Assembly: GCF_900142135.1 (NCBI RefSeq) | Contig: NZ_FQZU01000021.1 | Location: forward strand, 1 to 64,000 | DNA length: 64,000 bases | Direction of reading: 5' to 3' | Origin: Desulfatibacillum alkenivorans DSM 16219 | GTDB lineage: Bacteria > Desulfobacterota > Desulfobacteria > Desulfobacterales > Desulfatibacillaceae | In this document: one piece after another, positions 1 through 64,000 of the stretch | Numbering within the stretch: the first letter of the stretch is position 1 | Layout: each line of letters opens with the position of its first letter | The notes under the pieces: generated by a model | Databases searched by the model: none | What the model was told of the DNA's origin: nothing | What the model saw: only the letters and a program-made list of their open reading frames with translations | Translations under genes and position numbers: made by a program

Positions 1-2
1 TG

Positions 3-284
3 GGCGTCTATCTGGAACAGGGATATCTGAAGCCGGACAATAATGCGGCGGAAAATGCGATCCGGCCTTTTGTGGTGGGCCGGAAGAATTGGCTTTTTGC
101 GGGATCGCCCCGGGGAGCGGAGGCCAGCGCGTTGTTCTTCAGCCTGATCGAGACGGCCAAGGCCAACGGCCTGGAGCCCTTCGCCTACCTGAAGGTTTTA
201 TTTGAAAGACTCCCCCTGGCGACTTGCCGGGAAGACTACCAAGCCCTCCTGCCAACCCCGGATTTTAACCTCTCCAACGATTGA
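3..284 (+). mobile_element. IS66-family transposase, C-terminal end (5' truncated by window edge)
   Basis: The open frame runs in from the left edge and ends at a TGA at 282-284. The residues include the [20 protein letters not shown] and [15 protein letters not shown] segments, typical of the end of the DDE transposase domain of IS66 TnpC, followed by the short IS66 C-terminal domain (a helical stretch with [10 protein letters not shown]). The visible part is about 93 residues; full TnpC proteins are around 500. TnpA and TnpB, the usual partners, would lie to the left of the window. Since the catalytic residues are mostly outside, I cannot say whether the transposase is intact. The family call is secure. 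Confidence 0.93.
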
Positions 285-300
285 TTCTTATCCCTGCCGG

Positions 301-320
301 GTACTTCTTTGGACGCTTAC
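301..320. repeat. Probable right terminal inverted repeat of the IS66 element
   Basis: The bases at 311-320 read GGACGCTTAC, whose complement GTAAGCGTCC matches the GTAAGCG start typical of IS66-family ends. It lies 36 bases beyond the transposase stop, as expected for the right end. The element would therefore finish at 320, and an 8-base target duplication would begin at 321. The left end is outside the window, so the pair cannot be checked. Confidence 0.7.
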
Positions 321-335
321 TCAGCAACTGAAAAA

Positions 336-647
336 ATGGGTTTCTTTAAAGTCATAACAATTCCATTTTTGGGGCTTATTATAGCTATGCCCGTTTCATT
401 GCTCATTTTCTGTACCTCCCGATCCCGATCCCGCCCACACGAGCCTATGGAAAGCAACCATGGGGAGGATATATCGGAATCAACAAAAGCGCCTCCCTCT
501 GAACTCCAAGGGCTTACTAAATGGATCAAAGAAGAAAAACCCATCAAAAAAAGGGATGATGACCTGATTGACAATAAAATTTTCGCTGATCGAATTGCGG
601 AGCAACTGCAGAAGCCGAAAATTTGGTTTTTTTATTTCCCGGATTGA
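336..647 (+). pseudogene. Membrane-anchored hypothetical protein, N-terminal part of a frameshifted gene
   Basis: I do not recognise this protein. From the ATG at 336 it has a single hydrophobic segment (about residues 6-26, VITIPFLGLIIAMPVSLLIF) followed by a basic and then mixed-charge cytosol-like region, so it is probably a signal anchor. A TTG at 309 would also open the frame, but it lies inside the inferred IS66 end (up to 320). There is no good Shine-Dalgarno before 336. The frame stops at 647 just after a run of seven T (627-633). The next frame is open across that run and continues for 330 codons, so this is most simply the first part of one gene with the CDS at 623-1615. Confidence 0.5.
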
Positions 648-1615
648 AAGAGGAAAAAAACGCCCATGTTCCTCAAGGAGTCGGAGTCAATAAAAACTAT
701 GCTCCAAACTACTGGAACAGGCTGGTCAGGGAACAGGTTTCCGATCAAGACAAAGACCAAAAGATCATGAAAGAAATGGCCGCCTGGAAGGACGGTAAAG
801 AAAACAGACTGGTCGAAAATATTGTGGACGGAAACATTCAGGGTGAGGCTGTGAGCAGGTTTTCCACCCTCTTGGGGGATTACCGGATTTATCGTGATCT
901 TTTCGAGGAATATATATCATATTTACTGGATAAGCAGACAAATCTACATACAGAAATGCGGCCTCGGGGTTTTAATAGCCTTTTCAGGCAGGCGGAAGGG
1001 AGCGATCAATATGATGAAATTCCAGATGGCGATAATTTTCAGGAGATAGTAGCGAAGCTAATTTGTAAATCTTTAAGGCGCTACCCTAAACTTGCCAACT
1101 ACCTGTTGAAAACATGGTGGCCCGAGAAAGACGTGCCTATACCTGGATGGGGATCGGGTGGAAAATGGGCGCAAAAAGTCTGGCAAGCCATGAAGGAGGC
1201 ATATTCAAACGATCCTGACACGCTGCTGAATGCCCTCAGGTCTGGAGCGCCCCCGGACCTATTCAACATTATGAACCGGCTGTGCAACCAGCCAGGCTTA
1301 TTGTGGCAAACGAGTGTGGATGACTGGAAATGGCTGGCCACTGTTTTGGTTAAAGCATCGGAAATCGACATAACCAGTGCAGCGGCAAGAATCGCCATCT
1401 TAATAGAAGAGGTTGAAAAAAACGGCAATACAGACACCGAGAAAACATGGGTTACGCGTCTTTTTGAAAATGAGGACCCAGAACTCAAAGAAGGGGGAGA
1501 GAGGCTATTGGACAAGGGCCTTCAATTACTTAAAAATCGGAGCGCCAATGAAACCAAAAGACTGAAAATGTTGGGTTTCGCAAGCTCTACCCAACCTACG
1601 TCTTATCCCGATTAA
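623..1615 (+). pseudogene. Hypothetical protein, C-terminal part of a frameshifted gene
   Basis: This is an unrecognised soluble, charged, Trp-rich and mostly helical-looking protein of up to 330 residues. The only start near its beginning is a TTG at 623 with no ribosome binding site, lying inside the preceding frame. One extra T in the T7 run at 627-633 would fuse 336-647 to this frame and give one membrane-anchored protein of about 425 residues. Sequencing error, a genuine mutation after the IS66 insertion, or -1 slippage on the T run are all possible. The gene ends with TAA at 1615 and is followed by an AT-rich gap before convergent genes. No domain is assigned. Confidence 0.5.
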
Positions 1616-1675
1616 ACAGATTGATTTGATAAAATTTTGAACCAAACATCGCCCTCCAGTTTTCGCAAAAAAAAA

Positions 1676-2212
1676 TCATCCCAAACAAATAAGGATGAAT
1701 TCCTCTTCCATGGCTTTGCGGTGGAATTTGATGGAGGAGACGGCGGCGGCCAGGGTCTGTTTTATGCGGGCGGGCGTGCGGGAGAGGCGCAAGGTCTGGG
1801 GCGGGCAGAAATACCAGAAGCACACAAAGGGCCGGGACAAACGGTCCAGGGTGCAGCCCCTTCGCCCTAAGAAAGCGCACGGCCCTTCCATATGGGACCG
1901 CAACTGCCTTGGGGGGCCGGAAATTCCTTCCAGATGCAAAAACAGCAGGTCCGGAAAATCCAGCCACACCTTGGCGTGAGCGCAGCACGGGTCCGGGCAA
2001 TGGGGGCAGGTTTTCAGGCAGAGATCCTGGGTTTGGGAGGCGGTGGACTCCAGAAGACGGCGAATTTCAGCCGAATGGGCTTTGGCCCCGCTTAACGCGG
2101 GGCCGTGCTTGCTTATGATACGGCGCAGGGCAGCGTTGGCTTCCTCCCAGAGGGCGGGATCCGCCCAGGGAATGACGGGGACCGCCCCCGGCGCTTTCGG
2201 CTTACCGGCCAT
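1676..2212 (-). CDS. YkgJ-like cysteine-cluster protein (putative Zn/Fe-chelating)
   Basis: This 178-residue protein has its cysteines in two groups: CPHCPDPCC in the middle, and CAFLGRRGC followed by RPFVCFWYFC near the C-terminal third. This spacing, with the 'GC-x(n)-RP-x2-C' element, resembles the YkgJ/CxxCxxCC family thought to bind zinc or iron. No function is established for the family. I chose the ATG at 2212, which overlaps the end of the upstream synthetase gene by 11 bases. A longer frame to 2308 would run through that gene and begins with low-complexity sequence. The overlap implies translational coupling in a two-gene operon. Confidence 0.65.
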   Translation of the reverse strand: MAGKPKAPGAVPVIPWADPALWEEANAALRRIISKHGPALSGAKAHSAEIRRLLESTASQTQDLCLKTCPHCPDPCCAHAKVWLDFPDLLFLHLEGISGPPRQLRSHMEGPCAFLGRRGCTLDRLSRPFVCFWYFCPPQTLRLSRTPARIKQTLAAAVSSIKFHRKAMEEEFILICLG

Positions 2213-3608
2213 TGCTCCACTTGAGGATGGAGGACGCGGCGTACACGCAATCCTGAATGGTGTTGAAGACGGCCAGGCCCCCTTCCCGGAACAGGGAGAA
2301 CATTTCAATGCGCACCTTTTCCATTTCCAGGACGTTTTCCGCGAATTTGGACAAAATGGGGATCACCGGCTTTTTCATTTTCGCCGCGGTTTCCAGGATG
2401 ATCTGGGGGCCGGTGGAAGCCAAATGCGGCGCAAAGGACGTGATGAAGTCCAGGGAGAAATAGGGCATGATCACGTCGATGTTTTCGTCCTGATCCATGG
2501 CCAGCATGGTGTGGGCCATGATGGAAAAGTCGAAGCCGAAGGCGCCCAGGTCCACGGGGTTGGCCGTGGAGGTGTTCACGTTGGCGATTTTTTCCGCAAT
2601 GCGGTCCTGGACGGCCTGGGACAGGACGGGCATTTCCAGCCCCACCCTGGCGGCCAGGTCGGTGAAGCACACGGAGGTTCCTCCGCCGGCGCCCAGAAAG
2701 CCCACCCGGTTTCCCTTGGGAAGACGGCTGGAGGTGGCCAGCATCATGAGGTCCATCATCTGCTCGAAAGTGTCTACAATAATGCCGCCTTTTTGGTTTA
2801 CGGCCGAAGAAAAAATTTTAAAATCCCCGGCCATGGCGCCCGTATGGCTGGCCGCGGCCTTGGCGCCGCGCTTGGTGCTGCCGCCTTTGAGCATAATCAC
2901 CGGCTTGGAGGCCGTGGTTTTTCCCAGGGCTTCCAAAAAGGCGGGGCCGTTTTTCACGTCTTCCACATAAATCGCAGCCGCCTCGATTTCCGGGTCCTCG
3001 GCGAAATAAGCCAGAAAATCCTCTAATTTCAGGTCCGCCTGGTTTCCGTAGGATACGGCCTTGTTCAGCCGGATCTTGCGGGAGCCGGACATACGCACGA
3101 AGTTGTCGCTCACCCCGCCGGACTGGCCCAAAAAGCCCACGTTGCCCTTTCCGTTGGGTTTGAACTCCATGTTAAAGGTAATGCGGGATTCGGCGCACAG
3201 AACGCCTATGCAGTTGGGCCCCACCAAGCGCACGTTGGACGCCCGGGCGGTTTCCACCAGTTCCTTTTCCAACTCCATATTGCCCACTTCGGAAAATCCC
3301 GAGGTGAAAAAATGCACGAAGGGCGCCCCGTTCCTCCCCGCCGCCTTGACCGTGTCTATGGCGAAGCGGGCTGGAATCTGGGCGATCACCAAATCCACGG
3401 TCTCGGGCACGTCGTCCAAAGAGGGATAAGCCTTTACTCCGGAGATTTCCGCGTGGGCCGGATTGACCGGATACAAGGCTCCCGCATATTCCATAAACTG
3501 CAAAAACTGAAAAAACGGCATCTTTCCGCCGTCAAATCCAGGAGAAGCGCCTACAACGGCGATTTTTTCGGGATAAAACAACTTTCGCAAATCCATAAAT
3601 CTTTCCAT
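2202..3608 (-). CDS. Acetate/acyl-CoA ligase (ADP-forming) alpha-subunit-like protein
   Basis: The 468 residues show a CoA-binding Rossmann domain at the N-terminus (KIAVVGASP), the GPNCIGV and GQSGGVSD segments of the succinyl-CoA-ligase-like domains, and SHTGAMAG with the phospho-accepting histidine at about residue 255. This is the alpha-subunit architecture of NDP-forming acyl-CoA synthetases, which interconvert an acyl-CoA plus ADP and phosphate with the acid plus ATP. The ATP-grasp beta part is not in the polypeptide and no separate beta gene is nearby, so it either partners in trans or has diverged. An in-frame ATG at 3596 (MDLRKLFYP) is an equally good start. It is followed by the cysteine-cluster gene, overlapping by 11 bases. 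Confidence 0.8.
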   Translation of the reverse strand: MERFMDLRKLFYPEKIAVVGASPGFDGGKMPFFQFLQFMEYAGALYPVNPAHAEISGVKAYPSLDDVPETVDLVIAQIPARFAIDTVKAAGRNGAPFVHFFTSGFSEVGNMELEKELVETARASNVRLVGPNCIGVLCAESRITFNMEFKPNGKGNVGFLGQSGGVSDNFVRMSGSRKIRLNKAVSYGNQADLKLEDFLAYFAEDPEIEAAAIYVEDVKNGPAFLEALGKTTASKPVIMLKGGSTKRGAKAAASHTGAMAGDFKIFSSAVNQKGGIIVDTFEQMMDLMMLATSSRLPKGNRVGFLGAGGGTSVCFTDLAARVGLEMPVLSQAVQDRIAEKIANVNTSTANPVDLGAFGFDFSIMAHTMLAMDQDENIDVIMPYFSLDFITSFAPHLASTGPQIILETAAKMKKPVIPILSKFAENVLEMEKVRIEMFSLFREGGLAVFNTIQDCVYAASSILKWSNGR

Positions 3609-3782
3609 TCCTATAACGTACTAAAAATATGCTCTTTAATGCTCACGCCTCTTATACTTTGAATATTTCCGCTAAAAATTCAAAGCAGGGGAGAAACATG
3701 ACGCAGGGCGCCCCGCCTGTCAAGGAGCTTTTTTCCGGGCAAGGGTCCGGAAAAATATTTTTAGGGGGGGTGAAAAAAAATA

Positions 3783-3812
3783 TTGACACAATTGTTTATT
3801 AAGTAGTACACA
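3783..3812 (+). promoter_or_regulatory. Candidate promoter for the R-body genes
   Basis: TTGACA at 3783-3788 is a perfect sigma-70-type -35 box preceded by an A-rich tract. The best -10 I can find is TACACA at 3807-3812 with an 18-base spacer, which is poor. The -35 is convincing, the -10 is not, so an activator may be needed or the true start may lie elsewhere. Confidence 0.4.
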
Positions 3813-3816
3813 CTAC
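3803..3816. promoter_or_regulatory. Inverted repeat overlapping the candidate -10 (possible operator)
   Basis: GTAGT-ACAC-ACTAC is a perfect 5-base inverted repeat with a 4-base spacer. It covers the candidate -10 region of the R-body promoter, where a repressor site would be expected. Such a short palindrome can occur by chance. Confidence 0.3.
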
Positions 3817-3931
3817 TCAAATGCGATCCACCAATCGAGTTTTTGCAGCGTGCACCGGGGCCGGACGCCTTTCTCATCCCAAGGCGCCCGGGCCTTTTTA
3901 AGCAGCGTAACATCACAACAAGGAGGGCGAC

Positions 3932-4201
3932 ATGGCATTTCCCACGTCAGTCAACAATCAAATCACGGACGCCGTCACCCAGGCCAACGTCAAGGTTCTG
4001 GGCGACGCCCCGGCCGTGGCCATGGGCAACCTGTACCAGGCGACCGCCCAGGCCCTGGCCAACGCGGCTCACAACGCCACCACCAGCCAACAGCAAACCA
4101 ACGTGACGGCGCAGGCCGCCACCACCCAGGGGGTCGCTTTGCTGTACTCCCTCAACACGGCCACAGCAGGCATTGCAACGGTCAAGGTGCTTGGCGCCTG
4201 A
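3932..4201 (+). CDS. rebB: RebB-family R-body protein, copy 1
   Basis: This 89-residue protein belongs to the RebB ('killing trait') family, the structural subunits of R-bodies, coiled protein ribbons best known from Caedibacter. Visible hallmarks are the N-terminal VNNQITDAVTQ, the central PAVAMGNLYQ, the small-residue helix ALANAAHNA, a QQQ, and the TAQAATTQGVALLYSL tail. It has no cysteine and no signal peptide. The start has a very strong Shine-Dalgarno (AAGGAGG). It is the first of seven closely related tandem copies and differs from copy 3 at only six positions. Ribbon assembly in the cytoplasm is the family role; it is not shown here. Confidence 0.9.
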   Translation: MAFPTSVNNQITDAVTQANVKVLGDAPAVAMGNLYQATAQALANAAHNATTSQQQTNVTAQAATTQGVALLYSLNTATAGIATVKVLGA

Positions 4202-4232
4202 TCCCTAACCCACATGTGAAAGGAGCGAGCCA

Positions 4233-4502
4233 ATGGCATTTCCGACTTCAGTAAACAATCAGATCACGGATTCGGTCACCCAGTCCAACACCAAGGTTTT
4301 GGGCGACGCCCCGGCCGTGGCCATGGGCAACCTGTACCAGGCCAGCGCCCAGGCTTTGGGCAACTCGGCCCATAACGCCGCCACCAGCCAGCAGCAGACC
4401 AACGTGACGGCCCAGGCGGCCACCACCATGGGCGTGGCCATTCTGTATTCCCTGGATACGGCTTCCGCGGGCATCGCCACCACAAAGGTGCTTGGCGCAT
4501 AG
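4233..4502 (+). CDS. rebB: RebB-family R-body protein, copy 2
   Basis: This is an 89-residue RebB paralogue with the same landmarks as copy 1 (VNNQITDSVTQ, GDAPAVAMGNLYQ, TAQAATTMGVA) and no cysteine. The 31-base spacer from copy 1 contains AAAGGAG, a good ribosome binding site. Its differences from copies 1 and 3 cluster in the middle (ASAQALGNSAHNA), while the N-terminal 35 residues are nearly the same, as expected after local gene conversion. It is presumably a structural ribbon subunit co-transcribed with its neighbours. Confidence 0.9.
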   Translation: MAFPTSVNNQITDSVTQSNTKVLGDAPAVAMGNLYQASAQALGNSAHNAATSQQQTNVTAQAATTMGVAILYSLDTASAGIATTKVLGA

Positions 4503-4548
4503 TCCTGGGTCCGCGCTGTTTTTCACCTATTAGGAAAGGAGCAAGGAC

Positions 4549-4818
4549 ATGGCATTTCCCACGTCAGTCAACAACCAGATTACGGATTCAGTCACTCAAG
4601 CCAACGTCAAGGTTTTGGGAGACGCTCCGGCCGTGGCCATGGGCAATTTGTACCAGGCCACCGCCCAGGCCCTGGCCAACGCGGCTCATAACGCCACAAC
4701 CAGCCAGCAGCAGACCAATGTGACGGCTCAGGCCGCCACGACCATGGGCGTTGCGACCCTGTATTCTCTGGACACGGCCACAGCAGGCGTGGCCACCACC
4801 AAGGTTCTCGGCGCCTAA
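4549..4818 (+). CDS. rebB: RebB-family R-body protein, copy 3
   Basis: This 89-residue RebB paralogue is almost the same as copy 1 in the first 65 residues and then follows copy 2 (TTMGVA, YSLDTA). It therefore looks like a mosaic of its two neighbours. It lacks cysteine and is preceded by AAAGGAG. The 46-base gap before it contains no terminator, so it should be part of the same transcript. Confidence 0.9.
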   Translation: MAFPTSVNNQITDSVTQANVKVLGDAPAVAMGNLYQATAQALANAAHNATTSQQQTNVTAQAATTMGVATLYSLDTATAGVATTKVLGA

Positions 4819-4841
4819 GGCCCGATGAAAGGAGCTAAATC

Positions 4842-5126
4842 ATGGCGTTTCCCACTTCTGTGAACACCATGATCACAGATTCCATCACCCAGGCTAACCT
4901 GGAGGTGCTGGGAGGGTCCCCGGCCATGGCTATGGCCAATTTGTTCATGACCATCTCCCATGCCTTGGGCAATGCAGCGCACAACGCCACCTATTCGCAG
5001 CAGCAAACCAATCTGACCGCCCAGGCCGCCACCACGCAGGGAATAGCCACCTTGTTCTGCCTGGAGACGGCCGCCACCGGCCTGGCCACAACGTCGATTA
5101 TGGGGGCCGGTCAAACCACATCGTGA
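4842..5126 (+). CDS. rebB: RebB-family R-body protein, copy 4 (cysteine class)
   Basis: This 94-residue RebB paralogue is clearly different from copies 1-3. It has LEVLGGSPAMAMANLFM and an LFCLETA motif that places one cysteine where copies 1-3 have serine, and its C-terminus is extended (MGAGQTTS). A GAAAGGAG ribosome binding site precedes it by a short gap. Together with copies 6 and 7 it defines a second, one-cysteine class within the array. Confidence 0.9.
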   Translation: MAFPTSVNTMITDSITQANLEVLGGSPAMAMANLFMTISHALGNAAHNATYSQQQTNLTAQAATTQGIATLFCLETAATGLATTSIMGAGQTTS

Positions 5127-5139
5127 AAGGAACTGAATC

Positions 5140-5412
5140 ATGGCGTTTCCCACTTCTGTCAATGATCAAGTCACGGACTCCATCACCCAGGCCAACGTGG
5201 AGGTGGTAGGCTCCTCCCCGGCCGTGGCCATGGGAAATTTTTATCAGTCCAACAGCCAGGCTTTGGGCAATGCGGCCCATAACTCCACGGTCAGCCAGCA
5301 GCAGACCAACGTGACGGCCCAGGCGGCCACCACGCAGGGGGTGGCGTTGCTTTACTCCCTGAACACGGCGACTGCGGGAGTGGCGACCACCAAGGTCCTG
5401 GACAGCATTTAG
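5140..5412 (+). CDS. rebB: RebB-family R-body protein, copy 5
   Basis: This 90-residue RebB paralogue combines a VEVVGSSPAVAMGNFYQ centre with a cysteine-free tail like that of copy 1 (GVALLYSLNTATAG), ending VLDSI. At nucleotide level its first codons match copy 4 (ATGGCGTTTCCCACTTCTGT), whereas its tail matches copy 1, again a mosaic pattern. The gap from copy 4 is only 13 bases and carries AAAGGA. Confidence 0.9.
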   Translation: MAFPTSVNDQVTDSITQANVEVVGSSPAVAMGNFYQSNSQALGNAAHNSTVSQQQTNVTAQAATTQGVALLYSLNTATAGVATTKVLDSI

Positions 5413-5437
5413 GAGCAGTTTAGAAAGGAGTTGAACA

Positions 5438-5707
5438 ATGGCATTTCCCACATCCGTCAACAACCAGATAACGGACTCGGTCACCCAGTCCAACGTGGAG
5501 GTGGTGGCGGCTTCTCCGGCCATGGCCATGGGAAACCTGTTTATGAGCGCCTCCCAGGCCCTTGGAAACGCGGCCCACAACGCCGCAACCAGCCAGCAGC
5601 AGACCAATGTGACAGCCCAGGCGGCCACCACCCAAAGCGTGTCCACCCTGTTCTGTCTGGACACCGCAAGCGCGGGTTTGGCCGCCATCAAGATTTTGGG
5701 GCAATAG
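5438..5707 (+). CDS. rebB: RebB-family R-body protein, copy 6 (cysteine class)
   Basis: This 89-residue RebB paralogue has VEVVAASPAMAMGNLFM in the centre and the LFCLDTA tail with one cysteine. It is preceded by AAAGGAG. Its first 50 or so bases are the same as those of copy 7 apart from a silent change, so these two appear to be the most recent duplication or have been homogenised. Confidence 0.9.
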   Translation: MAFPTSVNNQITDSVTQSNVEVVAASPAMAMGNLFMSASQALGNAAHNAATSQQQTNVTAQAATTQSVSTLFCLDTASAGLAAIKILGQ

Positions 5708-5723
5708 AAAAAGGAGGTAAGTC

Positions 5724-6026
5724 ATGGCATTTCCCACATCCGTCAACAACCAGATAACGGATTCGGTCACCCAGTCCAATACCGAGGTGGTGGGCAGTTC
5801 TCCGGCCATGGGCATGGGCAACCTTTTTATGGCCACGTCCCAGGCTTTGAGCAATGCGGCGCACAACGCCGCTTCGGGCCAGCAGCAGTCCAATGTGACG
5901 GCTCAGGCGGCCACCACCCAGAGCGTATCCACCCTGTTCTGCCTGGACACCGCAGCCACGGGCTCCGCCACCATGAAGGTGTTGGACGGCATAGGCGGGT
6001 CCGGCAACGACCATGGAGGCCTGTAA
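5724..6026 (+). CDS. rebB: RebB-family R-body protein, copy 7 (cysteine class, extended tail)
   Basis: This 100-residue RebB paralogue has the one-cysteine LFCLDTA tail and a C-terminal extension rich in Gly, Asp and His (GIGGSGNDHGGL). The 16-base gap after copy 6 contains AAAAAGGAGG. It closes the run of seven canonical copies; the copies that follow are much more divergent. The flexible tail might cap or modify the ribbon edge, but nothing in the sequence proves that. Confidence 0.88.
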   Translation: MAFPTSVNNQITDSVTQSNTEVVGSSPAMGMGNLFMATSQALSNAAHNAASGQQQSNVTAQAATTQSVSTLFCLDTAATGSATMKVLDGIGGSGNDHGGL

Positions 6027-6081
6027 CCCGAAACGCAATCCCGCCAGCCGCCGCATAAAGGCGGGTTAGGAGGGCTGGGCC

Positions 6082-6312
6082 ATTAGCACTGTCAATTCCC
6101 AGATAACCGACGCCGTGGTTCAGGCCGATGTTATGAGCGTGGGCATGGCGCCTTCGGCTTCCATGTCCATGGTCTACACGGTCATGGCCCAGACCATCGG
6201 CATGGTCATGCACAACGGCGCTGAAACCCAGCACGGCATGCAGCAGATCGCCGCAGCGGCGACCACTCAGACATGCGCCATGATTCTTGCCCTGGGCGCG
6301 GCCGGCCAATAA
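6082..6312 (+). CDS. Short divergent RebB-family protein, apparently initiated at ATT
   Basis: This 76-residue protein keeps the family N-terminus (STVNSQITDAVVQ), a Met-rich centre (MAPSASMSMVYTVMAQT) and a TTQTC tail. No ATG, GTG or TTG precedes the conserved segment: the frame is closed by TAG at 6067-6069. The strong Shine-Dalgarno AGGAGGG at 6068-6074 sits seven bases before ATT at 6082, which gives exactly the N-terminus seen in the other copies. The only conventional alternative, GTG at 6115, would remove the conserved VNSQITDAV. Initiation at ATT is rare (infC is the classic case) and usually weak, so this subunit may be made at low level. Confidence 0.75.
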   Translation: MSTVNSQITDAVVQADVMSVGMAPSASMSMVYTVMAQTIGMVMHNGAETQHGMQQIAAAATTQTCAMILALGAAGQ

Positions 6313-6349
6313 GGCGGATAATGGGCGGAGAAAGGAAGGGAGATAAACC

Positions 6350-6712
6350 ATGGGCAACGCGAATCAATTGAATCCTCAGGTTAACAATGCCTTGGGCGTG
6401 GCCCGGGATTTCACCATGTGCGCCAAAGTGGTGATGGTGGAAGGACAGGGCAAAGCCTATCAGTCCGCGGCCCAATCCGTGGCCATCGCGGTCCAGGACG
6501 CCACGGATTATTTGCGCAACATCAGCACGGCCGCCGCCACGGCCCAGGGCGTGGCCATGGCCAAAATCCTGGAAAACGTGGCCGAGGCCGGGGATTATGA
6601 ACCCGTCTTTGATAAGGCGAAATCCATGGTGGAGGCCGCGGCGACGCTATTAACGACCGTAGGGAATAACGGCAAGACAGCTTTGTCAGGATTTGAGCCT
6701 GGGAACAGCTGA
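6350..6712 (+). CDS. Divergent RebB-domain protein (120 residues)
   Basis: The protein aligns with the canonical copies through LNPQVNNAL at the N-terminus and AYQSAAQSVAIAVQDATDY then TAAATAQGVAMAKIL in the centre. The AHNA/QQQ segment is replaced by QDATDYLRN. It has a 40-residue acidic C-terminal extension absent from the short copies. A GAAAGGAAGGGAG ribosome binding site lies before the ATG. With the next gene it forms a distinct sub-class that may correspond to a larger subunit or an assembly factor; the R-body systems studied also need non-identical Reb proteins. Confidence 0.75.
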   Translation: MGNANQLNPQVNNALGVARDFTMCAKVVMVEGQGKAYQSAAQSVAIAVQDATDYLRNISTAAATAQGVAMAKILENVAEAGDYEPVFDKAKSMVEAAATLLTTVGNNGKTALSGFEPGNS

Positions 6713-6752
6713 GCCGCCCTGCTTCAACAAGCCTAAGACAGAGGACGGACCA

Positions 6753-7103
6753 ATGCCGGATAATGTGAATCCCCAGGTTACCGACGCGCTGACCCAACTG
6801 CAGTCAGCAACCATGGATCCTGGCGTGGTGGTCATGGAAGGCAAGGGAAAGGCCTTTCAGTCCATTTCCCAGTCCATGGCCATAGCAATCCAGGACGCGG
6901 TGGATTACATGCGCAACGTTTCCACCATGAGCGCCACCGCCCAGGGCGTGGCCATGGCCAAATTTCTGGAAACCAAAAACCAGGACTACCTGGACAAGGC
7001 CCTGAAAGACGCCATTGACATGGCGGCAAACGCCGCCGATTCCTTTGGCAAGATAAGCGCCAGCGCCAAAGAGGTCTTAGGCGACTTCGACCCAGCATCC
7101 TAA
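6753..7103 (+). CDS. Divergent RebB-domain protein (116 residues)
   Basis: This is a sister of the preceding gene: VNPQVTDALTQ, then GKAFQSISQSMAIAIQDAVDYMRN and SATAQGVAMAKFL, then an alternating-charge C-terminal helix. The ATG at 6753 restores the family N-terminus. An upstream GTG at 6693 would overlap the previous gene and add a Pro/Lys-rich stretch unlike any other copy. Spacing and direction place it in the same operon. Confidence 0.75.
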   Translation: MPDNVNPQVTDALTQLQSATMDPGVVVMEGKGKAFQSISQSMAIAIQDAVDYMRNVSTMSATAQGVAMAKFLETKNQDYLDKALKDAIDMAANAADSFGKISASAKEVLGDFDPAS

Positions 7104-7175
7104 AGGCGGACTCCTCTTAAGCCTTTAAGCCGCACGCTTATGACGACATAAGCCCCCGGCGCGGGAGGTGAGGAT

Positions 7176-8207
7176 TTGATATACGTAGCCGACAAACTCA
7201 TGGAGAACATCGGGGCCTTTTCCCACAGGTTCCGGCTCATTGCCGAACGGATCCAGGGAGGGCCCCAGTGGCTCCGGTTCGCCATGCAGAGCCCGACGGA
7301 CAGTTATATGGCCGGCAGCGAACTGGAGTTGCTGTCCCTCGTCCAGAAAGGGCTTCACGGATCCAGGCTGATGCTGTTTACGGACTTGAACCTGCTCATG
7401 GATCCGCTCAAGCTATGGAACCTGCCTGAAGACGACCTGGCCCTCATTGGAACGGCCAGGAGGGAGGAAAGCGTCCGGGACGTCCTGGACAAATACGGCA
7501 TTCTGGATTTCGCTCAACTCAGCAAAGGGATTGATTTTTTACGGTCCTTTGAAATCGAGGACAAGCCCGTGTTTCAGGTCATGAACCTGGCGGACCGCCT
7601 GGCCCTTTATGCAATCGCCTTAGACGGACAGGAGCGGGAGGCGTCCAAAAAGGATCTTACAATCAGAAAGGAATCCTGCGAATTCGCCCTGCAGCTCTGT
7701 CAGACCCCCAAGGAATTCCAGGCTCTGTTCCATCTCTACGAAGCGGTCTGCAACAAGTTTAATGCAAAAACCCGCAGCGCCCGCCGGAAACGGGCCCAGT
7801 TGATCTGGGAGGATTACAACGAATTGTGCGACGGCCTTGTGGAGACTGTAACCCTGGGTAGAAAGTACAATCCCGACGGCCTGGACATGGAAATAAAAAG
7901 CGCCCTGGCGGATCTTCGGCAAATTGGATTCTCCTGCAAGGCGGCGGCCATGCTCAATCTCATCCGGAATACGATTCTCACATGCGAAGACCAGCCTCGG
8001 GCCCGAAAAATAGTCAGGGATTACATGAGCGCAATATTCAACCTGATCGCCGCGGGAACCGTTGAATCCACGTCCGTGGGCCAGGACGGGGTCATGCGGC
8101 TTATCTACGCCTCCGCCCTGATCGCCCCTGGAGGATCGGCGGCAGTGGAAGTCGACCGCCTGGGGCTTGTGACCGTGGCCTCCGGCGTTGTGGAAAATAT
8201 AATATGA
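7176..8207 (+). CDS. R-body-locus protein of unknown function (343 residues)
   Basis: I do not recognise this protein. It starts at TTG (7176) behind a strong Shine-Dalgarno (GGAGGTG at 7164-7170). It looks soluble and mostly helical, with no signal peptide or clear membrane segment. It has a basic helical patch around residues 200-210 (KTRSARRKRAQ), several scattered cysteines, and a Gly/Ala-rich C-terminal part (IAPGGSAAVEVDRLG). It sits between two RebB-domain genes, and the next one begins 13 bases after its stop, so it is very likely translated with them. An assembly, chaperone or regulatory role in R-body formation is a guess from position only. Confidence 0.7.
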   Translation: MIYVADKLMENIGAFSHRFRLIAERIQGGPQWLRFAMQSPTDSYMAGSELELLSLVQKGLHGSRLMLFTDLNLLMDPLKLWNLPEDDLALIGTARREESVRDVLDKYGILDFAQLSKGIDFLRSFEIEDKPVFQVMNLADRLALYAIALDGQEREASKKDLTIRKESCEFALQLCQTPKEFQALFHLYEAVCNKFNAKTRSARRKRAQLIWEDYNELCDGLVETVTLGRKYNPDGLDMEIKSALADLRQIGFSCKAAAMLNLIRNTILTCEDQPRARKIVRDYMSAIFNLIAAGTVESTSVGQDGVMRLIYASALIAPGGSAAVEVDRLGLVTVASGVVENII

Positions 8208-8220
8208 AAGGAGCAAAACC

Positions 8221-8775
8221 ATGTCCGACCAATCCGTCAACAGCCAGATAACGGACGCCGTCACCCAGCTCAACGCCATGATGGTTGGGGAATCCCCTCC
8301 CCAATCCATGGCCATGATAAACGCCGTGATGGCTGACACCATGGGCATGGCTTTGCATAACGCCGTATCCACCCAACATCACGCCCAGATGATCGGCGGC
8401 GCCTCCACCACCTCAACCTGCGCCCGAATGCTGGGGATCTTGGCGCCCCCGGATAAAACCCGGAAGGCGGCTGACGCCGTCCCGAAGGCCGCCAAGACAG
8501 GGTCCAAATTTTTTGATTGCGACATTTGCTCCGGGACGGCGTCGCAAAGAAGGGCGGCCGAAGACAGCCAGCCGGCGGCAAACGGAAAACAGGACGGAGA
8601 AAACGGCGGCCAGGGCATTTTGGCGAAATTCGCTGAATTGTTCAAAAAGCATCATCAAAAAGAGCATGAGGAAATGAACGGGAACAGGGAACAGCCGGAG
8701 GACCAGGCCGGCGCGGAAGTTCCGGAAGCGGGGGGAGATCCGGAATCGCCCCCTTTTACGCCCGAGGACGTATAG
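8221..8775 (+). CDS. RebB-domain protein with long disordered C-terminal tail
   Basis: Residues 1-80 are a RebB domain (SVNSQITDAVTQLN, then ESPPQSMAMINAVMADTMGMALHNAV and TTSTCARMLGIL). They are closest to the ATT-started copy in their Met-rich centre and TC motif. The remaining 100 residues are low-complexity and strongly charged (Lys/Ala, then Glu/Gln/Gly/Pro), with one short CDIC cysteine pair and a His/Lys stretch (FKKHHQKEHEE). This looks intrinsically disordered. The start has AAAGGAG and lies 13 bases from the preceding gene. Caedibacter Reb proteins also differ in length, so a special structural role is plausible. Confidence 0.8.
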   Translation: MSDQSVNSQITDAVTQLNAMMVGESPPQSMAMINAVMADTMGMALHNAVSTQHHAQMIGGASTTSTCARMLGILAPPDKTRKAADAVPKAAKTGSKFFDCDICSGTASQRRAAEDSQPAANGKQDGENGGQGILAKFAELFKKHHQKEHEEMNGNREQPEDQAGAEVPEAGGDPESPPFTPEDV

Positions 8776-8850
8776 CGTCCTTTTTAAGGATGCTGCTGCA
8801 TAAACCGGCTTCATGCCTGCAAAGGCGAGCCGAATTGAAAGGATAAACCA

Positions 8851-9231
8851 ATGGAAGACGAAGTCTACTACGAAGATTATGGAAGCCATGGCGCCCTCCA
8901 GGAGGAAGCCATGCAGGAAGCGGCCGAGTCCCAGTTGATCGCTGTGGAGAAGGCCATGATCCTATCCAACGAAGCATGCGAAGCCGTCGCCCAGGCCGCC
9001 AATCTGGTCAATAAACGCCAGGAGCAGGCCCAGCACCGCATTCAGGATATCAACGGCAAGGGCAAGCCGCTCAAAAAGATTCCTTTGGAAGAATCTTTGG
9101 TGCAGCTGAAAAAGGAATTTGAAATGCTCCAGGAGGGCTTTGGGCGCTTTTTTGAAAAATGCCAGGAGATTCTTGTGGAGATCGCCATCCTGGTGGATCT
9201 GGAAAAAAAGGCGGAGCAGAAGGAAAACTAA
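8851..9231 (+). CDS. Small helical protein of the R-body locus, unknown function
   Basis: This is an unrecognised acidic protein of 126 residues. It has an N-terminal Tyr/Asp/Glu-rich stretch (DEVYYEDYG), then two long predicted amphipathic helices (around residues 15-65 and 80-122) with heptad-like Leu/Ile/Ala spacing. It has no signal peptide. It is preceded by GAAAGGA and follows the tailed RebB protein by 75 bases on the same strand. The coiled-coil character would suit a scaffold or partner of the ribbon, which is inference. Confidence 0.65.
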   Translation: MEDEVYYEDYGSHGALQEEAMQEAAESQLIAVEKAMILSNEACEAVAQAANLVNKRQEQAQHRIQDINGKGKPLKKIPLEESLVQLKKEFEMLQEGFGRFFEKCQEILVEIAILVDLEKKAEQKEN

Positions 9232-9288
9232 CCGCGTCCCAACGCGCGCCTTAACAATCCAGGCGGCGCATTTTTACAGGAGTCCATT

Positions 9289-9852
9289 ATGATAAGCAAA
9301 CCGATAGCGGACCTTGTTCAGGCCATGGCCAAGTGGGGAAAATCCAGGGGCCCGGCGGTTCAGCAGGCTTATTTGTCTGAGGGGGACTGGTCGCCGTGGG
9401 CGCAGGTGGAGCAGGCGCTTCAGTTCATCAACACCTTTGGGAACGTGACGGTGACCCGGAATCAGACGGTGCATTCCAAGCCGGACGTCGCAGCGGATTT
9501 GCTGGTTGCGGGCGGCGGCCCCAAAAAAATCGCCATCAGCCTGACCTGCGAACTCCACGCAGACACGGACCAGGATGCTGCGCCCAAGGTTGTCAACCCT
9601 GCCGCCGGATACGGGAATCAGGGCGGAGACGCGGTTTCGGACAAGACCTGCGAGAAAGTCCTGGCCTGTTATGAGGCCATGAAAAACGTGGACCTGAGCC
9701 AATACAGCCCCGTGGTCATGGGCATGATGGTTTCCAACACCGCCAATGACGCAGCCAAATTCTACCTGTGCGACCTCACGGGATTCCAGGCCCAATCCTT
9801 ATACCAGGACAAAAGCGGAGGCCTTTTGGGGCTCTATTTCAAATCGTTGTAA
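9289..9852 (+). CDS. Last gene of the R-body locus, unknown function (187 residues)
   Basis: I do not recognise it. The 187 residues have no signal peptide and combine predicted strands and helices. The middle has a pattern, SKPDVAADLLVAG...KKIAISLTCE followed by helices, that loosely recalls the D...(I/E)xLxCE core seen in some PD-(D/E)XK-like folds, but the lysine is absent. Treat that as a lead only. A ribosome binding site (AGGAG) precedes the ATG. It closes the co-directional run of R-body-linked genes; 309 bases separate it from the chemosensory operon. Confidence 0.65.
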   Translation: MISKPIADLVQAMAKWGKSRGPAVQQAYLSEGDWSPWAQVEQALQFINTFGNVTVTRNQTVHSKPDVAADLLVAGGGPKKIAISLTCELHADTDQDAAPKVVNPAAGYGNQGGDAVSDKTCEKVLACYEAMKNVDLSQYSPVVMGMMVSNTANDAAKFYLCDLTGFQAQSLYQDKSGGLLGLYFKSL

Positions 9853-10161
9853 ACAGGAAATCTTTTCCCATCCAAAAATCAAATTTGATCCATAAGGGGG
9901 GCTGCCGCACCCTTATGGAAAACGGGGAGAAGGTTGATCAAGTCTTAACGGTTTATAAGCATAAAATCATTTTTTTATGTTATTTCAACATAATTCCTTC
10001 CTCACAAAAGTCCCGCCCGAGAAAGAATTACACCTTGGGAATAAATCTGGCTTAAGGATCTTTGACTCTCGGCCAGTATTGTGCTAAAGTTCTGGTTTGA
10101 CAGTGCAATGGGCCATCCTCCTTGCCTGATTATTCCAAGCAAAATATGTGGCGGGTACTTT
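9853..10161. other. Gap between the R-body locus and the chemosensory operon
   Basis: It contains a perfect 9-base inverted repeat (CCATAAGGG at 9890-9898 and CCCTTATGG at 9910-9918), with no T-tract on the plus strand, so it is at best a weak or Rho-aided terminator. After an AT-rich stretch comes the candidate promoter at 10062-10090. No gene is seen. Confidence 0.5.
10062..10090 (+). promoter_or_regulatory. Candidate sigma-70-type promoter for the chemosensory operon
   Basis: TTGACT at 10062-10067 and TAAAGT at 10085-10090 are separated by 17 bases and lie about 70 bases before the first cheW. Match to consensus is five of six and four of six. It suggests that the chemosensory genes can be transcribed separately from the R-body genes. 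Confidence 0.5.
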
Positions 10162-10632
10162 ATGAGTCAGAAAAAACAATACTTTGTGTTCATTTTAGAT
10201 GAACAAAGATACGGTATTGACCTTCAAGCTGTGGAGCGGGTGATCCCCGCCGTGGAGTTGATCACTCTGCCCGAGGCGCCGGAAATCATGTCCGGCCTGA
10301 TCAACCTTCGCGGCAGGATGATCCCCGTAGTTGATATCAGAAAAAAGTTCGGGCTGCGTCCCCGCCGGATGGAGATGGAGGACCGAATCATCATTTTCCA
10401 GACATCCACCTGGACGACCTCCATTGTTGTGGATAAAGTGGAGGGAGTGGCTGAGTTTGGTCCGGAAGATTTATCCGACGCAGAAGAGCTTTTCCCCGAA
10501 ATGGGGCAATTCATGGAAGGCGTGGGAAAATCCGGCGATGAAAGCGTCCTGATCTACGATATCGACAACCTGTTTTCCGGACAGGAAATCCACAAGGTAA
10601 GCAGCCAGGTGGAAAACCACTCACAGCCTTAA
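10162..10632 (+). CDS. cheW: CheW-like coupling protein (WspB position)
   Basis: This 156-residue single-domain CheW protein shows KQYFVFILDEQRYGIDL, the VERVIPA segment, and the GLINLRGRMIPVVDIRKKFG core typical of the family. CheW links receptors to the histidine kinase CheA. I use the ATG at 10162 because it gives the usual CheW N-terminus; a GTG at 10081 would add 27 atypical residues. It is the first gene of a seven-gene operon, and a second CheW lies two genes downstream. Two CheW proteins flanking a CheR-TPR is the arrangement of the Pseudomonas Wsp system. Confidence 0.9.
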   Translation: MSQKKQYFVFILDEQRYGIDLQAVERVIPAVELITLPEAPEIMSGLINLRGRMIPVVDIRKKFGLRPRRMEMEDRIIIFQTSTWTTSIVVDKVEGVAEFGPEDLSDAEELFPEMGQFMEGVGKSGDESVLIYDIDNLFSGQEIHKVSSQVENHSQP

Positions 10633-10639
10633 GTGCTCC

Positions 10640-12184
10640 ATGGCCCAAAACATAGAAAAAAATTTATTTGCTCGCCTTAGCGAGTTAATACAGAATAAAA
10701 TCGGCCTTTTTTTTCCGCCGGAGAGGTGGCACGATTTAGAGAGGGGGGTTCGCGCAGCCGCTTTGGAGCTGGGTTTCGAAGACACCACATCCTGCATTCA
10801 GGGATTGTTGGGGTCTCCGGTCACCAAGGTTCAGTTGGACACATTGGTTGCGCACCTGACGGTGGGGGAAACTTTTTTTCTCCGAGACGAAAGCCACTTT
10901 AACGCCCTCCAACATCAGATCCTGCCGGACATTTTCGAAAAATGCGCCAAAAAAGGCAAGCAGCCGCGTTTTTGGAGCGCCGCATGCTGCACGGGGGAAG
11001 AGCCATACACCATGGCCATGGTCGTTGACCGCATGAAGCCTTATTGGACGGCCAAAGACTTTTCCATCCTGGCGACGGACATCAACTCCCGGTTTTTGGA
11101 AAAAGCCAGGAAAGGCATATACACCAACTGGTCTTTGCGGAACGCTCCCAATTGGATGGTGGAAAAATATTTCACCGTACACGGGAACAACCGGTTTGAG
11201 GTGGAAAAGAGCCTGAAAAAGGCCATACGCTTCACCAATCTCAATTTGGTGGACCCGGTTTATCCCTCGGCGGTGACGCACACGGAAGAAGTCAACGTGG
11301 TATTTTGCCGCAACGTGTTGATGTACTTCAATCAGAAGTTGCGGGACACGGTTATAGAGAGAATCGCCTGGGCCTTGGCGGACAATGGCTGGTTTTTTGT
11401 AGGGCCCAGCGAAGCGGCTTTTGTGGAGCATCCCAATTTGGCGCATATACGGTACCCGGGCGCCATTATTTTTCAAAAGCAAGCCGCAAAAAACAGGGTG
11501 CAAGGCGCGGACCTTGTGGATGCAAAGGCTGAGTCCGCCCCCGAAAAAAAAGAGACGCCTTTGCCGACTTTTCCCGCAAGAACGCCGTTGACCAGGCGCC
11601 CGCCCAGAGCCGAGCGTACGGCTCCGCCCAGACCGGAAGCCGGCCGGGCGAAAAAAATGGAGCCTTTGGACGCGGACCGCATGCTCGATAAGGCGCTTGA
11701 GCTTGTGGAAAGAGGCAATTACGACGACGCGGTGAATTGCCTGCTTGAAATTATTTCAACGGCCGACGCCAAGGCGGGAATGAGGCCGGACAGCAGGGCC
11801 ATGGCCCTTTTGGCCAGGACTTACGCCAATATGGGCAAGCTGGAAGAGGCCCGCAGATGGGGCGGCAAGGCCGTAGATGCAGACAAGTTAAACCCCGGCC
11901 ACCGCTATTTGCTGGCCACGGTTTACGCAGAGTTGGGCGACTCGGAAAAAGCGGCGGATTTGCTTCAAGCCTCCCTTTTTCTGGACTCCCGGTTTATACT
12001 GGCCCATTTCACGTTGGGCAATACCGTTAAAAAACAGGGCAAGGCCAATGAAGCGAGGAGGCATTTTAAAAACGCCTTATCCTTGCTGCTGGACCTTGAC
12101 TCGGATGCAGTAATCCCCCACTCCGGGGGAATGACAGCGGGGCGGCTTACGGAGATTGTTCGTTCCATGATTTTAGGGGATTGA
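10640..12184 (+). CDS. cheR: CheR-type methyltransferase with C-terminal TPR region (WspC-like)
   Basis: The 514 residues have an N-terminal CheR helical domain, an S-adenosylmethionine-binding methyltransferase domain (WSAACCTGEEPYTMAM; ILATDINS; NVVFCRNVLMYF), a Pro/Arg-rich linker at about 300-340, and TPR-like helices at about 345-500 (YDDAVNCLLEII, ARTYANMGKLEEA). It would methylate glutamates of the chemoreceptor encoded two genes downstream. The C-terminal TPR part is what distinguishes WspC-type CheR proteins from the short flagellar CheR. It begins 7 bases after cheW, with weak ribosome binding, so translation is probably coupled. Confidence 0.92.
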   Translation: MAQNIEKNLFARLSELIQNKIGLFFPPERWHDLERGVRAAALELGFEDTTSCIQGLLGSPVTKVQLDTLVAHLTVGETFFLRDESHFNALQHQILPDIFEKCAKKGKQPRFWSAACCTGEEPYTMAMVVDRMKPYWTAKDFSILATDINSRFLEKARKGIYTNWSLRNAPNWMVEKYFTVHGNNRFEVEKSLKKAIRFTNLNLVDPVYPSAVTHTEEVNVVFCRNVLMYFNQKLRDTVIERIAWALADNGWFFVGPSEAAFVEHPNLAHIRYPGAIIFQKQAAKNRVQGADLVDAKAESAPEKKETPLPTFPARTPLTRRPPRAERTAPPRPEAGRAKKMEPLDADRMLDKALELVERGNYDDAVNCLLEIISTADAKAGMRPDSRAMALLARTYANMGKLEEARRWGGKAVDADKLNPGHRYLLATVYAELGDSEKAADLLQASLFLDSRFILAHFTLGNTVKKQGKANEARRHFKNALSLLLDLDSDAVIPHSGGMTAGRLTEIVRSMILGD

Positions 12185-12188
12185 TCCT

Positions 12189-12833
12189 ATGAACAGCCAG
12201 GCGCAAAAGACAATAGATAAAGCCAATCTTTCCGTCGATGAACGGTGGGCGGAAGTCAGAAAACAATTGGACGAGGCCAGGGCGTCTTACAATCAGGCCG
12301 GAGAAATGTCCGGAGATGAAATCAAAAGCGCCTTGAAAAAAAGGGCCAAGCTTCTGGCCGCCCGGTCCAAGGACGAGGGAAAGGGCGCGGGGGAAAAGCT
12401 GGATGTGGTGGAGTTCCTGCTGGCGCACGAAAAATACGCCATTGAGCTTTCATGCATCAGGGAAGTCTACCCCTACAAGGACTGCACCCCTATTCCGTGC
12501 ACCCCGTCATTCGTTTTGGGCGTGATCAATGTGCGTAGCAGGATTCTTTCCGTCGTGGATCTGAAAGAATTTTTCGAACTGCCCAAGCAAAAAATCACGG
12601 AGAACTCCCGGGTCATCATCCTTGCTTCGGACGACATGGAATTCGGCGTCCTGGCGGACGAGTTAAAGGGAGTCAACTCCATTCCCGCGGAAAAAATTCA
12701 GCCCTCCCTGCCTACATTGACAGGATTAAGGGCGCAGTATTTAAAGGGCGTCACGGCCGGAGGCCTTGTGATCTTGGATGGTTTACGCATTCTACAGGAT
12801 AAAAGAATCGTGGTGAACCTGGAAGTGGAATAA
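12189..12833 (+). CDS. cheW: Second CheW-like coupling protein with N-terminal extension (WspD position)
   Basis: The CheW domain fills about residues 75-212 ([39 protein letters not shown]). It is preceded by about 70 charged, helical residues that the first CheW lacks. The gene begins 4 bases after cheR. In Wsp the two coupling proteins WspB and WspD differ in the same way, and both bind the receptor-kinase complex. A role as the second adaptor is inferred from this position. Confidence 0.88.
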
Positions 12834-12865
12834 GGTTTCTCCTGGGATCTATTGGCGGAGGTGGC

Positions 12866-14995
12866 ATGGGAAGTATAAAAAACCGTATCCTGATTTACTT
12901 TTGCACCAGCGTTGCCGTTATCATATTGGTCATACTCCTTGCGGTAAACATCACGTTGCGGGGAGGAATTGAGAATCAATTCCAGGATCTTGTACAGGAA
13001 GCCACCAGTCGTGAAAAGGAAAGGCTAAGCACTTACGAAAACTTTTTGAACAAACATCTGAGCCTGGTGGGCAAGGACATGCTTTCCGCAGCCCTTGAAA
13101 TTGCAGGGAATAAGGACCTGAGCGAAAATATCGATTTTGTGCAGCTTAATGTTCTCAGCCATTATGAACTGCAGTTAAAAACCAATATCCTGCTTGAGGA
13201 GATCGCCTTTTCCTCCAGGCTGGAAAACGACGAAGAGCAATCTTCGGGAATGAGCTCATACGCATTGGTTGAATCCGGCAAGTTTGACTTTGCCGTCATC
13301 GTTTCTTTGAAAAACGAAGTTCTGACCGCCTACCCCAATAACGAAAACTCCCAGGTTCTGGCCGACTTCTGCAAGGCGATGGATCTGGCCGCCTCGGCAA
13401 GGGAAAATGCCGGCCAGCTTCACGCCCGGAATCTTTCCAAAGAATTCCTTTCCGCCGTAGGCCTGACGAATCAGGGCAAGAGCTATGAACGGGAAGCGGC
13501 TGCTTTGATCTCCGCCAATTTGATCAAGGACGAATTTGACAACACCAGAGCTTTTCTGCTGACCGGCAAGCTTTACGACCACTTGGAATACGCTTTGGCG
13601 TCTTTTAATGAAGCCACCGGAGCGCCCGCCGCGATTTTTCTCGGAAACCAGGCGGCGTCGCAAGCCGGCTTTAAAGTGCAGGACGGCCGGGATATCCATG
13701 AGGCTCTTAAAATCGGGGACAATGTCTCGCAAAAGCTCCTGACGGAAGGGGTTAAAGCCCCTGTCATCGCCTCTTTGGCCGGTAACGATTATCTGGTCAA
13801 AACCATCCCCATAAAAACCGACCAAGGAACCGTCCTGGGCTTCGCCCTTGCCGGCCTCCCCATGAACCAGGTCCACGCCATGGAAAACAACCTGGACCAG
13901 CACGGAAAAAACATGCTGAAAAAGGTCGCCAAATGGATTTCCGGGGTGGGAGTCCTTGCCATGGCGGCTTTTATCCTGCTTTCCCTGTTCATATCCGAAG
14001 GCATTACGCGGCCCATCAGGCGCATCGCCCTGATGGTGCGGGACATGGCTGAAGGGGACGGAGATCTTACGGTTCGCCTCAAGGAAGAGGGGCGCGACGA
14101 ACTGACGGACCTGGCGAAATGGTTCAACGTGTTCATGGGCAAACTGCAAGCCATGGTGATAGAGATCAAGGAAGGCTCGGAGCTTCTGGCGGTTTCATCC
14201 AGCCAGATATCGTCCACCGCATCCGAACTGGCGAGCAGTTCGGCCCAGACATCCAGCTCCATTTCCGAGATTTCAACAACCATGGAGGAAGTCAAGCAAA
14301 CCGCCGCCCTTACCAGCGAAAAAGCGGAAGTAGTGGCGGACACGGCGGACTCCGCAGCCCAACACTCCGAATCCGGGGAAAAAGCCACTCATGACGCCCT
14401 CATGGGCATGAACCGCGTCAAAGAGGAAATGGAGTTTATTGCTGAAAGCATTGTCAAACTTTCGGAGCAGACCCAAAGCATTGGAGACATTATTGACGCA
14501 GTGGGCGACTTAGCCAACGAGTCCAACCTGTTGTCGGTCAACGCTTCCATTGAAGCGGCTAAGGCGGGGGAATACGGCAAAGGATTTTCGGTCGTCGCCC
14601 AGGAAGTGAAAAATCTTGCGGACCAATCCAAACAGGCCACCGGCCAGGTGCGCACGATTCTGAACGATATTCAGAGCGCCACCAGCACCGCCGTCATGGC
14701 CACGGAAAGAGGAAGCAAGGCCGTGGACAGCGGAGTCGGCTTGTCCAGTCAATCCGGACAAACCATCCAGGACCTGGTGGAAAGCGTCAATCAGGCGGCC
14801 CGGGCTGCGGCCCAGATTGCAGCGTCCAATCGCCAGCAGATGGCGGGTATGGATCAACTTAGCCAAGCCATGACAAGCATCAAAGACGCCAGCCTCCAGA
14901 ATGTGGATGGCGCCAAGCAATTGGAAGGCGCGATTTCAGATATGCACGAACTTGGTCAACGCATGAAGGAGCTGGCAGGCAAGTTCAAAGTGTGA
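12866..14995 (+). CDS. Methyl-accepting chemotaxis protein (WspA position)
   Basis: This 709-residue receptor has a first membrane helix near residues 9-30, a large periplasmic sensing region to about 350, a second helix near 355-377 ([19 protein letters not shown]), a HAMP domain ([19 protein letters not shown]) and a cytoplasmic signalling hairpin. Its tip reads [18 protein letters not shown]. The sensor is unlike the short four-helix domain of WspA, and its ligand cannot be told from the sequence. It lies inside the operon between the second cheW and cheA, so it is almost certainly their dedicated receptor. Confidence 0.92.
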
Positions 14996-15007
14996 AGGTG
15001 ATGAGTT

Positions 15008-17578
15008 ATGAATGAAGAGGAACTGTTAAAAAGACTTCGGAGCGCGTTCAGGCTGGAAGCTGACGAGCGCCTGGCAAACATGTCATCCGGGCTTCTTGGG
15101 CTGGAAAAGGCCAAGGATCCCGAAAGCCAGGCAGCCCTGGTGGAAGAGGTTTTCCGTGAGGCCCATAGTTTGAAGGGGGCGGCCCGGGCCGTCAACCTCA
15201 AGGAAATCGAATCCCTGGCCCAGGTGGCGGAAAGCGTCCTGGCCGGCATTAAAAGGCGGGAAATAGAACTCTGCACGGAACTTTTTGACACCTTGCATGA
15301 TTCCGTAAACGCCTTTGAAAACTGCCTTGCCAATATTGACGAAGATCCCAACGCCAATAAAGACGAAATGGCCGACGTAACCAAAAGGCTTATGGATTGG
15401 CGCGACGGCAAATCTGAAGGGGATGACGACGCAACGGATCAGGTTGAAGAAGTTCAGGAGGCCGCTGCGGAAGCGGAGGAGCCCGAAGACGTCGAGGACG
15501 CGGAGGACGCGGAGGACGATGACGAGGATTACGGCGGCCTTTACGACGACGAGGATGACGAGGACGAAGAGTACGAGTATTTTGACGAGGAGGAAGACCA
15601 GCCCCTAAAGGCGTCTTCGCCTGAACCGGAGCCGGAACCGGAGCCGGAGCCTGAACCGGAGCCCAAGGCCAAACCCAAGGCGGCCAAAAAGGCCAAGCCA
15701 GCGGCCAAGGAAGCCGCGCCCAAAGAGGAAAGCGCCAAGCCGGCCTCCTCCAAAACGCCCCGGCCTGGAGAAGCAGCGGCCGTCCGCTCGCAAATGGCGG
15801 AAACCGTCCGCATCGCCACCTCCAAGCTGGACTCCATTCTGCTGAAGGCCGAGGAGCTGGTTTCTTTAAAACTGGTTTCTCTGCAGCATTCCCAAAACCT
15901 GAAAGATACGGCTTCGGGCATTGAGCTCTGGGAAAAGAAGTGGGCCCGCTTTAAAACGGAAATCCGGTGGCTGCGCAGGGAAGTTCAGCAGCAAGGCGTC
16001 CAGGGCGACAGCGATCGCGGCGCCGGTCATCTGGCTCAGATCATGGAATTTTTGGACTGGAACCAGAACCACGTTCAAAACCTGGGCCACGAAATCCGGA
16101 ACCTGACCAAGGCCTCGGAACAGGACCATCGCAACCTTTCCCGTTTTGCGGACGACCTTCTGGATGAAGTAAAAAGGGTCACCATGCTCCCCTTTTCCAC
16201 TTTGTTTGATGGCTTTCCGCGCATGATCCGGGATATTTCCCGCAATCAGAACAAGGAAGTGGATCTTATTCTTCAGGGCGGCGAAATTGAAATCGACCGG
16301 CGGATTCTGGAGCAAATGAAAAGCCCCTTCATTCACCTGCTGCGCAACTCGGTGGACCACGGCCTGGAAACGCCCGAAGAACGGGTGGAAAGAGGCAAGC
16401 ACCGTGCGGGCACCATCAACCTGACGGTTTCGCAGGACGAAGGCGGCAAGGTGGAAATTCTGCTGAAGGACGACGGCGGCGGCATCAACTTTCCCCGCCT
16501 CAAGGAAAAAGCCGTCAAAAAGGGGGTTATCACCCAACAGGAAGCGGAGCAAATGCAGGATCAGGAGGCCGTCAGCCTGATTTTCCGCTCCGAAATTTCC
16601 ACCAGCCCCATTATCACAGAGATTTCCGGACGGGGCCTTGGCATGGCCATTGTGGCGGAAACCGTGGAGAAGCTGGGCGGCGTTCTTTCCGTGGAGACGG
16701 AAGAAGGCGTGGGAACGAGCTTCAAGATCGGCCTGCCGGTCACCCTGGCTACTTTCCGGGGCGTTCTTATTGAAGCGGAAAAACAGCCTTTTATCGTGCC
16801 CGGCGCACAGGTGGAGAGGGTGCTTCGCCTGCCCAGGGAAGAAATTCAAACCGTGGAAAACCGCGCTTCCGTAACGATCAACGACCAGATTTTATCCGTC
16901 GCCAACCTGGGCGGCGTCCTGAGTCTGGAAGCCTCCCTGGAAAAGGACCGCGAGCCCCTCCTGACCCTGGTTATTATGGCGGCGGGCGACAAACGCATGG
17001 CTTTTTCGGTGGACCAGGTGGTTTGCGAGCAGGAGGTTGTGGTCAAGAGCCTTGGCCGCCAGTTGGCCCGGGTTCCCAATGTGGCGGGCGCCACGATTTT
17101 GGGCTCCGGCAAGGTGGTGCCTGTGCTCAATGTATCGGATCTTATGAAGAGCGCCGCGCTCAGCTTCCGGGCCGCCATGGGCGAAGCCATGGAAGGAGAC
17201 AAGGACTCCGCCAGAAAACGGACCATACTCATCGCCGAGGACTCCATTACGTCCCGGATGCTTATAAAAAATATTCTGGAAGCGGCGGGCTATGTAGTCA
17301 CCACGGCTGTTGACGGCCTGGAAGCCTATAATATATTTGAGACCGGCGGCTTCGACGCCGTGGTTTCGGACGTGGAAATGCCTCGCATGAACGGATTTGA
17401 GTTGACTGCAAAAATCAGGGGGCACCAATCCCGCGCGGAAACCCCCGTGGTGTTGGTAACCAGCCTGGACTCCAAGGAAGACAAGGAGCGCGGCATCGAG
17501 GTCGGCGCCAACGCGTACATTGTTAAAGCCAGTTTTGATCAAAGTAATCTATTGGAAGTCATTGATCGTTTGATCTAA
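15008..17578 (+). CDS. cheA: CheA-type hybrid histidine kinase with receiver (WspE-like)
   Basis: The 856 residues contain an HPt domain with the phospho-histidine in AHSLKGAAR (His53), then a long low-complexity linker. The linker has a run of Asp/Glu/Tyr (about 137-200), (Glu-Pro) repeats (about 203-217) and a Lys/Ala/Pro-rich stretch to about 260. Next come the dimerisation domain, the ATPase (LLRNSVDHGLETP; GRGLGMAIV), a CheW-like domain, and a C-terminal receiver with VVSDVEMP and a conserved lysine. No recognisable CheY-binding P2 domain is seen. Kinase-receiver fusions of this type are the rule in Wsp and Frz systems, not in flagellar chemotaxis. Confidence 0.93.
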   Translation: MNEEELLKRLRSAFRLEADERLANMSSGLLGLEKAKDPESQAALVEEVFREAHSLKGAARAVNLKEIESLAQVAESVLAGIKRREIELCTELFDTLHDSVNAFENCLANIDEDPNANKDEMADVTKRLMDWRDGKSEGDDDATDQVEEVQEAAAEAEEPEDVEDAEDAEDDDEDYGGLYDDEDDEDEEYEYFDEEEDQPLKASSPEPEPEPEPEPEPEPKAKPKAAKKAKPAAKEAAPKEESAKPASSKTPRPGEAAAVRSQMAETVRIATSKLDSILLKAEELVSLKLVSLQHSQNLKDTASGIELWEKKWARFKTEIRWLRREVQQQGVQGDSDRGAGHLAQIMEFLDWNQNHVQNLGHEIRNLTKASEQDHRNLSRFADDLLDEVKRVTMLPFSTLFDGFPRMIRDISRNQNKEVDLILQGGEIEIDRRILEQMKSPFIHLLRNSVDHGLETPEERVERGKHRAGTINLTVSQDEGGKVEILLKDDGGGINFPRLKEKAVKKGVITQQEAEQMQDQEAVSLIFRSEISTSPIITEISGRGLGMAIVAETVEKLGGVLSVETEEGVGTSFKIGLPVTLATFRGVLIEAEKQPFIVPGAQVERVLRLPREEIQTVENRASVTINDQILSVANLGGVLSLEASLEKDREPLLTLVIMAAGDKRMAFSVDQVVCEQEVVVKSLGRQLARVPNVAGATILGSGKVVPVLNVSDLMKSAALSFRAAMGEAMEGDKDSARKRTILIAEDSITSRMLIKNILEAAGYVVTTAVDGLEAYNIFETGGFDAVVSDVEMPRMNGFELTAKIRGHQSRAETPVVLVTSLDSKEDKERGIEVGANAYIVKASFDQSNLLEVIDRLI

Positions 17579-17591
17579 TTGAGAGGTTGGG

Positions 17592-18641
17592 ATGATAAAA
17601 GTTCTGGTTGTGGACGATTCTCCCACAGTGCGAGAGCAACTCGCCGCCATTATCGAATCGGACGGTGAGTTGAACTTGGTGGGCATGGCCCACAATGGCG
17701 TTCAGGCCGTTGATATGGCGGCGAAAAAAAAGCCTGATGTCGTTATCATGGACATCCATATGGATAAAATGGACGGGTTTGAAGCTACGCAAATAATCAT
17801 GGAGCAAAGCCCGGTTCCCATTGTCATCAACAGCACCCTGCTTTCGGCAGACCATGTGGAGAACACCTTCCGCGCCATGCAGGCCGGCGCCGTGGCCGCC
17901 ATGGAAAAACCCAAGGGCCCGGGGCATCCTGAATACGCCCAGATGTGCCGCAAGCTCATTTCCACGGTCAAGCTCATGAGCGAAGTCAAAGTGGTGCGGC
18001 GCTCCTCCAGGCTTAGAAAAGTAACGCCGGAACTGCCCCCTTCCCCCGCGCCCATGCCGGCGAAGGAAAAGGCGGAAATCAAACTTGTCGCCGTAGGCGC
18101 CTCCACGGGAGGGCCTCCGGTCATTCGCACCATTTTGACGAACATCAGGCGCGATTTTCATTTGCCTATTTTGTTTGTCCAGCATATTTCCCAGGGTTTT
18201 TTATCCGGTATGGTGGGTTGGTTGAATAAAGAAAGCTCCCTCCCGGTTGAAATTCCTGATCACGGAAGCATCATTAAACCCGGGCATGTCTATTTCGCCC
18301 CCGACGACTATCATATGGGGGTCATGAAAAGCGGGAAGGTGGTATTATCCAAAGCATCCTTGGAAAATGGGGTTCGCCCCTCAGTATCATTCTTATTCAC
18401 CTCCGTGGCAAGAAGCTACGGAGATTCAGCCGTGGGAATCCTGCTTTCCGGCATGGGGTCGGACGGCTCGGCCGAGCTGAAGGAAATGCTTGACAAAGGC
18501 GCCATCACAATCGCCCAGGATGAAGAGTCTTCGGTGGTGCACGGCATGCCCGGAGAGGCTATACGCCTGAATGGCGCCAAGGAAATCATGAATCCCATGG
18601 AAATAGCCGCTTTTTTAAATTCCCTGGTGGACAAGAAGTAA
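17592..18641 (+). CDS. cheB: CheB-type receptor methylesterase (WspF position)
   Basis: This 349-residue protein has a receiver (VLVVDDSPTVRE; phospho-acceptor Asp54 in VIMDIHM), a linker rich in Pro at about 145-155, and a CheB methylesterase domain. The catalytic Ser is in VGASTGGPP, the His in VQHIS (about 198), and the Asp in GMGSDGS (about 291). All key residues are present. It would demethylate the receptor and set adaptation against CheR. It starts 13 bases after cheA. Confidence 0.93.
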   Translation: MIKVLVVDDSPTVREQLAAIIESDGELNLVGMAHNGVQAVDMAAKKKPDVVIMDIHMDKMDGFEATQIIMEQSPVPIVINSTLLSADHVENTFRAMQAGAVAAMEKPKGPGHPEYAQMCRKLISTVKLMSEVKVVRRSSRLRKVTPELPPSPAPMPAKEKAEIKLVAVGASTGGPPVIRTILTNIRRDFHLPILFVQHISQGFLSGMVGWLNKESSLPVEIPDHGSIIKPGHVYFAPDDYHMGVMKSGKVVLSKASLENGVRPSVSFLFTSVARSYGDSAVGILLSGMGSDGSAELKEMLDKGAITIAQDEESSVVHGMPGEAIRLNGAKEIMNPMEIAAFLNSLVDKK

Positions 18642-18675
18642 AGCAAGAGGATCTATTCTCGGAAGGACAAGTAAT

Positions 18676-19989
18676 ATGAGCGTAATCAACAAGGCGGAAA
18701 CTAAAATTCTCATTGCTGAAGACAGCCCTACCCAGTCCCTCAAACTGCAAATATTGCTGGAAGAACAAAAATACCAGGTGATGGCGGCGTCCAACGGCAA
18801 GGAGGCCCTGGAAATGTGCCAGGCCGATCCGCCCAATCTGATCATCACGGACATTGAAATGCCTGAAATGTCGGGTTACGAATTTTGCGAGGCCGTAAAA
18901 AACGACCCGGAGCTCATGCACATACCGGTCATCCTGCTGACCTCCCTGTCAGATCCGGTCGACGTTATTCGCGGGGTGAGCGCCAGGGGCGACTGTTACG
19001 TCACCAAGCCCTACAACGGCTACTTTCTTTCGTCAAAAATCGAGCACCATCTCATGACCCCCATTGTGGGGCTGGACCCGGACGCCATCCCGTCCCTGGA
19101 CTTTACCTTCAAAGGCAAGGAGTACTCGGTCAAGTCCACGCCGGGCCAGATGCTGGGGCTGCTTCTTTCCATCTACGAAGACTCGGTCCTGAGAAACTAC
19201 GAGTTGACCCAGACGGAAGAAGCCCTGGAGGAAATCACCCAGAAACTGGAGAAAAAGGTCTCGGCTCAGGAAGAAGCGGAAAAGCAGCTTAAAGAGTTGA
19301 ACGACAGCCTGGAAGCCAAGGTGGTGGAAAGGACCGTGGCCCTGGAAATGGAGATCCTGGAGCACAAAGCCACCACCGGCAAGCTCCGGTCCAACCTGAA
19401 AATGCTCCGCAAAGCCATGGAAGGCACCATCACCGCCATGGCCAACACCCTGGACATTCGCGATCCTTACACCGCCGACCATCAAAGGCGGGTTGTGAAG
19501 CTGGCTGTGGCCATCGGCGAGGAAATGGACATCTCCAAGGGTAAAATGGACGGTCTCAGAATGGCCGGCGTTATCCACGACATCGGCAAAATCGCCATTC
19601 CCCTGGCCATCTTGAACAAGCCGGGTAAAATTACGGACACGGAGTTCACCCTCATCAAGACCCACTCGGAAGTCGGATACGACATTCTGAAAAAGGTGGA
19701 ATTCCCCTGGCCCATCGCCGACATCGTGATCCAGCATCACGAAAGGCTGGACGGGTCCGGCTATCCCAAGGGCCTTTCCGGGGATGAAATCCTGTTGGAA
19801 GCCAAAATCCTGGCCGTGGCGGACGTGGTGGAGGCCATGTCGTCTCACAGGCCGTACAGGCCGGCCCTGGGCATGGACAAAGCCCTGGAGGAAATCATCA
19901 CCAAAAAGGGCACGATTTTCGACCCCGCCGTCGTGGACGCCTGCGTCAAGGTGATCAAGCGTAAGGGGTTTACCTTCCCGGAACAATGA
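18676..19989 (+). CDS. Response regulator with HD-GYP c-di-GMP phosphodiesterase domain
   Basis: The receiver is at residues 6-125 with Asp59 in ITDIEMPEMSG and a conserved lysine in YVTKPY. A spacer (about 130-245) follows with a coiled-coil segment, then an HD-GYP domain with His301-Asp302, HHE at 354-356 and GYP at 362-364. All metal-binding and signature residues look intact, so it should hydrolyse c-di-GMP. It is the last gene of the chemosensory operon, in the slot of the diguanylate cyclase WspR. Phosphorylation by CheA would therefore lower, not raise, c-di-GMP, if phosphorylation activates it. Confidence 0.93.
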   Translation: MSVINKAETKILIAEDSPTQSLKLQILLEEQKYQVMAASNGKEALEMCQADPPNLIITDIEMPEMSGYEFCEAVKNDPELMHIPVILLTSLSDPVDVIRGVSARGDCYVTKPYNGYFLSSKIEHHLMTPIVGLDPDAIPSLDFTFKGKEYSVKSTPGQMLGLLLSIYEDSVLRNYELTQTEEALEEITQKLEKKVSAQEEAEKQLKELNDSLEAKVVERTVALEMEILEHKATTGKLRSNLKMLRKAMEGTITAMANTLDIRDPYTADHQRRVVKLAVAIGEEMDISKGKMDGLRMAGVIHDIGKIAIPLAILNKPGKITDTEFTLIKTHSEVGYDILKKVEFPWPIADIVIQHHERLDGSGYPKGLSGDEILLEAKILAVADVVEAMSSHRPYRPALGMDKALEEIITKKGTIFDPAVVDACVKVIKRKGFTFPEQ

Positions 19990-20325
19990 TTGCTTCTTAA
20001 AAGCAGACCTAAGGGGAGTTCTTCCCAACCAGGAAGAAAAAGAGGTTCTGCAATCCATGATAGAGGGGGGAGACGCCACAAACAAGCTGCGGGATTAAGG
20101 GGGTTCCGCAGAATCAGGCTCCCGTTTTCCATGCGCCTGAAATCAGGGCGAAGGGCCGCCATGTTTTATTGCACATGGCATTGTAATTGCACATTACGCC
20201 CTTTGCCCGGCAATACGGGCTTAGCGCCCCGGTTATTGCCAATGAGGTTGTCAGGAAGGATAGGCTATGGTGCGTTTTTACCGGACGGGAGCCATGTCAA
20301 CTGTTTGCATCCAGAGTCGGAACCC
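19990..20325. other. Gap after the chemosensory operon, with a coding-like remnant
   Basis: This 336-base gap separates the HD-GYP gene from the carboxypeptidase gene. The +1 frame relative to the HD-GYP gene stays open over its stop and ends at TAA 20096-20098, with protein-like composition (LPNQEEKEVLQSMIEGGDA), but no start codon. It may be a decayed extension. The rest contains no gene and no strong promoter that I can see. Confidence 0.4.
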
Positions 20326-21945
20326 ATGAATAAGCCCCGGTTTCTCCATAAACGGCTTTGCCGTTGCTTTTTGTTTTTTGTTTTAACAGCCCTTCTGGCG
20401 TCCCCAGTATTCTTTGCTTTTCCAAGCCGCGCCAACGCAGACCATATTGACCCCGTCTTTGAAATCAAGATTACGGATATATCCAAAGCCCAGGCCTCCC
20501 GGTTGACGAAAAGCGGCGTTAACGTCACCAATCGCAACGGAACCACGATCTGGGCCTATGTGACGGAAGTTCAATTTCAAAGCATTTTGAATCAAGGCTT
20601 TGCGGCTGAGACGGTTGCGGGCGAAACACGAAAAGACGCTGAACTGGACTCCGCCAATTACACCGACTACCCCACTTACGCCGAAGTTGCTTCCGCGCTG
20701 AGCGCCTTTGAAAGCAGTTACCCCTCTATTTCCAGAGTCGTGGACATAGGCGACTCTTACGAAGGCCGCAAGCTGCTGTTTCTGAAAATCTCCGACAATG
20801 TGGACGTGGAAGAGGACGAACCTGAGTTTAAATATATTTCCACCATGCACGGGGATGAAAAAATCGGCACGGACCTCATGCTCCGGCTGATCGACCACAT
20901 GCTGAGCAATTACGGAACAAACGCCGATATAACCAGGTTGATTGACGGCATGGAGATCTGGATCATGCCCCTTATGAATCCGGACGGATACACAGCCAAC
21001 CAAAGATATAATATGCAAGGCATTGGATACGACCTCAACCGTAATTTCCCGGACCGGATAGACGATCCGGCAAACACACTGGTCAATTATACCGGAGATC
21101 CCCGGCCGATTGAAGTTCAGCGAATCATGACCTGGGCCTTTGGGCAGTCATCCACACTATCCGCCAATATACATGGCGGCGCTCTGGTGGCCAATTATCC
21201 CTACGACAGCAACTCATCCGGCGCTTATGTTTACACGGCTTGCGATGACGACGACTTGTTTATCGAACTTTCGTTGGCTTATTCCACGTTAAACTCGCCC
21301 ATGTATAATGGAGAGTTCTCTCAGGGCATCACCAATGGTGCGGACTGGTATACCGCTTATGGAGGCATGCAGGACTGGAACTATGTGTGGATGGGGTGTA
21401 TGGAAATCACTCTGGAAGTAAGCAATTACAAAAAGCCCCCTTATTCCTACATGGACGGCCTTTGGGACGACAACCGCGCTTCCCTGCTCGCCTACATGGA
21501 ATGGGCGCTTAGGGGCGTGCGGGGCGTGGTGACGGACAAAGAGACGGGCTTGCCCATCACGGCGGCAATCACAGCGAAAAGCGGTTCCTGGGAGTCGGAT
21601 TTTAAAGTGTACACCGATCCGGACGTAGGGGACTACCATCGCATCCTCCTGCCCAGCGACGATCCCTACACCTTGACCTTTTCCGCGGCCGGGTACGAGA
21701 CCAAGACAGTTTCAGGGATTATGGTTCAAGAGGGGGATGCCGTCCGTTTAGACGTTGAAATGGATTTAAAGCCCTGTAATTTCAACTGCAGCAACGGGCC
21801 GGATTTGCCGGATGCGGTCATCGCCTTGCAAGTCTTGGCTGGTCTATCTCCGGAAATCGGAAATTGCACGGACGCCAGGCCTCTTTCAGGCGTTCAAATC
21901 GGCCTGGAGGATGCTTTATACATTTTGCAGCAAGCGGCGGATTAA
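20326..21945 (+). CDS. Secreted M14-family zinc carboxypeptidase with C-terminal dockerin-like repeat
   Basis: From the ATG at 20326 the 539-residue protein has a basic N-terminus and a hydrophobic signal peptide ending near ANA (about residue 38). The M14 domain shows the zinc ligands HGDE (His175, Glu178) and His283 (ANIHGG), the NRNFP segment and the catalytic Glu364 in TLEVSNYKKP. A carboxypeptidase regulatory-like beta domain follows at about 400-480. The last 60 residues (LPDAVIALQVLAG; GLEDALYILQQ) resemble a degenerate dockerin/EF-hand-like module. It is likely an exported peptidase. The ATG chosen gives a proper signal peptide; the frame is open further upstream without one. Confidence 0.85.
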   Translation: MNKPRFLHKRLCRCFLFFVLTALLASPVFFAFPSRANADHIDPVFEIKITDISKAQASRLTKSGVNVTNRNGTTIWAYVTEVQFQSILNQGFAAETVAGETRKDAELDSANYTDYPTYAEVASALSAFESSYPSISRVVDIGDSYEGRKLLFLKISDNVDVEEDEPEFKYISTMHGDEKIGTDLMLRLIDHMLSNYGTNADITRLIDGMEIWIMPLMNPDGYTANQRYNMQGIGYDLNRNFPDRIDDPANTLVNYTGDPRPIEVQRIMTWAFGQSSTLSANIHGGALVANYPYDSNSSGAYVYTACDDDDLFIELSLAYSTLNSPMYNGEFSQGITNGADWYTAYGGMQDWNYVWMGCMEITLEVSNYKKPPYSYMDGLWDDNRASLLAYMEWALRGVRGVVTDKETGLPITAAITAKSGSWESDFKVYTDPDVGDYHRILLPSDDPYTLTFSAAGYETKTVSGIMVQEGDAVRLDVEMDLKPCNFNCSNGPDLPDAVIALQVLAGLSPEIGNCTDARPLSGVQIGLEDALYILQQAAD

Positions 21946-22105
21946 GCGTAGGCAGCCCCAAATCCGGCTTTTTTTGATTTTTGCCCCTATCCTTGGTATT
22001 GCAGGGCCGGTGGGCGTCTTCCGGTGAAATATTGGTTGACCAGCGGAAGCACGTTGTCATACCGTTTTAAACTATCAAAATCTTAAGCTGATTTTAGGAA
22101 ATACA

Positions 22106-22765
22106 ATGTCAAATCAAGGATTATCCAGCCCGGAAATCAATCGAAAGCGCATTCTGGAGGCGGCCCGGTCCCTTATATTGAACGAAGGCATGGAAGCGCT
22201 TTCCATGCGCAAGCTGGCCCAGGAGTCGGGCCTGGCTTTGCGGACCATCTACAACCTGTTCGGCGCCAAGGAAAACGTGGTCCTGGCCATTTTCGAGCAG
22301 GGCACGGAGGGCATTGAAAAAGCCCTGGAAGACGTGGAGCGGGCCATGTGCGAGGGGGAATGGCAGCCTTCGTACTACATCATTTTGCTGAGAGCGATGG
22401 AAAAGGTGTTTTTTGACAATCAAAAGTTGCTCAAGCCCGCCATCCAGGCCAGCGCCTCGCTTCATCGCATGGGGTCAGGCGCGGCCCATGAAATGCATCA
22501 GCGCCGGACGCAAAAATTCCTGAACACGCTCAACACCGCAGTGGACAAGGAGCTTCTTTGGGGCGACGTGGATTTGGAAACCGCAGCCATCCTGATGTAC
22601 CGCAATTATTTTTCCGTGGCCGCACTGTGGGCTGAGGGGGAATTAAGCGATCGGGACCTGGTGGTGCAGGGGCGCTACAACATCCTGACGATCATCCACA
22701 CCTTTGTGCGCGATCCCGAAAGGCAGAAAAAAGCCTTGGATCTCCTGCGGGAACTGAAGGAATAA
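22106..22765 (+). CDS. TetR-family transcriptional regulator
   Basis: The 219 residues begin with a typical TetR helix-turn-helix (about residues 12-58: RILEAARSLI, MRKLAQESGLALRTIYNLFGAKENVV), followed by a helical ligand-binding domain of unassigned specificity. It is 67 bases upstream of a penicillin-acylase-family gene on the same strand and may share its transcript. Autoregulation of the pair is usual in this family, but I saw no clear operator in the 160 bases upstream. Confidence 0.88.
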   Translation: MSNQGLSSPEINRKRILEAARSLILNEGMEALSMRKLAQESGLALRTIYNLFGAKENVVLAIFEQGTEGIEKALEDVERAMCEGEWQPSYYIILLRAMEKVFFDNQKLLKPAIQASASLHRMGSGAAHEMHQRRTQKFLNTLNTAVDKELLWGDVDLETAAILMYRNYFSVAALWAEGELSDRDLVVQGRYNILTIIHTFVRDPERQKKALDLLRELKE

Positions 22766-22832
22766 AGGCGGACCGGCGGTTTGCGCAGGCGAAGGCGCAT
22801 GAGGAAAGACTCGGCAGCGTTTGGAGTGAGGC

Positions 22833-25229
22833 ATGAAGACCCTAAAATATCTCTTGTTCGGACTGGTAATACTTGTTTTGGCCGCGCCGCCGCTTTATCA
22901 CTTGTTTTTTCGCATAGCGCTGCCCGAGTACGCCGGCAGCCTCAGCCTCGAAGGCTTATCAGAGCCTGTGGAAGTCCACACGGATGAGTTCGGCATACCT
23001 CATGTTTTTGCAAAAAACGAACAAGACCTTTTTTTCGCCCAAGGATATTTAACCGCCCGGGAGCGGTTGTTCCAAATGGATCTGGCCCGTCTGGCCGGCC
23101 GGGGGGAGTTGTCCTCAGTCTTGGGAGAAGTCACCCTGGCAAAGGACAAATTCCTTCGCACCGTGGGCTTTTACCGGAGAGCCCAGGAGGTCATGGCCAG
23201 CCTGCCTCCCCGCACCGCCCAGGCCATTCGGGACTATACCCGAGGCGTCAACGCCTATATTGAAACCGCCAAGCACCTGCCCCGGGAGTATCTCTTTTTG
23301 GGCGCCCGGCCTCAAGAATGGACGCCCGAAGACAGCGTCGTCATAACCCTTTTAATGTCCTACAGCCTCACCCGCTCAAAAAAAATCGACCTGGTGCTGC
23401 ATCAGATCGGCCAAAAGGCCGGCGAGGAGGTTTTAGGGGCCCTTATTCCCTCCTATCCTGATTTTGCGCCCACCCTTACCGGCGCCAGGCCGGCGAGCTT
23501 TGATCCAGGCGCCCGGGAGGCCGTGCTTACCGGCGTTTCCTCAAGGAAAGGCCCAGGGATCAACGAATTTTTCGACATGGAGATTCCCGCAAGCAACTGG
23601 ATGATTTTTTCCGGAAGCTGGACAAAGTCCGGCAAGCCCCTGTTTGCAGGAAGCCCCGACCTGGAGCCCACCCTCCCCGCCTTGTTTTACATCATGCATC
23701 TTAACGGAGGGGACTATAACGTCATGGGCGGCGCTCTGCCGGGCTGCCCCGGCATCGGCCCCTTGGGATTTAACGGCGATATCGCCTGGAGCGCGGTCAA
23801 CGGCCGGGGCGATGAGCTGGATTATTTTGTGGAGAATATCAATCCGGATAACCCGGGACAGTACCTGACGGAAGCGGGATACAAGGACTTCGCCCTGATC
23901 TCGGAAACCATCAGGGTGAAAGACGGGGATGAATTCAAAGAACTCCCCCTTGAGATAAAAATATCCCGGCACGGGCCTGTCATCTCCGAGGTTATGCCCT
24001 TGGCGCCCGAAAACTGCGCCATGCAATGGGCCGCCCTGGACATTGAAAAGCCCTGGGACATCCACGGCTTGCTGGCCATGAACCGGGCTTCCAACTTTGA
24101 CGAATTCAGGCAGGCCCTGTCTAACGTCAAGGCCATGAACCTCAACCTTGGGTATGCGGATAAAAACGGGAACATCGGCTGGCAGTTCACGGCCAGCCCC
24201 CCCATCCGTAAATCAGGCGGCGGCGCCCTGCCCGTCCCCGGCTGGACCGGGCAGCATGAGTGGACGGGGTTCATCCCCTTTGAAAAGCTCCCCTTTGACT
24301 ACAACCCGGAAAAAGGCTACACCGCCTCATTCAACAACGAACCCGGCAATGCGCCTTATCACCTGACCAATTATTATTTATTCGAACGGGCCATCCGATT
24401 CGACGAAATCATCAGGGAACTGGGCGATCAAAAGGTGGATCAGTCGAAAATCATGGAAATGCAGACCGACACGATTTCCGTGGTGGCCAAAAGGTGGAAG
24501 CCTTTTGTGCTGGAAGCGTGCAAAAATGCGGACGGCGTCAATGAGTGCCGGGATCTGATTAAGGCCTGGAATTGCGGCGTCAATGTAGATAGCTGCGCCG
24601 CGACGGTGTTCAATGTGTTCTATTATAAAATGATGGAAAATACGTTACGCGACGAAGTGGGGGAGCAGATTTGGTCCGAGGAACTGTCCCAACCCTACCT
24701 TTATTACGTTCCGGATCTGGCTTTGACCAAAATCCTGCACGACCCGGACCATGCCTTTTACGACGATGCAAGCACGCCGGCCGTGAAGGAAAACAGGAAC
24801 GACATTATTATAAGGAGCCTGAAGCAAACCAAAAAGGTTTTGGAAGATCTGCTCGGCGACGATCCCGCTCAGTGGCAGTGGGGCCGGGTGCACCAAATGC
24901 ACTTCAATCATCCCTTGGGCTCCAAACTCCCCATGTTCAACCTCAAGCCCATTCCCACCCAGGGCTCCCATCACACCATCAATTCCGGCTTTTGGGATTG
25001 GGATTCCGAGAATCCCTTTCGCATGAGATCGGGAGGCGTAATCCGCATGGCAGTGGATTTCAGCCGGGACGACAAAGCCACCATCGTCAGCCCGCCCGGG
25101 CAGTCCGGCCATTACCTGAGCCCCTATTACGCCAATCAGGCCCAGTTGTGGGCGGAAGGCAGGCAGGCGCCCATGCATTACACGGACGCCAGATCCCTGG
25201 CCCAGGTTCTTAGGCTTAACCCTATCTGA
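22833..25229 (+). CDS. Penicillin-acylase-family N-terminal-nucleophile hydrolase
   Basis: This 798-residue protein has an N-terminal hydrophobic export or anchor segment (about 5-25), an alpha region (PVEVHTDEFGIPHVFA, RLFQMDLARLAGRGEL), and a beta region whose nucleophile is Ser254 in PASNW, followed by SGSWTKSGKPLFAGSPDLE. Members of this family mature by autocleavage before that serine and hydrolyse amide bonds of penicillins, acyl-homoserine lactones or acylated peptides. The substrate cannot be read from the sequence. It is probably periplasmic. It follows a TetR gene on the same strand. Confidence 0.88.
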   Translation: MKTLKYLLFGLVILVLAAPPLYHLFFRIALPEYAGSLSLEGLSEPVEVHTDEFGIPHVFAKNEQDLFFAQGYLTARERLFQMDLARLAGRGELSSVLGEVTLAKDKFLRTVGFYRRAQEVMASLPPRTAQAIRDYTRGVNAYIETAKHLPREYLFLGARPQEWTPEDSVVITLLMSYSLTRSKKIDLVLHQIGQKAGEEVLGALIPSYPDFAPTLTGARPASFDPGAREAVLTGVSSRKGPGINEFFDMEIPASNWMIFSGSWTKSGKPLFAGSPDLEPTLPALFYIMHLNGGDYNVMGGALPGCPGIGPLGFNGDIAWSAVNGRGDELDYFVENINPDNPGQYLTEAGYKDFALISETIRVKDGDEFKELPLEIKISRHGPVISEVMPLAPENCAMQWAALDIEKPWDIHGLLAMNRASNFDEFRQALSNVKAMNLNLGYADKNGNIGWQFTASPPIRKSGGGALPVPGWTGQHEWTGFIPFEKLPFDYNPEKGYTASFNNEPGNAPYHLTNYYLFERAIRFDEIIRELGDQKVDQSKIMEMQTDTISVVAKRWKPFVLEACKNADGVNECRDLIKAWNCGVNVDSCAATVFNVFYYKMMENTLRDEVGEQIWSEELSQPYLYYVPDLALTKILHDPDHAFYDDASTPAVKENRNDIIIRSLKQTKKVLEDLLGDDPAQWQWGRVHQMHFNHPLGSKLPMFNLKPIPTQGSHHTINSGFWDWDSENPFRMRSGGVIRMAVDFSRDDKATIVSPPGQSGHYLSPYYANQAQLWAEGRQAPMHYTDARSLAQVLRLNPI

Positions 25230-25247
25230 TGGAAAACAATTTTCAGG

Positions 25248-25625
25248 CTATCCAGCAGCGGCCACAGCCTCGATTTCCACCAGCGCGTTTTTGGGCAGCC
25301 TGGCGACTTCAAAGGCCGCCCTGGCCGGAGGCGCATCCGAAAAAAAGGTTGCGTAAACCTCATTCATGGCGGCAAAGTCGCCGATGTCATCCAAATACAC
25401 GGTGGTTTTCAGAACATTGGACAAACCGGTTCCGGCAGCCTCCAGGATGGCGCTCAGGTTGATCAGCACGGTTTTTGTCTGCTCTTTCACGTCCCCCGTC
25501 ACTTCGCCGGATTCGGGATCGATGGCCAACTGGCCGGAGACGAAAACCAGCCCGTTGCATTTGATTGCCTGGGAATACGGCCCGATGGCGGCCGGGGCCT
25601 TGTCCGTGGATATTTGCTCTTTCAT
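25248..25625 (-). CDS. ridA: RidA-family enamine/imine deaminase
   Basis: The 125-residue protein has the full RidA pattern: IGPYSQAIKCNGLVFVSGQ, then LSAILEAAGTGLSNVLKTTVYL and, near the end, PARAAFEVARLPKNALVEIE with the conserved arginine and glutamate. RidA proteins hydrolyse reactive 2-aminoacrylate-type enamines formed by PLP enzymes. It stands alone between a rightward hydrolase gene and the membrane-protein gene, converging with the former at a gap of 18 bases. Confidence 0.93.
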   Translation of the reverse strand: MKEQISTDKAPAAIGPYSQAIKCNGLVFVSGQLAIDPESGEVTGDVKEQTKTVLINLSAILEAAGTGLSNVLKTTVYLDDIGDFAAMNEVYATFFSDAPPARAAFEVARLPKNALVEIEAVAAAG

Positions 25626-25781
25626 CGCTTATCTCCGCATTGTCTGGCGTTTTAAAATCAAAAGCGGCGCCGCGGCGTCTCTTCCCTGTGTTTCAGACAG
25701 AATTCAGACGCATCTCAACACAAATTTGAGTTTTTTGCACGGACAATGTGCATGGGCGAAAAGCGCCGCAACAAGGCGGGT

Positions 25782-27530
25782 TTAGTCAGGCTTGCCGGTT
25801 TGCTTGTTAGAGATCAAGGCAAACAAAGGGCGTGTGGAAAGGCTGTTTAATAAATCATCGCCTTTGGGCTTTAACTGCGCCCGCAGGTCCGGCCCCAATG
25901 CGCCGGCGCCGAAACGGCGAACAAGCCGGCCCTCCTCCATTTCCAATAAAATCACGTTTCCGGGCTTCAAAACGGAAGGCCTTACGTTTTCAGGCGGGGG
26001 GACGGGGCGGTCCCACAGAATTTCGCCGTTGGGCCTCTGCCGAAAACTATGGGAGATCCGGTAGTCCATGACGTACAATCGGGGAGGATCCTTCCACTCA
26101 GCAGGAAAGTCGTACATCAACTCCAAAACCAATCGATCCGTCCAAAAATTGGACCGGATATATTTTGCTTTCGGCAATCCTTCCTCCCGGACGAGAATGA
26201 CCGTCCCCTCTTCCACATCGGGGCACAAGGCAATGGTTTGGCGCCAAAAACTGCGCTGCAGATAGGCGCTTTTGGCAAAGGACTCCTGAACCGTGGTGTG
26301 AAAGCAAACCAGTAGCGACAGATACGCGCAAAGGGCCAATATGCCGCCCCACCTCCCCTCGTAGGCTTTGCAGACTATCATGAAGAGCCAGGCCACGGCG
26401 GCGAAAACCATGGAAGACCCTACGGACGCCGCGATATGCACACAGGTTTCCCTGCCCGCCGTAATCATGGGCGGCCAGTACGAAAAAGCCAGCAAATAGC
26501 TGCAGAACCTCATGGCCATTCCCGTGACCAGCAGCCTGAAAATGCCCCGGTGATGGAAGGTTGTGTTGATTTGGAAGGAAAAATCAAGAACTCTCGACTT
26601 GATCTTAAAACCTACAATCCGGGGATCGATGTTTTGTGCGCGAACGCCGGCCTGTTGCAAGGCCATGGCAAGGGGGATCCCCATAACCAGAAACAAGCCC
26701 CCCATTAACGCTCCCCACGGCCTGACGGTCCATGCGCCGTCGAACATCCGGGCCGCATAACTCCAGATAATGGTAAGGGGCCCAATGGCCGTGGAAGCCA
26801 GAGCTTTGGCCGCCGCCTCCGGCAAATGGCCGGAGGCCAAGTCATTCATTCTGGCCTCATGGACCATAAGACGAACTCCTCCCGCCAAAGCCATAAGGGA
26901 AAAAATAATCAGAATGTGATGGGCCAGTTTCTTCATCCTTTGCCTGTCCCAGGGCTTTTTCAGCAGAGGCGCCGCAAGAAAAGGCAAGGCCGTGGGCTCG
27001 TAGGTCAGCAAGGCGCCGAGGATGACTACATAGGACAGCCAGGGGCGTTTCCCCGTGTAGATCAACAGGGCGGCCAGAAGGCATGTCACCCCCGGTTGAA
27101 TCATGAGGGCGTGGGTCAGCAGGGGCTTGGTTGTGTCCGCCGGAAACAATAAAAAGCTGAGCGCTCCGAAAAAAGCCACGGCGCCTGGGGCCATCTTTTT
27201 CAGGAGGCTGAAAACAAGGACGGTGTTGAGGCAAATGATCGCCCAGGCGATCCCGTACATGCCCTGAAGCCCGGCCCATTGAAAGCCCAGATAGGCGAAC
27301 ACGCGGCCGAAGGAAAAATGCAGCGGCCTTGCCATGGGGCACTCCAGCCAGAGGGAGCGCAAAATCCCCCACAGGGCCGCCAGGTCCATGTCCAGGCTGC
27401 GGCCCATGACCGCATAATCGTCTTCGTAAAGTAAAAACCGGCCCGACAGGCTATAGTGGGCCGCCCAAGCGACAAAGCACAGAAAAAGCAAAGTCAGCGC
27501 AGTTCGGCGGTGCTCGGAATGGTGGTGCAT
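25782..27530 (-). CDS. Polytopic membrane protein, possible GT-C-type glycosyltransferase
   Basis: The 582 residues contain about ten hydrophobic segments over the first 420 positions, then a soluble C-terminal part of about 160 residues. An acidic motif, YEDDYAV, lies in the loop after the first membrane helix. In GT-C enzymes (dolichyl-phosphate-mannose-type transferases) an Asp pair in that place is catalytic. I do not recognise a precise family, so this remains a suggestion. It is transcribed alone, leftward, and diverges from the carboxynorspermidine genes across a 204-base gap. Confidence 0.55.
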   Translation of the reverse strand: MHHHSEHRRTALTLLFLCFVAWAAHYSLSGRFLLYEDDYAVMGRSLDMDLAALWGILRSLWLECPMARPLHFSFGRVFAYLGFQWAGLQGMYGIAWAIICLNTVLVFSLLKKMAPGAVAFFGALSFLLFPADTTKPLLTHALMIQPGVTCLLAALLIYTGKRPWLSYVVILGALLTYEPTALPFLAAPLLKKPWDRQRMKKLAHHILIIFSLMALAGGVRLMVHEARMNDLASGHLPEAAAKALASTAIGPLTIIWSYAARMFDGAWTVRPWGALMGGLFLVMGIPLAMALQQAGVRAQNIDPRIVGFKIKSRVLDFSFQINTTFHHRGIFRLLVTGMAMRFCSYLLAFSYWPPMITAGRETCVHIAASVGSSMVFAAVAWLFMIVCKAYEGRWGGILALCAYLSLLVCFHTTVQESFAKSAYLQRSFWRQTIALCPDVEEGTVILVREEGLPKAKYIRSNFWTDRLVLELMYDFPAEWKDPPRLYVMDYRISHSFRQRPNGEILWDRPVPPPENVRPSVLKPGNVILLEMEEGRLVRRFGAGALGPDLRAQLKPKGDDLLNSLSTRPLFALISNKQTGKPD

Positions 27531-27734
27531 TTCCCCCCCGTATCAGGATGAAAAGGGCTGCAAGGCCAGATTACCCAGCCCATCCTGGCGCGATTGTTTA
27601 TCATAGGAATAAAAAAAACTCAACCAGGGGCTTTTGGGATTTGACCCTGCCGCCCCAATGTCGTATTTTAAAGATTTGCGGGTGGAGTCAAGCATCCCAT
27701 GGAGTCATTTCAACCATGCAAGGAGGTCTATAAC

Positions 27735-28910
27735 ATGGCCAATGTATTGATAATCGGAGCGGGCGGAGTGGGCGGGGTGGTCGCCCATAAATGCGCCCAG
27801 GTCCCTGAGGTTTTTGAGCGCATTACCCTGGCCAGCCGCACCCTGGAAAAATGCGACGCCATCGCCTCGCAAATAGACAGGCCGATCCGCACCGAACAGG
27901 TTGATGCGGACAATGTGCCGGAACTGGCCGCCCTCATCCGGGAGATAAAACCCGACCTGGTGATCAACGTCGCCCTCCCCTACCAGGATTTGCATATTAT
28001 GGATGCGTGCCTGGAAACCAGGACCGACTATCTGGACACCGCCAATTACGAGCCGCCGGACGAAGCCAAGTTTTGTTACAAGTGGCAATGGGACTACCAG
28101 GAAAGGTTCCGGGAGGCCGGCGTCATGGCCCTTTTGGGCAGCGGATTCGATCCCGGCGTGACAAACGTGTTTTGCGCCCATGCCGCCAAGGAGCATTTTG
28201 ACGAAATCCATTACGTGGACATCATGGACTGCAACGCCGGAGACCACGGCCATCCTTTCGCCACCAATTTCAACCCGGAAATCAATATTCGCGAAATCAC
28301 CCAAAGGGGAAAATATTTCGAAAACGGCCGGTGGGTGGAAACCGACCCTTTGTCCGTGCACAAGACCTTTGACTTCCCCGGCATTGGCCCCCGGGAAATG
28401 TACTTGATGTATCACGAGGAAATGGAATCCCTCACCAAGCATATTCCCAACATCAAACGCATGCGGTTCTGGATGACCTTCGGCCAGGAGTATCTGACCC
28501 ATTTAAGGGTGCTGGAGAACGTAGGCATGACCCGCATCGACCCGGTTATGTTCGAAGGCCATGAAATCGTGCCTTTGAAATTTTTGAAGGCGCTGCTCCC
28601 CGAGCCCAGCTCCCTGGGGGAGAACTACTCGGGAAAAACGTGCATCGGCTGCATGATCGAGGGCGTCAAAGACGGGCAGCCTCGCAAATATTACGTGTAC
28701 AACATCTGCGACCACGCCCAGGCGTATAAGGAAGTAAAGGCCCAGGCCATTTCATACACCACCGGGGTTCCCGCCATGATCGGCGCCATGCTTATGGTCA
28801 CCGGCGTCTGGCGCGGGAAAGGCGTCTTCAATATGGAGCAGTTCGACCCCAGCCCCTTTATGGACAAGCTGAACATCCACGGCCTGCCCTGGACGGAAAA
28901 ATTTCTTTAA
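27735..28910 (+). CDS. Carboxynorspermidine synthase (saccharopine dehydrogenase family)
   Basis: The 391 residues start with the NAD(P)-binding Rossmann motif VLIIGAGGVGGVVAHK and continue as a saccharopine-dehydrogenase-like enzyme (DYLDTANYE; LGSGFDPGVTNVF). Its partner, a carboxynorspermidine decarboxylase-type gene, begins 41 bases downstream. This pair makes spermidine or norspermidine from aspartate semialdehyde and a diamine, bypassing S-adenosylmethionine decarboxylase. The ATG at 27735 is chosen because of a near-perfect AAGGAGG ribosome binding site 8 bases upstream. Confidence 0.9.
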   Translation: MANVLIIGAGGVGGVVAHKCAQVPEVFERITLASRTLEKCDAIASQIDRPIRTEQVDADNVPELAALIREIKPDLVINVALPYQDLHIMDACLETRTDYLDTANYEPPDEAKFCYKWQWDYQERFREAGVMALLGSGFDPGVTNVFCAHAAKEHFDEIHYVDIMDCNAGDHGHPFATNFNPEINIREITQRGKYFENGRWVETDPLSVHKTFDFPGIGPREMYLMYHEEMESLTKHIPNIKRMRFWMTFGQEYLTHLRVLENVGMTRIDPVMFEGHEIVPLKFLKALLPEPSSLGENYSGKTCIGCMIEGVKDGQPRKYYVYNICDHAQAYKEVKAQAISYTTGVPAMIGAMLMVTGVWRGKGVFNMEQFDPSPFMDKLNIHGLPWTEKFL

Positions 28911-28951
28911 GATGTCGCTCAAGCCCAGGCTTGCGCGACCCATGGAGCAAG

Positions 28952-30082
28952 ATGAAATACAGCCTCGAAGCCCAGCAAACCCCGTGTTATGTGGTTGATG
29001 AAGCCTTGCTGGAAAATAACCTCCGAATCCTGGACCGGGTTCAGAAGCAGGCCGGCGTGAAAATTCTCCTGGCTTTGAAAGGCTTCGCCATGTTCGGGGT
29101 CTTTCCCTTGATCAGGCAATATCTTCCCGGCGTGACGGCCAGTTCCCTCAACGAAGCCCGCCTGGGGCGCGAGGAGTTCGGCGGCGAGGTGCATCTTTGC
29201 GCCCCCGCATACCGGGAGGAGGAATTCGGCCAAATGCTGGACTGTTGCGGCCATGTGGTTTTTAATTCCTTTTCCCAAAAGAACAAATACCTGGCCGCGG
29301 CGCTTAAAAAAGGCGTCCGGTGCGGCCTGCGGATCAACCCGGAGCACCGGGAGGTGGAGACGGCCATCTACGATCCGTGCGGCCCCTGCTCCCGGCTTGG
29401 GGTCGCCCTGGACAATTTTCAGGATGGAGACCTGGAAGGGATCACCGGGCTTCATTTTCACAATCTGTGTGAAAAAGGGGCGGACGCCCTGGTTCGAACC
29501 TTAAAAGCCGTGGAGGAAAAGTTCGGGAGATGCATCAGCTCCATGGAATGGATCAACATGGGCGGGGGGCATCATATCACGCGCGAGGATTACGACCTGG
29601 AGCTTCTGTGCTCGACTCTCAAGGCCTTTAAGAAAAAATACGGGGTGGAGGTTTACCTGGAGCCGGGAGAGGCCATTGCGCTTAATGCGGGGGTCCTGGT
29701 CGCCAGCGTCCTGGACGTTATGCACAACCGGATGCCCATCGCCATTTTGGATGCCTCGGCGGCCACGCACATGCCGGACGTCCTGGAAATGCCCTACCGG
29801 CCGGAAGTGGAGGGCGCAGGCGCCCCCGGCGAACTGGCCGTCACGTACAGGCTGGCCGGCCCCAGCTGCCTGTCCGGGGACGTGATAGGAGACTACTCTT
29901 TCGGCGCCGAGCTTAAGCCCGGAGACCAGCTCGTATTCCATGACATGGCCCATTACACCATGGTGAAAAACAACACCTTCAACGGCATCAATCTTCCATC
30001 CATCGCCGTCCGAAAAAAAACCGGAGAAATTGAGGTCTTGCGTACATTCACTTATCAGGATTACAAAAACCGCCTATCCTGA
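28952..30082 (+). CDS. nspC: Carboxynorspermidine decarboxylase
   Basis: This 376-residue PLP-dependent decarboxylase has the alanine-racemase-like barrel. The PLP lysine is in LLALKGFAMF (Lys43), the glycine loop is in NMGGGHH, and LEPGEA and GPSCLSGDVIGDY follow in the C-terminal half. The Cys-x-x-Asp segment is characteristic of this decarboxylase fold. It removes CO2 from carboxy(nor)spermidine made by the upstream enzyme. The ATG at 28952 has GGAG four bases upstream and starts at the conserved TPCYVVDE region; a TTG at 28931 is less likely. Confidence 0.92.
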   Translation: MKYSLEAQQTPCYVVDEALLENNLRILDRVQKQAGVKILLALKGFAMFGVFPLIRQYLPGVTASSLNEARLGREEFGGEVHLCAPAYREEEFGQMLDCCGHVVFNSFSQKNKYLAAALKKGVRCGLRINPEHREVETAIYDPCGPCSRLGVALDNFQDGDLEGITGLHFHNLCEKGADALVRTLKAVEEKFGRCISSMEWINMGGGHHITREDYDLELLCSTLKAFKKKYGVEVYLEPGEAIALNAGVLVASVLDVMHNRMPIAILDASAATHMPDVLEMPYRPEVEGAGAPGELAVTYRLAGPSCLSGDVIGDYSFGAELKPGDQLVFHDMAHYTMVKNNTFNGINLPSIAVRKKTGEIEVLRTFTYQDYKNRLS

Positions 30083-30203
30083 TCCCCTCTCTTGCAAAGC
30101 ATTTTAGGATTCAGTATAAGGTCGGAATCCCCGGTTGCGGGATCATTAATTATTGGCGTGCGGGCGCTTCGTCCGGAAGCCGACAGTAAGGAGAAGGATT
30201 AAT

Positions 30204-31853
30204 ATGGCAGGAAAAATCAAGACAAGGCCTATTTACAAAGCAGGGCTGGCCGCCCTTTTGGTGCTGATGGCTTTTGCAGGCGTGTTGTACGCCCAGGAAC
30301 CGGTCAAGGTTGCCATAATGCCCTTTACCATGAACGCAGACAAAGACCTTTCCTTTTTGCAAAGCGGCATTCAGGACATGCTCACCACCCGGCTTGCCTA
30401 CGAGGGCGAGGTTTCGGTGGTTGAAAAAAAGGCGGTCCAGGAGAAGGTCGCCGCCCTTGGCGACAGTGTGGACAAGGATAAGGCCCGGAAAATCGGGGCG
30501 GAGCTTGGAGCGGACTTCGTCCTGTTCGGCAGCCTGACGGTTTTCGGCAACAGCGTTAGCCTGGATGCAACCATGCTGGACATGGAAGGGCAAAGGCCGC
30601 CGGTGACGGTTTTCGAGCAGACTCAGGGTATGGACGGGCTCATTCCCCGCGTTAATGATTTCGCCATGGAAATCAATGACAAGATCTTCGGAAGAAGCCC
30701 CGCCCCCGCGGCGCAGCAAACCCGGCCGGCCCCCGCCGTTCCCAGCACCCACGCCCATCCTGACACGCTGATACCCAGCCTGTCCGACGGCGGCATGGTT
30801 GACTCCACCGGGATGCAAAGCAACTCCTCGCCGTTTGTGATGACCGGATCCTCCGCGGGCAAGTTCTGGAAAAGCCCCAACATGAAAATGGATGTCCAGG
30901 GCATTGCGTTAGGGGATATTACCGGAGACGGACTCAATGAAACCGTCATACTGGGTCCCCACAGCATCATCGTCAAACGCATGGAACAGGGCCGCTTTGT
31001 CAATGTTGCTGAATTCCAGGGAGAGCGTTACCAAGAATGCTTTTGGGTGGACGTCGCCGACATCAACGGCAACGGACGGGACGAAATTTTTGTATCCGCC
31101 GCCAGCGGACACACCCGGCGCGCGGAATCCTTTGTCATGGAATGGAACGGAACCGCCCTGGAAATGATCGCGGAAAAACAGCGCATGTACTTCGCCGTCC
31201 TGCGCACCGCCGGCCAGGAGCCTGCGCTTTACGGGCAACGCCCCAGCAATGTGGAGCCCCTGCTTCCCGGCGTCTATCCTTTATATTGGGAAGGCGGGGA
31301 GTATGTAACGGGACACAAGGTCAACGCCCCGGATTACGCCCAGGTTTTCGGCGTCAACTTTGTCAAGGTGGGGGACGTCCAGACGCTGAGGCCCATACTC
31401 TATAATAATGACGACCATTTGCGCCTGATCAACGCCAAAGGCAAGGCTGAATGGAAAGGGGATGAATCCTACGGCGGAAGCCACAAACACCTGAGGCTGC
31501 CCGATTCCCAGAGCAGGGTCTATCTCAGGCAGCGCATTGTGACGGCCGATCTGAACGGAGACGGCGTGGGCGAAATCATCGTGAACCAGAACACCGGCTC
31601 CACGGGCAAACTCTTTGAAAGATACCGCAAATACACCAGCGGCTCCTTTGTCTGCCTGGGATGGGACGGTCTGGGTTTGGCGCCCCTTTGGCACACCCGG
31701 AAAATTTCAGGCTACCTTGCCGACTTCTTCATGGGCGACTTTGACAACGACGGCCAGCTTGAGCTGGTAGGCGCCGTGGTTTCCGGCAACGCTATTTTAG
31801 GCGGCCAGGAAAAAAGCTCGCTCATCGCATATGAATTGAACCTGGTGCAATAA
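30204..31853 (+). CDS. Exported protein with CsgG/TolB-like N-terminus and FG-GAP-type repeats
   Basis: The 549 residues begin with a signal peptide (cleavage near VLYAQE). About 150 residues follow that look like the nucleotide-free alpha/beta domain of CsgG/FlgO-type lipoproteins (VKVAIMPFTMNADKDLSFL, ELGADFVLFGSLTVFG). After a Pro-rich linker come repeats of the integrin FG-GAP kind with Asp/Asn/Gly calcium-like loops (DITGDGLNE, DINGNGRDE, DLNGDGVGE, DFDNDGQLE), suggesting a beta-propeller. The protein is probably periplasmic or outer-membrane associated. Function is unknown. The ATG at 30204 has AAGGAGAAGG upstream. Confidence 0.7.
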   Translation: MAGKIKTRPIYKAGLAALLVLMAFAGVLYAQEPVKVAIMPFTMNADKDLSFLQSGIQDMLTTRLAYEGEVSVVEKKAVQEKVAALGDSVDKDKARKIGAELGADFVLFGSLTVFGNSVSLDATMLDMEGQRPPVTVFEQTQGMDGLIPRVNDFAMEINDKIFGRSPAPAAQQTRPAPAVPSTHAHPDTLIPSLSDGGMVDSTGMQSNSSPFVMTGSSAGKFWKSPNMKMDVQGIALGDITGDGLNETVILGPHSIIVKRMEQGRFVNVAEFQGERYQECFWVDVADINGNGRDEIFVSAASGHTRRAESFVMEWNGTALEMIAEKQRMYFAVLRTAGQEPALYGQRPSNVEPLLPGVYPLYWEGGEYVTGHKVNAPDYAQVFGVNFVKVGDVQTLRPILYNNDDHLRLINAKGKAEWKGDESYGGSHKHLRLPDSQSRVYLRQRIVTADLNGDGVGEIIVNQNTGSTGKLFERYRKYTSGSFVCLGWDGLGLAPLWHTRKISGYLADFFMGDFDNDGQLELVGAVVSGNAILGGQEKSSLIAYELNLVQ

Positions 31854-31882
31854 ATCCGCCCCCCGGCAATACGGCCAACGCT

Positions 31883-31911
31883 CCTTCAAGCCCTGCAACA
31901 GGGCTTGAAGG
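31883..31911. terminator. Perfect 13-base-pair hairpin after the CsgG/FG-GAP gene
   Basis: CCTTCAAGCCCTG (31883-31895) and its exact complement (31899-31911) are separated by CAA. A G-run, not a T-tract, follows, so intrinsic termination would be weak. It could instead be a processing or stability element. Confidence 0.5.
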
Positions 31912-31969
31912 GGGGGAGTTCTTCCGCCGGCGGTTTTAATCCGCTCATAACGGAAGCAGAAAGAAAACT

Positions 31970-32884
31970 ATGAATATTATTCATATTGGATTGCCCAAAT
32001 GCGCCAGCACTTCATTGCAGCAGAATCTTTTTTCCCGCCATCCGGACATCTGCTATTGGGGCATCCCCTGGCATGAGGAGCGCCTGGAAAACCTGATGGC
32101 CTGCATGAGCTATTATGACGCGTTGGATTTCGCCAATGTGGACGCAGCCATGCCCTTGCAACAGGAGAAACCCAATGTGATTTCCTATGAGCGTTTTTCC
32201 AGCGACTTTAACGCGGATCGGCTGGAAGTCGCCAAAAGGCTTTATCAGGTCTTTGGGGAATCTGAAATCCTCCTGGTCATCCGCAAGCAATCCGATCAAA
32301 TGGAATCCCTATACAAGCAGTATTTACGGGGCGTCCCCCATCACCGCAAATGGTGCACCTTTCAGGAGTACATAGAAGCATGCTATTGCCTGTTTCACTG
32401 GAACGATCCTTTGATGCGCGCCAGATTTTCGGAGTTCGCCCACGTGACCACAACCAATCGCCTGTCCATGATGCTGAGCTGGAACCTGGCCAATATGTAT
32501 TCTGAATTGTTTGGAAAAGAGCACGTGAACATTTTGCTTTTTGAGCAAATCAAAGAGGATATGCCCGGCTTTGTCAGTCAATTGTGCAAGATAATCCCCA
32601 TGGACCAATCCAAGGCCCAGGCTTTAATGAGCAGGCCGAAAAAACAGGAAGCCATGGATCGGGGCGCCTATCTCACCAAGGGCCCATTGGCGCCGCTCGC
32701 CCGCATGACGCCCGGACCGGCGAAAAAGGTTTTGCGCCGATCCCTGAAAGGGTTTAATCAAAAAATGGAGGTCACCTGGCCCGAAGGCTGGAAAGATAAA
32801 ATTGATGATCTTTACCGGGAAAACAACCGAAGGCTGACGGCTGATTTCAATCTGCCCTTGCAAAGGTATGGGTATCGATTATAA
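31970..32884 (+). CDS. Sulfotransferase-family protein
   Basis: The 304 residues open with IIHIGLPKCASTSLQQ, the 5'-phosphosulfate-binding loop of PAPS-dependent sulfotransferases, and contain ILLVIRKQSDQMESLYKQY, matching the 3'-phosphate-binding element. The rest is compatible with a carbohydrate-type sulfotransferase fold. The acceptor is unknown. It is followed by a methyltransferase and a PAP2 phosphatase gene on the same strand with gaps of 150 and 63 bases, which may together modify a surface glycan or lipid; that link is inference. Confidence 0.8.
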   Translation: MNIIHIGLPKCASTSLQQNLFSRHPDICYWGIPWHEERLENLMACMSYYDALDFANVDAAMPLQQEKPNVISYERFSSDFNADRLEVAKRLYQVFGESEILLVIRKQSDQMESLYKQYLRGVPHHRKWCTFQEYIEACYCLFHWNDPLMRARFSEFAHVTTTNRLSMMLSWNLANMYSELFGKEHVNILLFEQIKEDMPGFVSQLCKIIPMDQSKAQALMSRPKKQEAMDRGAYLTKGPLAPLARMTPGPAKKVLRRSLKGFNQKMEVTWPEGWKDKIDDLYRENNRRLTADFNLPLQRYGYRL

Positions 32885-33034
32885 TAACGCCTTGGCGCCT
32901 GGATTGTTCAAATGGACCCTGACGGCCGGAAAACACTTTGTATTCTGAGGCGGTCCGGCATGCACGGCGGGGAGCTTAAGTTATCAAAACGTCTTTTTCG
33001 TTGAGAGGGCGTTTTTTGGGGATGGGGATTTGTT

Positions 33035-33784
33035 ATGGGACTGGAAAAGGTCAACCTGACGGGACTTCAAGGGAAAACGCCGGATTTCATGAAGCCTGTC
33101 ATCCGCCCTTTTGCACGCTGGATGTTCTTTTTTTGCGCCCGCCTGCTTCGGGAGTGCTATCCGGAACAGGACGCAAGGTTGTGGTCCAACCGGGAGCTGA
33201 AAAAATTTGCCGACCTTTTTTCCGGCGACATCATCAATGTGTCGGGATGGAAGGACGAAGACAAGGAAGGCGGTTTTTACAGCGACTATTTTACGCAAAA
33301 AAGCTCATACACCGTGAGCAACGTGGGCCGCGGCGCCAGAGGCTCGCGGGGCGATTCCCTGGATCTCACCCTGGATCTTGAATCCCCCCTGCCCCCGGAA
33401 CTGCACCAAAAATACGACGTGGCCTTCAATCACACCACCCTGGAGCACGTCTACGATGTGCAAACATCCATCGGCAACATATGCAAGCTGTCCAGGGACA
33501 TCGTCATTGTGGTGGTCCCGTTCCTGCAAATGGTTCATTGGGAGCCCGGATCCTACGGCGATTATTGGAGATTCACCCCCTTTGCCATGGACCAAATGCT
33601 GCAAGAAAATGGATTTCATACACTGTATGCAAGCCATAATGACAATCCGTTGCACGCCGTTTACCTGTTCTATGTCGCTTCCCGCCGGCCGGAAAATTGG
33701 AAGGACCGTTTTCCGCCCCGGACGGAGTTCGACAGGACCAACGCCCCGGGGACGCTGGCTTTTCGGCATATTGTAAAATCATGA
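33035..33784 (+). CDS. Class I SAM-dependent methyltransferase-like protein
   Basis: This 249-residue protein has a poorly conserved glycine motif near the centre, then the VAFNHTTLEHVYD segment and FLQMVHWEPGSYGDYWRFTP. These match post-motif positions of Methyltransf_11-type enzymes that act on small molecules or glycans. The AdoMet-binding loop is not textbook, so catalytic activity is not certain. It lies between a sulfotransferase and a PAP2-phosphatase gene. Confidence 0.6.
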   Translation: MGLEKVNLTGLQGKTPDFMKPVIRPFARWMFFFCARLLRECYPEQDARLWSNRELKKFADLFSGDIINVSGWKDEDKEGGFYSDYFTQKSSYTVSNVGRGARGSRGDSLDLTLDLESPLPPELHQKYDVAFNHTTLEHVYDVQTSIGNICKLSRDIVIVVVPFLQMVHWEPGSYGDYWRFTPFAMDQMLQENGFHTLYASHNDNPLHAVYLFYVASRRPENWKDRFPPRTEFDRTNAPGTLAFRHIVKS

Positions 33785-33847
33785 TCTCCCAACAACCGCT
33801 TCGGCGGTTTAGCCGCGTCAGAATGTGAATGCAGAGGAGCAAGGACC

Positions 33848-34972
33848 ATGCCCGCCGGCCCAATCAGGGCGTTTATCAACCTGAAAATCCTGGCTTTTTT
33901 TTGGCTGACCGCAGCCCTTCTCTCCGTGCTTGCGAACCTGAACGGGGCTCTGGATATTTTCCTGGCCTCCCTGTTTTACACGGAAGGCCAGGGGTGGAGC
34001 GCCGCCGGCGCGGCGCCCTGGACTTGGCTGTATCATTGGGGCCCGATTCCGGGCATTGGCCTGGCCCTGTTTTGTTTCGTCGGGGTGATTGCAGGCTTTT
34101 TCAGCCCGTCCTGGGCCAGGATGCGCAAACCCTTGCTGGCCGTATTTCTTACAATCGTCGTGGGGAGCGGCCTGATAGTCAACGGCGTTTTAAAACCTTA
34201 TTGGGGGCGCCCGCGTCCCAATCAGGCGGCGGAGTTCGGCGGCCTGATGGATTACCGCCCCCCCCTGTCCCCCGGAATTCCCGGCGCGGGACACTCCTTT
34301 CCAAGCGGACATGCCAGCATAGCATTCGCCCTGATGGGATTGATCGCCCTGCGCAAAACCCGCCCTCGAGCGGCGGGGTTAGGCGTGGCGGGGGGCATGG
34401 CCCTGGGCGGACTGGTCGGCCTGGCGCGCATGGTTCAAGGCGACCATTTTTTCTCCGACGTGGTTTGGAGCGGAAACATCATGTTTCTGACCGCAGTGAG
34501 CATGGATTACCTGGTTTCCGCCCCCTCCCTGTTTCGCCGATGGAAAAACATAACACGCTCCAAGGTATGCGTTTTTTGCGCCGCCCTTATCCTGTCGGCC
34601 GCGGCATCGTCGCTTTATTATGTTCTTGTGCACCGGGCCCCGTATTACGAAAGCCACTCTCAAGGCCTGGGCCTGGGCAAACAGCGCGGCCCCGTGTATA
34701 TCCACCTGGATGAACCATACGTGGACGCTCAAGTGATTTTTACCCAGGATGGCAGGCAGGGAGAGCAAGGGCGAGTGCATGTCACCAGTTGGGGATTGGG
34801 AGAAAGAAACGCCGGCGTGGCCTTGAAGGAATACCGGGAAGTGAAGGACGGCGCGCTGCATGTCCGGTGCACCATAGTGCGTTCCGGCCGTTTCGCACGG
34901 CTCGACCATAAGGTGATCCTGGCCCTGCCCCCGGCTATGAAAGGGCAATTCAACATTCATTTTGTGCAATGA
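33848..34972 (+). CDS. PAP2-family membrane phosphatase with C-terminal extension
   Basis: The 374-residue protein has about six membrane helices in its first 240 residues. The three phosphatase motifs are present: KPYWGRPRP, PSGHAS and ARMVQGDHFFSD. All catalytic residues (Lys, Arg, His, Arg, His, Asp) are visible. The fold is that of lipid phosphatases such as LpxE-like lipid A or phosphatidylglycerophosphate phosphatases. About 110 extra residues with predicted strands follow the last helix and are not typical of the family. Substrate unknown. Confidence 0.85.
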   Translation: MPAGPIRAFINLKILAFFWLTAALLSVLANLNGALDIFLASLFYTEGQGWSAAGAAPWTWLYHWGPIPGIGLALFCFVGVIAGFFSPSWARMRKPLLAVFLTIVVGSGLIVNGVLKPYWGRPRPNQAAEFGGLMDYRPPLSPGIPGAGHSFPSGHASIAFALMGLIALRKTRPRAAGLGVAGGMALGGLVGLARMVQGDHFFSDVVWSGNIMFLTAVSMDYLVSAPSLFRRWKNITRSKVCVFCAALILSAAASSLYYVLVHRAPYYESHSQGLGLGKQRGPVYIHLDEPYVDAQVIFTQDGRQGEQGRVHVTSWGLGERNAGVALKEYREVKDGALHVRCTIVRSGRFARLDHKVILALPPAMKGQFNIHFVQ

Positions 34973-35105
34973 ACATGCAGTCCGTCAAGGGGCTTTGAAA
35001 GGCGCTCCCATGCTTATTGTCTCAATTTGGGCGCTCCCCCGGAAACATTTAGCCCGATAAATAGAGCGTCAAGCGCGATTTTGATTATTTTTTTGTAAAA
35101 AATTC

Positions 35106-35135
35106 TTGACATTGTAGGTCTCTTCCGCGTAAAAA
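35106..35135 (+). promoter_or_regulatory. Candidate promoter for porin 1
   Basis: TTGACA at 35106-35111 is a perfect -35 box. TAAAAA at 35130-35135 would be the -10 with an 18-base spacer, a modest match. If used, the porin transcript would have a leader of over 550 bases. Confidence 0.4.
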
Positions 35136-35611
35136 ATCAAACTAATTAATGAAATACGCAGCCTTTTCGCCGCTTCTGCAAAGGACGAAAGGTTTTTCCG
35201 GGCGAATCATTTCAATAAAATCAGACAGTTAAACAACCGGAAAATGGTGCATATTTCAAGCCGATTTTGAGGGATTCGGGGGATTCAGCATTTCAAAATC
35301 CTGATCATGGGGCGCAGCCAAGGCGCTTTGGCAAAGGCCTAATGCAAATCGGCGGACGATCCAATTTTTTCAAGTAAGCCAAAAAACTGTTCGCAGCATC
35401 TCTCATTAAGCGGGAATGAATCCGTCATCTCAGGACGAAAACCCTTTTCCGCGAACCGTGCAGAGATTCAAAAAGCGAGGGTTCGTTAGGATTTTCCGGC
35501 AATCCAAGGGTTGCCGTTAATCAGGCCTTAAACGTATTTTGAGGGATCTTTTTGGGGTCCCGGGAGGGGCAAAGGAGATAACAGGTCAAAATTGGGGGTG
35601 ACATCCCGGTG

Positions 35612-35648
35612 GGCGCTGATTCTGAAGGGGAATCAGCGAAGTAGCGCC
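35612..35648 (+). promoter_or_regulatory. Leader with two mutually exclusive hairpins before porin 1
   Basis: CGCTGATTC (35614-35622) pairs perfectly with GAATCAGCG (35630-35638). Alternatively GGCGCT (35612-35617) pairs with AGCGCC (35643-35648). The two folds share bases and cannot form completely together, as in attenuators. The site is about 60 bases before the porin start. Confidence 0.35.
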
Positions 35649-35706
35649 AGAGAGGAAAAAGAAAAAGAGAAGTTAAAAAAACACCCAACTTTTAGGGGGA
35701 AAACAG

Positions 35707-37239
35707 ATGAAAAAGATTTTTACCATTGCTATGGTTATCGCTCTGGTGGCAGCATTCACCCTGCCCGCCATGGCCGAAACCAAGTTCAGCTTCAAGGGCG
35801 CCTACCGCGTCCGCGGCTTCATGCTCTCCAATCCCAGCCTGCAGGCTGACCAGGCCGCGGTTAAGGCCACCGGCACCTTGGGCAAAGAAACTTACACCGC
35901 ACCTATCCTGGCAACCGGCGAAGGCCCGTCCCAATCATGGATGGACATGCGCTTCCGTATGGAAAGCACCTTCACCGTTTCCGACCGTCTGGCCGTCGTG
36001 ACCCGTTTTGACGCCCTGGACAACAAAAGATACGGCGATCCCGACACTGTGGGCACCAGCGCTAACATCGACTGGGACCGCGCTTACATGGTCGTCAAGA
36101 CTGACTTCGGTAAGTTCCAGGCTGGCCGCATGGCCGGCGGAACCTACGGCAACGTGTTCCTGGACACCGAAACCGAACGCGACCGCGTCCGCTTTGACAC
36201 CATGCTGGACAAATGGGTCATCTCCCTGATCTACGAAAAACAGGTGGAAATCGATGGTGGAACGCTCTGGACCGACTCCGATGCTGACGTCTACTACGCA
36301 GCAGCCACCTACCTGTCCGAAGACCTCCGCGGCGGTCTGCTGGTTGGTTACGGCAACGTAAAGGCTTTCTCCGACCTGAACGGTTTGCAGGCCTATCAGT
36401 ATGCTGTGGCTCCTGGCGTGACCCTCCCGCTGCCCTACGACTCCAGCCTCCTTTTGGCCGATCCTTTTGTGAACGCCAACTTCGGCGACTTCAACGTCTC
36501 CGCTGAAGCTCAAATCCGTTGGGGTAAATACGCGGAATTTGATCGCGACGTTTACCAAAGCGGCATCACCATGATTGACGCTTGGAGAAAAAGTGCTGGT
36601 CTCGGTCCGCAAGGCGATATTGACTATGACGCCTATGCATGGAACCTGGAAGGCTCCTGGGCTTCCGGACCTTTTGGCGCCGAAATCGGCTACGCCTGGG
36701 TCAAGGGTGAAGACGATCCTTACGACGACAAATACGAATCCGTGGGCGGTCTGGGCGATGACTGGGGCAAAGCCTTCATCCTGACCAACACCGACTCCGG
36801 CTTTGAGGCTACCCTGGGCGGCCACGGCGGAGCTGCCGCCGCTGGCGCCACCGCTGGCAACCTGTCCTCCGGCTCCACCGCCGCTCTGAACGGCTGCAAG
36901 ATGTTCTACCTGGGCGGTTCTTACTCCCCTATGGACAACCTGACCATTTCCGCTCTGTTCGCCAACTCCAAGTCCGAATCTCCCGGCTACGTTGGATACA
37001 GCACCACGCTTGGCGCCACTGGCAACGGCGGAGCTCCCCTGCCGAAAGATGCTCGCAACTTTGCTTCCGATCATGGTTCCGAGTATGACTTGACCATCAA
37101 TTGGGACATCTACGACAACCTGAACTACACCTTCATCGCTGCTTTCTTGGACGTGGGCGATTACTGGCAGTTCGGCAACCCCTACAGGGAACTGGAAAAC
37201 ACCTGGTGCTTCTGGCAACAGCTGCAACTCTCCTTCTAA
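35707..37239 (+). CDS. Outer-membrane porin, paralogue 1
   Basis: The 510 residues start with a signal peptide (MKKIFTIAMVIALVAAFTLP, cleavage near AMA-ET). The rest is a strand-rich, aromatic- and Gly-rich beta-barrel of the homotrimeric porin type described in Desulfovibrio-like bacteria, ending in LQLSF, whose final Phe is the usual recognition signal for barrel insertion. It would allow diffusion of small solutes through the outer membrane. It is one of three paralogues in 6 kb; sequence at both ends is strongly conserved while the variable segments fit surface loops. It has its own leader and terminator. Confidence 0.88.
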   Translation: MKKIFTIAMVIALVAAFTLPAMAETKFSFKGAYRVRGFMLSNPSLQADQAAVKATGTLGKETYTAPILATGEGPSQSWMDMRFRMESTFTVSDRLAVVTRFDALDNKRYGDPDTVGTSANIDWDRAYMVVKTDFGKFQAGRMAGGTYGNVFLDTETERDRVRFDTMLDKWVISLIYEKQVEIDGGTLWTDSDADVYYAAATYLSEDLRGGLLVGYGNVKAFSDLNGLQAYQYAVAPGVTLPLPYDSSLLLADPFVNANFGDFNVSAEAQIRWGKYAEFDRDVYQSGITMIDAWRKSAGLGPQGDIDYDAYAWNLEGSWASGPFGAEIGYAWVKGEDDPYDDKYESVGGLGDDWGKAFILTNTDSGFEATLGGHGGAAAAGATAGNLSSGSTAALNGCKMFYLGGSYSPMDNLTISALFANSKSESPGYVGYSTTLGATGNGGAPLPKDARNFASDHGSEYDLTINWDIYDNLNYTFIAAFLDVGDYWQFGNPYRELENTWCFWQQLQLSF

Positions 37240-37281
37240 GATTTTCTTAGCAAGGCGAGCGTAAGCTCCAGGCAGTAATAC

Positions 37282-37316
37282 AAAGCCCCGGGCGCAAGCC
37301 CGGGGCTTTCTTTTTG
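37282..37316 (+). terminator. Intrinsic terminator after porin 1
   Basis: AAAGCCCCGGGC (37282-37293) pairs perfectly with GCCCGGGGCTTT (37298-37309) around a GCAA tetraloop, and TTTTT follows. This is a strong intrinsic terminator. Confidence 0.95.
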
Positions 37317-37607
37317 TTATCAGCGGTTTTTACCCTCCTTTTTTTTCATAACGGCCGTCCCCGCAAGCCAAAGCCGCCGAAACGCTGTTATACTCCTGCT
37401 TTTTCAGTTTGCAGGCCATCCCGTTAAAAAAAATTCAATGGAATTTTTCTTCTTTTGTACAAATAAACAGCCCCACTTTTTATGGATTAAAAATTTCTCA
37501 TCAAAGCAAGGGATTACAGACTGCTTTCCCGGACCTGTTATTAACAAAAAACTCATCCGAACCTAATGAAAAAACAAAAAACAAATTTTCCATCCCTTGG
37601 AATTCCC

Positions 37608-37637
37608 TTGACAGAACCGGCGGCTTAGCTCTAAACA
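37608..37637 (+). promoter_or_regulatory. Candidate promoter for porin 2
   Basis: TTGACA at 37608-37613 is followed at 18 bases by TAAACA (37632-37637). The -35 is perfect and the -10 weak, like the candidate before porin 1. Confidence 0.35.
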
Positions 37638-37821
37638 AGCACCCTAATTCGGCGTCCTCAGGCGCCGAAAACCCTTTAGCCAGGCTGCACGGCCTGAAAA
37701 AAGGAGGAGAATGAGCCGCCAATGGAACGAGGGTTGGCGCCCCAAACCCGATGCGGATTTTAGTCCGTAACGAAGCACCTTGGCGCAGGTTTTTAGGAGG
37801 GCCTGTGCTGCAACGCCCTAT

Positions 37822-37880
37822 CAAGGACTTTGAGGAGAGTCTTGGACGTTGCGAACCAGCGGACTTTGAGGAAGGTTCGC
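37822..37880 (+). promoter_or_regulatory. Two leader hairpins carrying a repeated GGACTTTGAGGA element
   Basis: The 12-mer GGACTTTGAGGA occurs at 37825-37836 and again at 37861-37872. Each copy is enclosed by a stem: 37822-37844 (7 pairs, one bulge), and 37851-37857 with 37874-37880 (GCGAACC/GGTTCGC). GGA motifs in loops are what CsrA/RsmA-type proteins bind. They lie 60-120 bases before the porin 2 start. Confidence 0.35.
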
Positions 37881-37940
37881 GCATTTTTTAAAGGAAAAAG
37901 AACTAAATTTTTAGGAAGAGATTCCTAAGGAGGAAAACGA

Positions 37941-39413
37941 ATGAAAAAGATTTTTACCATTGCTGTGGTTATCGCCCTGGTAGCGGCTTTCACCCTGCCC
38001 GCCATGGCCGAAACCAAGTTCAGCTTCAACGGCGCTTATCGCGTTCGCGGCTTCATGCTGTCCAACCCTTCCCTTCAGGCTGATCAGGCTGCCGTCAAGG
38101 CCACCAGCGTCTCTTCAGCCATCCCGGCGACAGGAGAAGGCGCTTCCCAGTCCTGGATGGATATGCGCTTTCGTATGGAAAGCACCTTCACCGTTTCCGA
38201 CCGTTTGTCCGTGGTGACGCGTTTTGACGCTCTGGACAACAAAAGATACGGCGATCCCGACACGGTGGGCACCACCGACAACATCGACTTTGACCGCGCC
38301 TACATGGTCATCAACGCCGACTTCGGCGTTTTCACCCTGGGCCGTCAGTCTGTCGGTTCTTACGGCAACCTGTTCCTGGACAGTGAAACCGAAGGCGACC
38401 GCGTCCGTTTCGACACTACCATGGATAAGTGGATGTTCTCCGCTATCTATGAAAAGGTGTCTGAAGGCGATGCCAACGCTCCCACGGACGTCATGACTGA
38501 CTCGGACTTCGATTACTACTATGCAGCCGCCACCTACACTGCGGAAGACCTGAGCGCCGGTCTTTTGGCCGGTTACGGCGCCGACAAATCCGGCTCCGAC
38601 ATTCTGGTTTACGTCCCCGCCGCTGGAAACCTGGCATGGGACTCCAATCAGATCATGTTCAACCCCTTTGTGAATGCCGCTTTCGGCGACTTCGGCGTTA
38701 GCGCGGAAGCCGAACTGCTGTTCGGCAAGTACCGGGAATACGACCGGGATGTATACAATGCAAGCGTAAAGCTGGCAGACGCCGCTCGCAAGGCCGCGGG
38801 CCTCGGCCCCCTGCCGGACGTTGACTACGATGCTTACGCATGGAACGTGGAAGGCGCCTGGGCTTCCGGACCTTTCGGCGCCGAGATCGGTTACGCCTGG
38901 GTCAAGGGTGAAGACAACTACTTTGACGACAAGTGGGAATCCGTTGGCGGCGTCGGCGATGACTGGTGCAAAGCCTTCATTCTGACCAACACCGACTCCG
39001 GCTTTGAAGGAAGCCTGGGCGGACACGGCGGAGCCGCCGCAGCCGGCGCCACTGCCGGCAACCTGGCCTCCGGATCCACTGCCGCCGAAAACGGTATGAA
39101 AATGTTCTATCTGGGCGGTTCTTACTCTCCTTTGGCTAACCTGAAGATTTCCGCCCTGTTCGCAAACTCCAAGGCGGAATCCCCGGGTTACGTGGGTTAC
39201 ACCGCCGGCACGCTGCCGGGCAAAGGCCGCAGCTTTGCTTCCGATCATGGTTCCGAGTACGACCTGACCATCAATTGGGACATCTACGACAACCTGAACT
39301 ACACCTTCATCGCTGCTTTCCTGGACGTGGGCGATTACTGGCAGTTCGGCAACCCTTACAGGGAACTGGAAAACACCTGGGCCTTCTGGCAACAGATTCA
39401 ACTCTCCTTCTAA
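37941..39413 (+). CDS. Outer-membrane porin, paralogue 2
   Basis: This 490-residue porin has the same signal peptide as paralogue 1 (one change, Met to Val), the same start of the barrel (ETKFSFNGAYRVRGFMLSNP), and an end almost the same at both protein and DNA level (REYRELENTW-like tail, final IQLSF). The middle third differs and is shortened at two loops. A strong AAGGAGG precedes the ATG. It has its own terminator. Different loops in otherwise conserved barrels suggest different permeability or avoidance of phage or predators, which is inference. Confidence 0.88.
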   Translation: MKKIFTIAVVIALVAAFTLPAMAETKFSFNGAYRVRGFMLSNPSLQADQAAVKATSVSSAIPATGEGASQSWMDMRFRMESTFTVSDRLSVVTRFDALDNKRYGDPDTVGTTDNIDFDRAYMVINADFGVFTLGRQSVGSYGNLFLDSETEGDRVRFDTTMDKWMFSAIYEKVSEGDANAPTDVMTDSDFDYYYAAATYTAEDLSAGLLAGYGADKSGSDILVYVPAAGNLAWDSNQIMFNPFVNAAFGDFGVSAEAELLFGKYREYDRDVYNASVKLADAARKAAGLGPLPDVDYDAYAWNVEGAWASGPFGAEIGYAWVKGEDNYFDDKWESVGGVGDDWCKAFILTNTDSGFEGSLGGHGGAAAAGATAGNLASGSTAAENGMKMFYLGGSYSPLANLKISALFANSKAESPGYVGYTAGTLPGKGRSFASDHGSEYDLTINWDIYDNLNYTFIAAFLDVGDYWQFGNPYRELENTWAFWQQIQLSF

Positions 39414-39454
39414 GACCTTCTTAGCAAGGGAAACCTAGGTTCCAGTAAAATACC

Positions 39455-39491
39455 GGCCCCAGCCGCCCTTGCGGTTGGGGCCTTTTTTTTA
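39455..39491 (+). terminator. Intrinsic terminator after porin 2
   Basis: GGCCCCAGCCGC (39455-39466) pairs with GCGGTTGGGGCC (39471-39482), with one G-T pair and loop CCTT, followed by nine T. Confidence 0.95.
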
Positions 39492-39640
39492 GTTTTTCCT
39501 GCTAACCCTCCGGCCTAACGGCTTTTTCCATCCTCTAAGCCAATACTTTCTGCAACTAATACCGAGTTTGTCATTTGGGGAATTTGCTCATTCGTTCTCC
39601 GGGCTTTGGATCCACGCCCAGGCGCTATTCAGGAAAGACG

Positions 39641-39890
39641 CTGGATCCCCGTTTCCGGGGTTGCGTCACGATGATTGCAAAAACAACCGCAATCATCCCC
39701 GCCGCCCCCCCTCCACGGGGATGACGGAGCGCGACGGCCATGCCTGGCAACGCGGAGGCGAAACCGCCCTCGGCATCCTCATAAAAGGGCTTCAAGCGCC
39801 CTTTGCACTTTCGCTTCCCGCAAACAATCGTCATCCCGGCAAGGGCGATCCTGCTTGTCCTGATCGCCCGCAAGCCGGGATCCAGCGTCT
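39641..39890 (+). repeat. Composite intergenic repeat, block A
   Basis: Two repeat units: a first at 39641-39733 (CTGGATCCCCGTTTCCGGGG start; contains GTCACGATGATTGCA), and a second, in reverse orientation, at 39829-39888. Block B at 41890-42094 has the same two units in mirror order and orientation. The sequence between the units is not conserved. Confidence 0.85.
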
Positions 39891-40302
39891 TTTAGATTTG
39901 TTTCCGGAATATTTCACCTTTTTTAACGCAACTAGGTATAAATGGCGCTTTATTCAAAAAACGGACCTCTGCTTTCCGCCCCCTCAAAAAGCTCTTCGCC
40001 TCAATAGAGGCGCCTAGCAAATGTCTTACGTTCTTTTAATTTGCTTTTTTAAAATTTTTTACTTCCTTCTGAAACCATAAGTAATTCTTCCCTTCCCTAT
40101 GGAACTAACCATTTCCTAACCAAACCAACCGTTTGTTAGCGCAAGGTTATTATACGGTTAATTCACGCCGGTTGCAGCCCGCCTCCGTTGACAGGCCCCG
40201 CCGCTCCCCATAAACAGGCGCCAGACCGGGCTTTGCCCAACTGTTTGTACAGTCAGTAAATTTTGGACCGACATTTTGCAGTTTTCTTGAGGAGGAAAAC
40301 AG

Positions 40303-41781
40303 ATGAAAAAGATTTTCACCATTGCCATGGTGATCACGCTGGTTGCGGCTTTGACGCTTCCAGCCATGGCCGAAACCAAGTTCAGCTTTAAAGGCGCGTA
40401 CAGGGTGCGCGGCTTCATGCTTTCCAACCCCAGCCTCCAGGCCGACCAAGCTAAGGTCAAGGCAACCGGCGCGGCTGGCAAAGCCAGCGAAACCCTGGCC
40501 ATCGCCGCGGAAGGCGAAGGCCCTTCCCAATCTTACCTGGACATGCGTTTTCGCATGCAGAGCAAATTCACCGTTTCCGATCGTCTGGCCGTCGTGACCC
40601 GTTTTGACGCCCTGGACGGCAAAAAATACGGCGAAGGCGACACTGTGGGCACCAAGCGTAACATCGACTGGGACCGCGCTTACATGGTCATCAAAGCCGA
40701 CTTCGGAACCTTTCAAATCGGCCGCATGGAAGGCGAAGCCTACGGAAACGACTTCCTGGATTCCGGCACGGAACGCGACCGCATTGCGTTTGACGCCAAA
40801 ATGGACAAATGGACCCTTAGCCTGATCTACGAAAAGCAGGATGAAGGGGACGCCGGTACAGTCCTGACCGATGCGGACTTTGACGTCTACTATGCCGGGG
40901 CCGCCTACAAGAGCGAAGACCTGACCGGCGGCGTGCTGTTCGGCTATGCCTTTGACAAAACCGATTCCGATATTCTTGCCTACGTCCCCGCCGCAGGCAA
41001 CCTGGGATGGGACTCCACCCGCTTTGACATCAACCCCTTCATCGACGCTTCTTTCGGCGACTTTGGGGTTAATGCTGAAGCCCTGCTTCGTTTTGGAAAA
41101 TATCAGGAATACGATCGCGACGTTTACAATGACAGCATCAAGCTGGCTGACGCCGCCCGCAAAGGCATGGGCCTCGGCCCCCTGCCGGACGTCGACTACG
41201 ACGCCTACGCATGGAACATCGAGGGAACCTGGGCTTCCGGGCCTTTCTCCGCCGAACTCGGCTACGTCTGGGTCAAGGGCGAAGACGATCCTTATGACGA
41301 CAAATACGAGTCCGTGGGCGGCGTGGGCGCTGACTGGGGCAAAGTGTTCATCCTGACCAACACCGACTCCGGTTTTGAAGGAACCCTGGGCGGACACTCC
41401 GGAGCGGCAGCCGCCGGCGCCACCGAAGGCAACCTGGGCGAAGAAGGCAGCTCCGCTGCCACGAACGGCTGCAAAATGTTCTACATCGGCGGTTCTTACG
41501 CACCCCTGGACAACGTGAAAATCAAAGGTTTGATCGCCAACTCCAAGTCGGAGTCTCCGGGTTATGTGGACCTGGGCGGACTGCCTGCCGACAGCCGCAA
41601 TTTTGCTTCCGATCACGGCACCGAGTACGACCTGACCGTGGATTGGGACATCTATGACAACCTGAGCTACACCGCCATCCTGGCTTACCTGGACGCCGGC
41701 GATTATTGGCAGTACGGCAACCCCTACAGGGAACTGGAAAACACCTGGTGCTTCTGGCAACAGCTCAAGCTGTCCTTCTAA
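40303..41781 (+). CDS. Outer-membrane porin, paralogue 3
   Basis: This 492-residue porin has a signal peptide ending near AMA-ET, a barrel start almost like the other two (SFKGAYRVRGFMLSNPSLQ) and a final KLSF. It is the most divergent of the three, particularly in the segments around residues 155-220 and 370-420. A GAGGAGG ribosome binding site precedes it. Unlike the others it is bracketed by a mirror-image pair of repeats at 39641-39890 and 41890-42094. It has its own terminator. Confidence 0.88.
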   Translation: MKKIFTIAMVITLVAALTLPAMAETKFSFKGAYRVRGFMLSNPSLQADQAKVKATGAAGKASETLAIAAEGEGPSQSYLDMRFRMQSKFTVSDRLAVVTRFDALDGKKYGEGDTVGTKRNIDWDRAYMVIKADFGTFQIGRMEGEAYGNDFLDSGTERDRIAFDAKMDKWTLSLIYEKQDEGDAGTVLTDADFDVYYAGAAYKSEDLTGGVLFGYAFDKTDSDILAYVPAAGNLGWDSTRFDINPFIDASFGDFGVNAEALLRFGKYQEYDRDVYNDSIKLADAARKGMGLGPLPDVDYDAYAWNIEGTWASGPFSAELGYVWVKGEDDPYDDKYESVGGVGADWGKVFILTNTDSGFEGTLGGHSGAAAAGATEGNLGEEGSSAATNGCKMFYIGGSYAPLDNVKIKGLIANSKSESPGYVDLGGLPADSRNFASDHGTEYDLTVDWDIYDNLSYTAILAYLDAGDYWQYGNPYRELENTWCFWQQLKLSF

Positions 41782-41816
41782 GGCGCGTGTAAAAAGATAA
41801 GGCCCGGTTACAAATC

Positions 41817-41853
41817 AGCCCCGGACGCATTGTGCGTCCGGGGCTTTTTTTTT
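41817..41853 (+). terminator. Intrinsic terminator after porin 3
   Basis: AGCCCCGGACGCA (41817-41829) pairs perfectly with TGCGTCCGGGGCT (41833-41845) around TTG, followed by a run of nine T. Confidence 0.96.
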
Positions 41854-41889
41854 AAAGACGAAGCCCCATTAATCCGTGAGAGAACAACA

Positions 41890-42094
41890 CTGGATCCCCG
41901 CTTGCAGGCGATCTTAAAAAACGGATCGCCCTTGCGGGGATGACGGTCTCCCAGGTTTAACGCAATTTTGCAGGGCGCTGGAGATTTTAGGAAACCGGCA
42001 GCCATCCGTCTCCGTCATCCCCGTGAAGGGATGCGGCGGGATGATTGCGGCGGTTTGCAATCATCGTGACGCAATCCCGGAAACGGGGACCCAG
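41890..42094 (-). repeat. Composite intergenic repeat, block B (mirror of block A)
   Basis: The complement of this stretch follows block A: CCCCGTTTCCGGG, GTTGCGTCACGATGATTGCA-like, then CACGGGGATGACGGAG, a diverged middle, and the GCAAGGGCGATCC / GATCGCC(T/C)GCAAG hairpin unit. The second unit alone is found again at 62822. Confidence 0.85.
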
Positions 42095-42177
42095 AGTCCT
42101 TTTGGAATGCCATTGGGCAAAATTTTGAAAACCTGATAAATGAATGGGCAAATTATTTGAAGAAACGCGCCTTGGCG

Positions 42178-42813
42178 TTAATACTTACCCGCCCCTTTGC
42201 ACCATTCCGCCAAAGTGCATTCTCCGCATTTGGGTTTTCTGGCCGTGCAAACCGCTCTTCCATGATAAATCAGGTGCAGGGAGAAATCGATCCACGACTC
42301 TTTGGGCAGGAGCTTCATAAGGTCGAACTCTATCTTGACCGGGTCCTTGAACTTGGTGAAGCCCAGCCTTTGGGAAATCCGCTGAACATGGGTGTCCACC
42401 ACAATGCCCGGAATTTCAAAGGCGGCGTTTAAAACCACGTTAGCGGTTTTTCGCCCCACCCCCGGCAGGGCCAGCAGGGATTCCATGTCCCGGGGAACCA
42501 CGCCGCCGTGCTTTTCCATGAGTGCGGCGGCGCATTCCTTGACCCGCTTGGCCTTGGTATGAAAAAATCCGGTAGCATGAATCAGCTCCTCAAGCTCTTT
42601 GAGGGGCAGCTCCATGATTTCCTCGGGCGTAGACGCGCGGGCGAACAGGGCGGGCGTAACGGAATTCACCTGTTTATCCGTACATTGGGCTGACAACATG
42701 GTTGCGATCAGCAATTGAAAAGGGCTGTTGTGCTCCAACTGGGTCTTGACAGCAGGGTAAGCCTTTTGTAGACCTTCGAGAATTTTTTTGACGTTCTTTT
42801 TATTGCCTGGCAT
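42178..42813 (-). CDS. nth: Endonuclease III (DNA glycosylase/AP lyase)
   Basis: The 211 residues show the helix-hairpin-helix LPGVGRKTANVVL with the catalytic lysine, the catalytic aspartate in VVDTHVQRIS, and the iron-sulfur ligands in the order Cys-x6-Cys-x2-Cys-x5-Cys (CTARKPKC, CGEC, CTLAEWC). It excises oxidised pyrimidines in base-excision repair. Length and motifs are standard. It is transcribed alone, away from the PP-loop gene that begins 86 bases beyond its start. Confidence 0.96.
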   Translation of the reverse strand: MPGNKKNVKKILEGLQKAYPAVKTQLEHNSPFQLLIATMLSAQCTDKQVNSVTPALFARASTPEEIMELPLKELEELIHATGFFHTKAKRVKECAAALMEKHGGVVPRDMESLLALPGVGRKTANVVLNAAFEIPGIVVDTHVQRISQRLGFTKFKDPVKIEFDLMKLLPKESWIDFSLHLIYHGRAVCTARKPKCGECTLAEWCKGAGKY

Positions 42814-42899
42814 GGAATGTCCTTTGTCTTTTTAGTTTTAATACTCTTTATCATTTTTTCAGCAGGGGTCAAGCCTTGCCTGCGCAGCCGGAGATGTGA

Positions 42900-43895
42900 A
42901 TGGAAGAACCCGCAAAAAAACTTTCAGCATTAGGCCTCAGTTCCGGAGGCCTGGACAGCATTCTTTCCGCCCTTGTTCTAAAGGACCAGGGGATTGAGGT
43001 GTCGTGGATCAGCTTTGAAACCCCTTTCTTTTCAGCGGAAAACGCCCGAAAGGCGTCCGCTTTCACGGGCATTCCCCTGATAACCAGATACATTCTCGAC
43101 GATTACCTGGAAATGCTGCTGAATCCTCCCGCGGGTTACGGAAAAAACATGAACCCCTGCATGGACTGCCACGCACTCATGTTCCGCCTGGCCCATCAGG
43201 TGATGCAGGAAATCGGGGCCGACTTTTTATTCTCGGGCGAAGTGCTGGGGCAGCGGCCCAAAAGCCAGACCCAAAACGCGCTCAACTATGTGAACAAGCA
43301 CTCCGGCGCGCCCGGCTACATCCTGAGGCCTTTGTCGGCCAAAAAACTGACTCCCACCATCCTGGAGAACCAGGGTTTGATAGACAGGGAGCGGCTTCTG
43401 GATTTGAACGGCAGAAGCCGCAAGCCCCAGATGGCCCTGGCGGAGAAATACGGCATTAAGGAGTATCCTGCTCCGGCCGGAGGCTGCCTGCTCACGGACA
43501 AGGGCTTTTCGGACCGGCTGCGTGACTTGTTCGCCTATCAGAAATCCTACGCCGCCAGGGATTTTGAGTTATTGAAGTACGGAAGGCATTTTCGCCTTTC
43601 CGAGACCGTCAAGGCGATTGTGGGCAGAAACCGTTCGGATAACGAGCAGATAAGCGCCCACATCAAAGAGGATGAGGACATCATCATCAAAATGGCGGGC
43701 ATTCCCGGCCCCAGCGTAATCCTTCCCCACGGGGCCGGCGAGCAGGCCGTCCGTCTCGCCGCCCAGCTTTGCGGCGCATACAGCAAGGCCAAAGAGGGTG
43801 GGACGGCCGGGGTATCCATCCTGGCCGGGGGCTCCAAACAAGTTATCCAGGTGGAGGTTCCGGAAAAGGAAATCTTCTACAATTCTATTCTTTAG
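42900..43895 (+). CDS. PP-loop ATPase resembling tRNA thiolases (ThiI/MnmA-like)
   Basis: The 331 residues begin with the PP-loop ALGLSSGGLDSILSALVL, which binds ATP in N-type pyrophosphatase proteins, and contain NPCMDCHALMFRLA and a further Cys in PAPAGGCLL, arranged as in tRNA sulfur-transferases. A C-terminal domain of about 120 residues follows that I do not recognise. A role in tRNA 2-/4-thiolation is likely from the family, but the exact position modified is not certain. The last 11 bases overlap rlmN, which converges on it. Confidence 0.7.
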   Translation: MEEPAKKLSALGLSSGGLDSILSALVLKDQGIEVSWISFETPFFSAENARKASAFTGIPLITRYILDDYLEMLLNPPAGYGKNMNPCMDCHALMFRLAHQVMQEIGADFLFSGEVLGQRPKSQTQNALNYVNKHSGAPGYILRPLSAKKLTPTILENQGLIDRERLLDLNGRSRKPQMALAEKYGIKEYPAPAGGCLLTDKGFSDRLRDLFAYQKSYAARDFELLKYGRHFRLSETVKAIVGRNRSDNEQISAHIKEDEDIIIKMAGIPGPSVILPHGAGEQAVRLAAQLCGAYSKAKEGGTAGVSILAGGSKQVIQVEVPEKEIFYNSIL

Positions 43896-44964
43896 TTTTA
43901 GGCGCGCATGCGTCATTCCGGGCTTCGTTGGCCGCCTTCAATTGTCCGCAGGCGGCCTTGATATCCAAGCCTTTGCTGTGCCGCACAATCACCGTGTAAT
44001 TCTTGTCCATAAGCACCTTATAAAAGGCGTCCACCGCTTCGGGGTCCGGCCTTTCAAAAGGGCTGCTCTCGTGGGGGTTGTAAGGGATCAGGTTGATCTT
44101 GCATGGCTGGTGCGCCAGGAGTTTTCCCAGTTTTCTGGCATGGGCCGGAGAGTCGTTGACGCCTTTTAGCAGCACGTACTCGAAAGTCACCCTCCTGCCC
44201 GGCCGCAGGGGAAAATCCTTGCAGGCCCGGAGCAGCTCCTCAATGGGGTATTTTTTGTTCACGGGCATGATTTGGTCCCGGATTTCGTTGTCCGGCGCGT
44301 TCAAAGACACCGCCAGCTTCACCCGGGTATCCCTGCCCACGGCGGCCATTTTAGGGACCAGGCCCACGGTGGAAATGGTCACCCTCCTGCCGGAGAAGCG
44401 CAGGCCCCAGTCATTGTCCGTGATGATATCCATGGCCTGCTTGACGTTGTCCCAATTGGCCAGGGGTTCGCCCATACCCATAAAAACCAGGTTGCGCAAA
44501 TGCTCCGGGTCCTCCATGGTCGCCTGCACGTCCCGAATCTGGGAAATGATTTCGTTGGCCTTAAGGCTGCGGGTCAGGCCCATGGACGCCGTGCAGCAGA
44601 ACTTGCACCCCATGGCGCAACCCACCTGGGTGGACACGCACAGGGTGTGGTGCCCTTTTTCCGGGATAAGCACGGTTTCGATGCTGGCCCCGTCCGCGCA
44701 CTGGAAAAGAAACTTGCGCGATCCGTCGGAGGAGTCCTGGGTTTGCAGGATTTTCAAACGGCCGATGGTAAAATGACCGGATAAAAGCTGGCGATGCCTT
44801 TTGGCCAGATTGGTCATGACCTCAAAGGAATCGGCCTGCCGTTGATAAACCCATTGAAGAATCTGGAAGGCCCGGTACGGCTTGAGCTTATGAACGGCCA
44901 GCCACCGGACCAGCTCTTCATGGGTGCAGGATATAATATCAGTTTGATCTGAGGAATTTTCCAT
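43885..44964 (-). CDS. rlmN: Dual-specificity 23S rRNA/tRNA (adenine-C2) methyltransferase RlmN
   Basis: This 359-residue radical-SAM enzyme has its cluster cysteines in CAMGCKFCCTA (Cys-x3-Cys-x2-Cys), GMGEPLANWDNV, and a C-terminal Cys in IKAACGQLKA, needed for the methyl-transfer mechanism. It methylates A2503 in 23S rRNA and A37 in several tRNAs. N-terminal helix-hairpin region (ELVRWLAVHKLKPYRAFQILQW) is standard. Its 3' end overlaps the PP-loop gene by 11 bases in convergent orientation. Confidence 0.96.
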   Translation of the reverse strand: MENSSDQTDIISCTHEELVRWLAVHKLKPYRAFQILQWVYQRQADSFEVMTNLAKRHRQLLSGHFTIGRLKILQTQDSSDGSRKFLFQCADGASIETVLIPEKGHHTLCVSTQVGCAMGCKFCCTASMGLTRSLKANEIISQIRDVQATMEDPEHLRNLVFMGMGEPLANWDNVKQAMDIITDNDWGLRFSGRRVTISTVGLVPKMAAVGRDTRVKLAVSLNAPDNEIRDQIMPVNKKYPIEELLRACKDFPLRPGRRVTFEYVLLKGVNDSPAHARKLGKLLAHQPCKINLIPYNPHESSPFERPDPEAVDAFYKVLMDKNYTVIVRHSKGLDIKAACGQLKAANEARNDACAPKTKE

Positions 44965-45104
44965 GTTATAGTTTTCTTCTAACTCTGCAAGCTGGGAGTT
45001 TACCCCCCGTTGGGGCGGCTCTTTTCCTTGCAGATAAAGGTTTTAATATAAAAACGACTGGTTAGGAGGAAAAGACATCCTTTTTCCCGAATCGTTGTTT
45101 TGGC

Positions 45105-45133
45105 TTGACATATCACCTTTATGAGATTATTTT
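45105..45133 (+). promoter_or_regulatory. Sigma-70-type promoter for the ffh operon
   Basis: TTGACA (45105-45110), 17-base spacer and TATTTT (45128-45133). It lies about 70 bases before ffh and is the best canonical promoter in the window. Confidence 0.75.
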
Positions 45134-45200
45134 CAACGTTTTCTTTGGGTGACCTCCGGACAGGAGCGCCCACTCCTTATTTTGGGAGAAGGAAAAAGGG

Positions 45201-46529
45201 ATGTTTGAAAGTCTTAGCGATAGATTAGGCTCAGTATTCAAAAAGCTGAAAGGCCAAGGAAAACTGAGCGAAAAAAATATTCAGGACGGCCTGAAGGAAG
45301 TCAGACTGGCCCTCCTGGAGGCGGACGTTCACTACAAGGTCGTCAAAACCCTTATCGCCGCCATCAAAGAGCGGGCCGTGGGCCAGGAGGTGTTGGAAAG
45401 CCTCACGCCCGGCCAGCAGGTGGTGAAGATCGTCAACGAAGAGCTGACGAATCTCATGGGCGGCGCCAATGAGGAGATCAACCTCAGCGGCGGGCATCCG
45501 GCAAGCATCATGCTTGTGGGTTTGCAGGGTTCCGGTAAGACCACCACGGCCGGCAAGCTGGCTGTGTATCTCAGAGGACAGGGGCGCAAGCCCTATTTGG
45601 TCCCGGTGGACGTCTATCGCCCGGCGGCCATTGAGCAGTTGACGAAAATCGGCAAGGAGTTGTCCATTCCGGTTTATCCTTCGGATACGGAAACCAAGCC
45701 GGAAAAAATAGCGGAGCTCGCCAGAATCAAGTGCGCCCAGGAAGGCTGCGACACGATGATTCTGGATACCGCCGGCCGCCTGCACATAGACGACGAGTTG
45801 ATGGCGGAGCTTGGGCGCATCAAGGCAACGACGCCCCCTTCGGACATCCTGCTGGTGGCGGACGCCATGACCGGGCAGGACGCGGTGAACATGGCCAAGG
45901 CGTTTAACGACGCCATGGACGTGGGCGGCGTCATCCTGACCAAAATGGACGGCGACGCCAGGGGCGGCGCGGCATTGTCCATCCGGTCCATTACGGGCAA
46001 GCCCATCAAGTTCATAGGGACCGGAGAAAAGTCCAACGCCTTTGAGGCTTTTCATCCCAACAGGATGGCCAGCCGCATCCTGGGCATGGGGGACGTTATG
46101 ACCCTCATCGAAAAAGCCCAGGACGCCGTGGACGTGAAAAAGGCGGCCGAACTGGAGAAAAAGCTCCGGAAAAGCCAGTTCACCCTGGAGGATTTCAAGG
46201 ACCAGATGGTGCAGGTCCGCAAGATGGGATCCCTGGAAGACATCCTTTCCATGATTCCCGGGATGGGCAAAAGCAAGCATTTGAAGCAGCTCAAGGGCAG
46301 CGACAAGGAGATGATCAAGATAGAGGCTATCATCAACTCCATGACCCTTGAAGAACGAAGAAACCACAGCATCATCAACGGCAGCCGGAGGAAGCGCATA
46401 GCCAAAGGCAGCGGCACTACGGTGACCGATGTCAATCAGCTATTGAAAAACTACACTCAGGTCATGAAGATGATGAAAAAAATAAACAAAGGCGGCATGA
46501 AAAAAATGGGCCGCATGCTCGGCTTATAA
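45201..46529 (+). CDS. ffh: Signal recognition particle protein Ffh (SRP54)
   Basis: The 442-residue protein has the N-terminal helical bundle, the GTPase with G1 GLQGSGKTTTAGKLA, DTAGRLHID (G3) and TKMDGDARGGAAL (G4 and after), and a C-terminal Met-rich M domain (MVQVRKMGSLEDILSMIPGM; MKMMKKINKGGMKKMG) that binds 4.5S RNA and signal peptides. It delivers nascent membrane proteins to FtsY. It is the first gene of a translation-related run; rpsP starts 20 bases after its stop. Confidence 0.97.
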   Translation: MFESLSDRLGSVFKKLKGQGKLSEKNIQDGLKEVRLALLEADVHYKVVKTLIAAIKERAVGQEVLESLTPGQQVVKIVNEELTNLMGGANEEINLSGGHPASIMLVGLQGSGKTTTAGKLAVYLRGQGRKPYLVPVDVYRPAAIEQLTKIGKELSIPVYPSDTETKPEKIAELARIKCAQEGCDTMILDTAGRLHIDDELMAELGRIKATTPPSDILLVADAMTGQDAVNMAKAFNDAMDVGGVILTKMDGDARGGAALSIRSITGKPIKFIGTGEKSNAFEAFHPNRMASRILGMGDVMTLIEKAQDAVDVKKAAELEKKLRKSQFTLEDFKDQMVQVRKMGSLEDILSMIPGMGKSKHLKQLKGSDKEMIKIEAIINSMTLEERRNHSIINGSRRKRIAKGSGTTVTDVNQLLKNYTQVMKMMKKINKGGMKKMGRMLGL

Positions 46530-46549
46530 CTTAAGGAGAGATAACAGAA

Positions 46550-46813
46550 ATGGCAGTTAAAATTCGTTTGGCAAGGCACGGCGCCAAAAAACGTCCTTTT
46601 TACCGCATCGTTGTGACGGACAGCGAAAGCCCCCGCGACGGCAGGTTTATTGAAATCGTGGGAACTTACAATCCCGTGGCTGAGCCCGCACAGATCGAAC
46701 TGAAGGACGAACGCATTAAGCATTGGATGGAAAGCGGTGCCCTGCCCACCCACACGGTGCGCAACATCTTGAAGAACCAGGGTTTTTATTCCGAAGCCCC
46801 CCAGGAAGCTTAA
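46550..46813 (+). CDS. rpsP: Ribosomal protein S16
   Basis: This 87-residue protein starts [22 protein letters not shown], which is diagnostic for bS16, and continues with [11 protein letters not shown] and a Trp-containing C-terminal helix. It binds 16S rRNA early in small-subunit assembly. A ribosome binding site AAGGAGAG precedes it. It is followed by khpA, rimM and trmD, the order also found in many other bacteria. Confidence 0.98.
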
Positions 46814-46929
46814 TCAGGCTCTGGGTTTTGCAGCACGATGTCTAATGTTCGCACTTGTATCTGACTCTGATTCTTCCGCGGAAAATGGGTTGGTCTCCGC
46901 GGCCATGGGCCCCATAAGGAGATTGAGCG

Positions 46930-47160
46930 ATGAAAGAACTGATCAAGTACGTAGCTGAAGCTCTCGTTGACTATCCTGAGAAGGTAGAAGTTTCGGAGGT
47001 GGAGGGGGAACAGACATCTGTCATAGAGCTCAAGGTGGCCAAAGAGGACCTTGGGAAAGTCATTGGAAAGCAGGGGCGCACGGCCCGGGCAATGCGCACG
47101 ATCTTAAGCGCAGCGTCCGCCAAGGTCAAAAAACGCTCCGTGCTGGAAATTATTGAATAG
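46930..47160 (+). CDS. khpA: KH-domain RNA-binding protein (KhpA-type)
   Basis: This 76-residue protein is a single KH domain with the [18 protein letters not shown] loop (GxxG motif in GKQG). It matches the YlqC/KhpA proteins found between rpsP and rimM in many genomes. KhpA binds RNA and in several bacteria partners KhpB in controlling cell division and small RNAs. AAGGAG stands before the start. The gap to rimM is 5 bases. Confidence 0.92.
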
Positions 47161-47165
47161 GGCCG

Positions 47166-47675
47166 ATGACTTCCAAGGATTTCGTTGAAGTAGGACAGGT
47201 GGCCGGTGTGCATGGCATCCGAGGCGCAGTATTATTGCGCTCATTCGCCGAGAATCCGGACATCTTCGCCAAAGGCGGAAAAATACTTGTAAAAGGCCCG
47301 GGAGAAAACCTTCAGGAGTTTATTCTGGAATCCTCCCGTCCCCACAAGGGGAAGCTGCTGGCCGAACTCCAGGGAGTATCGGACCGAAACGGCGCCGAGG
47401 CCTTAAAGGGCAGAATGATCCTGGTGCACAGGGACGCCCTGCCGGAACCGGAACCGGGAGAGTATTACTGGATCGACCTGATCGGCATGGAAGTGGCGGC
47501 CCCGGACGGCGCCAGGCTTGGCGTTCTGGATTCTATCATTGAAACGGGCGCCAACGACGTTTACGTGATCAAGGACGGCGAAAAGGAAATCCTGGCCCCG
47601 GCGCTTCCGTGGGTGGTTTTGTCCATAGACCTGGAGGCGGGCGTCATGACCATAGACCTGCCCGAAGGGTTGTGA
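47166..47675 (+). CDS. rimM: Ribosome maturation factor RimM
   Basis: The 169 residues contain the N-terminal RimM barrel (VGQVAGVHGIRGAVLLRSF) and the C-terminal PRC-barrel (YYWIDLIGMEVAAPDG; DVYVIKDGEKEILAPAL). It binds S19 and helps assemble the head of the 30S subunit. It sits between khpA and trmD; the trmD start is three bases after its stop. Confidence 0.96.
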   Translation: MTSKDFVEVGQVAGVHGIRGAVLLRSFAENPDIFAKGGKILVKGPGENLQEFILESSRPHKGKLLAELQGVSDRNGAEALKGRMILVHRDALPEPEPGEYYWIDLIGMEVAAPDGARLGVLDSIIETGANDVYVIKDGEKEILAPALPWVVLSIDLEAGVMTIDLPEGL

Positions 47676-47677
47676 TT

Positions 47678-48466
47678 GTGAATTTTGTTGTTCTCACCCT
47701 GTTTCCCCTCATGTTTCCGGCCTTTGCCGGACATGGCATCGTTCGGCGAGCGGTGGAGCAGGGTCTTGTGGATATAGAGGCCCTTAACATCAGGGACTTT
47801 GCCGAAGGCAGGCACTCCACGACGGACGACAGGCCTTACGGCGGGGGCAACGGCATGGTGCTAAAGCCTGAACCTCTCGCCAAAGCCATAAGGGCCGCCA
47901 AGGAAGTCCACACGGACGCCAAGGTGGTTTTCCTCGGACCGCGGGGCAGGCTGTTTGATCAGGAAAAGGCGGCCAGGCTGGCCGGGGAAAAAGACATAAT
48001 CATGGTTTGCGGGCGCTATGAAGGCATTGACGAGCGCATAGCAGCCACCCTGATAGACGAGGAGATCTCCATAGGGGATTATATCCTGTCAGGCGGCGAA
48101 ACGGCAGCCATGGTGGTCATGGACGCCATAATCCGGCTGATTCCAGGAGCCTTGGGAAACGAAAGCTCTGCGGAGCAGGAGTCTTTTTCCAATCAGCTTT
48201 TGGAGCATTCGCATTTTACGCGGCCTCCGGTGTTCGAAGGCATGGAAACGCCGGAAATTCTCCTTTCCGGAGACCATGGCAAGATAGACCAATGGAGAAC
48301 CAGAGCCAGCTTATTGTACACCCTGGCCAATCGGCCCGACCTGTTGGAAGGCCGGGAGTTCTCCAAGGAAGAAATAACCATTTTGGAGAATTGGGGCAGG
48401 CAAATTGCCGACATCATCAGGACCCAGGGTTTACATGGCCCTGATGCATTATCCCGTAACCGATAA
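47678..48466 (+). CDS. trmD: tRNA (guanine-N1-)-methyltransferase TrmD
   Basis: This 262-residue SPOUT-class enzyme starts at GTG 47678, giving VVLTLFPLMFPAF, the usual N-terminus; the frame is open further upstream but lies in rimM. Conserved parts include DDRPYGGGNGMVLKPEP and the knot with GRYEGIDERI and SIGDYILSGGE. It methylates G37 of tRNAs to prevent frameshifting. It overlaps the next methyltransferase gene by 32 bases. Confidence 0.96.
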   Translation: MNFVVLTLFPLMFPAFAGHGIVRRAVEQGLVDIEALNIRDFAEGRHSTTDDRPYGGGNGMVLKPEPLAKAIRAAKEVHTDAKVVFLGPRGRLFDQEKAARLAGEKDIIMVCGRYEGIDERIAATLIDEEISIGDYILSGGETAAMVVMDAIIRLIPGALGNESSAEQESFSNQLLEHSHFTRPPVFEGMETPEILLSGDHGKIDQWRTRASLLYTLANRPDLLEGREFSKEEITILENWGRQIADIIRTQGLHGPDALSRNR

Positions 48467-48974
48467 AAACGGGCAGGTTATCCACTCGGCGGTGACCAAC
48501 CTGGACCTGCATGACATGGCCAGGGCCTCCAGAACTTTTGGAGTGGACCGTTTTTATGTGGTGACGCCCCTGGAAGACCAAAAATCCCTTGCCCAAAAAA
48601 TAATTGGGCACTGGGTGACCGGGGCTGGCAGCGAGTACAACCCCAAACGCAAGCAGGCTCTGTCCCTGATCCGCATTGCGGACTCGCTGGAGGATGCGGC
48701 CCGGGAGATTGAACAAGAGACTGGCGAAAGGCCGGAAATCGTGGTAACAGACGCCAGGCCTCAAGCCCGGAGCATGGGTTATGCGGATTTTCGCAGCCGG
48801 ATGGAGTTGGGCAAGCCCTTTATTCTGGTTTTCGGAACCGCTTGGGGCATGACAAAAGAGTTTATAGAAGCGGCGGACATCGTCCTGGATCCCATTTCGG
48901 GCCCCACGGACTATAATCACTTATCCGTAAGATCGGCCGCTTCCATCATATTGGACAGACTATTGGGCCGCTAA
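48435..48974 (+). CDS. SPOUT-type RNA methyltransferase of the trmD operon
   Basis: This 179-residue protein fits the RNA methyltransferase family commonly found between trmD and rplS in deltaproteobacteria. It has ALMHYPVTDKNGQVIHSAVT, VDRFYVVTPLE and a C-terminal knot-like IVLDPISGPTDYNHLSVRSA. The fold should be a trefoil-knot SPOUT methyltransferase, but its RNA target is not known to me. I use the ATG at 48435; the upstream residues are inside trmD. The coding overlap suggests translational coupling. Confidence 0.8.
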   Translation: MALMHYPVTDKNGQVIHSAVTNLDLHDMARASRTFGVDRFYVVTPLEDQKSLAQKIIGHWVTGAGSEYNPKRKQALSLIRIADSLEDAAREIEQETGERPEIVVTDARPQARSMGYADFRSRMELGKPFILVFGTAWGMTKEFIEAADIVLDPISGPTDYNHLSVRSAASIILDRLLGR

Positions 48975-49001
48975 GCCCTAAACCAGAGTGATAACCCTTT
49001 A

Positions 49002-49022
49002 CCTCAGGCCGCAAGCCTGAGG
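49002..49022 (+). promoter_or_regulatory. Hairpin in the leader of rplS
   Basis: CCTCAGGC (49002-49009) pairs with GCCTGAGG (49015-49022) around CGCAA. It lies 33 bases before rplS and is followed by an AT stretch without a real T run. It may tune L19 expression or be an inefficient terminator. Confidence 0.35.
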
Positions 49023-49054
49023 ATATTATACGGCTATCAGGAGCACGACAACCA

Positions 49055-49399
49055 ATGGATGTAATCAAACAGATCGAACAAGAGCAAATGCGTTACGACC
49101 TGCCCCACTTTGAGGCGGGCGACACTGTCAACGTGCACGTTAGAATCATCGAAGGCACCAAAGAGCGCCTCCAGGCGTTCAAAGGCGTGGTTATCGCCAA
49201 GAAAAGCGGCACCACCAACGCCACCTTCACCGTGCGCAAAGTGTCTTACGGCGTGGGCGTAGAAAGGGTTTTCCATGCCCATTCTCCCAGCATCGACCAT
49301 GTGGAAGTGGTCAGCCGCGGCAAGGTCCGCAGGGCCAAGCTGTACTACCTGCGCAAACTTCGCGGCAAAGCTGCCAGAATCAAAGAAAAGCGCTTCTAG
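49055..49399 (+). CDS. rplS: Ribosomal protein L19
   Basis: The 114 residues match bL19: [44 protein letters not shown] and [20 protein letters not shown]. It lies at the 30S-50S interface. It keeps the usual company of trmD upstream and rnhB downstream. Confidence 0.98.
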
Positions 49400-49539
49400 T
49401 TTTATGCAGGTCGCCGAAGGGCCGGTCGGAATTCCACCGCCGGCCCGGGCGGGTCTTTGTTTGGGAGAAATCGCGCGCAGGCATGCCCTATCGGGCGTTT
49501 TTTTGGTTAGCTACTTTTAATCTCCTGGATCGGGACGCC

Positions 49540-50157
49540 ATGAAAGACCCTTGGTCTTTTGAAAACGAGGCTCACAAGAAAGGCTACACTCGCGTTGCCG
49601 GAGTGGACGAAGCCGGACGTGGGCCCTTGGCCGGCCCGGTGGTTTCCGCCGCAGTGGTGTTGCCGGGCAACGCCGACCTCCCCGGGGTGGACGACTCCAA
49701 AAAACTGACTCCCAAAAAGCGCGACGCCTTGTTCGAAAGCATTTACGAACAGGCCATCGGCATAGGAATTGGCATCATTGATCCGGTTGAGATAGACCGG
49801 ATTAATATTCTCCAGGCCGCGCTGCTCAGCATGCTGGTCAGCGTGGAAAATCTGGAGCCGGCGCCGGACTATCTGCTCATTGACGGGCCTTTCGGCATCA
49901 AGAGTTTTTTGCCCCAAACCCCTATAAAACATGGGGATTCCCTCTCTATTTCCATTGCTGCAGCTTCTATTGTCGCCAAAGTTACCCGGGACAGGCTCAT
50001 GGAGCGCTATGACCAGGAGTTCCCAGCTTTCGGCTTTGCAAAGCATAAAGGCTACGGCACTAAAGCCCACAGGGAGGCCATCTCTCTTAACGGCCCCTGC
50101 TCCATCCACCGATTTTCCTTTCGAGGCGTGGGCGACTCGCCTTTGGAAGCCTCATGA
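49540..50157 (+). CDS. rnhB: Ribonuclease HII
   Basis: The 205 residues contain the RNase HII hallmark VAGVDEAGRGPLAGPVVSAA (Asp and Glu of the active site), DSKKLTPKKRDAL, and YLLIDGPFG and HKGYGTKAH later on. It cuts RNA at RNA-DNA junctions and removes misincorporated ribonucleotides. I prefer the ATG at 49540 over the upstream ATG at 49483, which would add a hydrophobic stretch not known in the family. It overlaps yraN by four bases. Confidence 0.95.
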   Translation: MKDPWSFENEAHKKGYTRVAGVDEAGRGPLAGPVVSAAVVLPGNADLPGVDDSKKLTPKKRDALFESIYEQAIGIGIGIIDPVEIDRINILQAALLSMLVSVENLEPAPDYLLIDGPFGIKSFLPQTPIKHGDSLSISIAAASIVAKVTRDRLMERYDQEFPAFGFAKHKGYGTKAHREAISLNGPCSIHRFSFRGVGDSPLEAS

Positions 50158-50525
50158 AGTCCGACCATAAAGCCCGCGGCAGCCGGGGCGAAGAACTGGC
50201 GGCCCTATTCCTGAAAAAGCAAGGCTACAAAATTCTGGAAACCAATTACCGTTGCGCCTTAGGGGAGATCGACATCATTGCCAGGCATAAAAAGGTATTG
50301 GCGTTTGTGGAGGTCAAAACCCGGACCAGTACGGCTTTCGGCCATCCCAAAAGCGCCGTCACGCCCAAAAAACAGCGCAAAATTTCCATGGTCGCCCTGG
50401 AGTATTTGAAAAGAAATCGAAAACTGGGCCAAGCGGCCCGGTTTGACGTGGTGTCCGTTTTATCCGACGGAGAAGATCCCAAAATTGAGATAATCCAAAA
50501 TGCCTTTGAACTCGCATACCCATAA
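50154..50525 (+). CDS. yraN: YraN-family (UPF0102) nuclease-like protein
   Basis: The 123 residues have SRGEELAALFLKKQGYKIL, then GEIDIIARHKKVLAFVEVKTR, which is a PD-(D/E)XK-type core (Asp, Glu-Val-Lys), and the conserved AVTPKKQRKI. The family is widespread and linked to Holliday junctions by structure, but its role is unsettled. It starts within the last codons of rnhB and overlaps the start of rsmI by 26 bases, so the three are co-translated. Confidence 0.92.
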   Translation: MKSDHKARGSRGEELAALFLKKQGYKILETNYRCALGEIDIIARHKKVLAFVEVKTRTSTAFGHPKSAVTPKKQRKISMVALEYLKRNRKLGQAARFDVVSVLSDGEDPKIEIIQNAFELAYP

Positions 50526-51366
50526 CTTGAATTCCGGAAAGCTGTACATTGTGTCCACTCCTATAGGCAACCTGGAGGATATCACCTACAGGGCCGTCAG
50601 AACCCTTGGAGAAGTGGACATTATTGCTGCAGAGGATACGCGACGGACGCTCAAACTGCTGAATCATTACAATATCAAAAAAAAACTGGTCGCCTGCCAT
50701 GAGCACAACGAGCAGGAAGCCGCCAAAGGCTTGATAGACCAAATGCTGCAGGGCCAGAATGTTGCTCTGGTCTCGGACGGCGGCGCCCCGCTGATTTCCG
50801 ACCCGGGATTTCGGCTGGTCTCCATGGCCGTGGAAAGCGGCCTGGAAGCGGTTCCCATACCCGGAGCTTGCGCCGCCATCGCCGGTTTATGCGGGGCCGG
50901 CCTGCCTACGGACCGCTTTATGTTCTGCGGATTTTTGCCCAAAAAGCAGGGAAAGCTAAGGGAAGCGCTGGAAAACGTCAAAGACGTCCAGGCCACCCTG
51001 ATTTTTTATGAGTCCCCCAAACGGGTTTTGAAAGTCATAGAGGGAATGACGCAAGTTCTAGGGGACAGGACGGCGGTTCTCGCCAGGGAAATCACCAAAA
51101 TCCATGAAGAATTTATACGCGGAACCCTTTCCGGGATAGCGGAGGAATTGAACTCCCGAGAAGGAGTTAAAGGCGAGTGCACGTTGATCGTGAGCGGGCC
51201 TGAAGCCCAAAATCCGGACCTGGGCTCCCTGGACGGCCTAATCAGAATGGAGGTCGCCAAAGGCCAGCTTTCGGCTTCTAAACTTTCGGCAAAACTAGCG
51301 AAACAATTTGGAATTGAGAAAAAAAAGGTGTATGCCATGATACTGGCTCTAAAAGATGCAAAGTAA
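50500..51366 (+). CDS. rsmI: 16S rRNA (cytidine-2'-O-)-methyltransferase RsmI
   Basis: The 288 residues begin, after about 14, with LYIVSTPIGNLEDITYRAV, and contain AAEDTRRT, VALVSDGGAPLISDPGFRLV and FEGFLP-type FCGFLPKKQGKL, as in the tetrapyrrole-methylase-fold RsmI. It methylates C1402 of 16S rRNA. The ATG at 50500 lies inside yraN; a later in-frame start is not seen before the conserved segment. Confidence 0.95.
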   Translation: MPLNSHTHNLNSGKLYIVSTPIGNLEDITYRAVRTLGEVDIIAAEDTRRTLKLLNHYNIKKKLVACHEHNEQEAAKGLIDQMLQGQNVALVSDGGAPLISDPGFRLVSMAVESGLEAVPIPGACAAIAGLCGAGLPTDRFMFCGFLPKKQGKLREALENVKDVQATLIFYESPKRVLKVIEGMTQVLGDRTAVLAREITKIHEEFIRGTLSGIAEELNSREGVKGECTLIVSGPEAQNPDLGSLDGLIRMEVAKGQLSASKLSAKLAKQFGIEKKKVYAMILALKDAK

Positions 51367-51387
51367 CTACGAACCAAGGAGAACGCA

Positions 51388-53076
51388 ATGCCTATAAATA
51401 ATAACGGCCCCAAGATATGGATCAATCATTACGAGCCCGAAGTGGTCCAGGAGCTCGAATTTGAGAACCGGACTATTATGGATTATCTGGGCCAGTCTTT
51501 TAGCGACTTTCCCAACAACACGGCTCTGGTTTTTCAGGGGTATAAACTCAGTTTCGCCGGACTCAAGGACATGGTGGATCGCTTCGCCTCGGCCTTGACC
51601 GGGTTTGGCATTGAAAAAGGGGACGCCGTCGCCATTTTGCTGCCAAACTCCATCCCCTGCGTGGCGGCTTATTACGCCATTCTGAAAATCGGCGGCGTGG
51701 TGGTCATGAACAACCCCCTGTATTCCGACAGGGAGTTGTCGCACCAGTTCAACGACTCCGGGGCCAAGGCCCTCATCACCCTGGACCTGCTGGCCAACCG
51801 CATGATCGACCTTCGGCCCATGACGCGCGTCCGCCAGATTGTATACACGTCCATGGGCGATTACCTGCCCTTCCCGAAAAATCTTTTGTTTCCTTTGATC
51901 GGAAAGAAAAAGGGACTGGCTGCAGACGTCAAAAAGGCTTCGGACGTTTACAAATGGAAGGAATTGATTGCCGGATCGTCCCCCGCATCCGTCCAGGCTG
52001 ATTTGGACCTGGAAGACCTGGCCATGTTCCAATACACCGGCGGGACCACGGGCGTTTCCAAAGGCGTTATGCTGACCCACGGCAACCTGAGCCGTCAGTT
52101 CCAGCAGGTAAGAGCCTGGTTTAACGGCTTTGACCGCGGCAAGGAAGTCATGCTGGGCGCCCTGCCCTTTTTCCATGTTTTCGGCCTGACCACCTCCATG
52201 AACATGGCCGCCTGCCAGGGCTGGACCAATGTTTTGGTGCCCAAGCCCCAGGCGGAGCCTCTGCTGGACGCCATCAGCAAGTTCAAGCCGACCTTTGCGC
52301 CTTTGGTGCCCACCATGTACATCGGCATGCTGTCCGACCCCAGAATCAAGACCACGGACCTGACCAGCATCTCGGCGTGCTTTTCGGGCAGCGCCCCCTT
52401 GCCCGTGGAAGTGATCAAGGAATTCGAAAAAATCACCGGCGCCACGATCGTGGAAGGCTTCGGCATGACCGAATCCAGCCCGGTGACCCATATCAACCCG
52501 CTTCGGGGAACCCGCAAGCCCGGCAGCATCGGCATTCCCATCCCCAACACGGACGCCAGAATCGTGGACCTGGAAACGGGAGACAATGAACTGCCTCAAG
52601 GCGAAAGCGGCGAGCTGATCATCCGCGGCCCCCAAGTGATGAAGGGCTACTGGAACCGCATGGACGATACGGCCGAAACCATCCGGGACGGATGGCTGTA
52701 CACCGGCGACATCGCCAAAATGGACGAGGACGGCTATTTTTACATTGTAGACCGCAAAAAGGACATGATTCTTTCCGGCGGATACAATGTGTATCCTCGT
52801 GACATTGACGAGGTTTATTACCTGAACGACAAGGTGCAGGAAGTTTGCACCGTGGGCATCCCCCACCCATCCAGGGGCGAAGCGGCCAAGGTTTTCATCG
52901 TGCTGAAAGAAGGCGTGGAAGCCACGGAAAAGGAAATGCTGGATTTCGTCAAGGACAGGCTGGCCAAGTACAAGTGGCCTGTGGAAATCGAATTCCGCAC
53001 GGAGCTCCCCAAAACCAACGTGGGCAAAATCCTCCGCAAAGACCTTCGCGCCGAAGAAATGGCGAAAAGAGGTTAG
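51388..53076 (+). CDS. Long-chain fatty-acid-CoA ligase (AMP-forming)
   Basis: This 562-residue adenylate-forming enzyme has YTGGTTGVSKGVMLTHGNL (AMP-binding P-loop-like motif), GFGMTESSPVTHINP, GWLYTGDIAKMDEDGYFYIVDRKKDM and the C-terminal lysine in PKTNVGKILRKDLR. It activates fatty acids via an acyl-AMP to acyl-CoA. Length and motifs resemble FadD-type ligases. It stands 21 bases after rsmI and ends with a terminator. The convergent TetR gene beyond may control fatty-acid genes, but this is not shown. Confidence 0.92.
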   Translation: MPINNNGPKIWINHYEPEVVQELEFENRTIMDYLGQSFSDFPNNTALVFQGYKLSFAGLKDMVDRFASALTGFGIEKGDAVAILLPNSIPCVAAYYAILKIGGVVVMNNPLYSDRELSHQFNDSGAKALITLDLLANRMIDLRPMTRVRQIVYTSMGDYLPFPKNLLFPLIGKKKGLAADVKKASDVYKWKELIAGSSPASVQADLDLEDLAMFQYTGGTTGVSKGVMLTHGNLSRQFQQVRAWFNGFDRGKEVMLGALPFFHVFGLTTSMNMAACQGWTNVLVPKPQAEPLLDAISKFKPTFAPLVPTMYIGMLSDPRIKTTDLTSISACFSGSAPLPVEVIKEFEKITGATIVEGFGMTESSPVTHINPLRGTRKPGSIGIPIPNTDARIVDLETGDNELPQGESGELIIRGPQVMKGYWNRMDDTAETIRDGWLYTGDIAKMDEDGYFYIVDRKKDMILSGGYNVYPRDIDEVYYLNDKVQEVCTVGIPHPSRGEAAKVFIVLKEGVEATEKEMLDFVKDRLAKYKWPVEIEFRTELPKTNVGKILRKDLRAEEMAKRG

Positions 53077-53095
53077 AACTCCCCAAAATCAAAAA

Positions 53096-53132
53096 GCCCG
53101 CTCCGAACAATGTCCGGAGCGGGCTATTATAT
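53096..53132 (+). terminator. Intrinsic terminator after the acyl-CoA ligase gene
   Basis: GCCCGCTCCG (53096-53105) pairs perfectly with CGGAGCGGGC (53115-53124), loop AACAATGT including mismatch C; TATTATATA follows, a moderate U-rich tail. Confidence 0.8.
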
Positions 53133-53261
53133 AGAACGGTCGTCAGCCGGTTTGCACTTCTATGGGCTGGACCGTGAAACCAGGGGCTTGGCAGCGAAAT
53201 CTTTCTGGGGGGGAAGAAAGCTGCCAAACCCGTCAGGCCCGCCGTCCATCGCATTTAAACA

Positions 53262-53861
53262 TCACGCGGTAGGCGTTGCCTGGATGCCTTGCAATAATAA
53301 ATTCGCCAAAGGCTCGGCCAAGGGCTCCAGATCGTATTTTCCTCCGGCCATAACCCATGATGTAATCACCTCATCCACGGTGGCGAAAATCATGCGCTTG
53401 ACCAAGCCGATCTGCACGTCGTGCCGAATCGCGCCCTCTTGCTGGCCTTCCTCCACGATCTGGCCCACCAAATCGTGGTACATCCTCAAGGCGTCCTTTA
53501 TATCCTCTTTCATAAGGCGGTCGCTGCGCCGCATTTCCACCTGGTAGACCAGGGCCACATACCGGTCTTCCTGGGATACCTGAAAGTGAAGCCTGATCAA
53601 GGCCTTCAGCCTTTCAATGGCGCTTTGCTTGCCTTCGAACATGGACGTAAAGGTGTCAAAGAACTTCTTGGACTGCTGGTTGACGAATTGAGCCATGATA
53701 TCTTCCTTGTTCTTGAAATAAAGATATATGGTTCCGTCAGCAACCCCGGCAGCCCGGGCGATCTGCGCGATGGTTGATTGAAAATACCCTTTTTCTGCAA
53801 ATACTCTTATGGCTGCCGACATAATCTGTTCGTGCTTGCCATTTTTTTGCTTGGGCTCCAC
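53262..53861 (-). CDS. TetR-family transcriptional regulator (fatty-acid-type)
   Basis: The 199 residues start with a TetR helix-turn-helix (QIMSAAIRVFAEKGYFQSTI, IARAAGVADGTIYLYFKNKE) and a C-terminal domain similar to that of regulators of acyl-CoA metabolism. It converges with the acyl-CoA ligase gene, so it may be regulated by or regulate fatty-acid metabolism; this is position-based. The region upstream (53862-54076) contains no clear operator that I can point to. Confidence 0.88.
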   Translation of the reverse strand: MEPKQKNGKHEQIMSAAIRVFAEKGYFQSTIAQIARAAGVADGTIYLYFKNKEDIMAQFVNQQSKKFFDTFTSMFEGKQSAIERLKALIRLHFQVSQEDRYVALVYQVEMRRSDRLMKEDIKDALRMYHDLVGQIVEEGQQEGAIRHDVQIGLVKRMIFATVDEVITSWVMAGGKYDLEPLAEPLANLLLQGIQATPTA

Positions 53862-54076
53862 CGTATCAACCTCACGAGAGAAATTCCCTCAACTGAGGGT
53901 GGATTCATTTTTAGCTGATGAGTTTTTCCTTGTCAAGAAAAAAAGGCTAACAGATTTCCAATCCATACCTAACAAGGATAAATGCTTAATTTAATTTGAT
54001 TAAATCCGAACAAGCCGCCCGAAGGGAAAATATTGAAAAATGACCGCTGGTTATTTAATAAAATCTGAATGCACCC

Positions 54077-54997
54077 TCATTCCAGAAACAGAGAGATCTC
54101 CCGGCGCATCGCCTCCGTCTCGTCAGGCGCCATCCACCGTATTTCCGGGTAGGCTTTAAACCAGGTCATCTGCCTTTTGGCCAGGCGACGGGTGTCCCTT
54201 TTCATGAGAGTGACGGCGTCCTCGTAATTGAGCTCCCCGGCCATATACTGGCACATGTGCCTGTATCCGATGGATTGCATGGATTTCAATTCCGGGCCGT
54301 AGCCTTTTTTTAAAAGGCCCCGCACCTCCTGCTCCAGGCCCAGGGCAAGCATCTGGTCCACTCTTTGATCCGTGCGCTGGTAAAGGATTTTCCGGTCCCT
54401 GTGCAGGCAGAAAAAAAGCACGTCGTAGGGCGATTCTTCAAAGCCGTGGGCGGCCTGCTGGGCTGAGGCGGGCTTTCCCGTCAGGATGCAGATTTCCAAA
54501 GCGCGTGTAATTCGATAGGCGTCGTTGGGATGAATGCGCTTGGCAGATGGGGGGTCCAGTTCCTTCAGGCGGTCGTGCAGGGCGTGGGAGCCCAGTTGAA
54601 CGGCATCCCGCCTTAGGGATTCCCTGAGTTCCGGATCGGACCGGCCTTCGGTGAACAGGCCGTGAAGGAGGGCTTTGATGTAAAAGCCGGTCCCTCCGTC
54701 CACAAAGACCCGTTTGCCTGATGCATGGAGGGATTGGGCGATTGCCCGGGCCTGGGCGGCGTAGATGTTTGCGTCAAAATCCTCGTCCGGGTCCACCACA
54801 TCGATCATGTGGTGGGGAACCAGCCGGCGCTCTTCCATTCCCGGTTTGGCGGCGCCTATGTCCAGGCATCTGTATACCGATACGGCGTCGGCGCTGATAA
54901 TTTCGCCTCCAAACTCCCTGGCGAGAGGAAGGGTGGAGGCGCTTTTTCCCACTCCGGTCGGGCCTGCTATGACCACGATTTTTTCTTTGGAAGGCAC
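54077..54997 (-). CDS. miaA: tRNA dimethylallyltransferase MiaA
   Basis: The 306 residues have the P-loop VIAGPTGVGKSASTLPLA, the SADAVSVYRCLDIGAAKP segment, HHMIDVVDPDEDFD and VFVDGGTGFYIKALLHG. These are typical of MiaA, which adds a dimethylallyl group to A37 of tRNAs reading codons that start with U. It is 20 bases downstream of pyrE in the same orientation. Confidence 0.97.
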   Translation of the reverse strand: MPSKEKIVVIAGPTGVGKSASTLPLAREFGGEIISADAVSVYRCLDIGAAKPGMEERRLVPHHMIDVVDPDEDFDANIYAAQARAIAQSLHASGKRVFVDGGTGFYIKALLHGLFTEGRSDPELRESLRRDAVQLGSHALHDRLKELDPPSAKRIHPNDAYRITRALEICILTGKPASAQQAAHGFEESPYDVLFFCLHRDRKILYQRTDQRVDQMLALGLEQEVRGLLKKGYGPELKSMQSIGYRHMCQYMAGELNYEDAVTLMKRDTRRLAKRQMTWFKAYPEIRWMAPDETEAMRREISLFLE

Positions 54998-55017
54998 GGC
55001 TGGCTTTCAGGCTCGTC

Positions 55018-55581
55018 TTATTTATTGAGTTTGTTCCAGGCTTCGAGCAATTCCGCACGGGTCACAATGGCGCTGGCGTCCGGGACCAGTTTGGCCACGT
55101 TCTCCAGGCCGCCTTCCTGGCGATCCACCAGGATAACGGCCTTGACCACTTCCAGGCCCTGGGAGCGGGCCCGCTCAATGGCCTTGATGGTGGAGCCGCC
55201 GGTGGTCACCACGTCGTCCACCACGGCCACGCGCTCCCCTTCCTGCATATCGCCTTCCACCCACTTGATAATGCCGTGGTCTTTGGGCTCCTTGCGGATG
55301 GAAAACGCCTTGATGGGGCAGCCCATAAGCTCCGAGGCGAAGGCGGCGGCCATGGCCACGGGATCGGCTCCGAAAGTCAGGCCTCCGATGCCGTCCAGAT
55401 TGGCTTTTTTCACGGCCTCCATGACCAAATGCCCCACAAGGTACATTCCACGGGGATGGAGAATGGTGGGCTTGCAATTGACGTAAAACCGGCTCAGCCG
55501 GCCGGACACCAATTTGAAAGAAGGCTCATCAGAAAAATTTACGGACTTTTTACAAAGAAAATCAATAAGTTCTTGTTTCAT
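55018..55581 (-). CDS. pyrE: Orotate phosphoribosyltransferase
   Basis: This 187-residue enzyme has the PRPP loop [18 protein letters not shown] and other OPRT motifs ([31 protein letters not shown]). It makes orotidine 5'-monophosphate in pyrimidine biosynthesis. It starts 36 bases upstream of a short AT-rich gap shared with the divergent ftsE operon (255 bases between the starts). Confidence 0.95.
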
Positions 55582-55836
55582 TTGAGGGTTTTCCTCTTAA
55601 AGAAAAGGTTGCTTTTAAATGCATTAGATACTATAAATTGAACCCCCACCGAACTGGAAGAAGCCCTTTCTAATTGGGAATTCAGTGGGGGTCCTGACCC
55701 GGGAAAAACCGACTAGGGCACTCCCCGGACCTTGGATTGAACATATCAAGACCCTTTTTCCGGGTCAATCACAGAATGATTCTAACCGGCCGAACAATCT
55801 CAGTATTGATTCTTTCGAGGCCACCATTGATAAGGT

Positions 55837-56535
55837 ATGGACAACCAATACCCGGAGCTGGAAAATAAAAACGCCATCATTCGGATGTTTCATGTCACCA
55901 AACGGTACGGCGCCCAACTCGCCCTGAATGACGTGAGCCTGGACGTGGATGCCAATGAGTTTCTGTTTCTTACCGGTCCCAGCGGCGCCGGAAAAAGCAC
56001 CTTGCTAAAGCTTTTATATTTGGCCGATACGATTTCCGAGGGACAGATTCTGCTCAAAGGCATGAACCTCTCCCGGCTTCCCAAAAAACGCCTGCCCTTC
56101 CTGAGGCGCAATATAGGCGTGGTCTTTCAGGATTACAAGCTCATCCCCACCCGCACTGTGTTTGACAACATCGCCCTGGTCATGGAAGTGGCCGGCGCCA
56201 ACGCCAAGCAGATCAAGCGAAAAGTCGGCTACCTGCTCCGCACCGTAGAGATGGAGCACAAGGCGGGCGCCTTTCCCCAAAGCCTGTCCGGCGGCGAGCA
56301 GCAACGGGTGGCGGTGGCCCGGGCCATTTGCGGGGATCCGGACATCGTCCTGGCGGATGAACCCACCGGCAGCCTGGATGCGGAGAGCGCCAGAGTCATT
56401 ATGGAGCTGTTGTTCGGCATTCACGCCCGGGGGGCGACCGTGATGGTGGCGACCCATGACGAGGCTTTGCTGCATAGCACGCGGCGCCGCATTGTCACCC
56501 TGAAGCAGGGCAGCGTAGTGGATCTGGGGTTATAG
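55837..56535 (+). CDS. ftsE: Cell-division ABC-transporter ATPase FtsE
   Basis: The 232 residues have Walker [10 protein letters not shown] (about residues 47-55), the signature [15 protein letters not shown], and Walker [15 protein letters not shown]. With FtsX it forms the FtsEX complex that activates septal murein hydrolases through EnvC. The family normally begins close to MFHVTKRYG, which here is an internal ATG at 55885; the ATG at 55837 adds 16 residues and neither start has a good ribosome binding site. ftsX starts two bases after the stop. Confidence 0.94.
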
Positions 56536-56537
56536 CC

Positions 56538-57422
56538 ATGCAGCCTATGTATTATTTCAAACAGGCATTGGACGATATCAGGGGCGCCAAAGTGCTCCAC
56601 GGGCTGGCTATTTCCACGATCACGCTTATCTTTTTACTCACGGGGGTTTTCGCCCTTGTGTTTATCAACGTCTCCCAGTTGATGACCGCGCAGCAGGACA
56701 ATGTGCGCATGATGGTTTATCTTAAATCGGGATTGACGGCGCCTGAACTGGGCCCCATTCAGCAGGCTATTGAAAAGACCAACCGGGTGAAATCCGCGGA
56801 GTTCGTCAGCAAAGACCAGGCCCTTGAACGCCTGCGCCAATCCATGAACAATCAGGCGGGCCTGCTGGACGATCTTTCGGACAACCCCCTGCCCGACGCT
56901 TTTGAGGTTGTCGCCTCCCCCGGCGAAGGGGGGTGGCAAGGCGTGAAGATGACCGCCGCAACAATCCAAAAAATATCGGGCGTGGATGAAGTGAATTTCG
57001 GCCAGGCCTGGCTGGAAAAATTCTCCATGGTCGCTGAACTGTCCCGCGCGGCGGCCATAGCCATCGGCTTTTTGCTGATGGTCGCAGCCTTGTCCATCAC
57101 CGCCAACACTATCAGGCTGGTCTTGTACAACAGGCGGGATGAAATAAAAATCATGGAATTGGTGGGCGCAACCAACGGGTTTATTCGTGCGTCTTTTTAC
57201 ATACAAGGCATGATTCAAGGCCTGCTTGGCGGGCTGGCCGCCTTGGGCCTATTGGCTTTGGTCTTTTTCATCATTGTTGCGGGCGCCCCCGCTCAGGAAT
57301 TGTTAGGCAGGTTTGAGTTTCAATTCATCCCCATAAAATACTGCATATTGGGGCTGCTTTTGTCCGTAGGCGTCGGCGCCGCCGGATGCCATCTTTCCTT
57401 CGCCCAGTTTACTAAGGATTGA
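56538..57422 (+). CDS. ftsX: Cell-division permease FtsX
   Basis: This 294-residue protein has four membrane helices (about 25-45, 172-192, 222-245, 265-285), with a periplasmic domain of some 120 residues between the first two. NTIRLVLYNRRDEIKIMELVGATNGFIR is the conserved FtsX cytoplasmic loop. It couples FtsE ATPase activity to murein hydrolase activation outside. The stop overlaps the end of envC's leader; this is a tightly packed operon. Confidence 0.94.
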   Translation: MQPMYYFKQALDDIRGAKVLHGLAISTITLIFLLTGVFALVFINVSQLMTAQQDNVRMMVYLKSGLTAPELGPIQQAIEKTNRVKSAEFVSKDQALERLRQSMNNQAGLLDDLSDNPLPDAFEVVASPGEGGWQGVKMTAATIQKISGVDEVNFGQAWLEKFSMVAELSRAAAIAIGFLLMVAALSITANTIRLVLYNRRDEIKIMELVGATNGFIRASFYIQGMIQGLLGGLAALGLLALVFFIIVAGAPAQELLGRFEFQFIPIKYCILGLLLSVGVGAAGCHLSFAQFTKD

Positions 57423-57436
57423 TTTTGCCTTTTTCA

Positions 57437-58597
57437 ATGGGAAACAAAATTCTTGCTTTGGTCTGCCTGGCGGTGGCGGCGGCGACGAGTCTGCAACAGG
57501 CGGCTTGGGCCAGCGGCGGCAAAAAGGAAAAAATCCAGGAGCAGATTGGAGAAACCCAGGAGAAGATCAAAAATCTGGAAGCAACGCATCGCAAGATGCT
57601 TGCTGAACTGGAAAAAGCGGATAAAGCCATGGCGAGCGCCCAAAAGCGCGCTTCGCAATTAAAAAAAGATTTGCAGAAGACCCGGGAAGAAATAGCCCTT
57701 GCCAAAAGCGACCTGGAACAGGTAACAAAAAGGGTGAAAGAGACAGAGGATTACGCCGCAAGGCGGCTGGCGGAGTATTATAAACTGACTCAGACCGGAA
57801 CCGCTTCGGTCATTTTGGGGGCCAACTCGGTCTTTGACGCGTCCATCAGGCAGGACGCCCTAAAACGAATCATCGCCTTTGACAACCAGGTTTGGGAGGA
57901 TCTGAACCGGGACAAAAACCGGCTTAAGGCTTTGACGGACGGCCTGGAGAGCAACAGGGACGAGCAAGCCAGGCTGGAAAAGGAGTTGAATCGGGAGCTT
58001 GCTGAGCTAAAAAATCAAAGGGCGGAAAAAAAGAAGCTGCTAGCCCGGGTGAGCAAGGAAAAAGGCCTTGCCCAGGCTGCGCTAAGATCTCTGAAGCAGG
58101 CGGCCAAGGAATTGAGCAGGACTATCACCCGCATCAAACCGTCGGCCAAGCCGCCTCCCAAATCCTCCAAGGCGCCGTCCAGTTCCTTTGCTTCGCTCAA
58201 GGGGAAAATGGGCCTGCCGATTCCCGGAGGCAAAATCATGGCCGCCTTCGGCGCCCATAAAGATCCACAGTTCAAGGCCACCCAATTCCGAAGCGGCGTG
58301 GATATCGCCTCGGAAATCGGGGAGCCCTTTCACGCCATCCATGACGGCAAGGTCGTCTACTCAGGGTGGTTCAAAGGGTATGGCAACATGATAATTATTG
58401 ACCACGGAGAAGCCTATTTTTCGGTTTGCGCCCATGCTGAAGACCTTTTTAAGGAAAAAGGGCAAACAGTGGAAGCCGGGGAGGTAATAGGCACCGTCGG
58501 AGACTCGGGCTCATTTGCAGGCCCGGGCTTATATTTTGAAATCAGACATCATTCAACGCCGCTTGACCCCGCTGAGTGGTTGAGAAAGGAAAATTGA
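57437..58597 (+). CDS. envC: Murein hydrolase activator EnvC (degenerate LytM domain)
   Basis: The 386 residues comprise a signal peptide (ending near AWASG), a long coiled coil (about 30-240), and a C-terminal LytM/M23 domain (SGVDIASEIGEPFHAIHDG; LYFEIRHHSTPLDPAEWL). The zinc ligands expected of an active M23 peptidase are missing: the first His of the H-x(3)-D motif is replaced, and HxH reads LYF. It should therefore activate amidases rather than cut murein, as E. coli EnvC does, fitting its place after ftsEX. I prefer the ATG at 57437 to the TTG at 57419. Confidence 0.92.
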   Translation: MGNKILALVCLAVAAATSLQQAAWASGGKKEKIQEQIGETQEKIKNLEATHRKMLAELEKADKAMASAQKRASQLKKDLQKTREEIALAKSDLEQVTKRVKETEDYAARRLAEYYKLTQTGTASVILGANSVFDASIRQDALKRIIAFDNQVWEDLNRDKNRLKALTDGLESNRDEQARLEKELNRELAELKNQRAEKKKLLARVSKEKGLAQAALRSLKQAAKELSRTITRIKPSAKPPPKSSKAPSSSFASLKGKMGLPIPGGKIMAAFGAHKDPQFKATQFRSGVDIASEIGEPFHAIHDGKVVYSGWFKGYGNMIIIDHGEAYFSVCAHAEDLFKEKGQTVEAGEVIGTVGDSGSFAGPGLYFEIRHHSTPLDPAEWLRKEN

Positions 58598-60039
58598 TGA
58601 CTTTTACCCAAAGATCCCGCAAAACAGGTTATGCAGCCTTTTTCACCCTATTGTGTACACTCCTGCTGACCGCCGTCTTCTCGGTCCAAACGGCGCAGGC
58701 GGATGAGGAGGCGTATAAAAACCTCAAACTTTTTTCTCAGGTGATTGAAATCATCGAGAACAATTATGTGGACGAAGTACAGACCGAGGAATTGATTTCC
58801 GGCGCCATCCAGGGAATGGTGCAAACATTGGATCCTCATAGCGAATTCATGCCCCCTGAATCGTACAAGGACCTCAAGGAAAGCACGAAAGGGGAGTTCG
58901 GCGGCATTGGCATTCAAATATCCATGAAGGACGGATACGTCACCGTGATTGCTCCCATCATGGGAACTCCGGGTTACAGAGCCGGCATCCAGGCCGGCGA
59001 CGTGATCGTGGCGGTGGACGGAGAGTCCACGCTGGATATGAAGCTGACCGAGGCCGTCAAGAAAATGCGGGGGGAAAAGGGCACTTACGTGACCTTGTCC
59101 ATCTATCGCAAAGGCATGAAAAAAGCCAAGGATTACAAAATATTAAGAGATACTATTGAGGTTGTAAGCGTCCAGGAAACCTCTTTGGCGCCCCATTTCG
59201 GCTACGTCCGTATAACCAATTTTACGGAATCCACCGAGACCGATCTTTTGGAAGCCATAGAAGGGCTCAGGCGGGACGGGCAGGAGCTTAGCGGTTTGAT
59301 TCTGGACCTCAGAAACAATCCGGGCGGCCTCTTGCATCAGGCGATAGCCGTCTCCGACGTGTTTTTAAGCAAAGGGGTCATTGTTTCCCATAAAGGCAGA
59401 CGCATCACCTCGAGCCAGGAGTACCATGCAAGTCCCAGCCGCAGGGACGTCAAATGCCCCATGGTGGTTTTGATCAACGGAGGCTCGGCCAGCGCATCGG
59501 AAATTGTGGCCGGAGCGCTGCAGGATCACAGAAGAGCGGTGCTGCTTGGAACCACCTCTTTTGGAAAGGGCTCCGTCCAAACGGTAGAGCCTTTGCGCGA
59601 TGGATACGCCCTAAAGCTGACCATCGCCCGTTACTATACTCCCAGCGGCCGTTCCATCCAGGCCGAGGGCATTGTTCCGGACATCATCGTCAAGGCCGGG
59701 TTTGACAAGAAAAAGAAGGATGACAAGGACGATGAAGAAAATTCTGAATTCGTCTATCTGAAGGAAAAGGATCTTAAAAACCACCTGGACGCTGAATCGG
59801 ACGCAGGCGAAGACGAGCAAGACCAGGAGGAAACTGCGGATGAGCAGGAGCAGGAACTGGATATTCCTTCCGAAACTCCGAAGGAAGAGGTAAAGACAGG
59901 GGAGCCTGCGGGACCGGAGCAAGATCCCACCAAGATATTCGGTTATCTGGATGTTGACCAACTATTGAAGGATCATCAGATTAAAAGGGCGCTCGACATA
60001 CTTAAAGGGTACAGTTTGTTATCGGGTTTGGAAAAATAG
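58597..60039 (+). CDS. ctpA: Carboxyl-terminal processing protease (S41) CtpA-type
   Basis: This 480-residue protein has a signal peptide, an N-terminal helical part, a PDZ domain (GGIGIQISMKDGYVTVIAPI) and the S41 domain. The nucleophile motif NGGSASASEIVAGAL and lysine in GTTSFGKGSVQT are both there, so the Ser-Lys dyad is intact. The last 110 residues are Asp/Glu-rich and probably disordered. CtpA proteases trim or degrade periplasmic proteins, including cell-wall hydrolases. Its start overlaps the envC stop (TGATG). Confidence 0.94.
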   Translation: MTFTQRSRKTGYAAFFTLLCTLLLTAVFSVQTAQADEEAYKNLKLFSQVIEIIENNYVDEVQTEELISGAIQGMVQTLDPHSEFMPPESYKDLKESTKGEFGGIGIQISMKDGYVTVIAPIMGTPGYRAGIQAGDVIVAVDGESTLDMKLTEAVKKMRGEKGTYVTLSIYRKGMKKAKDYKILRDTIEVVSVQETSLAPHFGYVRITNFTESTETDLLEAIEGLRRDGQELSGLILDLRNNPGGLLHQAIAVSDVFLSKGVIVSHKGRRITSSQEYHASPSRRDVKCPMVVLINGGSASASEIVAGALQDHRRAVLLGTTSFGKGSVQTVEPLRDGYALKLTIARYYTPSGRSIQAEGIVPDIIVKAGFDKKKKDDKDDEENSEFVYLKEKDLKNHLDAESDAGEDEQDQEETADEQEQELDIPSETPKEEVKTGEPAGPEQDPTKIFGYLDVDQLLKDHQIKRALDILKGYSLLSGLEK

Positions 60040-61119
60040 ATGGCGCAAAAAAAGAGTCCAACCAAAAAGGCTCCGCCCAAAAAGGGCGGAGCAACAAAGA
60101 AAACCAAGAAAAAGCCTCAGAACGGTAAAAACGTCTTAGTTAAACTGGCTGTCGCCATTATCCTGGTTATCGCCGCCGCCGGCGCCGTGGCTTACATGGC
60201 CAACCGCTACGCCCCGGCTTTGGAGGAAGCGGCCCAGTCTCAGGCGGCCAAGACCGGCGCCAAGGCGCCCCAGCCTGCAGAGCCGCCTAAACCCGCGGCC
60301 GCCAAGCCCCAACCGGCTCCAACGGCGCCGGTGGAAAAGGCGCCAATCAAAAAGCCTGTTTACGAAATTTTTGACGACAAGCATATTGAGGAGATTCCCG
60401 ACCACGAGCCGGAACCTATCGAAGAACCGCCCGTGGAACTCACGGATGACAGGCCTCGGGTCGCCATCATCATAGACGACATGGGCTACGGCAACGGCAT
60501 CCAGCACAAGTTTCTGGATCTGCCTTACGTCCTGACCTACTCCATCCTGCCTCACAGTCCGGATCAGATTGAAATCGCCCATCTGGCCCATGACAAAGGC
60601 CGGCAGGTATTGCTTCATCTGCCAATGGAGCCCATGCAATACCCGGAGGTGGATCCGGGCCCCGGCACCTTGCTGGCCTCCATGACTACGGACGCCATGA
60701 TGGACATCCTCAAGGAGGATCTGGCCGCGGTTCCATACATCGCAGGCGTGAACAATCATATGGGATCCCGGTTGACCATGGAATCCGGCGCTTTGTATCC
60801 CATATTCACAGTCCTGAAAAAGAGGGGCTTGTTTTTTGTGGACTCCAGGACCACCCGCCACAGCGTGTGCAGGCCTTCGGCGCGGCTTTTCCAGCTTCCT
60901 TTCGCCCAACGGGACGTTTTTCTGGACCACGTGAGGACGGAAGCCTTTGTGGAAAAGCAGCTTAAGCTCCTGGTCAGCGTGGCCAAGAAACGCGGCCAGG
61001 CCATTGGCATAGGACACCCCTATAAGGTAACCTATAACGTGCTTGCGGCCCGTTTGCCCGCCGTGGACGCGGAGGTGAGGCTGGTTCCCGCCTCCGATCT
61101 TGTACGCATTATAAAGTAG
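60040..61119 (+). CDS. Divergent polysaccharide deacetylase family (YibQ-like)
   Basis: The 359 residues have a Lys/Pro-rich N-terminus, one membrane anchor (VKLAVAIILVIAAAGAVAYM), an Ala/Pro/Lys linker (about 65-115) and a C-terminal NodB-like domain of about 220 residues with RVAIIIDDMGYG, HLPMEPMQYP and NNHMGSRLT. This matches the divergent polysaccharide deacetylase family that often follows envC and ctpA. Substrate unproven; a role on cell-wall or surface glycans is likely. It starts directly after the ctpA stop. Confidence 0.88.
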   Translation: MAQKKSPTKKAPPKKGGATKKTKKKPQNGKNVLVKLAVAIILVIAAAGAVAYMANRYAPALEEAAQSQAAKTGAKAPQPAEPPKPAAAKPQPAPTAPVEKAPIKKPVYEIFDDKHIEEIPDHEPEPIEEPPVELTDDRPRVAIIIDDMGYGNGIQHKFLDLPYVLTYSILPHSPDQIEIAHLAHDKGRQVLLHLPMEPMQYPEVDPGPGTLLASMTTDAMMDILKEDLAAVPYIAGVNNHMGSRLTMESGALYPIFTVLKKRGLFFVDSRTTRHSVCRPSARLFQLPFAQRDVFLDHVRTEAFVEKQLKLLVSVAKKRGQAIGIGHPYKVTYNVLAARLPAVDAEVRLVPASDLVRIIK

Positions 61120-61139
61120 CCCCGCAGTTATTGCGGGGC
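61119..61139 (+). terminator. Hairpin after the envelope operon
   Basis: GCCCCGCA (61119-61126) pairs with TGCGGGGC (61132-61139), loop GTTAT. There is no T run afterwards, so it is a weak or incomplete terminator. Confidence 0.4.
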
Positions 61140-61254
61140 CGCCCGCTTCCCGTTGCCGTCCCCCCGCATTGGCTGTTAACCTGCTTCAATTTTTCCGTTT
61201 TCCTAAGATCGAAATCCTTTCTGTAAGGCGGCCTTTATGCTAAACTCCCGGCCT

Positions 61255-61681
61255 ATGGAACTCAGACGATATGAAACATCGGACCAGGATCAGGTTGCGG
61301 CGCTTTGGAAGGAATGCGGCCTTGCCACGGCTGCAAACAATCCTTACAGGGACATCCAAAGAAAGACGGCGAACAGCCCGGAGCTTTTTTTCGTAGGCGA
61401 GGAGCAGGGGCAAATCGTCGCATCCTGCATGGCGGGCTATGATTGGCACAGGGGGTGGATTTATTATCTTGCCGCGGCCCCATCCTTGCAAGGAAAAGGC
61501 CTAAACGCCAGGATCATGCGCCATGCGGAAAAAGCGCTCTTGGGCTCAGGCTGCCCCAAGATCGGCCTGATGGTTGGAAAAATCAATGCGCGGGCGTCGG
61601 TTTTTTGTAGCAAAATGGGCTGCCAATCAGATCCTGGTGGTGCTGAGCAAGCGTTTATATGATGAGGAGGCGCCCGAGTAA
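61255..61681 (+). pseudogene. GNAT-family acetyltransferase with a 3' frameshift
   Basis: From the ATG at 61255 the product is a GNAT N-acetyltransferase (MELRRYETSDQDQVAALW; YLAAAPSLQGKGLNARIM with the Q/RxxGxG/A acetyl-CoA loop; INARASVFCSKMGCQSD). The frame then loses homology and stops at 61662. Removing a single G in the GGTGGTG stretch at about 61635-61641 gives the expected end DPVVLSKRLYDEEAPE and a stop at 61679-61681, exactly the usual family ending. So the gene carries a one-base insertion, or the sequence has an error there. It would otherwise be about 141 residues. Confidence 0.75.
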
Positions 61682-61714
61682 AGGGGCGTCCGCCGAAATA
61701 TGCAGGAGGGAACG

Positions 61715-62737
61715 ATGAAACGCATAATCGGGCCGAATAATAAGGTGAATTACGGCGTTTACGACGAACTTGTGGACTTTAATTATAAGGATTTCAGGTT
61801 GATGAATTTCTTTGGCAAAGAGATCAAGGGAATTCGCAAATACCTGGCCCTGCACATGTTCAATTACATCGGCATAAACGCCGGGGATTACTTTATTGGT
61901 CTGGCTGCGGTCAGGCTGGGATACATGCACCTGGTTTTTGCTTATGTTTACGATTACAATCAGGGCATGCTGTTTGAAGTGGACAAAAAAGGGCCGGGCA
62001 AGGGCAAGCTGACCTTCCCCGTAAACCCGGACGAATATTCCATCAATTACAGCACGGCCAAAGACAGGCTGGTTTTCGTCAAATCCCACTCGCGCAACAC
62101 ATTGGCGCTCCAGGCCTGCCTGGACGGCCGCCTGGAAATCTCCCTGACCGCTCCATACGGTCTGGAGCAGTACCAGCCTTTACGCGTTTTAAATCCTTCC
62201 GATCCTTATCGGTGGACCTTTACGGAAAAATGCTCGCCCATCGTCCCCGACACCCTGGAGATTTCCCTGGACGGAAACAAGCTGGACCCAGGCCCGGCGC
62301 CCACCCTGCTTTACGACTGGTCCGGCGGGTACTTAAGGCGGGAGACCAATTGGTATTGGGCGGCCTTCTCCAGCCCCCTGCCCGGCCAGGATGAGGAAAT
62401 CGTCGGCGCCAATTTCGCCGCGCTCACCAATGAGTCGTTTTTCAGCGAAAACGCCTTTTGGGTCGGCAAAGAACGCACCCGGGTGGCGCGCTGCATTTAC
62501 GACTTCAACCAGACGGATCTTTACCAACCCTGGCGCATCTGGGACGAAGACGGAACCGTGGATCTTCATTTCACCCCGCAGGCGGACAGGGGGGAGCGCA
62601 TCAACGCTTTTTTGATAAAGTCCAACTTCAACCAGTTGTTCGGAACCTTTTCCGGCAAGCTGCATCCCAAGGGCGGAGAGCCTGTGGAGTTTGAAGGGAT
62701 TCGCGGCCTGACCGAGTTCCACCGGGCCGTGTGGTAG
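61715..62737 (+). CDS. DUF2804-family protein
   Basis: This 340-residue protein matches the DUF2804 pattern in several places (VNYGVYDELVDFNYKDFRLMN, NWYWAAFSSPLPGQ, PWRIWDEDGTVDLHFTPQADR, SNFNQLFGTFSG). It looks rich in strands and aromatic residues, with no signal peptide. Function of the family is unknown; a carotenoid/hydroxylase-like or lipocalin-like fold has been suggested for similar sequences, but I would not rely on it. The ATG at 61715 has GGAGGGA upstream. Nothing else is co-transcribed. Confidence 0.7.
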   Translation: MKRIIGPNNKVNYGVYDELVDFNYKDFRLMNFFGKEIKGIRKYLALHMFNYIGINAGDYFIGLAAVRLGYMHLVFAYVYDYNQGMLFEVDKKGPGKGKLTFPVNPDEYSINYSTAKDRLVFVKSHSRNTLALQACLDGRLEISLTAPYGLEQYQPLRVLNPSDPYRWTFTEKCSPIVPDTLEISLDGNKLDPGPAPTLLYDWSGGYLRRETNWYWAAFSSPLPGQDEEIVGANFAALTNESFFSENAFWVGKERTRVARCIYDFNQTDLYQPWRIWDEDGTVDLHFTPQADRGERINAFLIKSNFNQLFGTFSGKLHPKGGEPVEFEGIRGLTEFHRAVW

Positions 62738-62821
62738 AACTAACAGGCTGACATTCAAACAGGTTGGATTCTTGCATCTGATATGACGGCAATCTCACCC
62801 AGGCATGCCGTCAAAAAGACG

Positions 62822-62877
62822 CTGGGCCCCCGCTTGCGAGCGATCCTGAAAAGCGGATCGCCCTTGCGGGGATGACG
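62822..62877 (+). repeat. Intergenic palindromic repeat, third copy
   Basis: It begins CTGGGCCCCCGCTTGCGAGC and ends GCGGGGATGAC. It matches the second unit of block B (41890-41945) in orientation and hairpin layout: CCCCGCTTGC... and ...CCCTTGCGGGG flank GCGATC/GATCGC arms. It is an imperfect palindrome of some 55 bases, typical of dispersed REP-like elements. Confidence 0.8.
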
Positions 62878-62933
62878 ATTCTTTGGGGTCAACGAAAGTT
62901 CCAAAGGCGCTTGAGAATCATCCTCGCTGTCTG

Positions 62934-64000
62934 TCAGCCTTCCGGCGGATTGCAGAACTGGGCCGCCCGATCCACAAAAAACTCCACAACCGGAATCCCC
63001 GCCTCAAGGGGCAGAAAGCGCTCCAAGGAGTATTGCAGGTCGTCGTTTAAGTGATCCTCAAAAAAGATTCCGATCTGCTCCGGCACATAATCATAAAGGA
63101 TCGACTCTATCAAGGCGGGCGCGAAGCTGACAAGGGAGTCGTCCAGGAAAAAGGGCAGAATATCCAGAAGCTCCTCAGGATCAAAGCCAAGCAAATCCCC
63201 CAGGCCGTAAAGGTCTTCCACAACCAGGTCTTCGTAAAGAATGGGCAGAAAGTCCACCGGGTCCAACCATTGGGCAAGGTCCACGGCGCCGTCCTGATTG
63301 ATGTCCATATTCACCCAGTCAGCCAACGGAATGTTTCCCACAGAGCCTCCGAAAAGCCCTTCAATGGAGCCGTCGCTGAACAGGCCCACCACCCTGTCGC
63401 CTTCAAACCCGGGTAGCACTGCGTTAAAATCCACTCCGCCGTAATCCCATAAGACAAACGGATTCACCCTGGCGCTTTCCAGCGCGGGCAGGCTGCCGGT
63501 CTCCACGCCCATGAGCTCCAGAATCGTGTAAATCTGCGCCAGGTCAACGCCTTCATCCAATATTTCGTTGGTCAATGCGTTTAAAAGCTCCGTTAAGGTG
63601 AACTCATAACCCAGGGAGTCCGGCAGATCAAACGGCCAGGGAATGGACTGGCTTAATGAGGTGTTGGTGAACTCACTGGGCAAGTCCAGCAAGTCTTCAA
63701 AATAGGTGTAATCCCCCTCGCGCTGGGACATGCAGCCAACGCCCTCCCAGAAGTCGTTAAGGGCGGCGAACAGGCTGTCCCTGCTGTCCGTCATGAGCGT
63801 CATGGAGACGTTGGTCCACTTGCGCAGGTCCCAATGCTGCGCCGGGGTCAGGAACCCGTTTTCAAACAGGTCCTGCATGGTTTGCTCGCCGCGCATCATA
63901 GCGTCGAAATCGGCGTTCATGTCGTAATGGTATTGCGCCTGAATGGCTGCCAGCCCCAACTCCAGCATAGCCTTGAGGTATTTGACGTCCGCATAATCGG
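62934..64000 (-). CDS. Unknown protein, C-terminal part (5' end beyond the window)
   Basis: The frame is open from the right edge to a stop at 62934, giving at least 355 residues. It is acidic and Leu/Asp/Phe-rich. It contains DINQDGAVDLAQWL, an EF-hand-like calcium loop, and repeated LxxLLGxDPEELLDILPF-like stretches; no known domain is recognised. Possibly part of a secreted calcium-binding protein, as EF-hand-type modules are common in exported proteins of such bacteria; the N-terminus with any signal peptide is missing. A methionine at 63968 could be an internal residue. Confidence 0.7.
   Translation of the reverse strand, partial: DYADVKYLKAMLELGLAAIQAQYHYDMNADFDAMMRGEQTMQDLFENGFLTPAQHWDLRKWTNVSMTLMTDSRDSLFAALNDFWEGVGCMSQREGDYTYFEDLLDLPSEFTNTSLSQSIPWPFDLPDSLGYEFTLTELLNALTNEILDEGVDLAQIYTILELMGVETGSLPALESARVNPFVLWDYGGVDFNAVLPGFEGDRVVGLFSDGSIEGLFGGSVGNIPLADWVNMDINQDGAVDLAQWLDPVDFLPILYEDLVVEDLYGLGDLLGFDPEELLDILPFFLDDSLVSFAPALIESILYDYVPEQIGIFFEDHLNDDLQYSLERFLPLEAGIPVVEFFVDRAAQFCNPPEG

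Follow-up and report, generated by a model that had tools for sequence, protein, structure and literature searches.

The gene at 7176 in the window, by which we mean the whole 64,000-nucleotide stretch of Desulfatibacillum alkenivorans DSM 16219 DNA analysed here, is by its sequence a homologue of HP1.1, a protein family already published. The locus that carries it (3932-9852) is very probably a Group 1-type R-body locus, a confidence that attaches mainly to the identification of HP1.1 and of Group 1. Judged from its gene content, it belongs to Group 1, with extra Reb copies and a rearranged gene order, and does not represent a new type. This extends the HP1.1 family to Desulfatibacillum, beyond the Pseudomonadota loci compared, at about 25% identity, and supplies two new candidate genes, at 8851 and 9289.

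Group 1 synteny was defined by four families, HP1.1 (~360 aa), HP1.2 (110-120 aa), HP1.3 (~170 aa) and HP1.4 (60-80 aa), the last two being distant Reb proteins (Raymann et al. 2013, PMC3583457). According to the same study, the HP1 families were reported solely from reb-carrying taxa, an A. brasilense plasmid carries all four, and the order HP1.1-HP1.4 is met "often", that is, frequently but not obligatorily. A 2026 survey mentioned HP1.1 and set it aside as non-Reb (PMC13430693).

Layout of the locus and reality of its genes

The genes of the locus follow one another in the order seven Reb genes, HP1.4, HP1.2, HP1.2, HP1.1, HP1.3 and the genes for the 126-aa and 187-aa proteins, as listed here with their coordinates, strand and supporting match:

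3932..6026, + strand: seven tandem genes for RebB, the primary R-body protein, 89-100 aa (PF11747, E 1e-27 to 1e-30)
6082..6312, + strand: short RebB, HP1.4-like, about 76 aa (PF11747, E 3e-19)
6350..6712, + strand: HP1.2-like copy a, 120 aa, distant Reb (blastp and profile match)
6753..7103, + strand: HP1.2-like copy b, 116 aa (blastp match)
7176..8207, + strand: HP1.1 homologue, 343 aa, TTG start (tblastn)
8221..8775, + strand: long RebB, HP1.3-like, 184 aa (PF11747, E 4e-23)
8851..9231, + strand: 126-aa gene, genus-restricted (present in L009, 78% identity)
9289..9852, + strand: 187-aa gene, genus-restricted, last gene of the locus (present in L009, 74% identity)

Nine PF11747 matches of 68-108 bits were obtained in the tandem genes, the curated cut-off being 24 bits, and the seven RebB products were 58-78% identical to Azospirillum reb products. 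The genes at 7176, 8851 and 9289 are all intact, with a Shine-Dalgarno-like sequence before each. The first-pass annotation had described these three as running in the same direction as the reb array, with the first of them 13 bases from a RebB gene; both the open reading frames and the gap (to the gene at 8221) were confirmed, and the gap is identical in the sister species, Desulfatibacillum sp. MAG7 (L009, the same locus as G247:C106). In MAG7 the three genes occur in the same order, with identities of 63, 78 and 74%. Substitutions between the two species at codon positions 1/2/3 numbered 96/75/193 for 7176, 31/13/55 for 8851 and 40/25/79 for 9289, and dN/dS (NG86) was about 0.11, 0.09 and 0.15, respectively. 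Because the order is kept in MAG7 and the substitutions fall mainly at codon position 3, the three are real genes under purifying selection, beyond chance open reading frames. The two species are collinear over 1693-18196 of the window, a span that includes the flanks of the reb locus, and the conserved order is therefore no proof that 8851 and 9289 serve a reb function.

A chemosensory cluster lies directly after the reb locus (10144-17578), where open reading frames for CheW, CheR, CheW, a chemoreceptor and a CheA-like protein were recognised by eye; it too is collinear in the sister species. Positions 1-284 resemble the terminal part of an IS66-type transposase, again by eye from the translation.

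The gene at 7176 and the HP1.1 family

A tblastn search of plasmids with the 7176 protein returned eight records, each with a single match covering 84-97% of the query: seven from Azospirillum (E 8e-22 to 4e-21) and one from Eleftheria terrae (1e-19), at 24-28% identity. All eight are annotated "hypothetical protein", and the reverse search of plasmids with the Azospirillum protein recovered the same eight records. Where the Azospirillum and Eleftheria loci are annotated, the homologue, of 355-361 aa, is the final gene of a reb cluster; four RebB genes come first, then one short and one long Reb and a 115-116-aa protein. The 361-aa Azospirillum protein is almost certainly HP1.1 by its plasmid, length, position and exclusivity, the source text giving neither a sequence nor an accession. 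Given that identification and the homology between the two proteins, the gene at 7176 is to be read as encoding an HP1.1 homologue.

An alignment of four HP1.1 sequences contained 47 invariant columns, which are targets for probing the function of HP1.1, a question since 2013; a QDG motif is conserved close to the C-terminus. The 7176 protein had no significant match in Pfam, NCBIfam, PHROGs or PADLOC, and none by sequence in the PDB. An AlphaFold2 model of the 343-aa protein, built from two sequences only (mean pLDDT 49.1), was mostly helix with C-terminal strands and scored best over residues 75-216; Foldseek found no match to it at E 0.001. HP1.1 is a non-Reb protein, probably mostly helical. 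Its start codon is TTG in both Desulfatibacillum species.

Across plasmids and the 389 class genomes, all HP1.1 homologues (10/10) lay within reb-carrying replicons or genomes, a count that represents about three independent lineages (Desulfatibacillum, Azospirillum and Eleftheria), the seven Azospirillum plasmids being closely related and the two Desulfatibacillum genomes belonging to one genus. RebB was found within about 3.5 kb in 8/8 of the HP1.1-bearing plasmid records, while RebB-holding records made up 16 of 72,556 plasmids overall. Among the class genomes, HP1.1 occurred in 2/389, each with reb, and RebB in 5/389. No HP1.1 homologue was found in viral contigs. HP1.1 was also undetected in clusters of Vibrio, Photobacterium and Bealeia with HP1.2-like genes, within the stretches fetched, and the other three Desulfobacteria reb clusters (G338, G502 and G537) held none of HP1.1, the 126-aa gene and the 187-aa gene. 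Thus, HP1.1 is not universal even among clusters with HP1.2-like genes.

A RebB match in a viral contig (L054, 7179-8783) was rejected as a reb gene, as it consists of a 25-residue stretch in a 535-aa frame with the rest of Reb missing. The stretch itself, ITDSVTQANVKVLGQS, is 58% identical to the RebB N-terminus.

The remaining Group 1 families were recognised around the 7176 gene. Copy a (6350) was 43-45% identical to the HP1.2-size protein of Azospirillum and Eleftheria (blastp, E 1e-26) and was linked to Reb by profile (probability 92%), and copy b (6753) matched L011:6622-6972 and L012:6554-6901 over its full length at 47-48% identity (E 1e-31 to 1e-33). These two predicted products, encoded directly upstream of 7176, are divergent Reb relatives of the HP1.2 family. 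Within its Reb part, the 8221 protein was 47% identical to L011:6105-6560 (blastp), and the HP1.4-like product of 6082 matched L011:5875-6108 and L012:5688-5921. The HP1.4-like gene has no ATG, GTG or TTG at the expected start. The codon after its Shine-Dalgarno sequence is ATT, at 6082, and at the equivalent place in the sister species (L009, about 4655-4885) the apparent start is ATC; read from these two observations, HP1.4 apparently starts at ATT/ATC.

An HP1.1 protein beside reb and devoid of known domains, together with HP1.2, HP1.3 and HP1.4, is the content of Group 1, and all of these are present here. The usual order, HP1.1, HP1.2, HP1.3, HP1.4, is replaced by HP1.4, HP1.2, HP1.2, HP1.1, HP1.3, and Azospirillum, Eleftheria and Desulfatibacillum have in common that HP1.2 immediately precedes HP1.1. 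Since genomes with one to nine Reb homologues have been known since 2013, the expanded array alone is not new.

The genes at 8851 and 9289

The 126-aa and 187-aa proteins had no significant match in Pfam, NCBIfam, PHROGs or PADLOC and no match among plasmids, and no homologue of the 187-aa protein was found in phages or viral contigs. Each gene was present in 2/389 class genomes (G000 and G247, both Desulfatibacillum). Profiles of the two proteins found nothing in the reb loci of Vibrio, Photobacterium, Bealeia, Ruegeria, Burkholderia, Azospirillum, Eleftheria and other Desulfobacteria; the empty result on the reb loci fetched from Ruegeria and Burkholderia gave no sign of a relation to the Group 2 genes (HP2.1 and HP2.2). 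The 126-aa profile gave one weak extra match (E 0.004) in L009, to a frame of 724 aa, the counterpart of the chemoreceptor-like open reading frame of the window.

The 126-aa protein is rich in Glu, Ala and Gln and has two amphipathic stretches (helical moment p 0.03 and 0.015 versus shuffles), and its product is probably a two-helix protein. Compared with the Reb, HP1.2 and HP1.4 profiles, it gave hhalign probabilities of <1%. A resemblance to the Ala-rich gene located after HP1.1 in the Azospirillum and Eleftheria clusters, seen by blastp when composition was left uncorrected (5e-4), was discarded, the profile comparison giving a probability of 2%. For the 187-aa protein, an AlphaFold2 model from two sequences only (mean pLDDT 42.7) was alpha/beta, with a helix-three-strand-helix order, and Foldseek returned no match at E 0.001. 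The helix-strand order recalls a PD-(D/E)xK nuclease; this candidate was rejected, with no sequence or fold support and no E-x-K at the expected place.

Both genes lie on the same strand as reb, after gaps of 75 and 57 bases, and no terminator-like site was listed on the + strand over 8207-9852. Most likely, they belong to the reb operon as accessories particular to this lineage. Tentatively, their products may be dedicated accessories of the R-body that have so far gone undescribed, such as an adaptor in one case and a cargo or cap protein in the other; if so, they would give the HP1.1-type R-body of Desulfatibacillum a property of its own. It is also conceivable, though we would not call it probable, that the two genes are passengers caught between the reb locus and the chemosensory cluster and unrelated to R-bodies. 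They are the final two genes, with no reb link elsewhere, and vertical inheritance alone would explain their order, given the collinearity of the whole region; for the same reason, linkage is unable to separate an accessory from a passenger. Their shared strand, short gaps, own Shine-Dalgarno sequences and the terminator-free stretch speak against passengers, as does the fact that, among the class genomes, they are confined to the two in which HP1.1 and this array occur, although these belong to one genus.

Another reading makes HP1.1 or the 187-aa protein a killing factor or cargo instead of an assembly factor, in line with the naming of the HP families as candidates for regulation of assembly or function, or as toxins (Raymann et al., PMC3583457). 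Neither protein matched a known toxin or other family, and the models, with pLDDT values of 42.7 and 49.1, are too weak to judge by. Effectors usually differ between strains. HP1.1, conserved beside HP1.2, would in this respect be unlike an effector, and we regard a killing or cargo role as improbable.

The first-pass annotation had further suggested that the three genes, as a dedicated set, would define a new R-body type if they accompanied expanded RebB arrays elsewhere, and this is very hard to sustain: two species do keep them in order beside reb, and 8851 and 9289 have no relatives in the families and collections searched, but 7176 is a member of the published Group 1, and the two small genes are missing from all other reb clusters examined, including the HP1.1-bearing ones and the three other Desulfobacteria clusters. 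Its description of the genes as unrecognised holds for 8851 and 9289, which match no family, and fails for 7176, whose family was described as HP1.1 in 2013. Repeated co-occurrence with RebB was likewise borne out for 7176 (10/10 homologues, about three lineages), whereas 8851 and 9289 recur, in the collections searched, within the genus only. For none of the three did the homologues occur mostly away from reb, and none proved to be a passenger differing between strains.

Proposed roles and comparison with known systems

We infer that the locus is transcribed as an operon and that the cell would produce R-bodies, and the roles of the individual proteins can be proposed on the same footing. The seven RebB genes would encode the R-body polymer, and HP1.4, HP1.3 and the two HP1.2 proteins would belong to the divergent Reb proteins that accompany it. 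HP1.1 would most likely be a cytoplasmic factor of low abundance that serves assembly or maturation in partnership with HP1.2, and the 126-aa and 187-aa products would be lineage-specific accessories within the one operon. For a non-structural assembly or maturation role of HP1.1 the balance is about even; the grounds are its strict association with reb, its constant position next to HP1.2 and, as a precedent, AZC_3784, a non-Reb gene in the Azorhizobium reb operon that is essential for R-body formation (PMC5527310). The TTG start of HP1.1 and the apparent ATT/ATC start of HP1.4 suggest that both may be made at a low dose.

The second type of Desulfobacteria cluster (G338, G502 and G537) has Reb arrays and HP1.2-like and HP1.4-like genes in common with the present locus and differs in being devoid of HP1.1 and of both small genes. 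Short Rebs were also seen in these clusters (L044, L045 and L046), along with a large protein (about 660-730 aa), one resembling a coiled coil and, judged by eye, an activator of the sigma-54 type; L044 has a transposase-like open reading frame (9467-10804) within its reb cluster.

The Azorhizobium locus and the present one both hold a non-Reb gene, a likeness of operon position, and the Azorhizobium operon carries RebR (Crp-Fnr) (PMC5527310). The reb cluster of P. aeruginosa PA14, which consists of rebP1, rebP2, rebD, rapA, rcgA and fecI2, is also an R-body locus with non-structural partner genes (PMC8322103); a transcription factor and a sigma factor are encoded there, whereas no such regulator gene lies inside the locus described here. 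With the Group 1 synteny of the A. brasilense plasmid (Raymann et al. 2013), the likeness extends to multiple Reb genes and all of HP1.1-HP1.4. The Desulfatibacillum locus differs from it in having seven primary Reb genes instead of four, a duplicated HP1.2, HP1.3 behind HP1.1 (the Azospirillum order being four Reb genes, HP1.4, HP1.3, HP1.2, HP1.1), two extra terminal genes and a Desulfatibacillum genome as its host.
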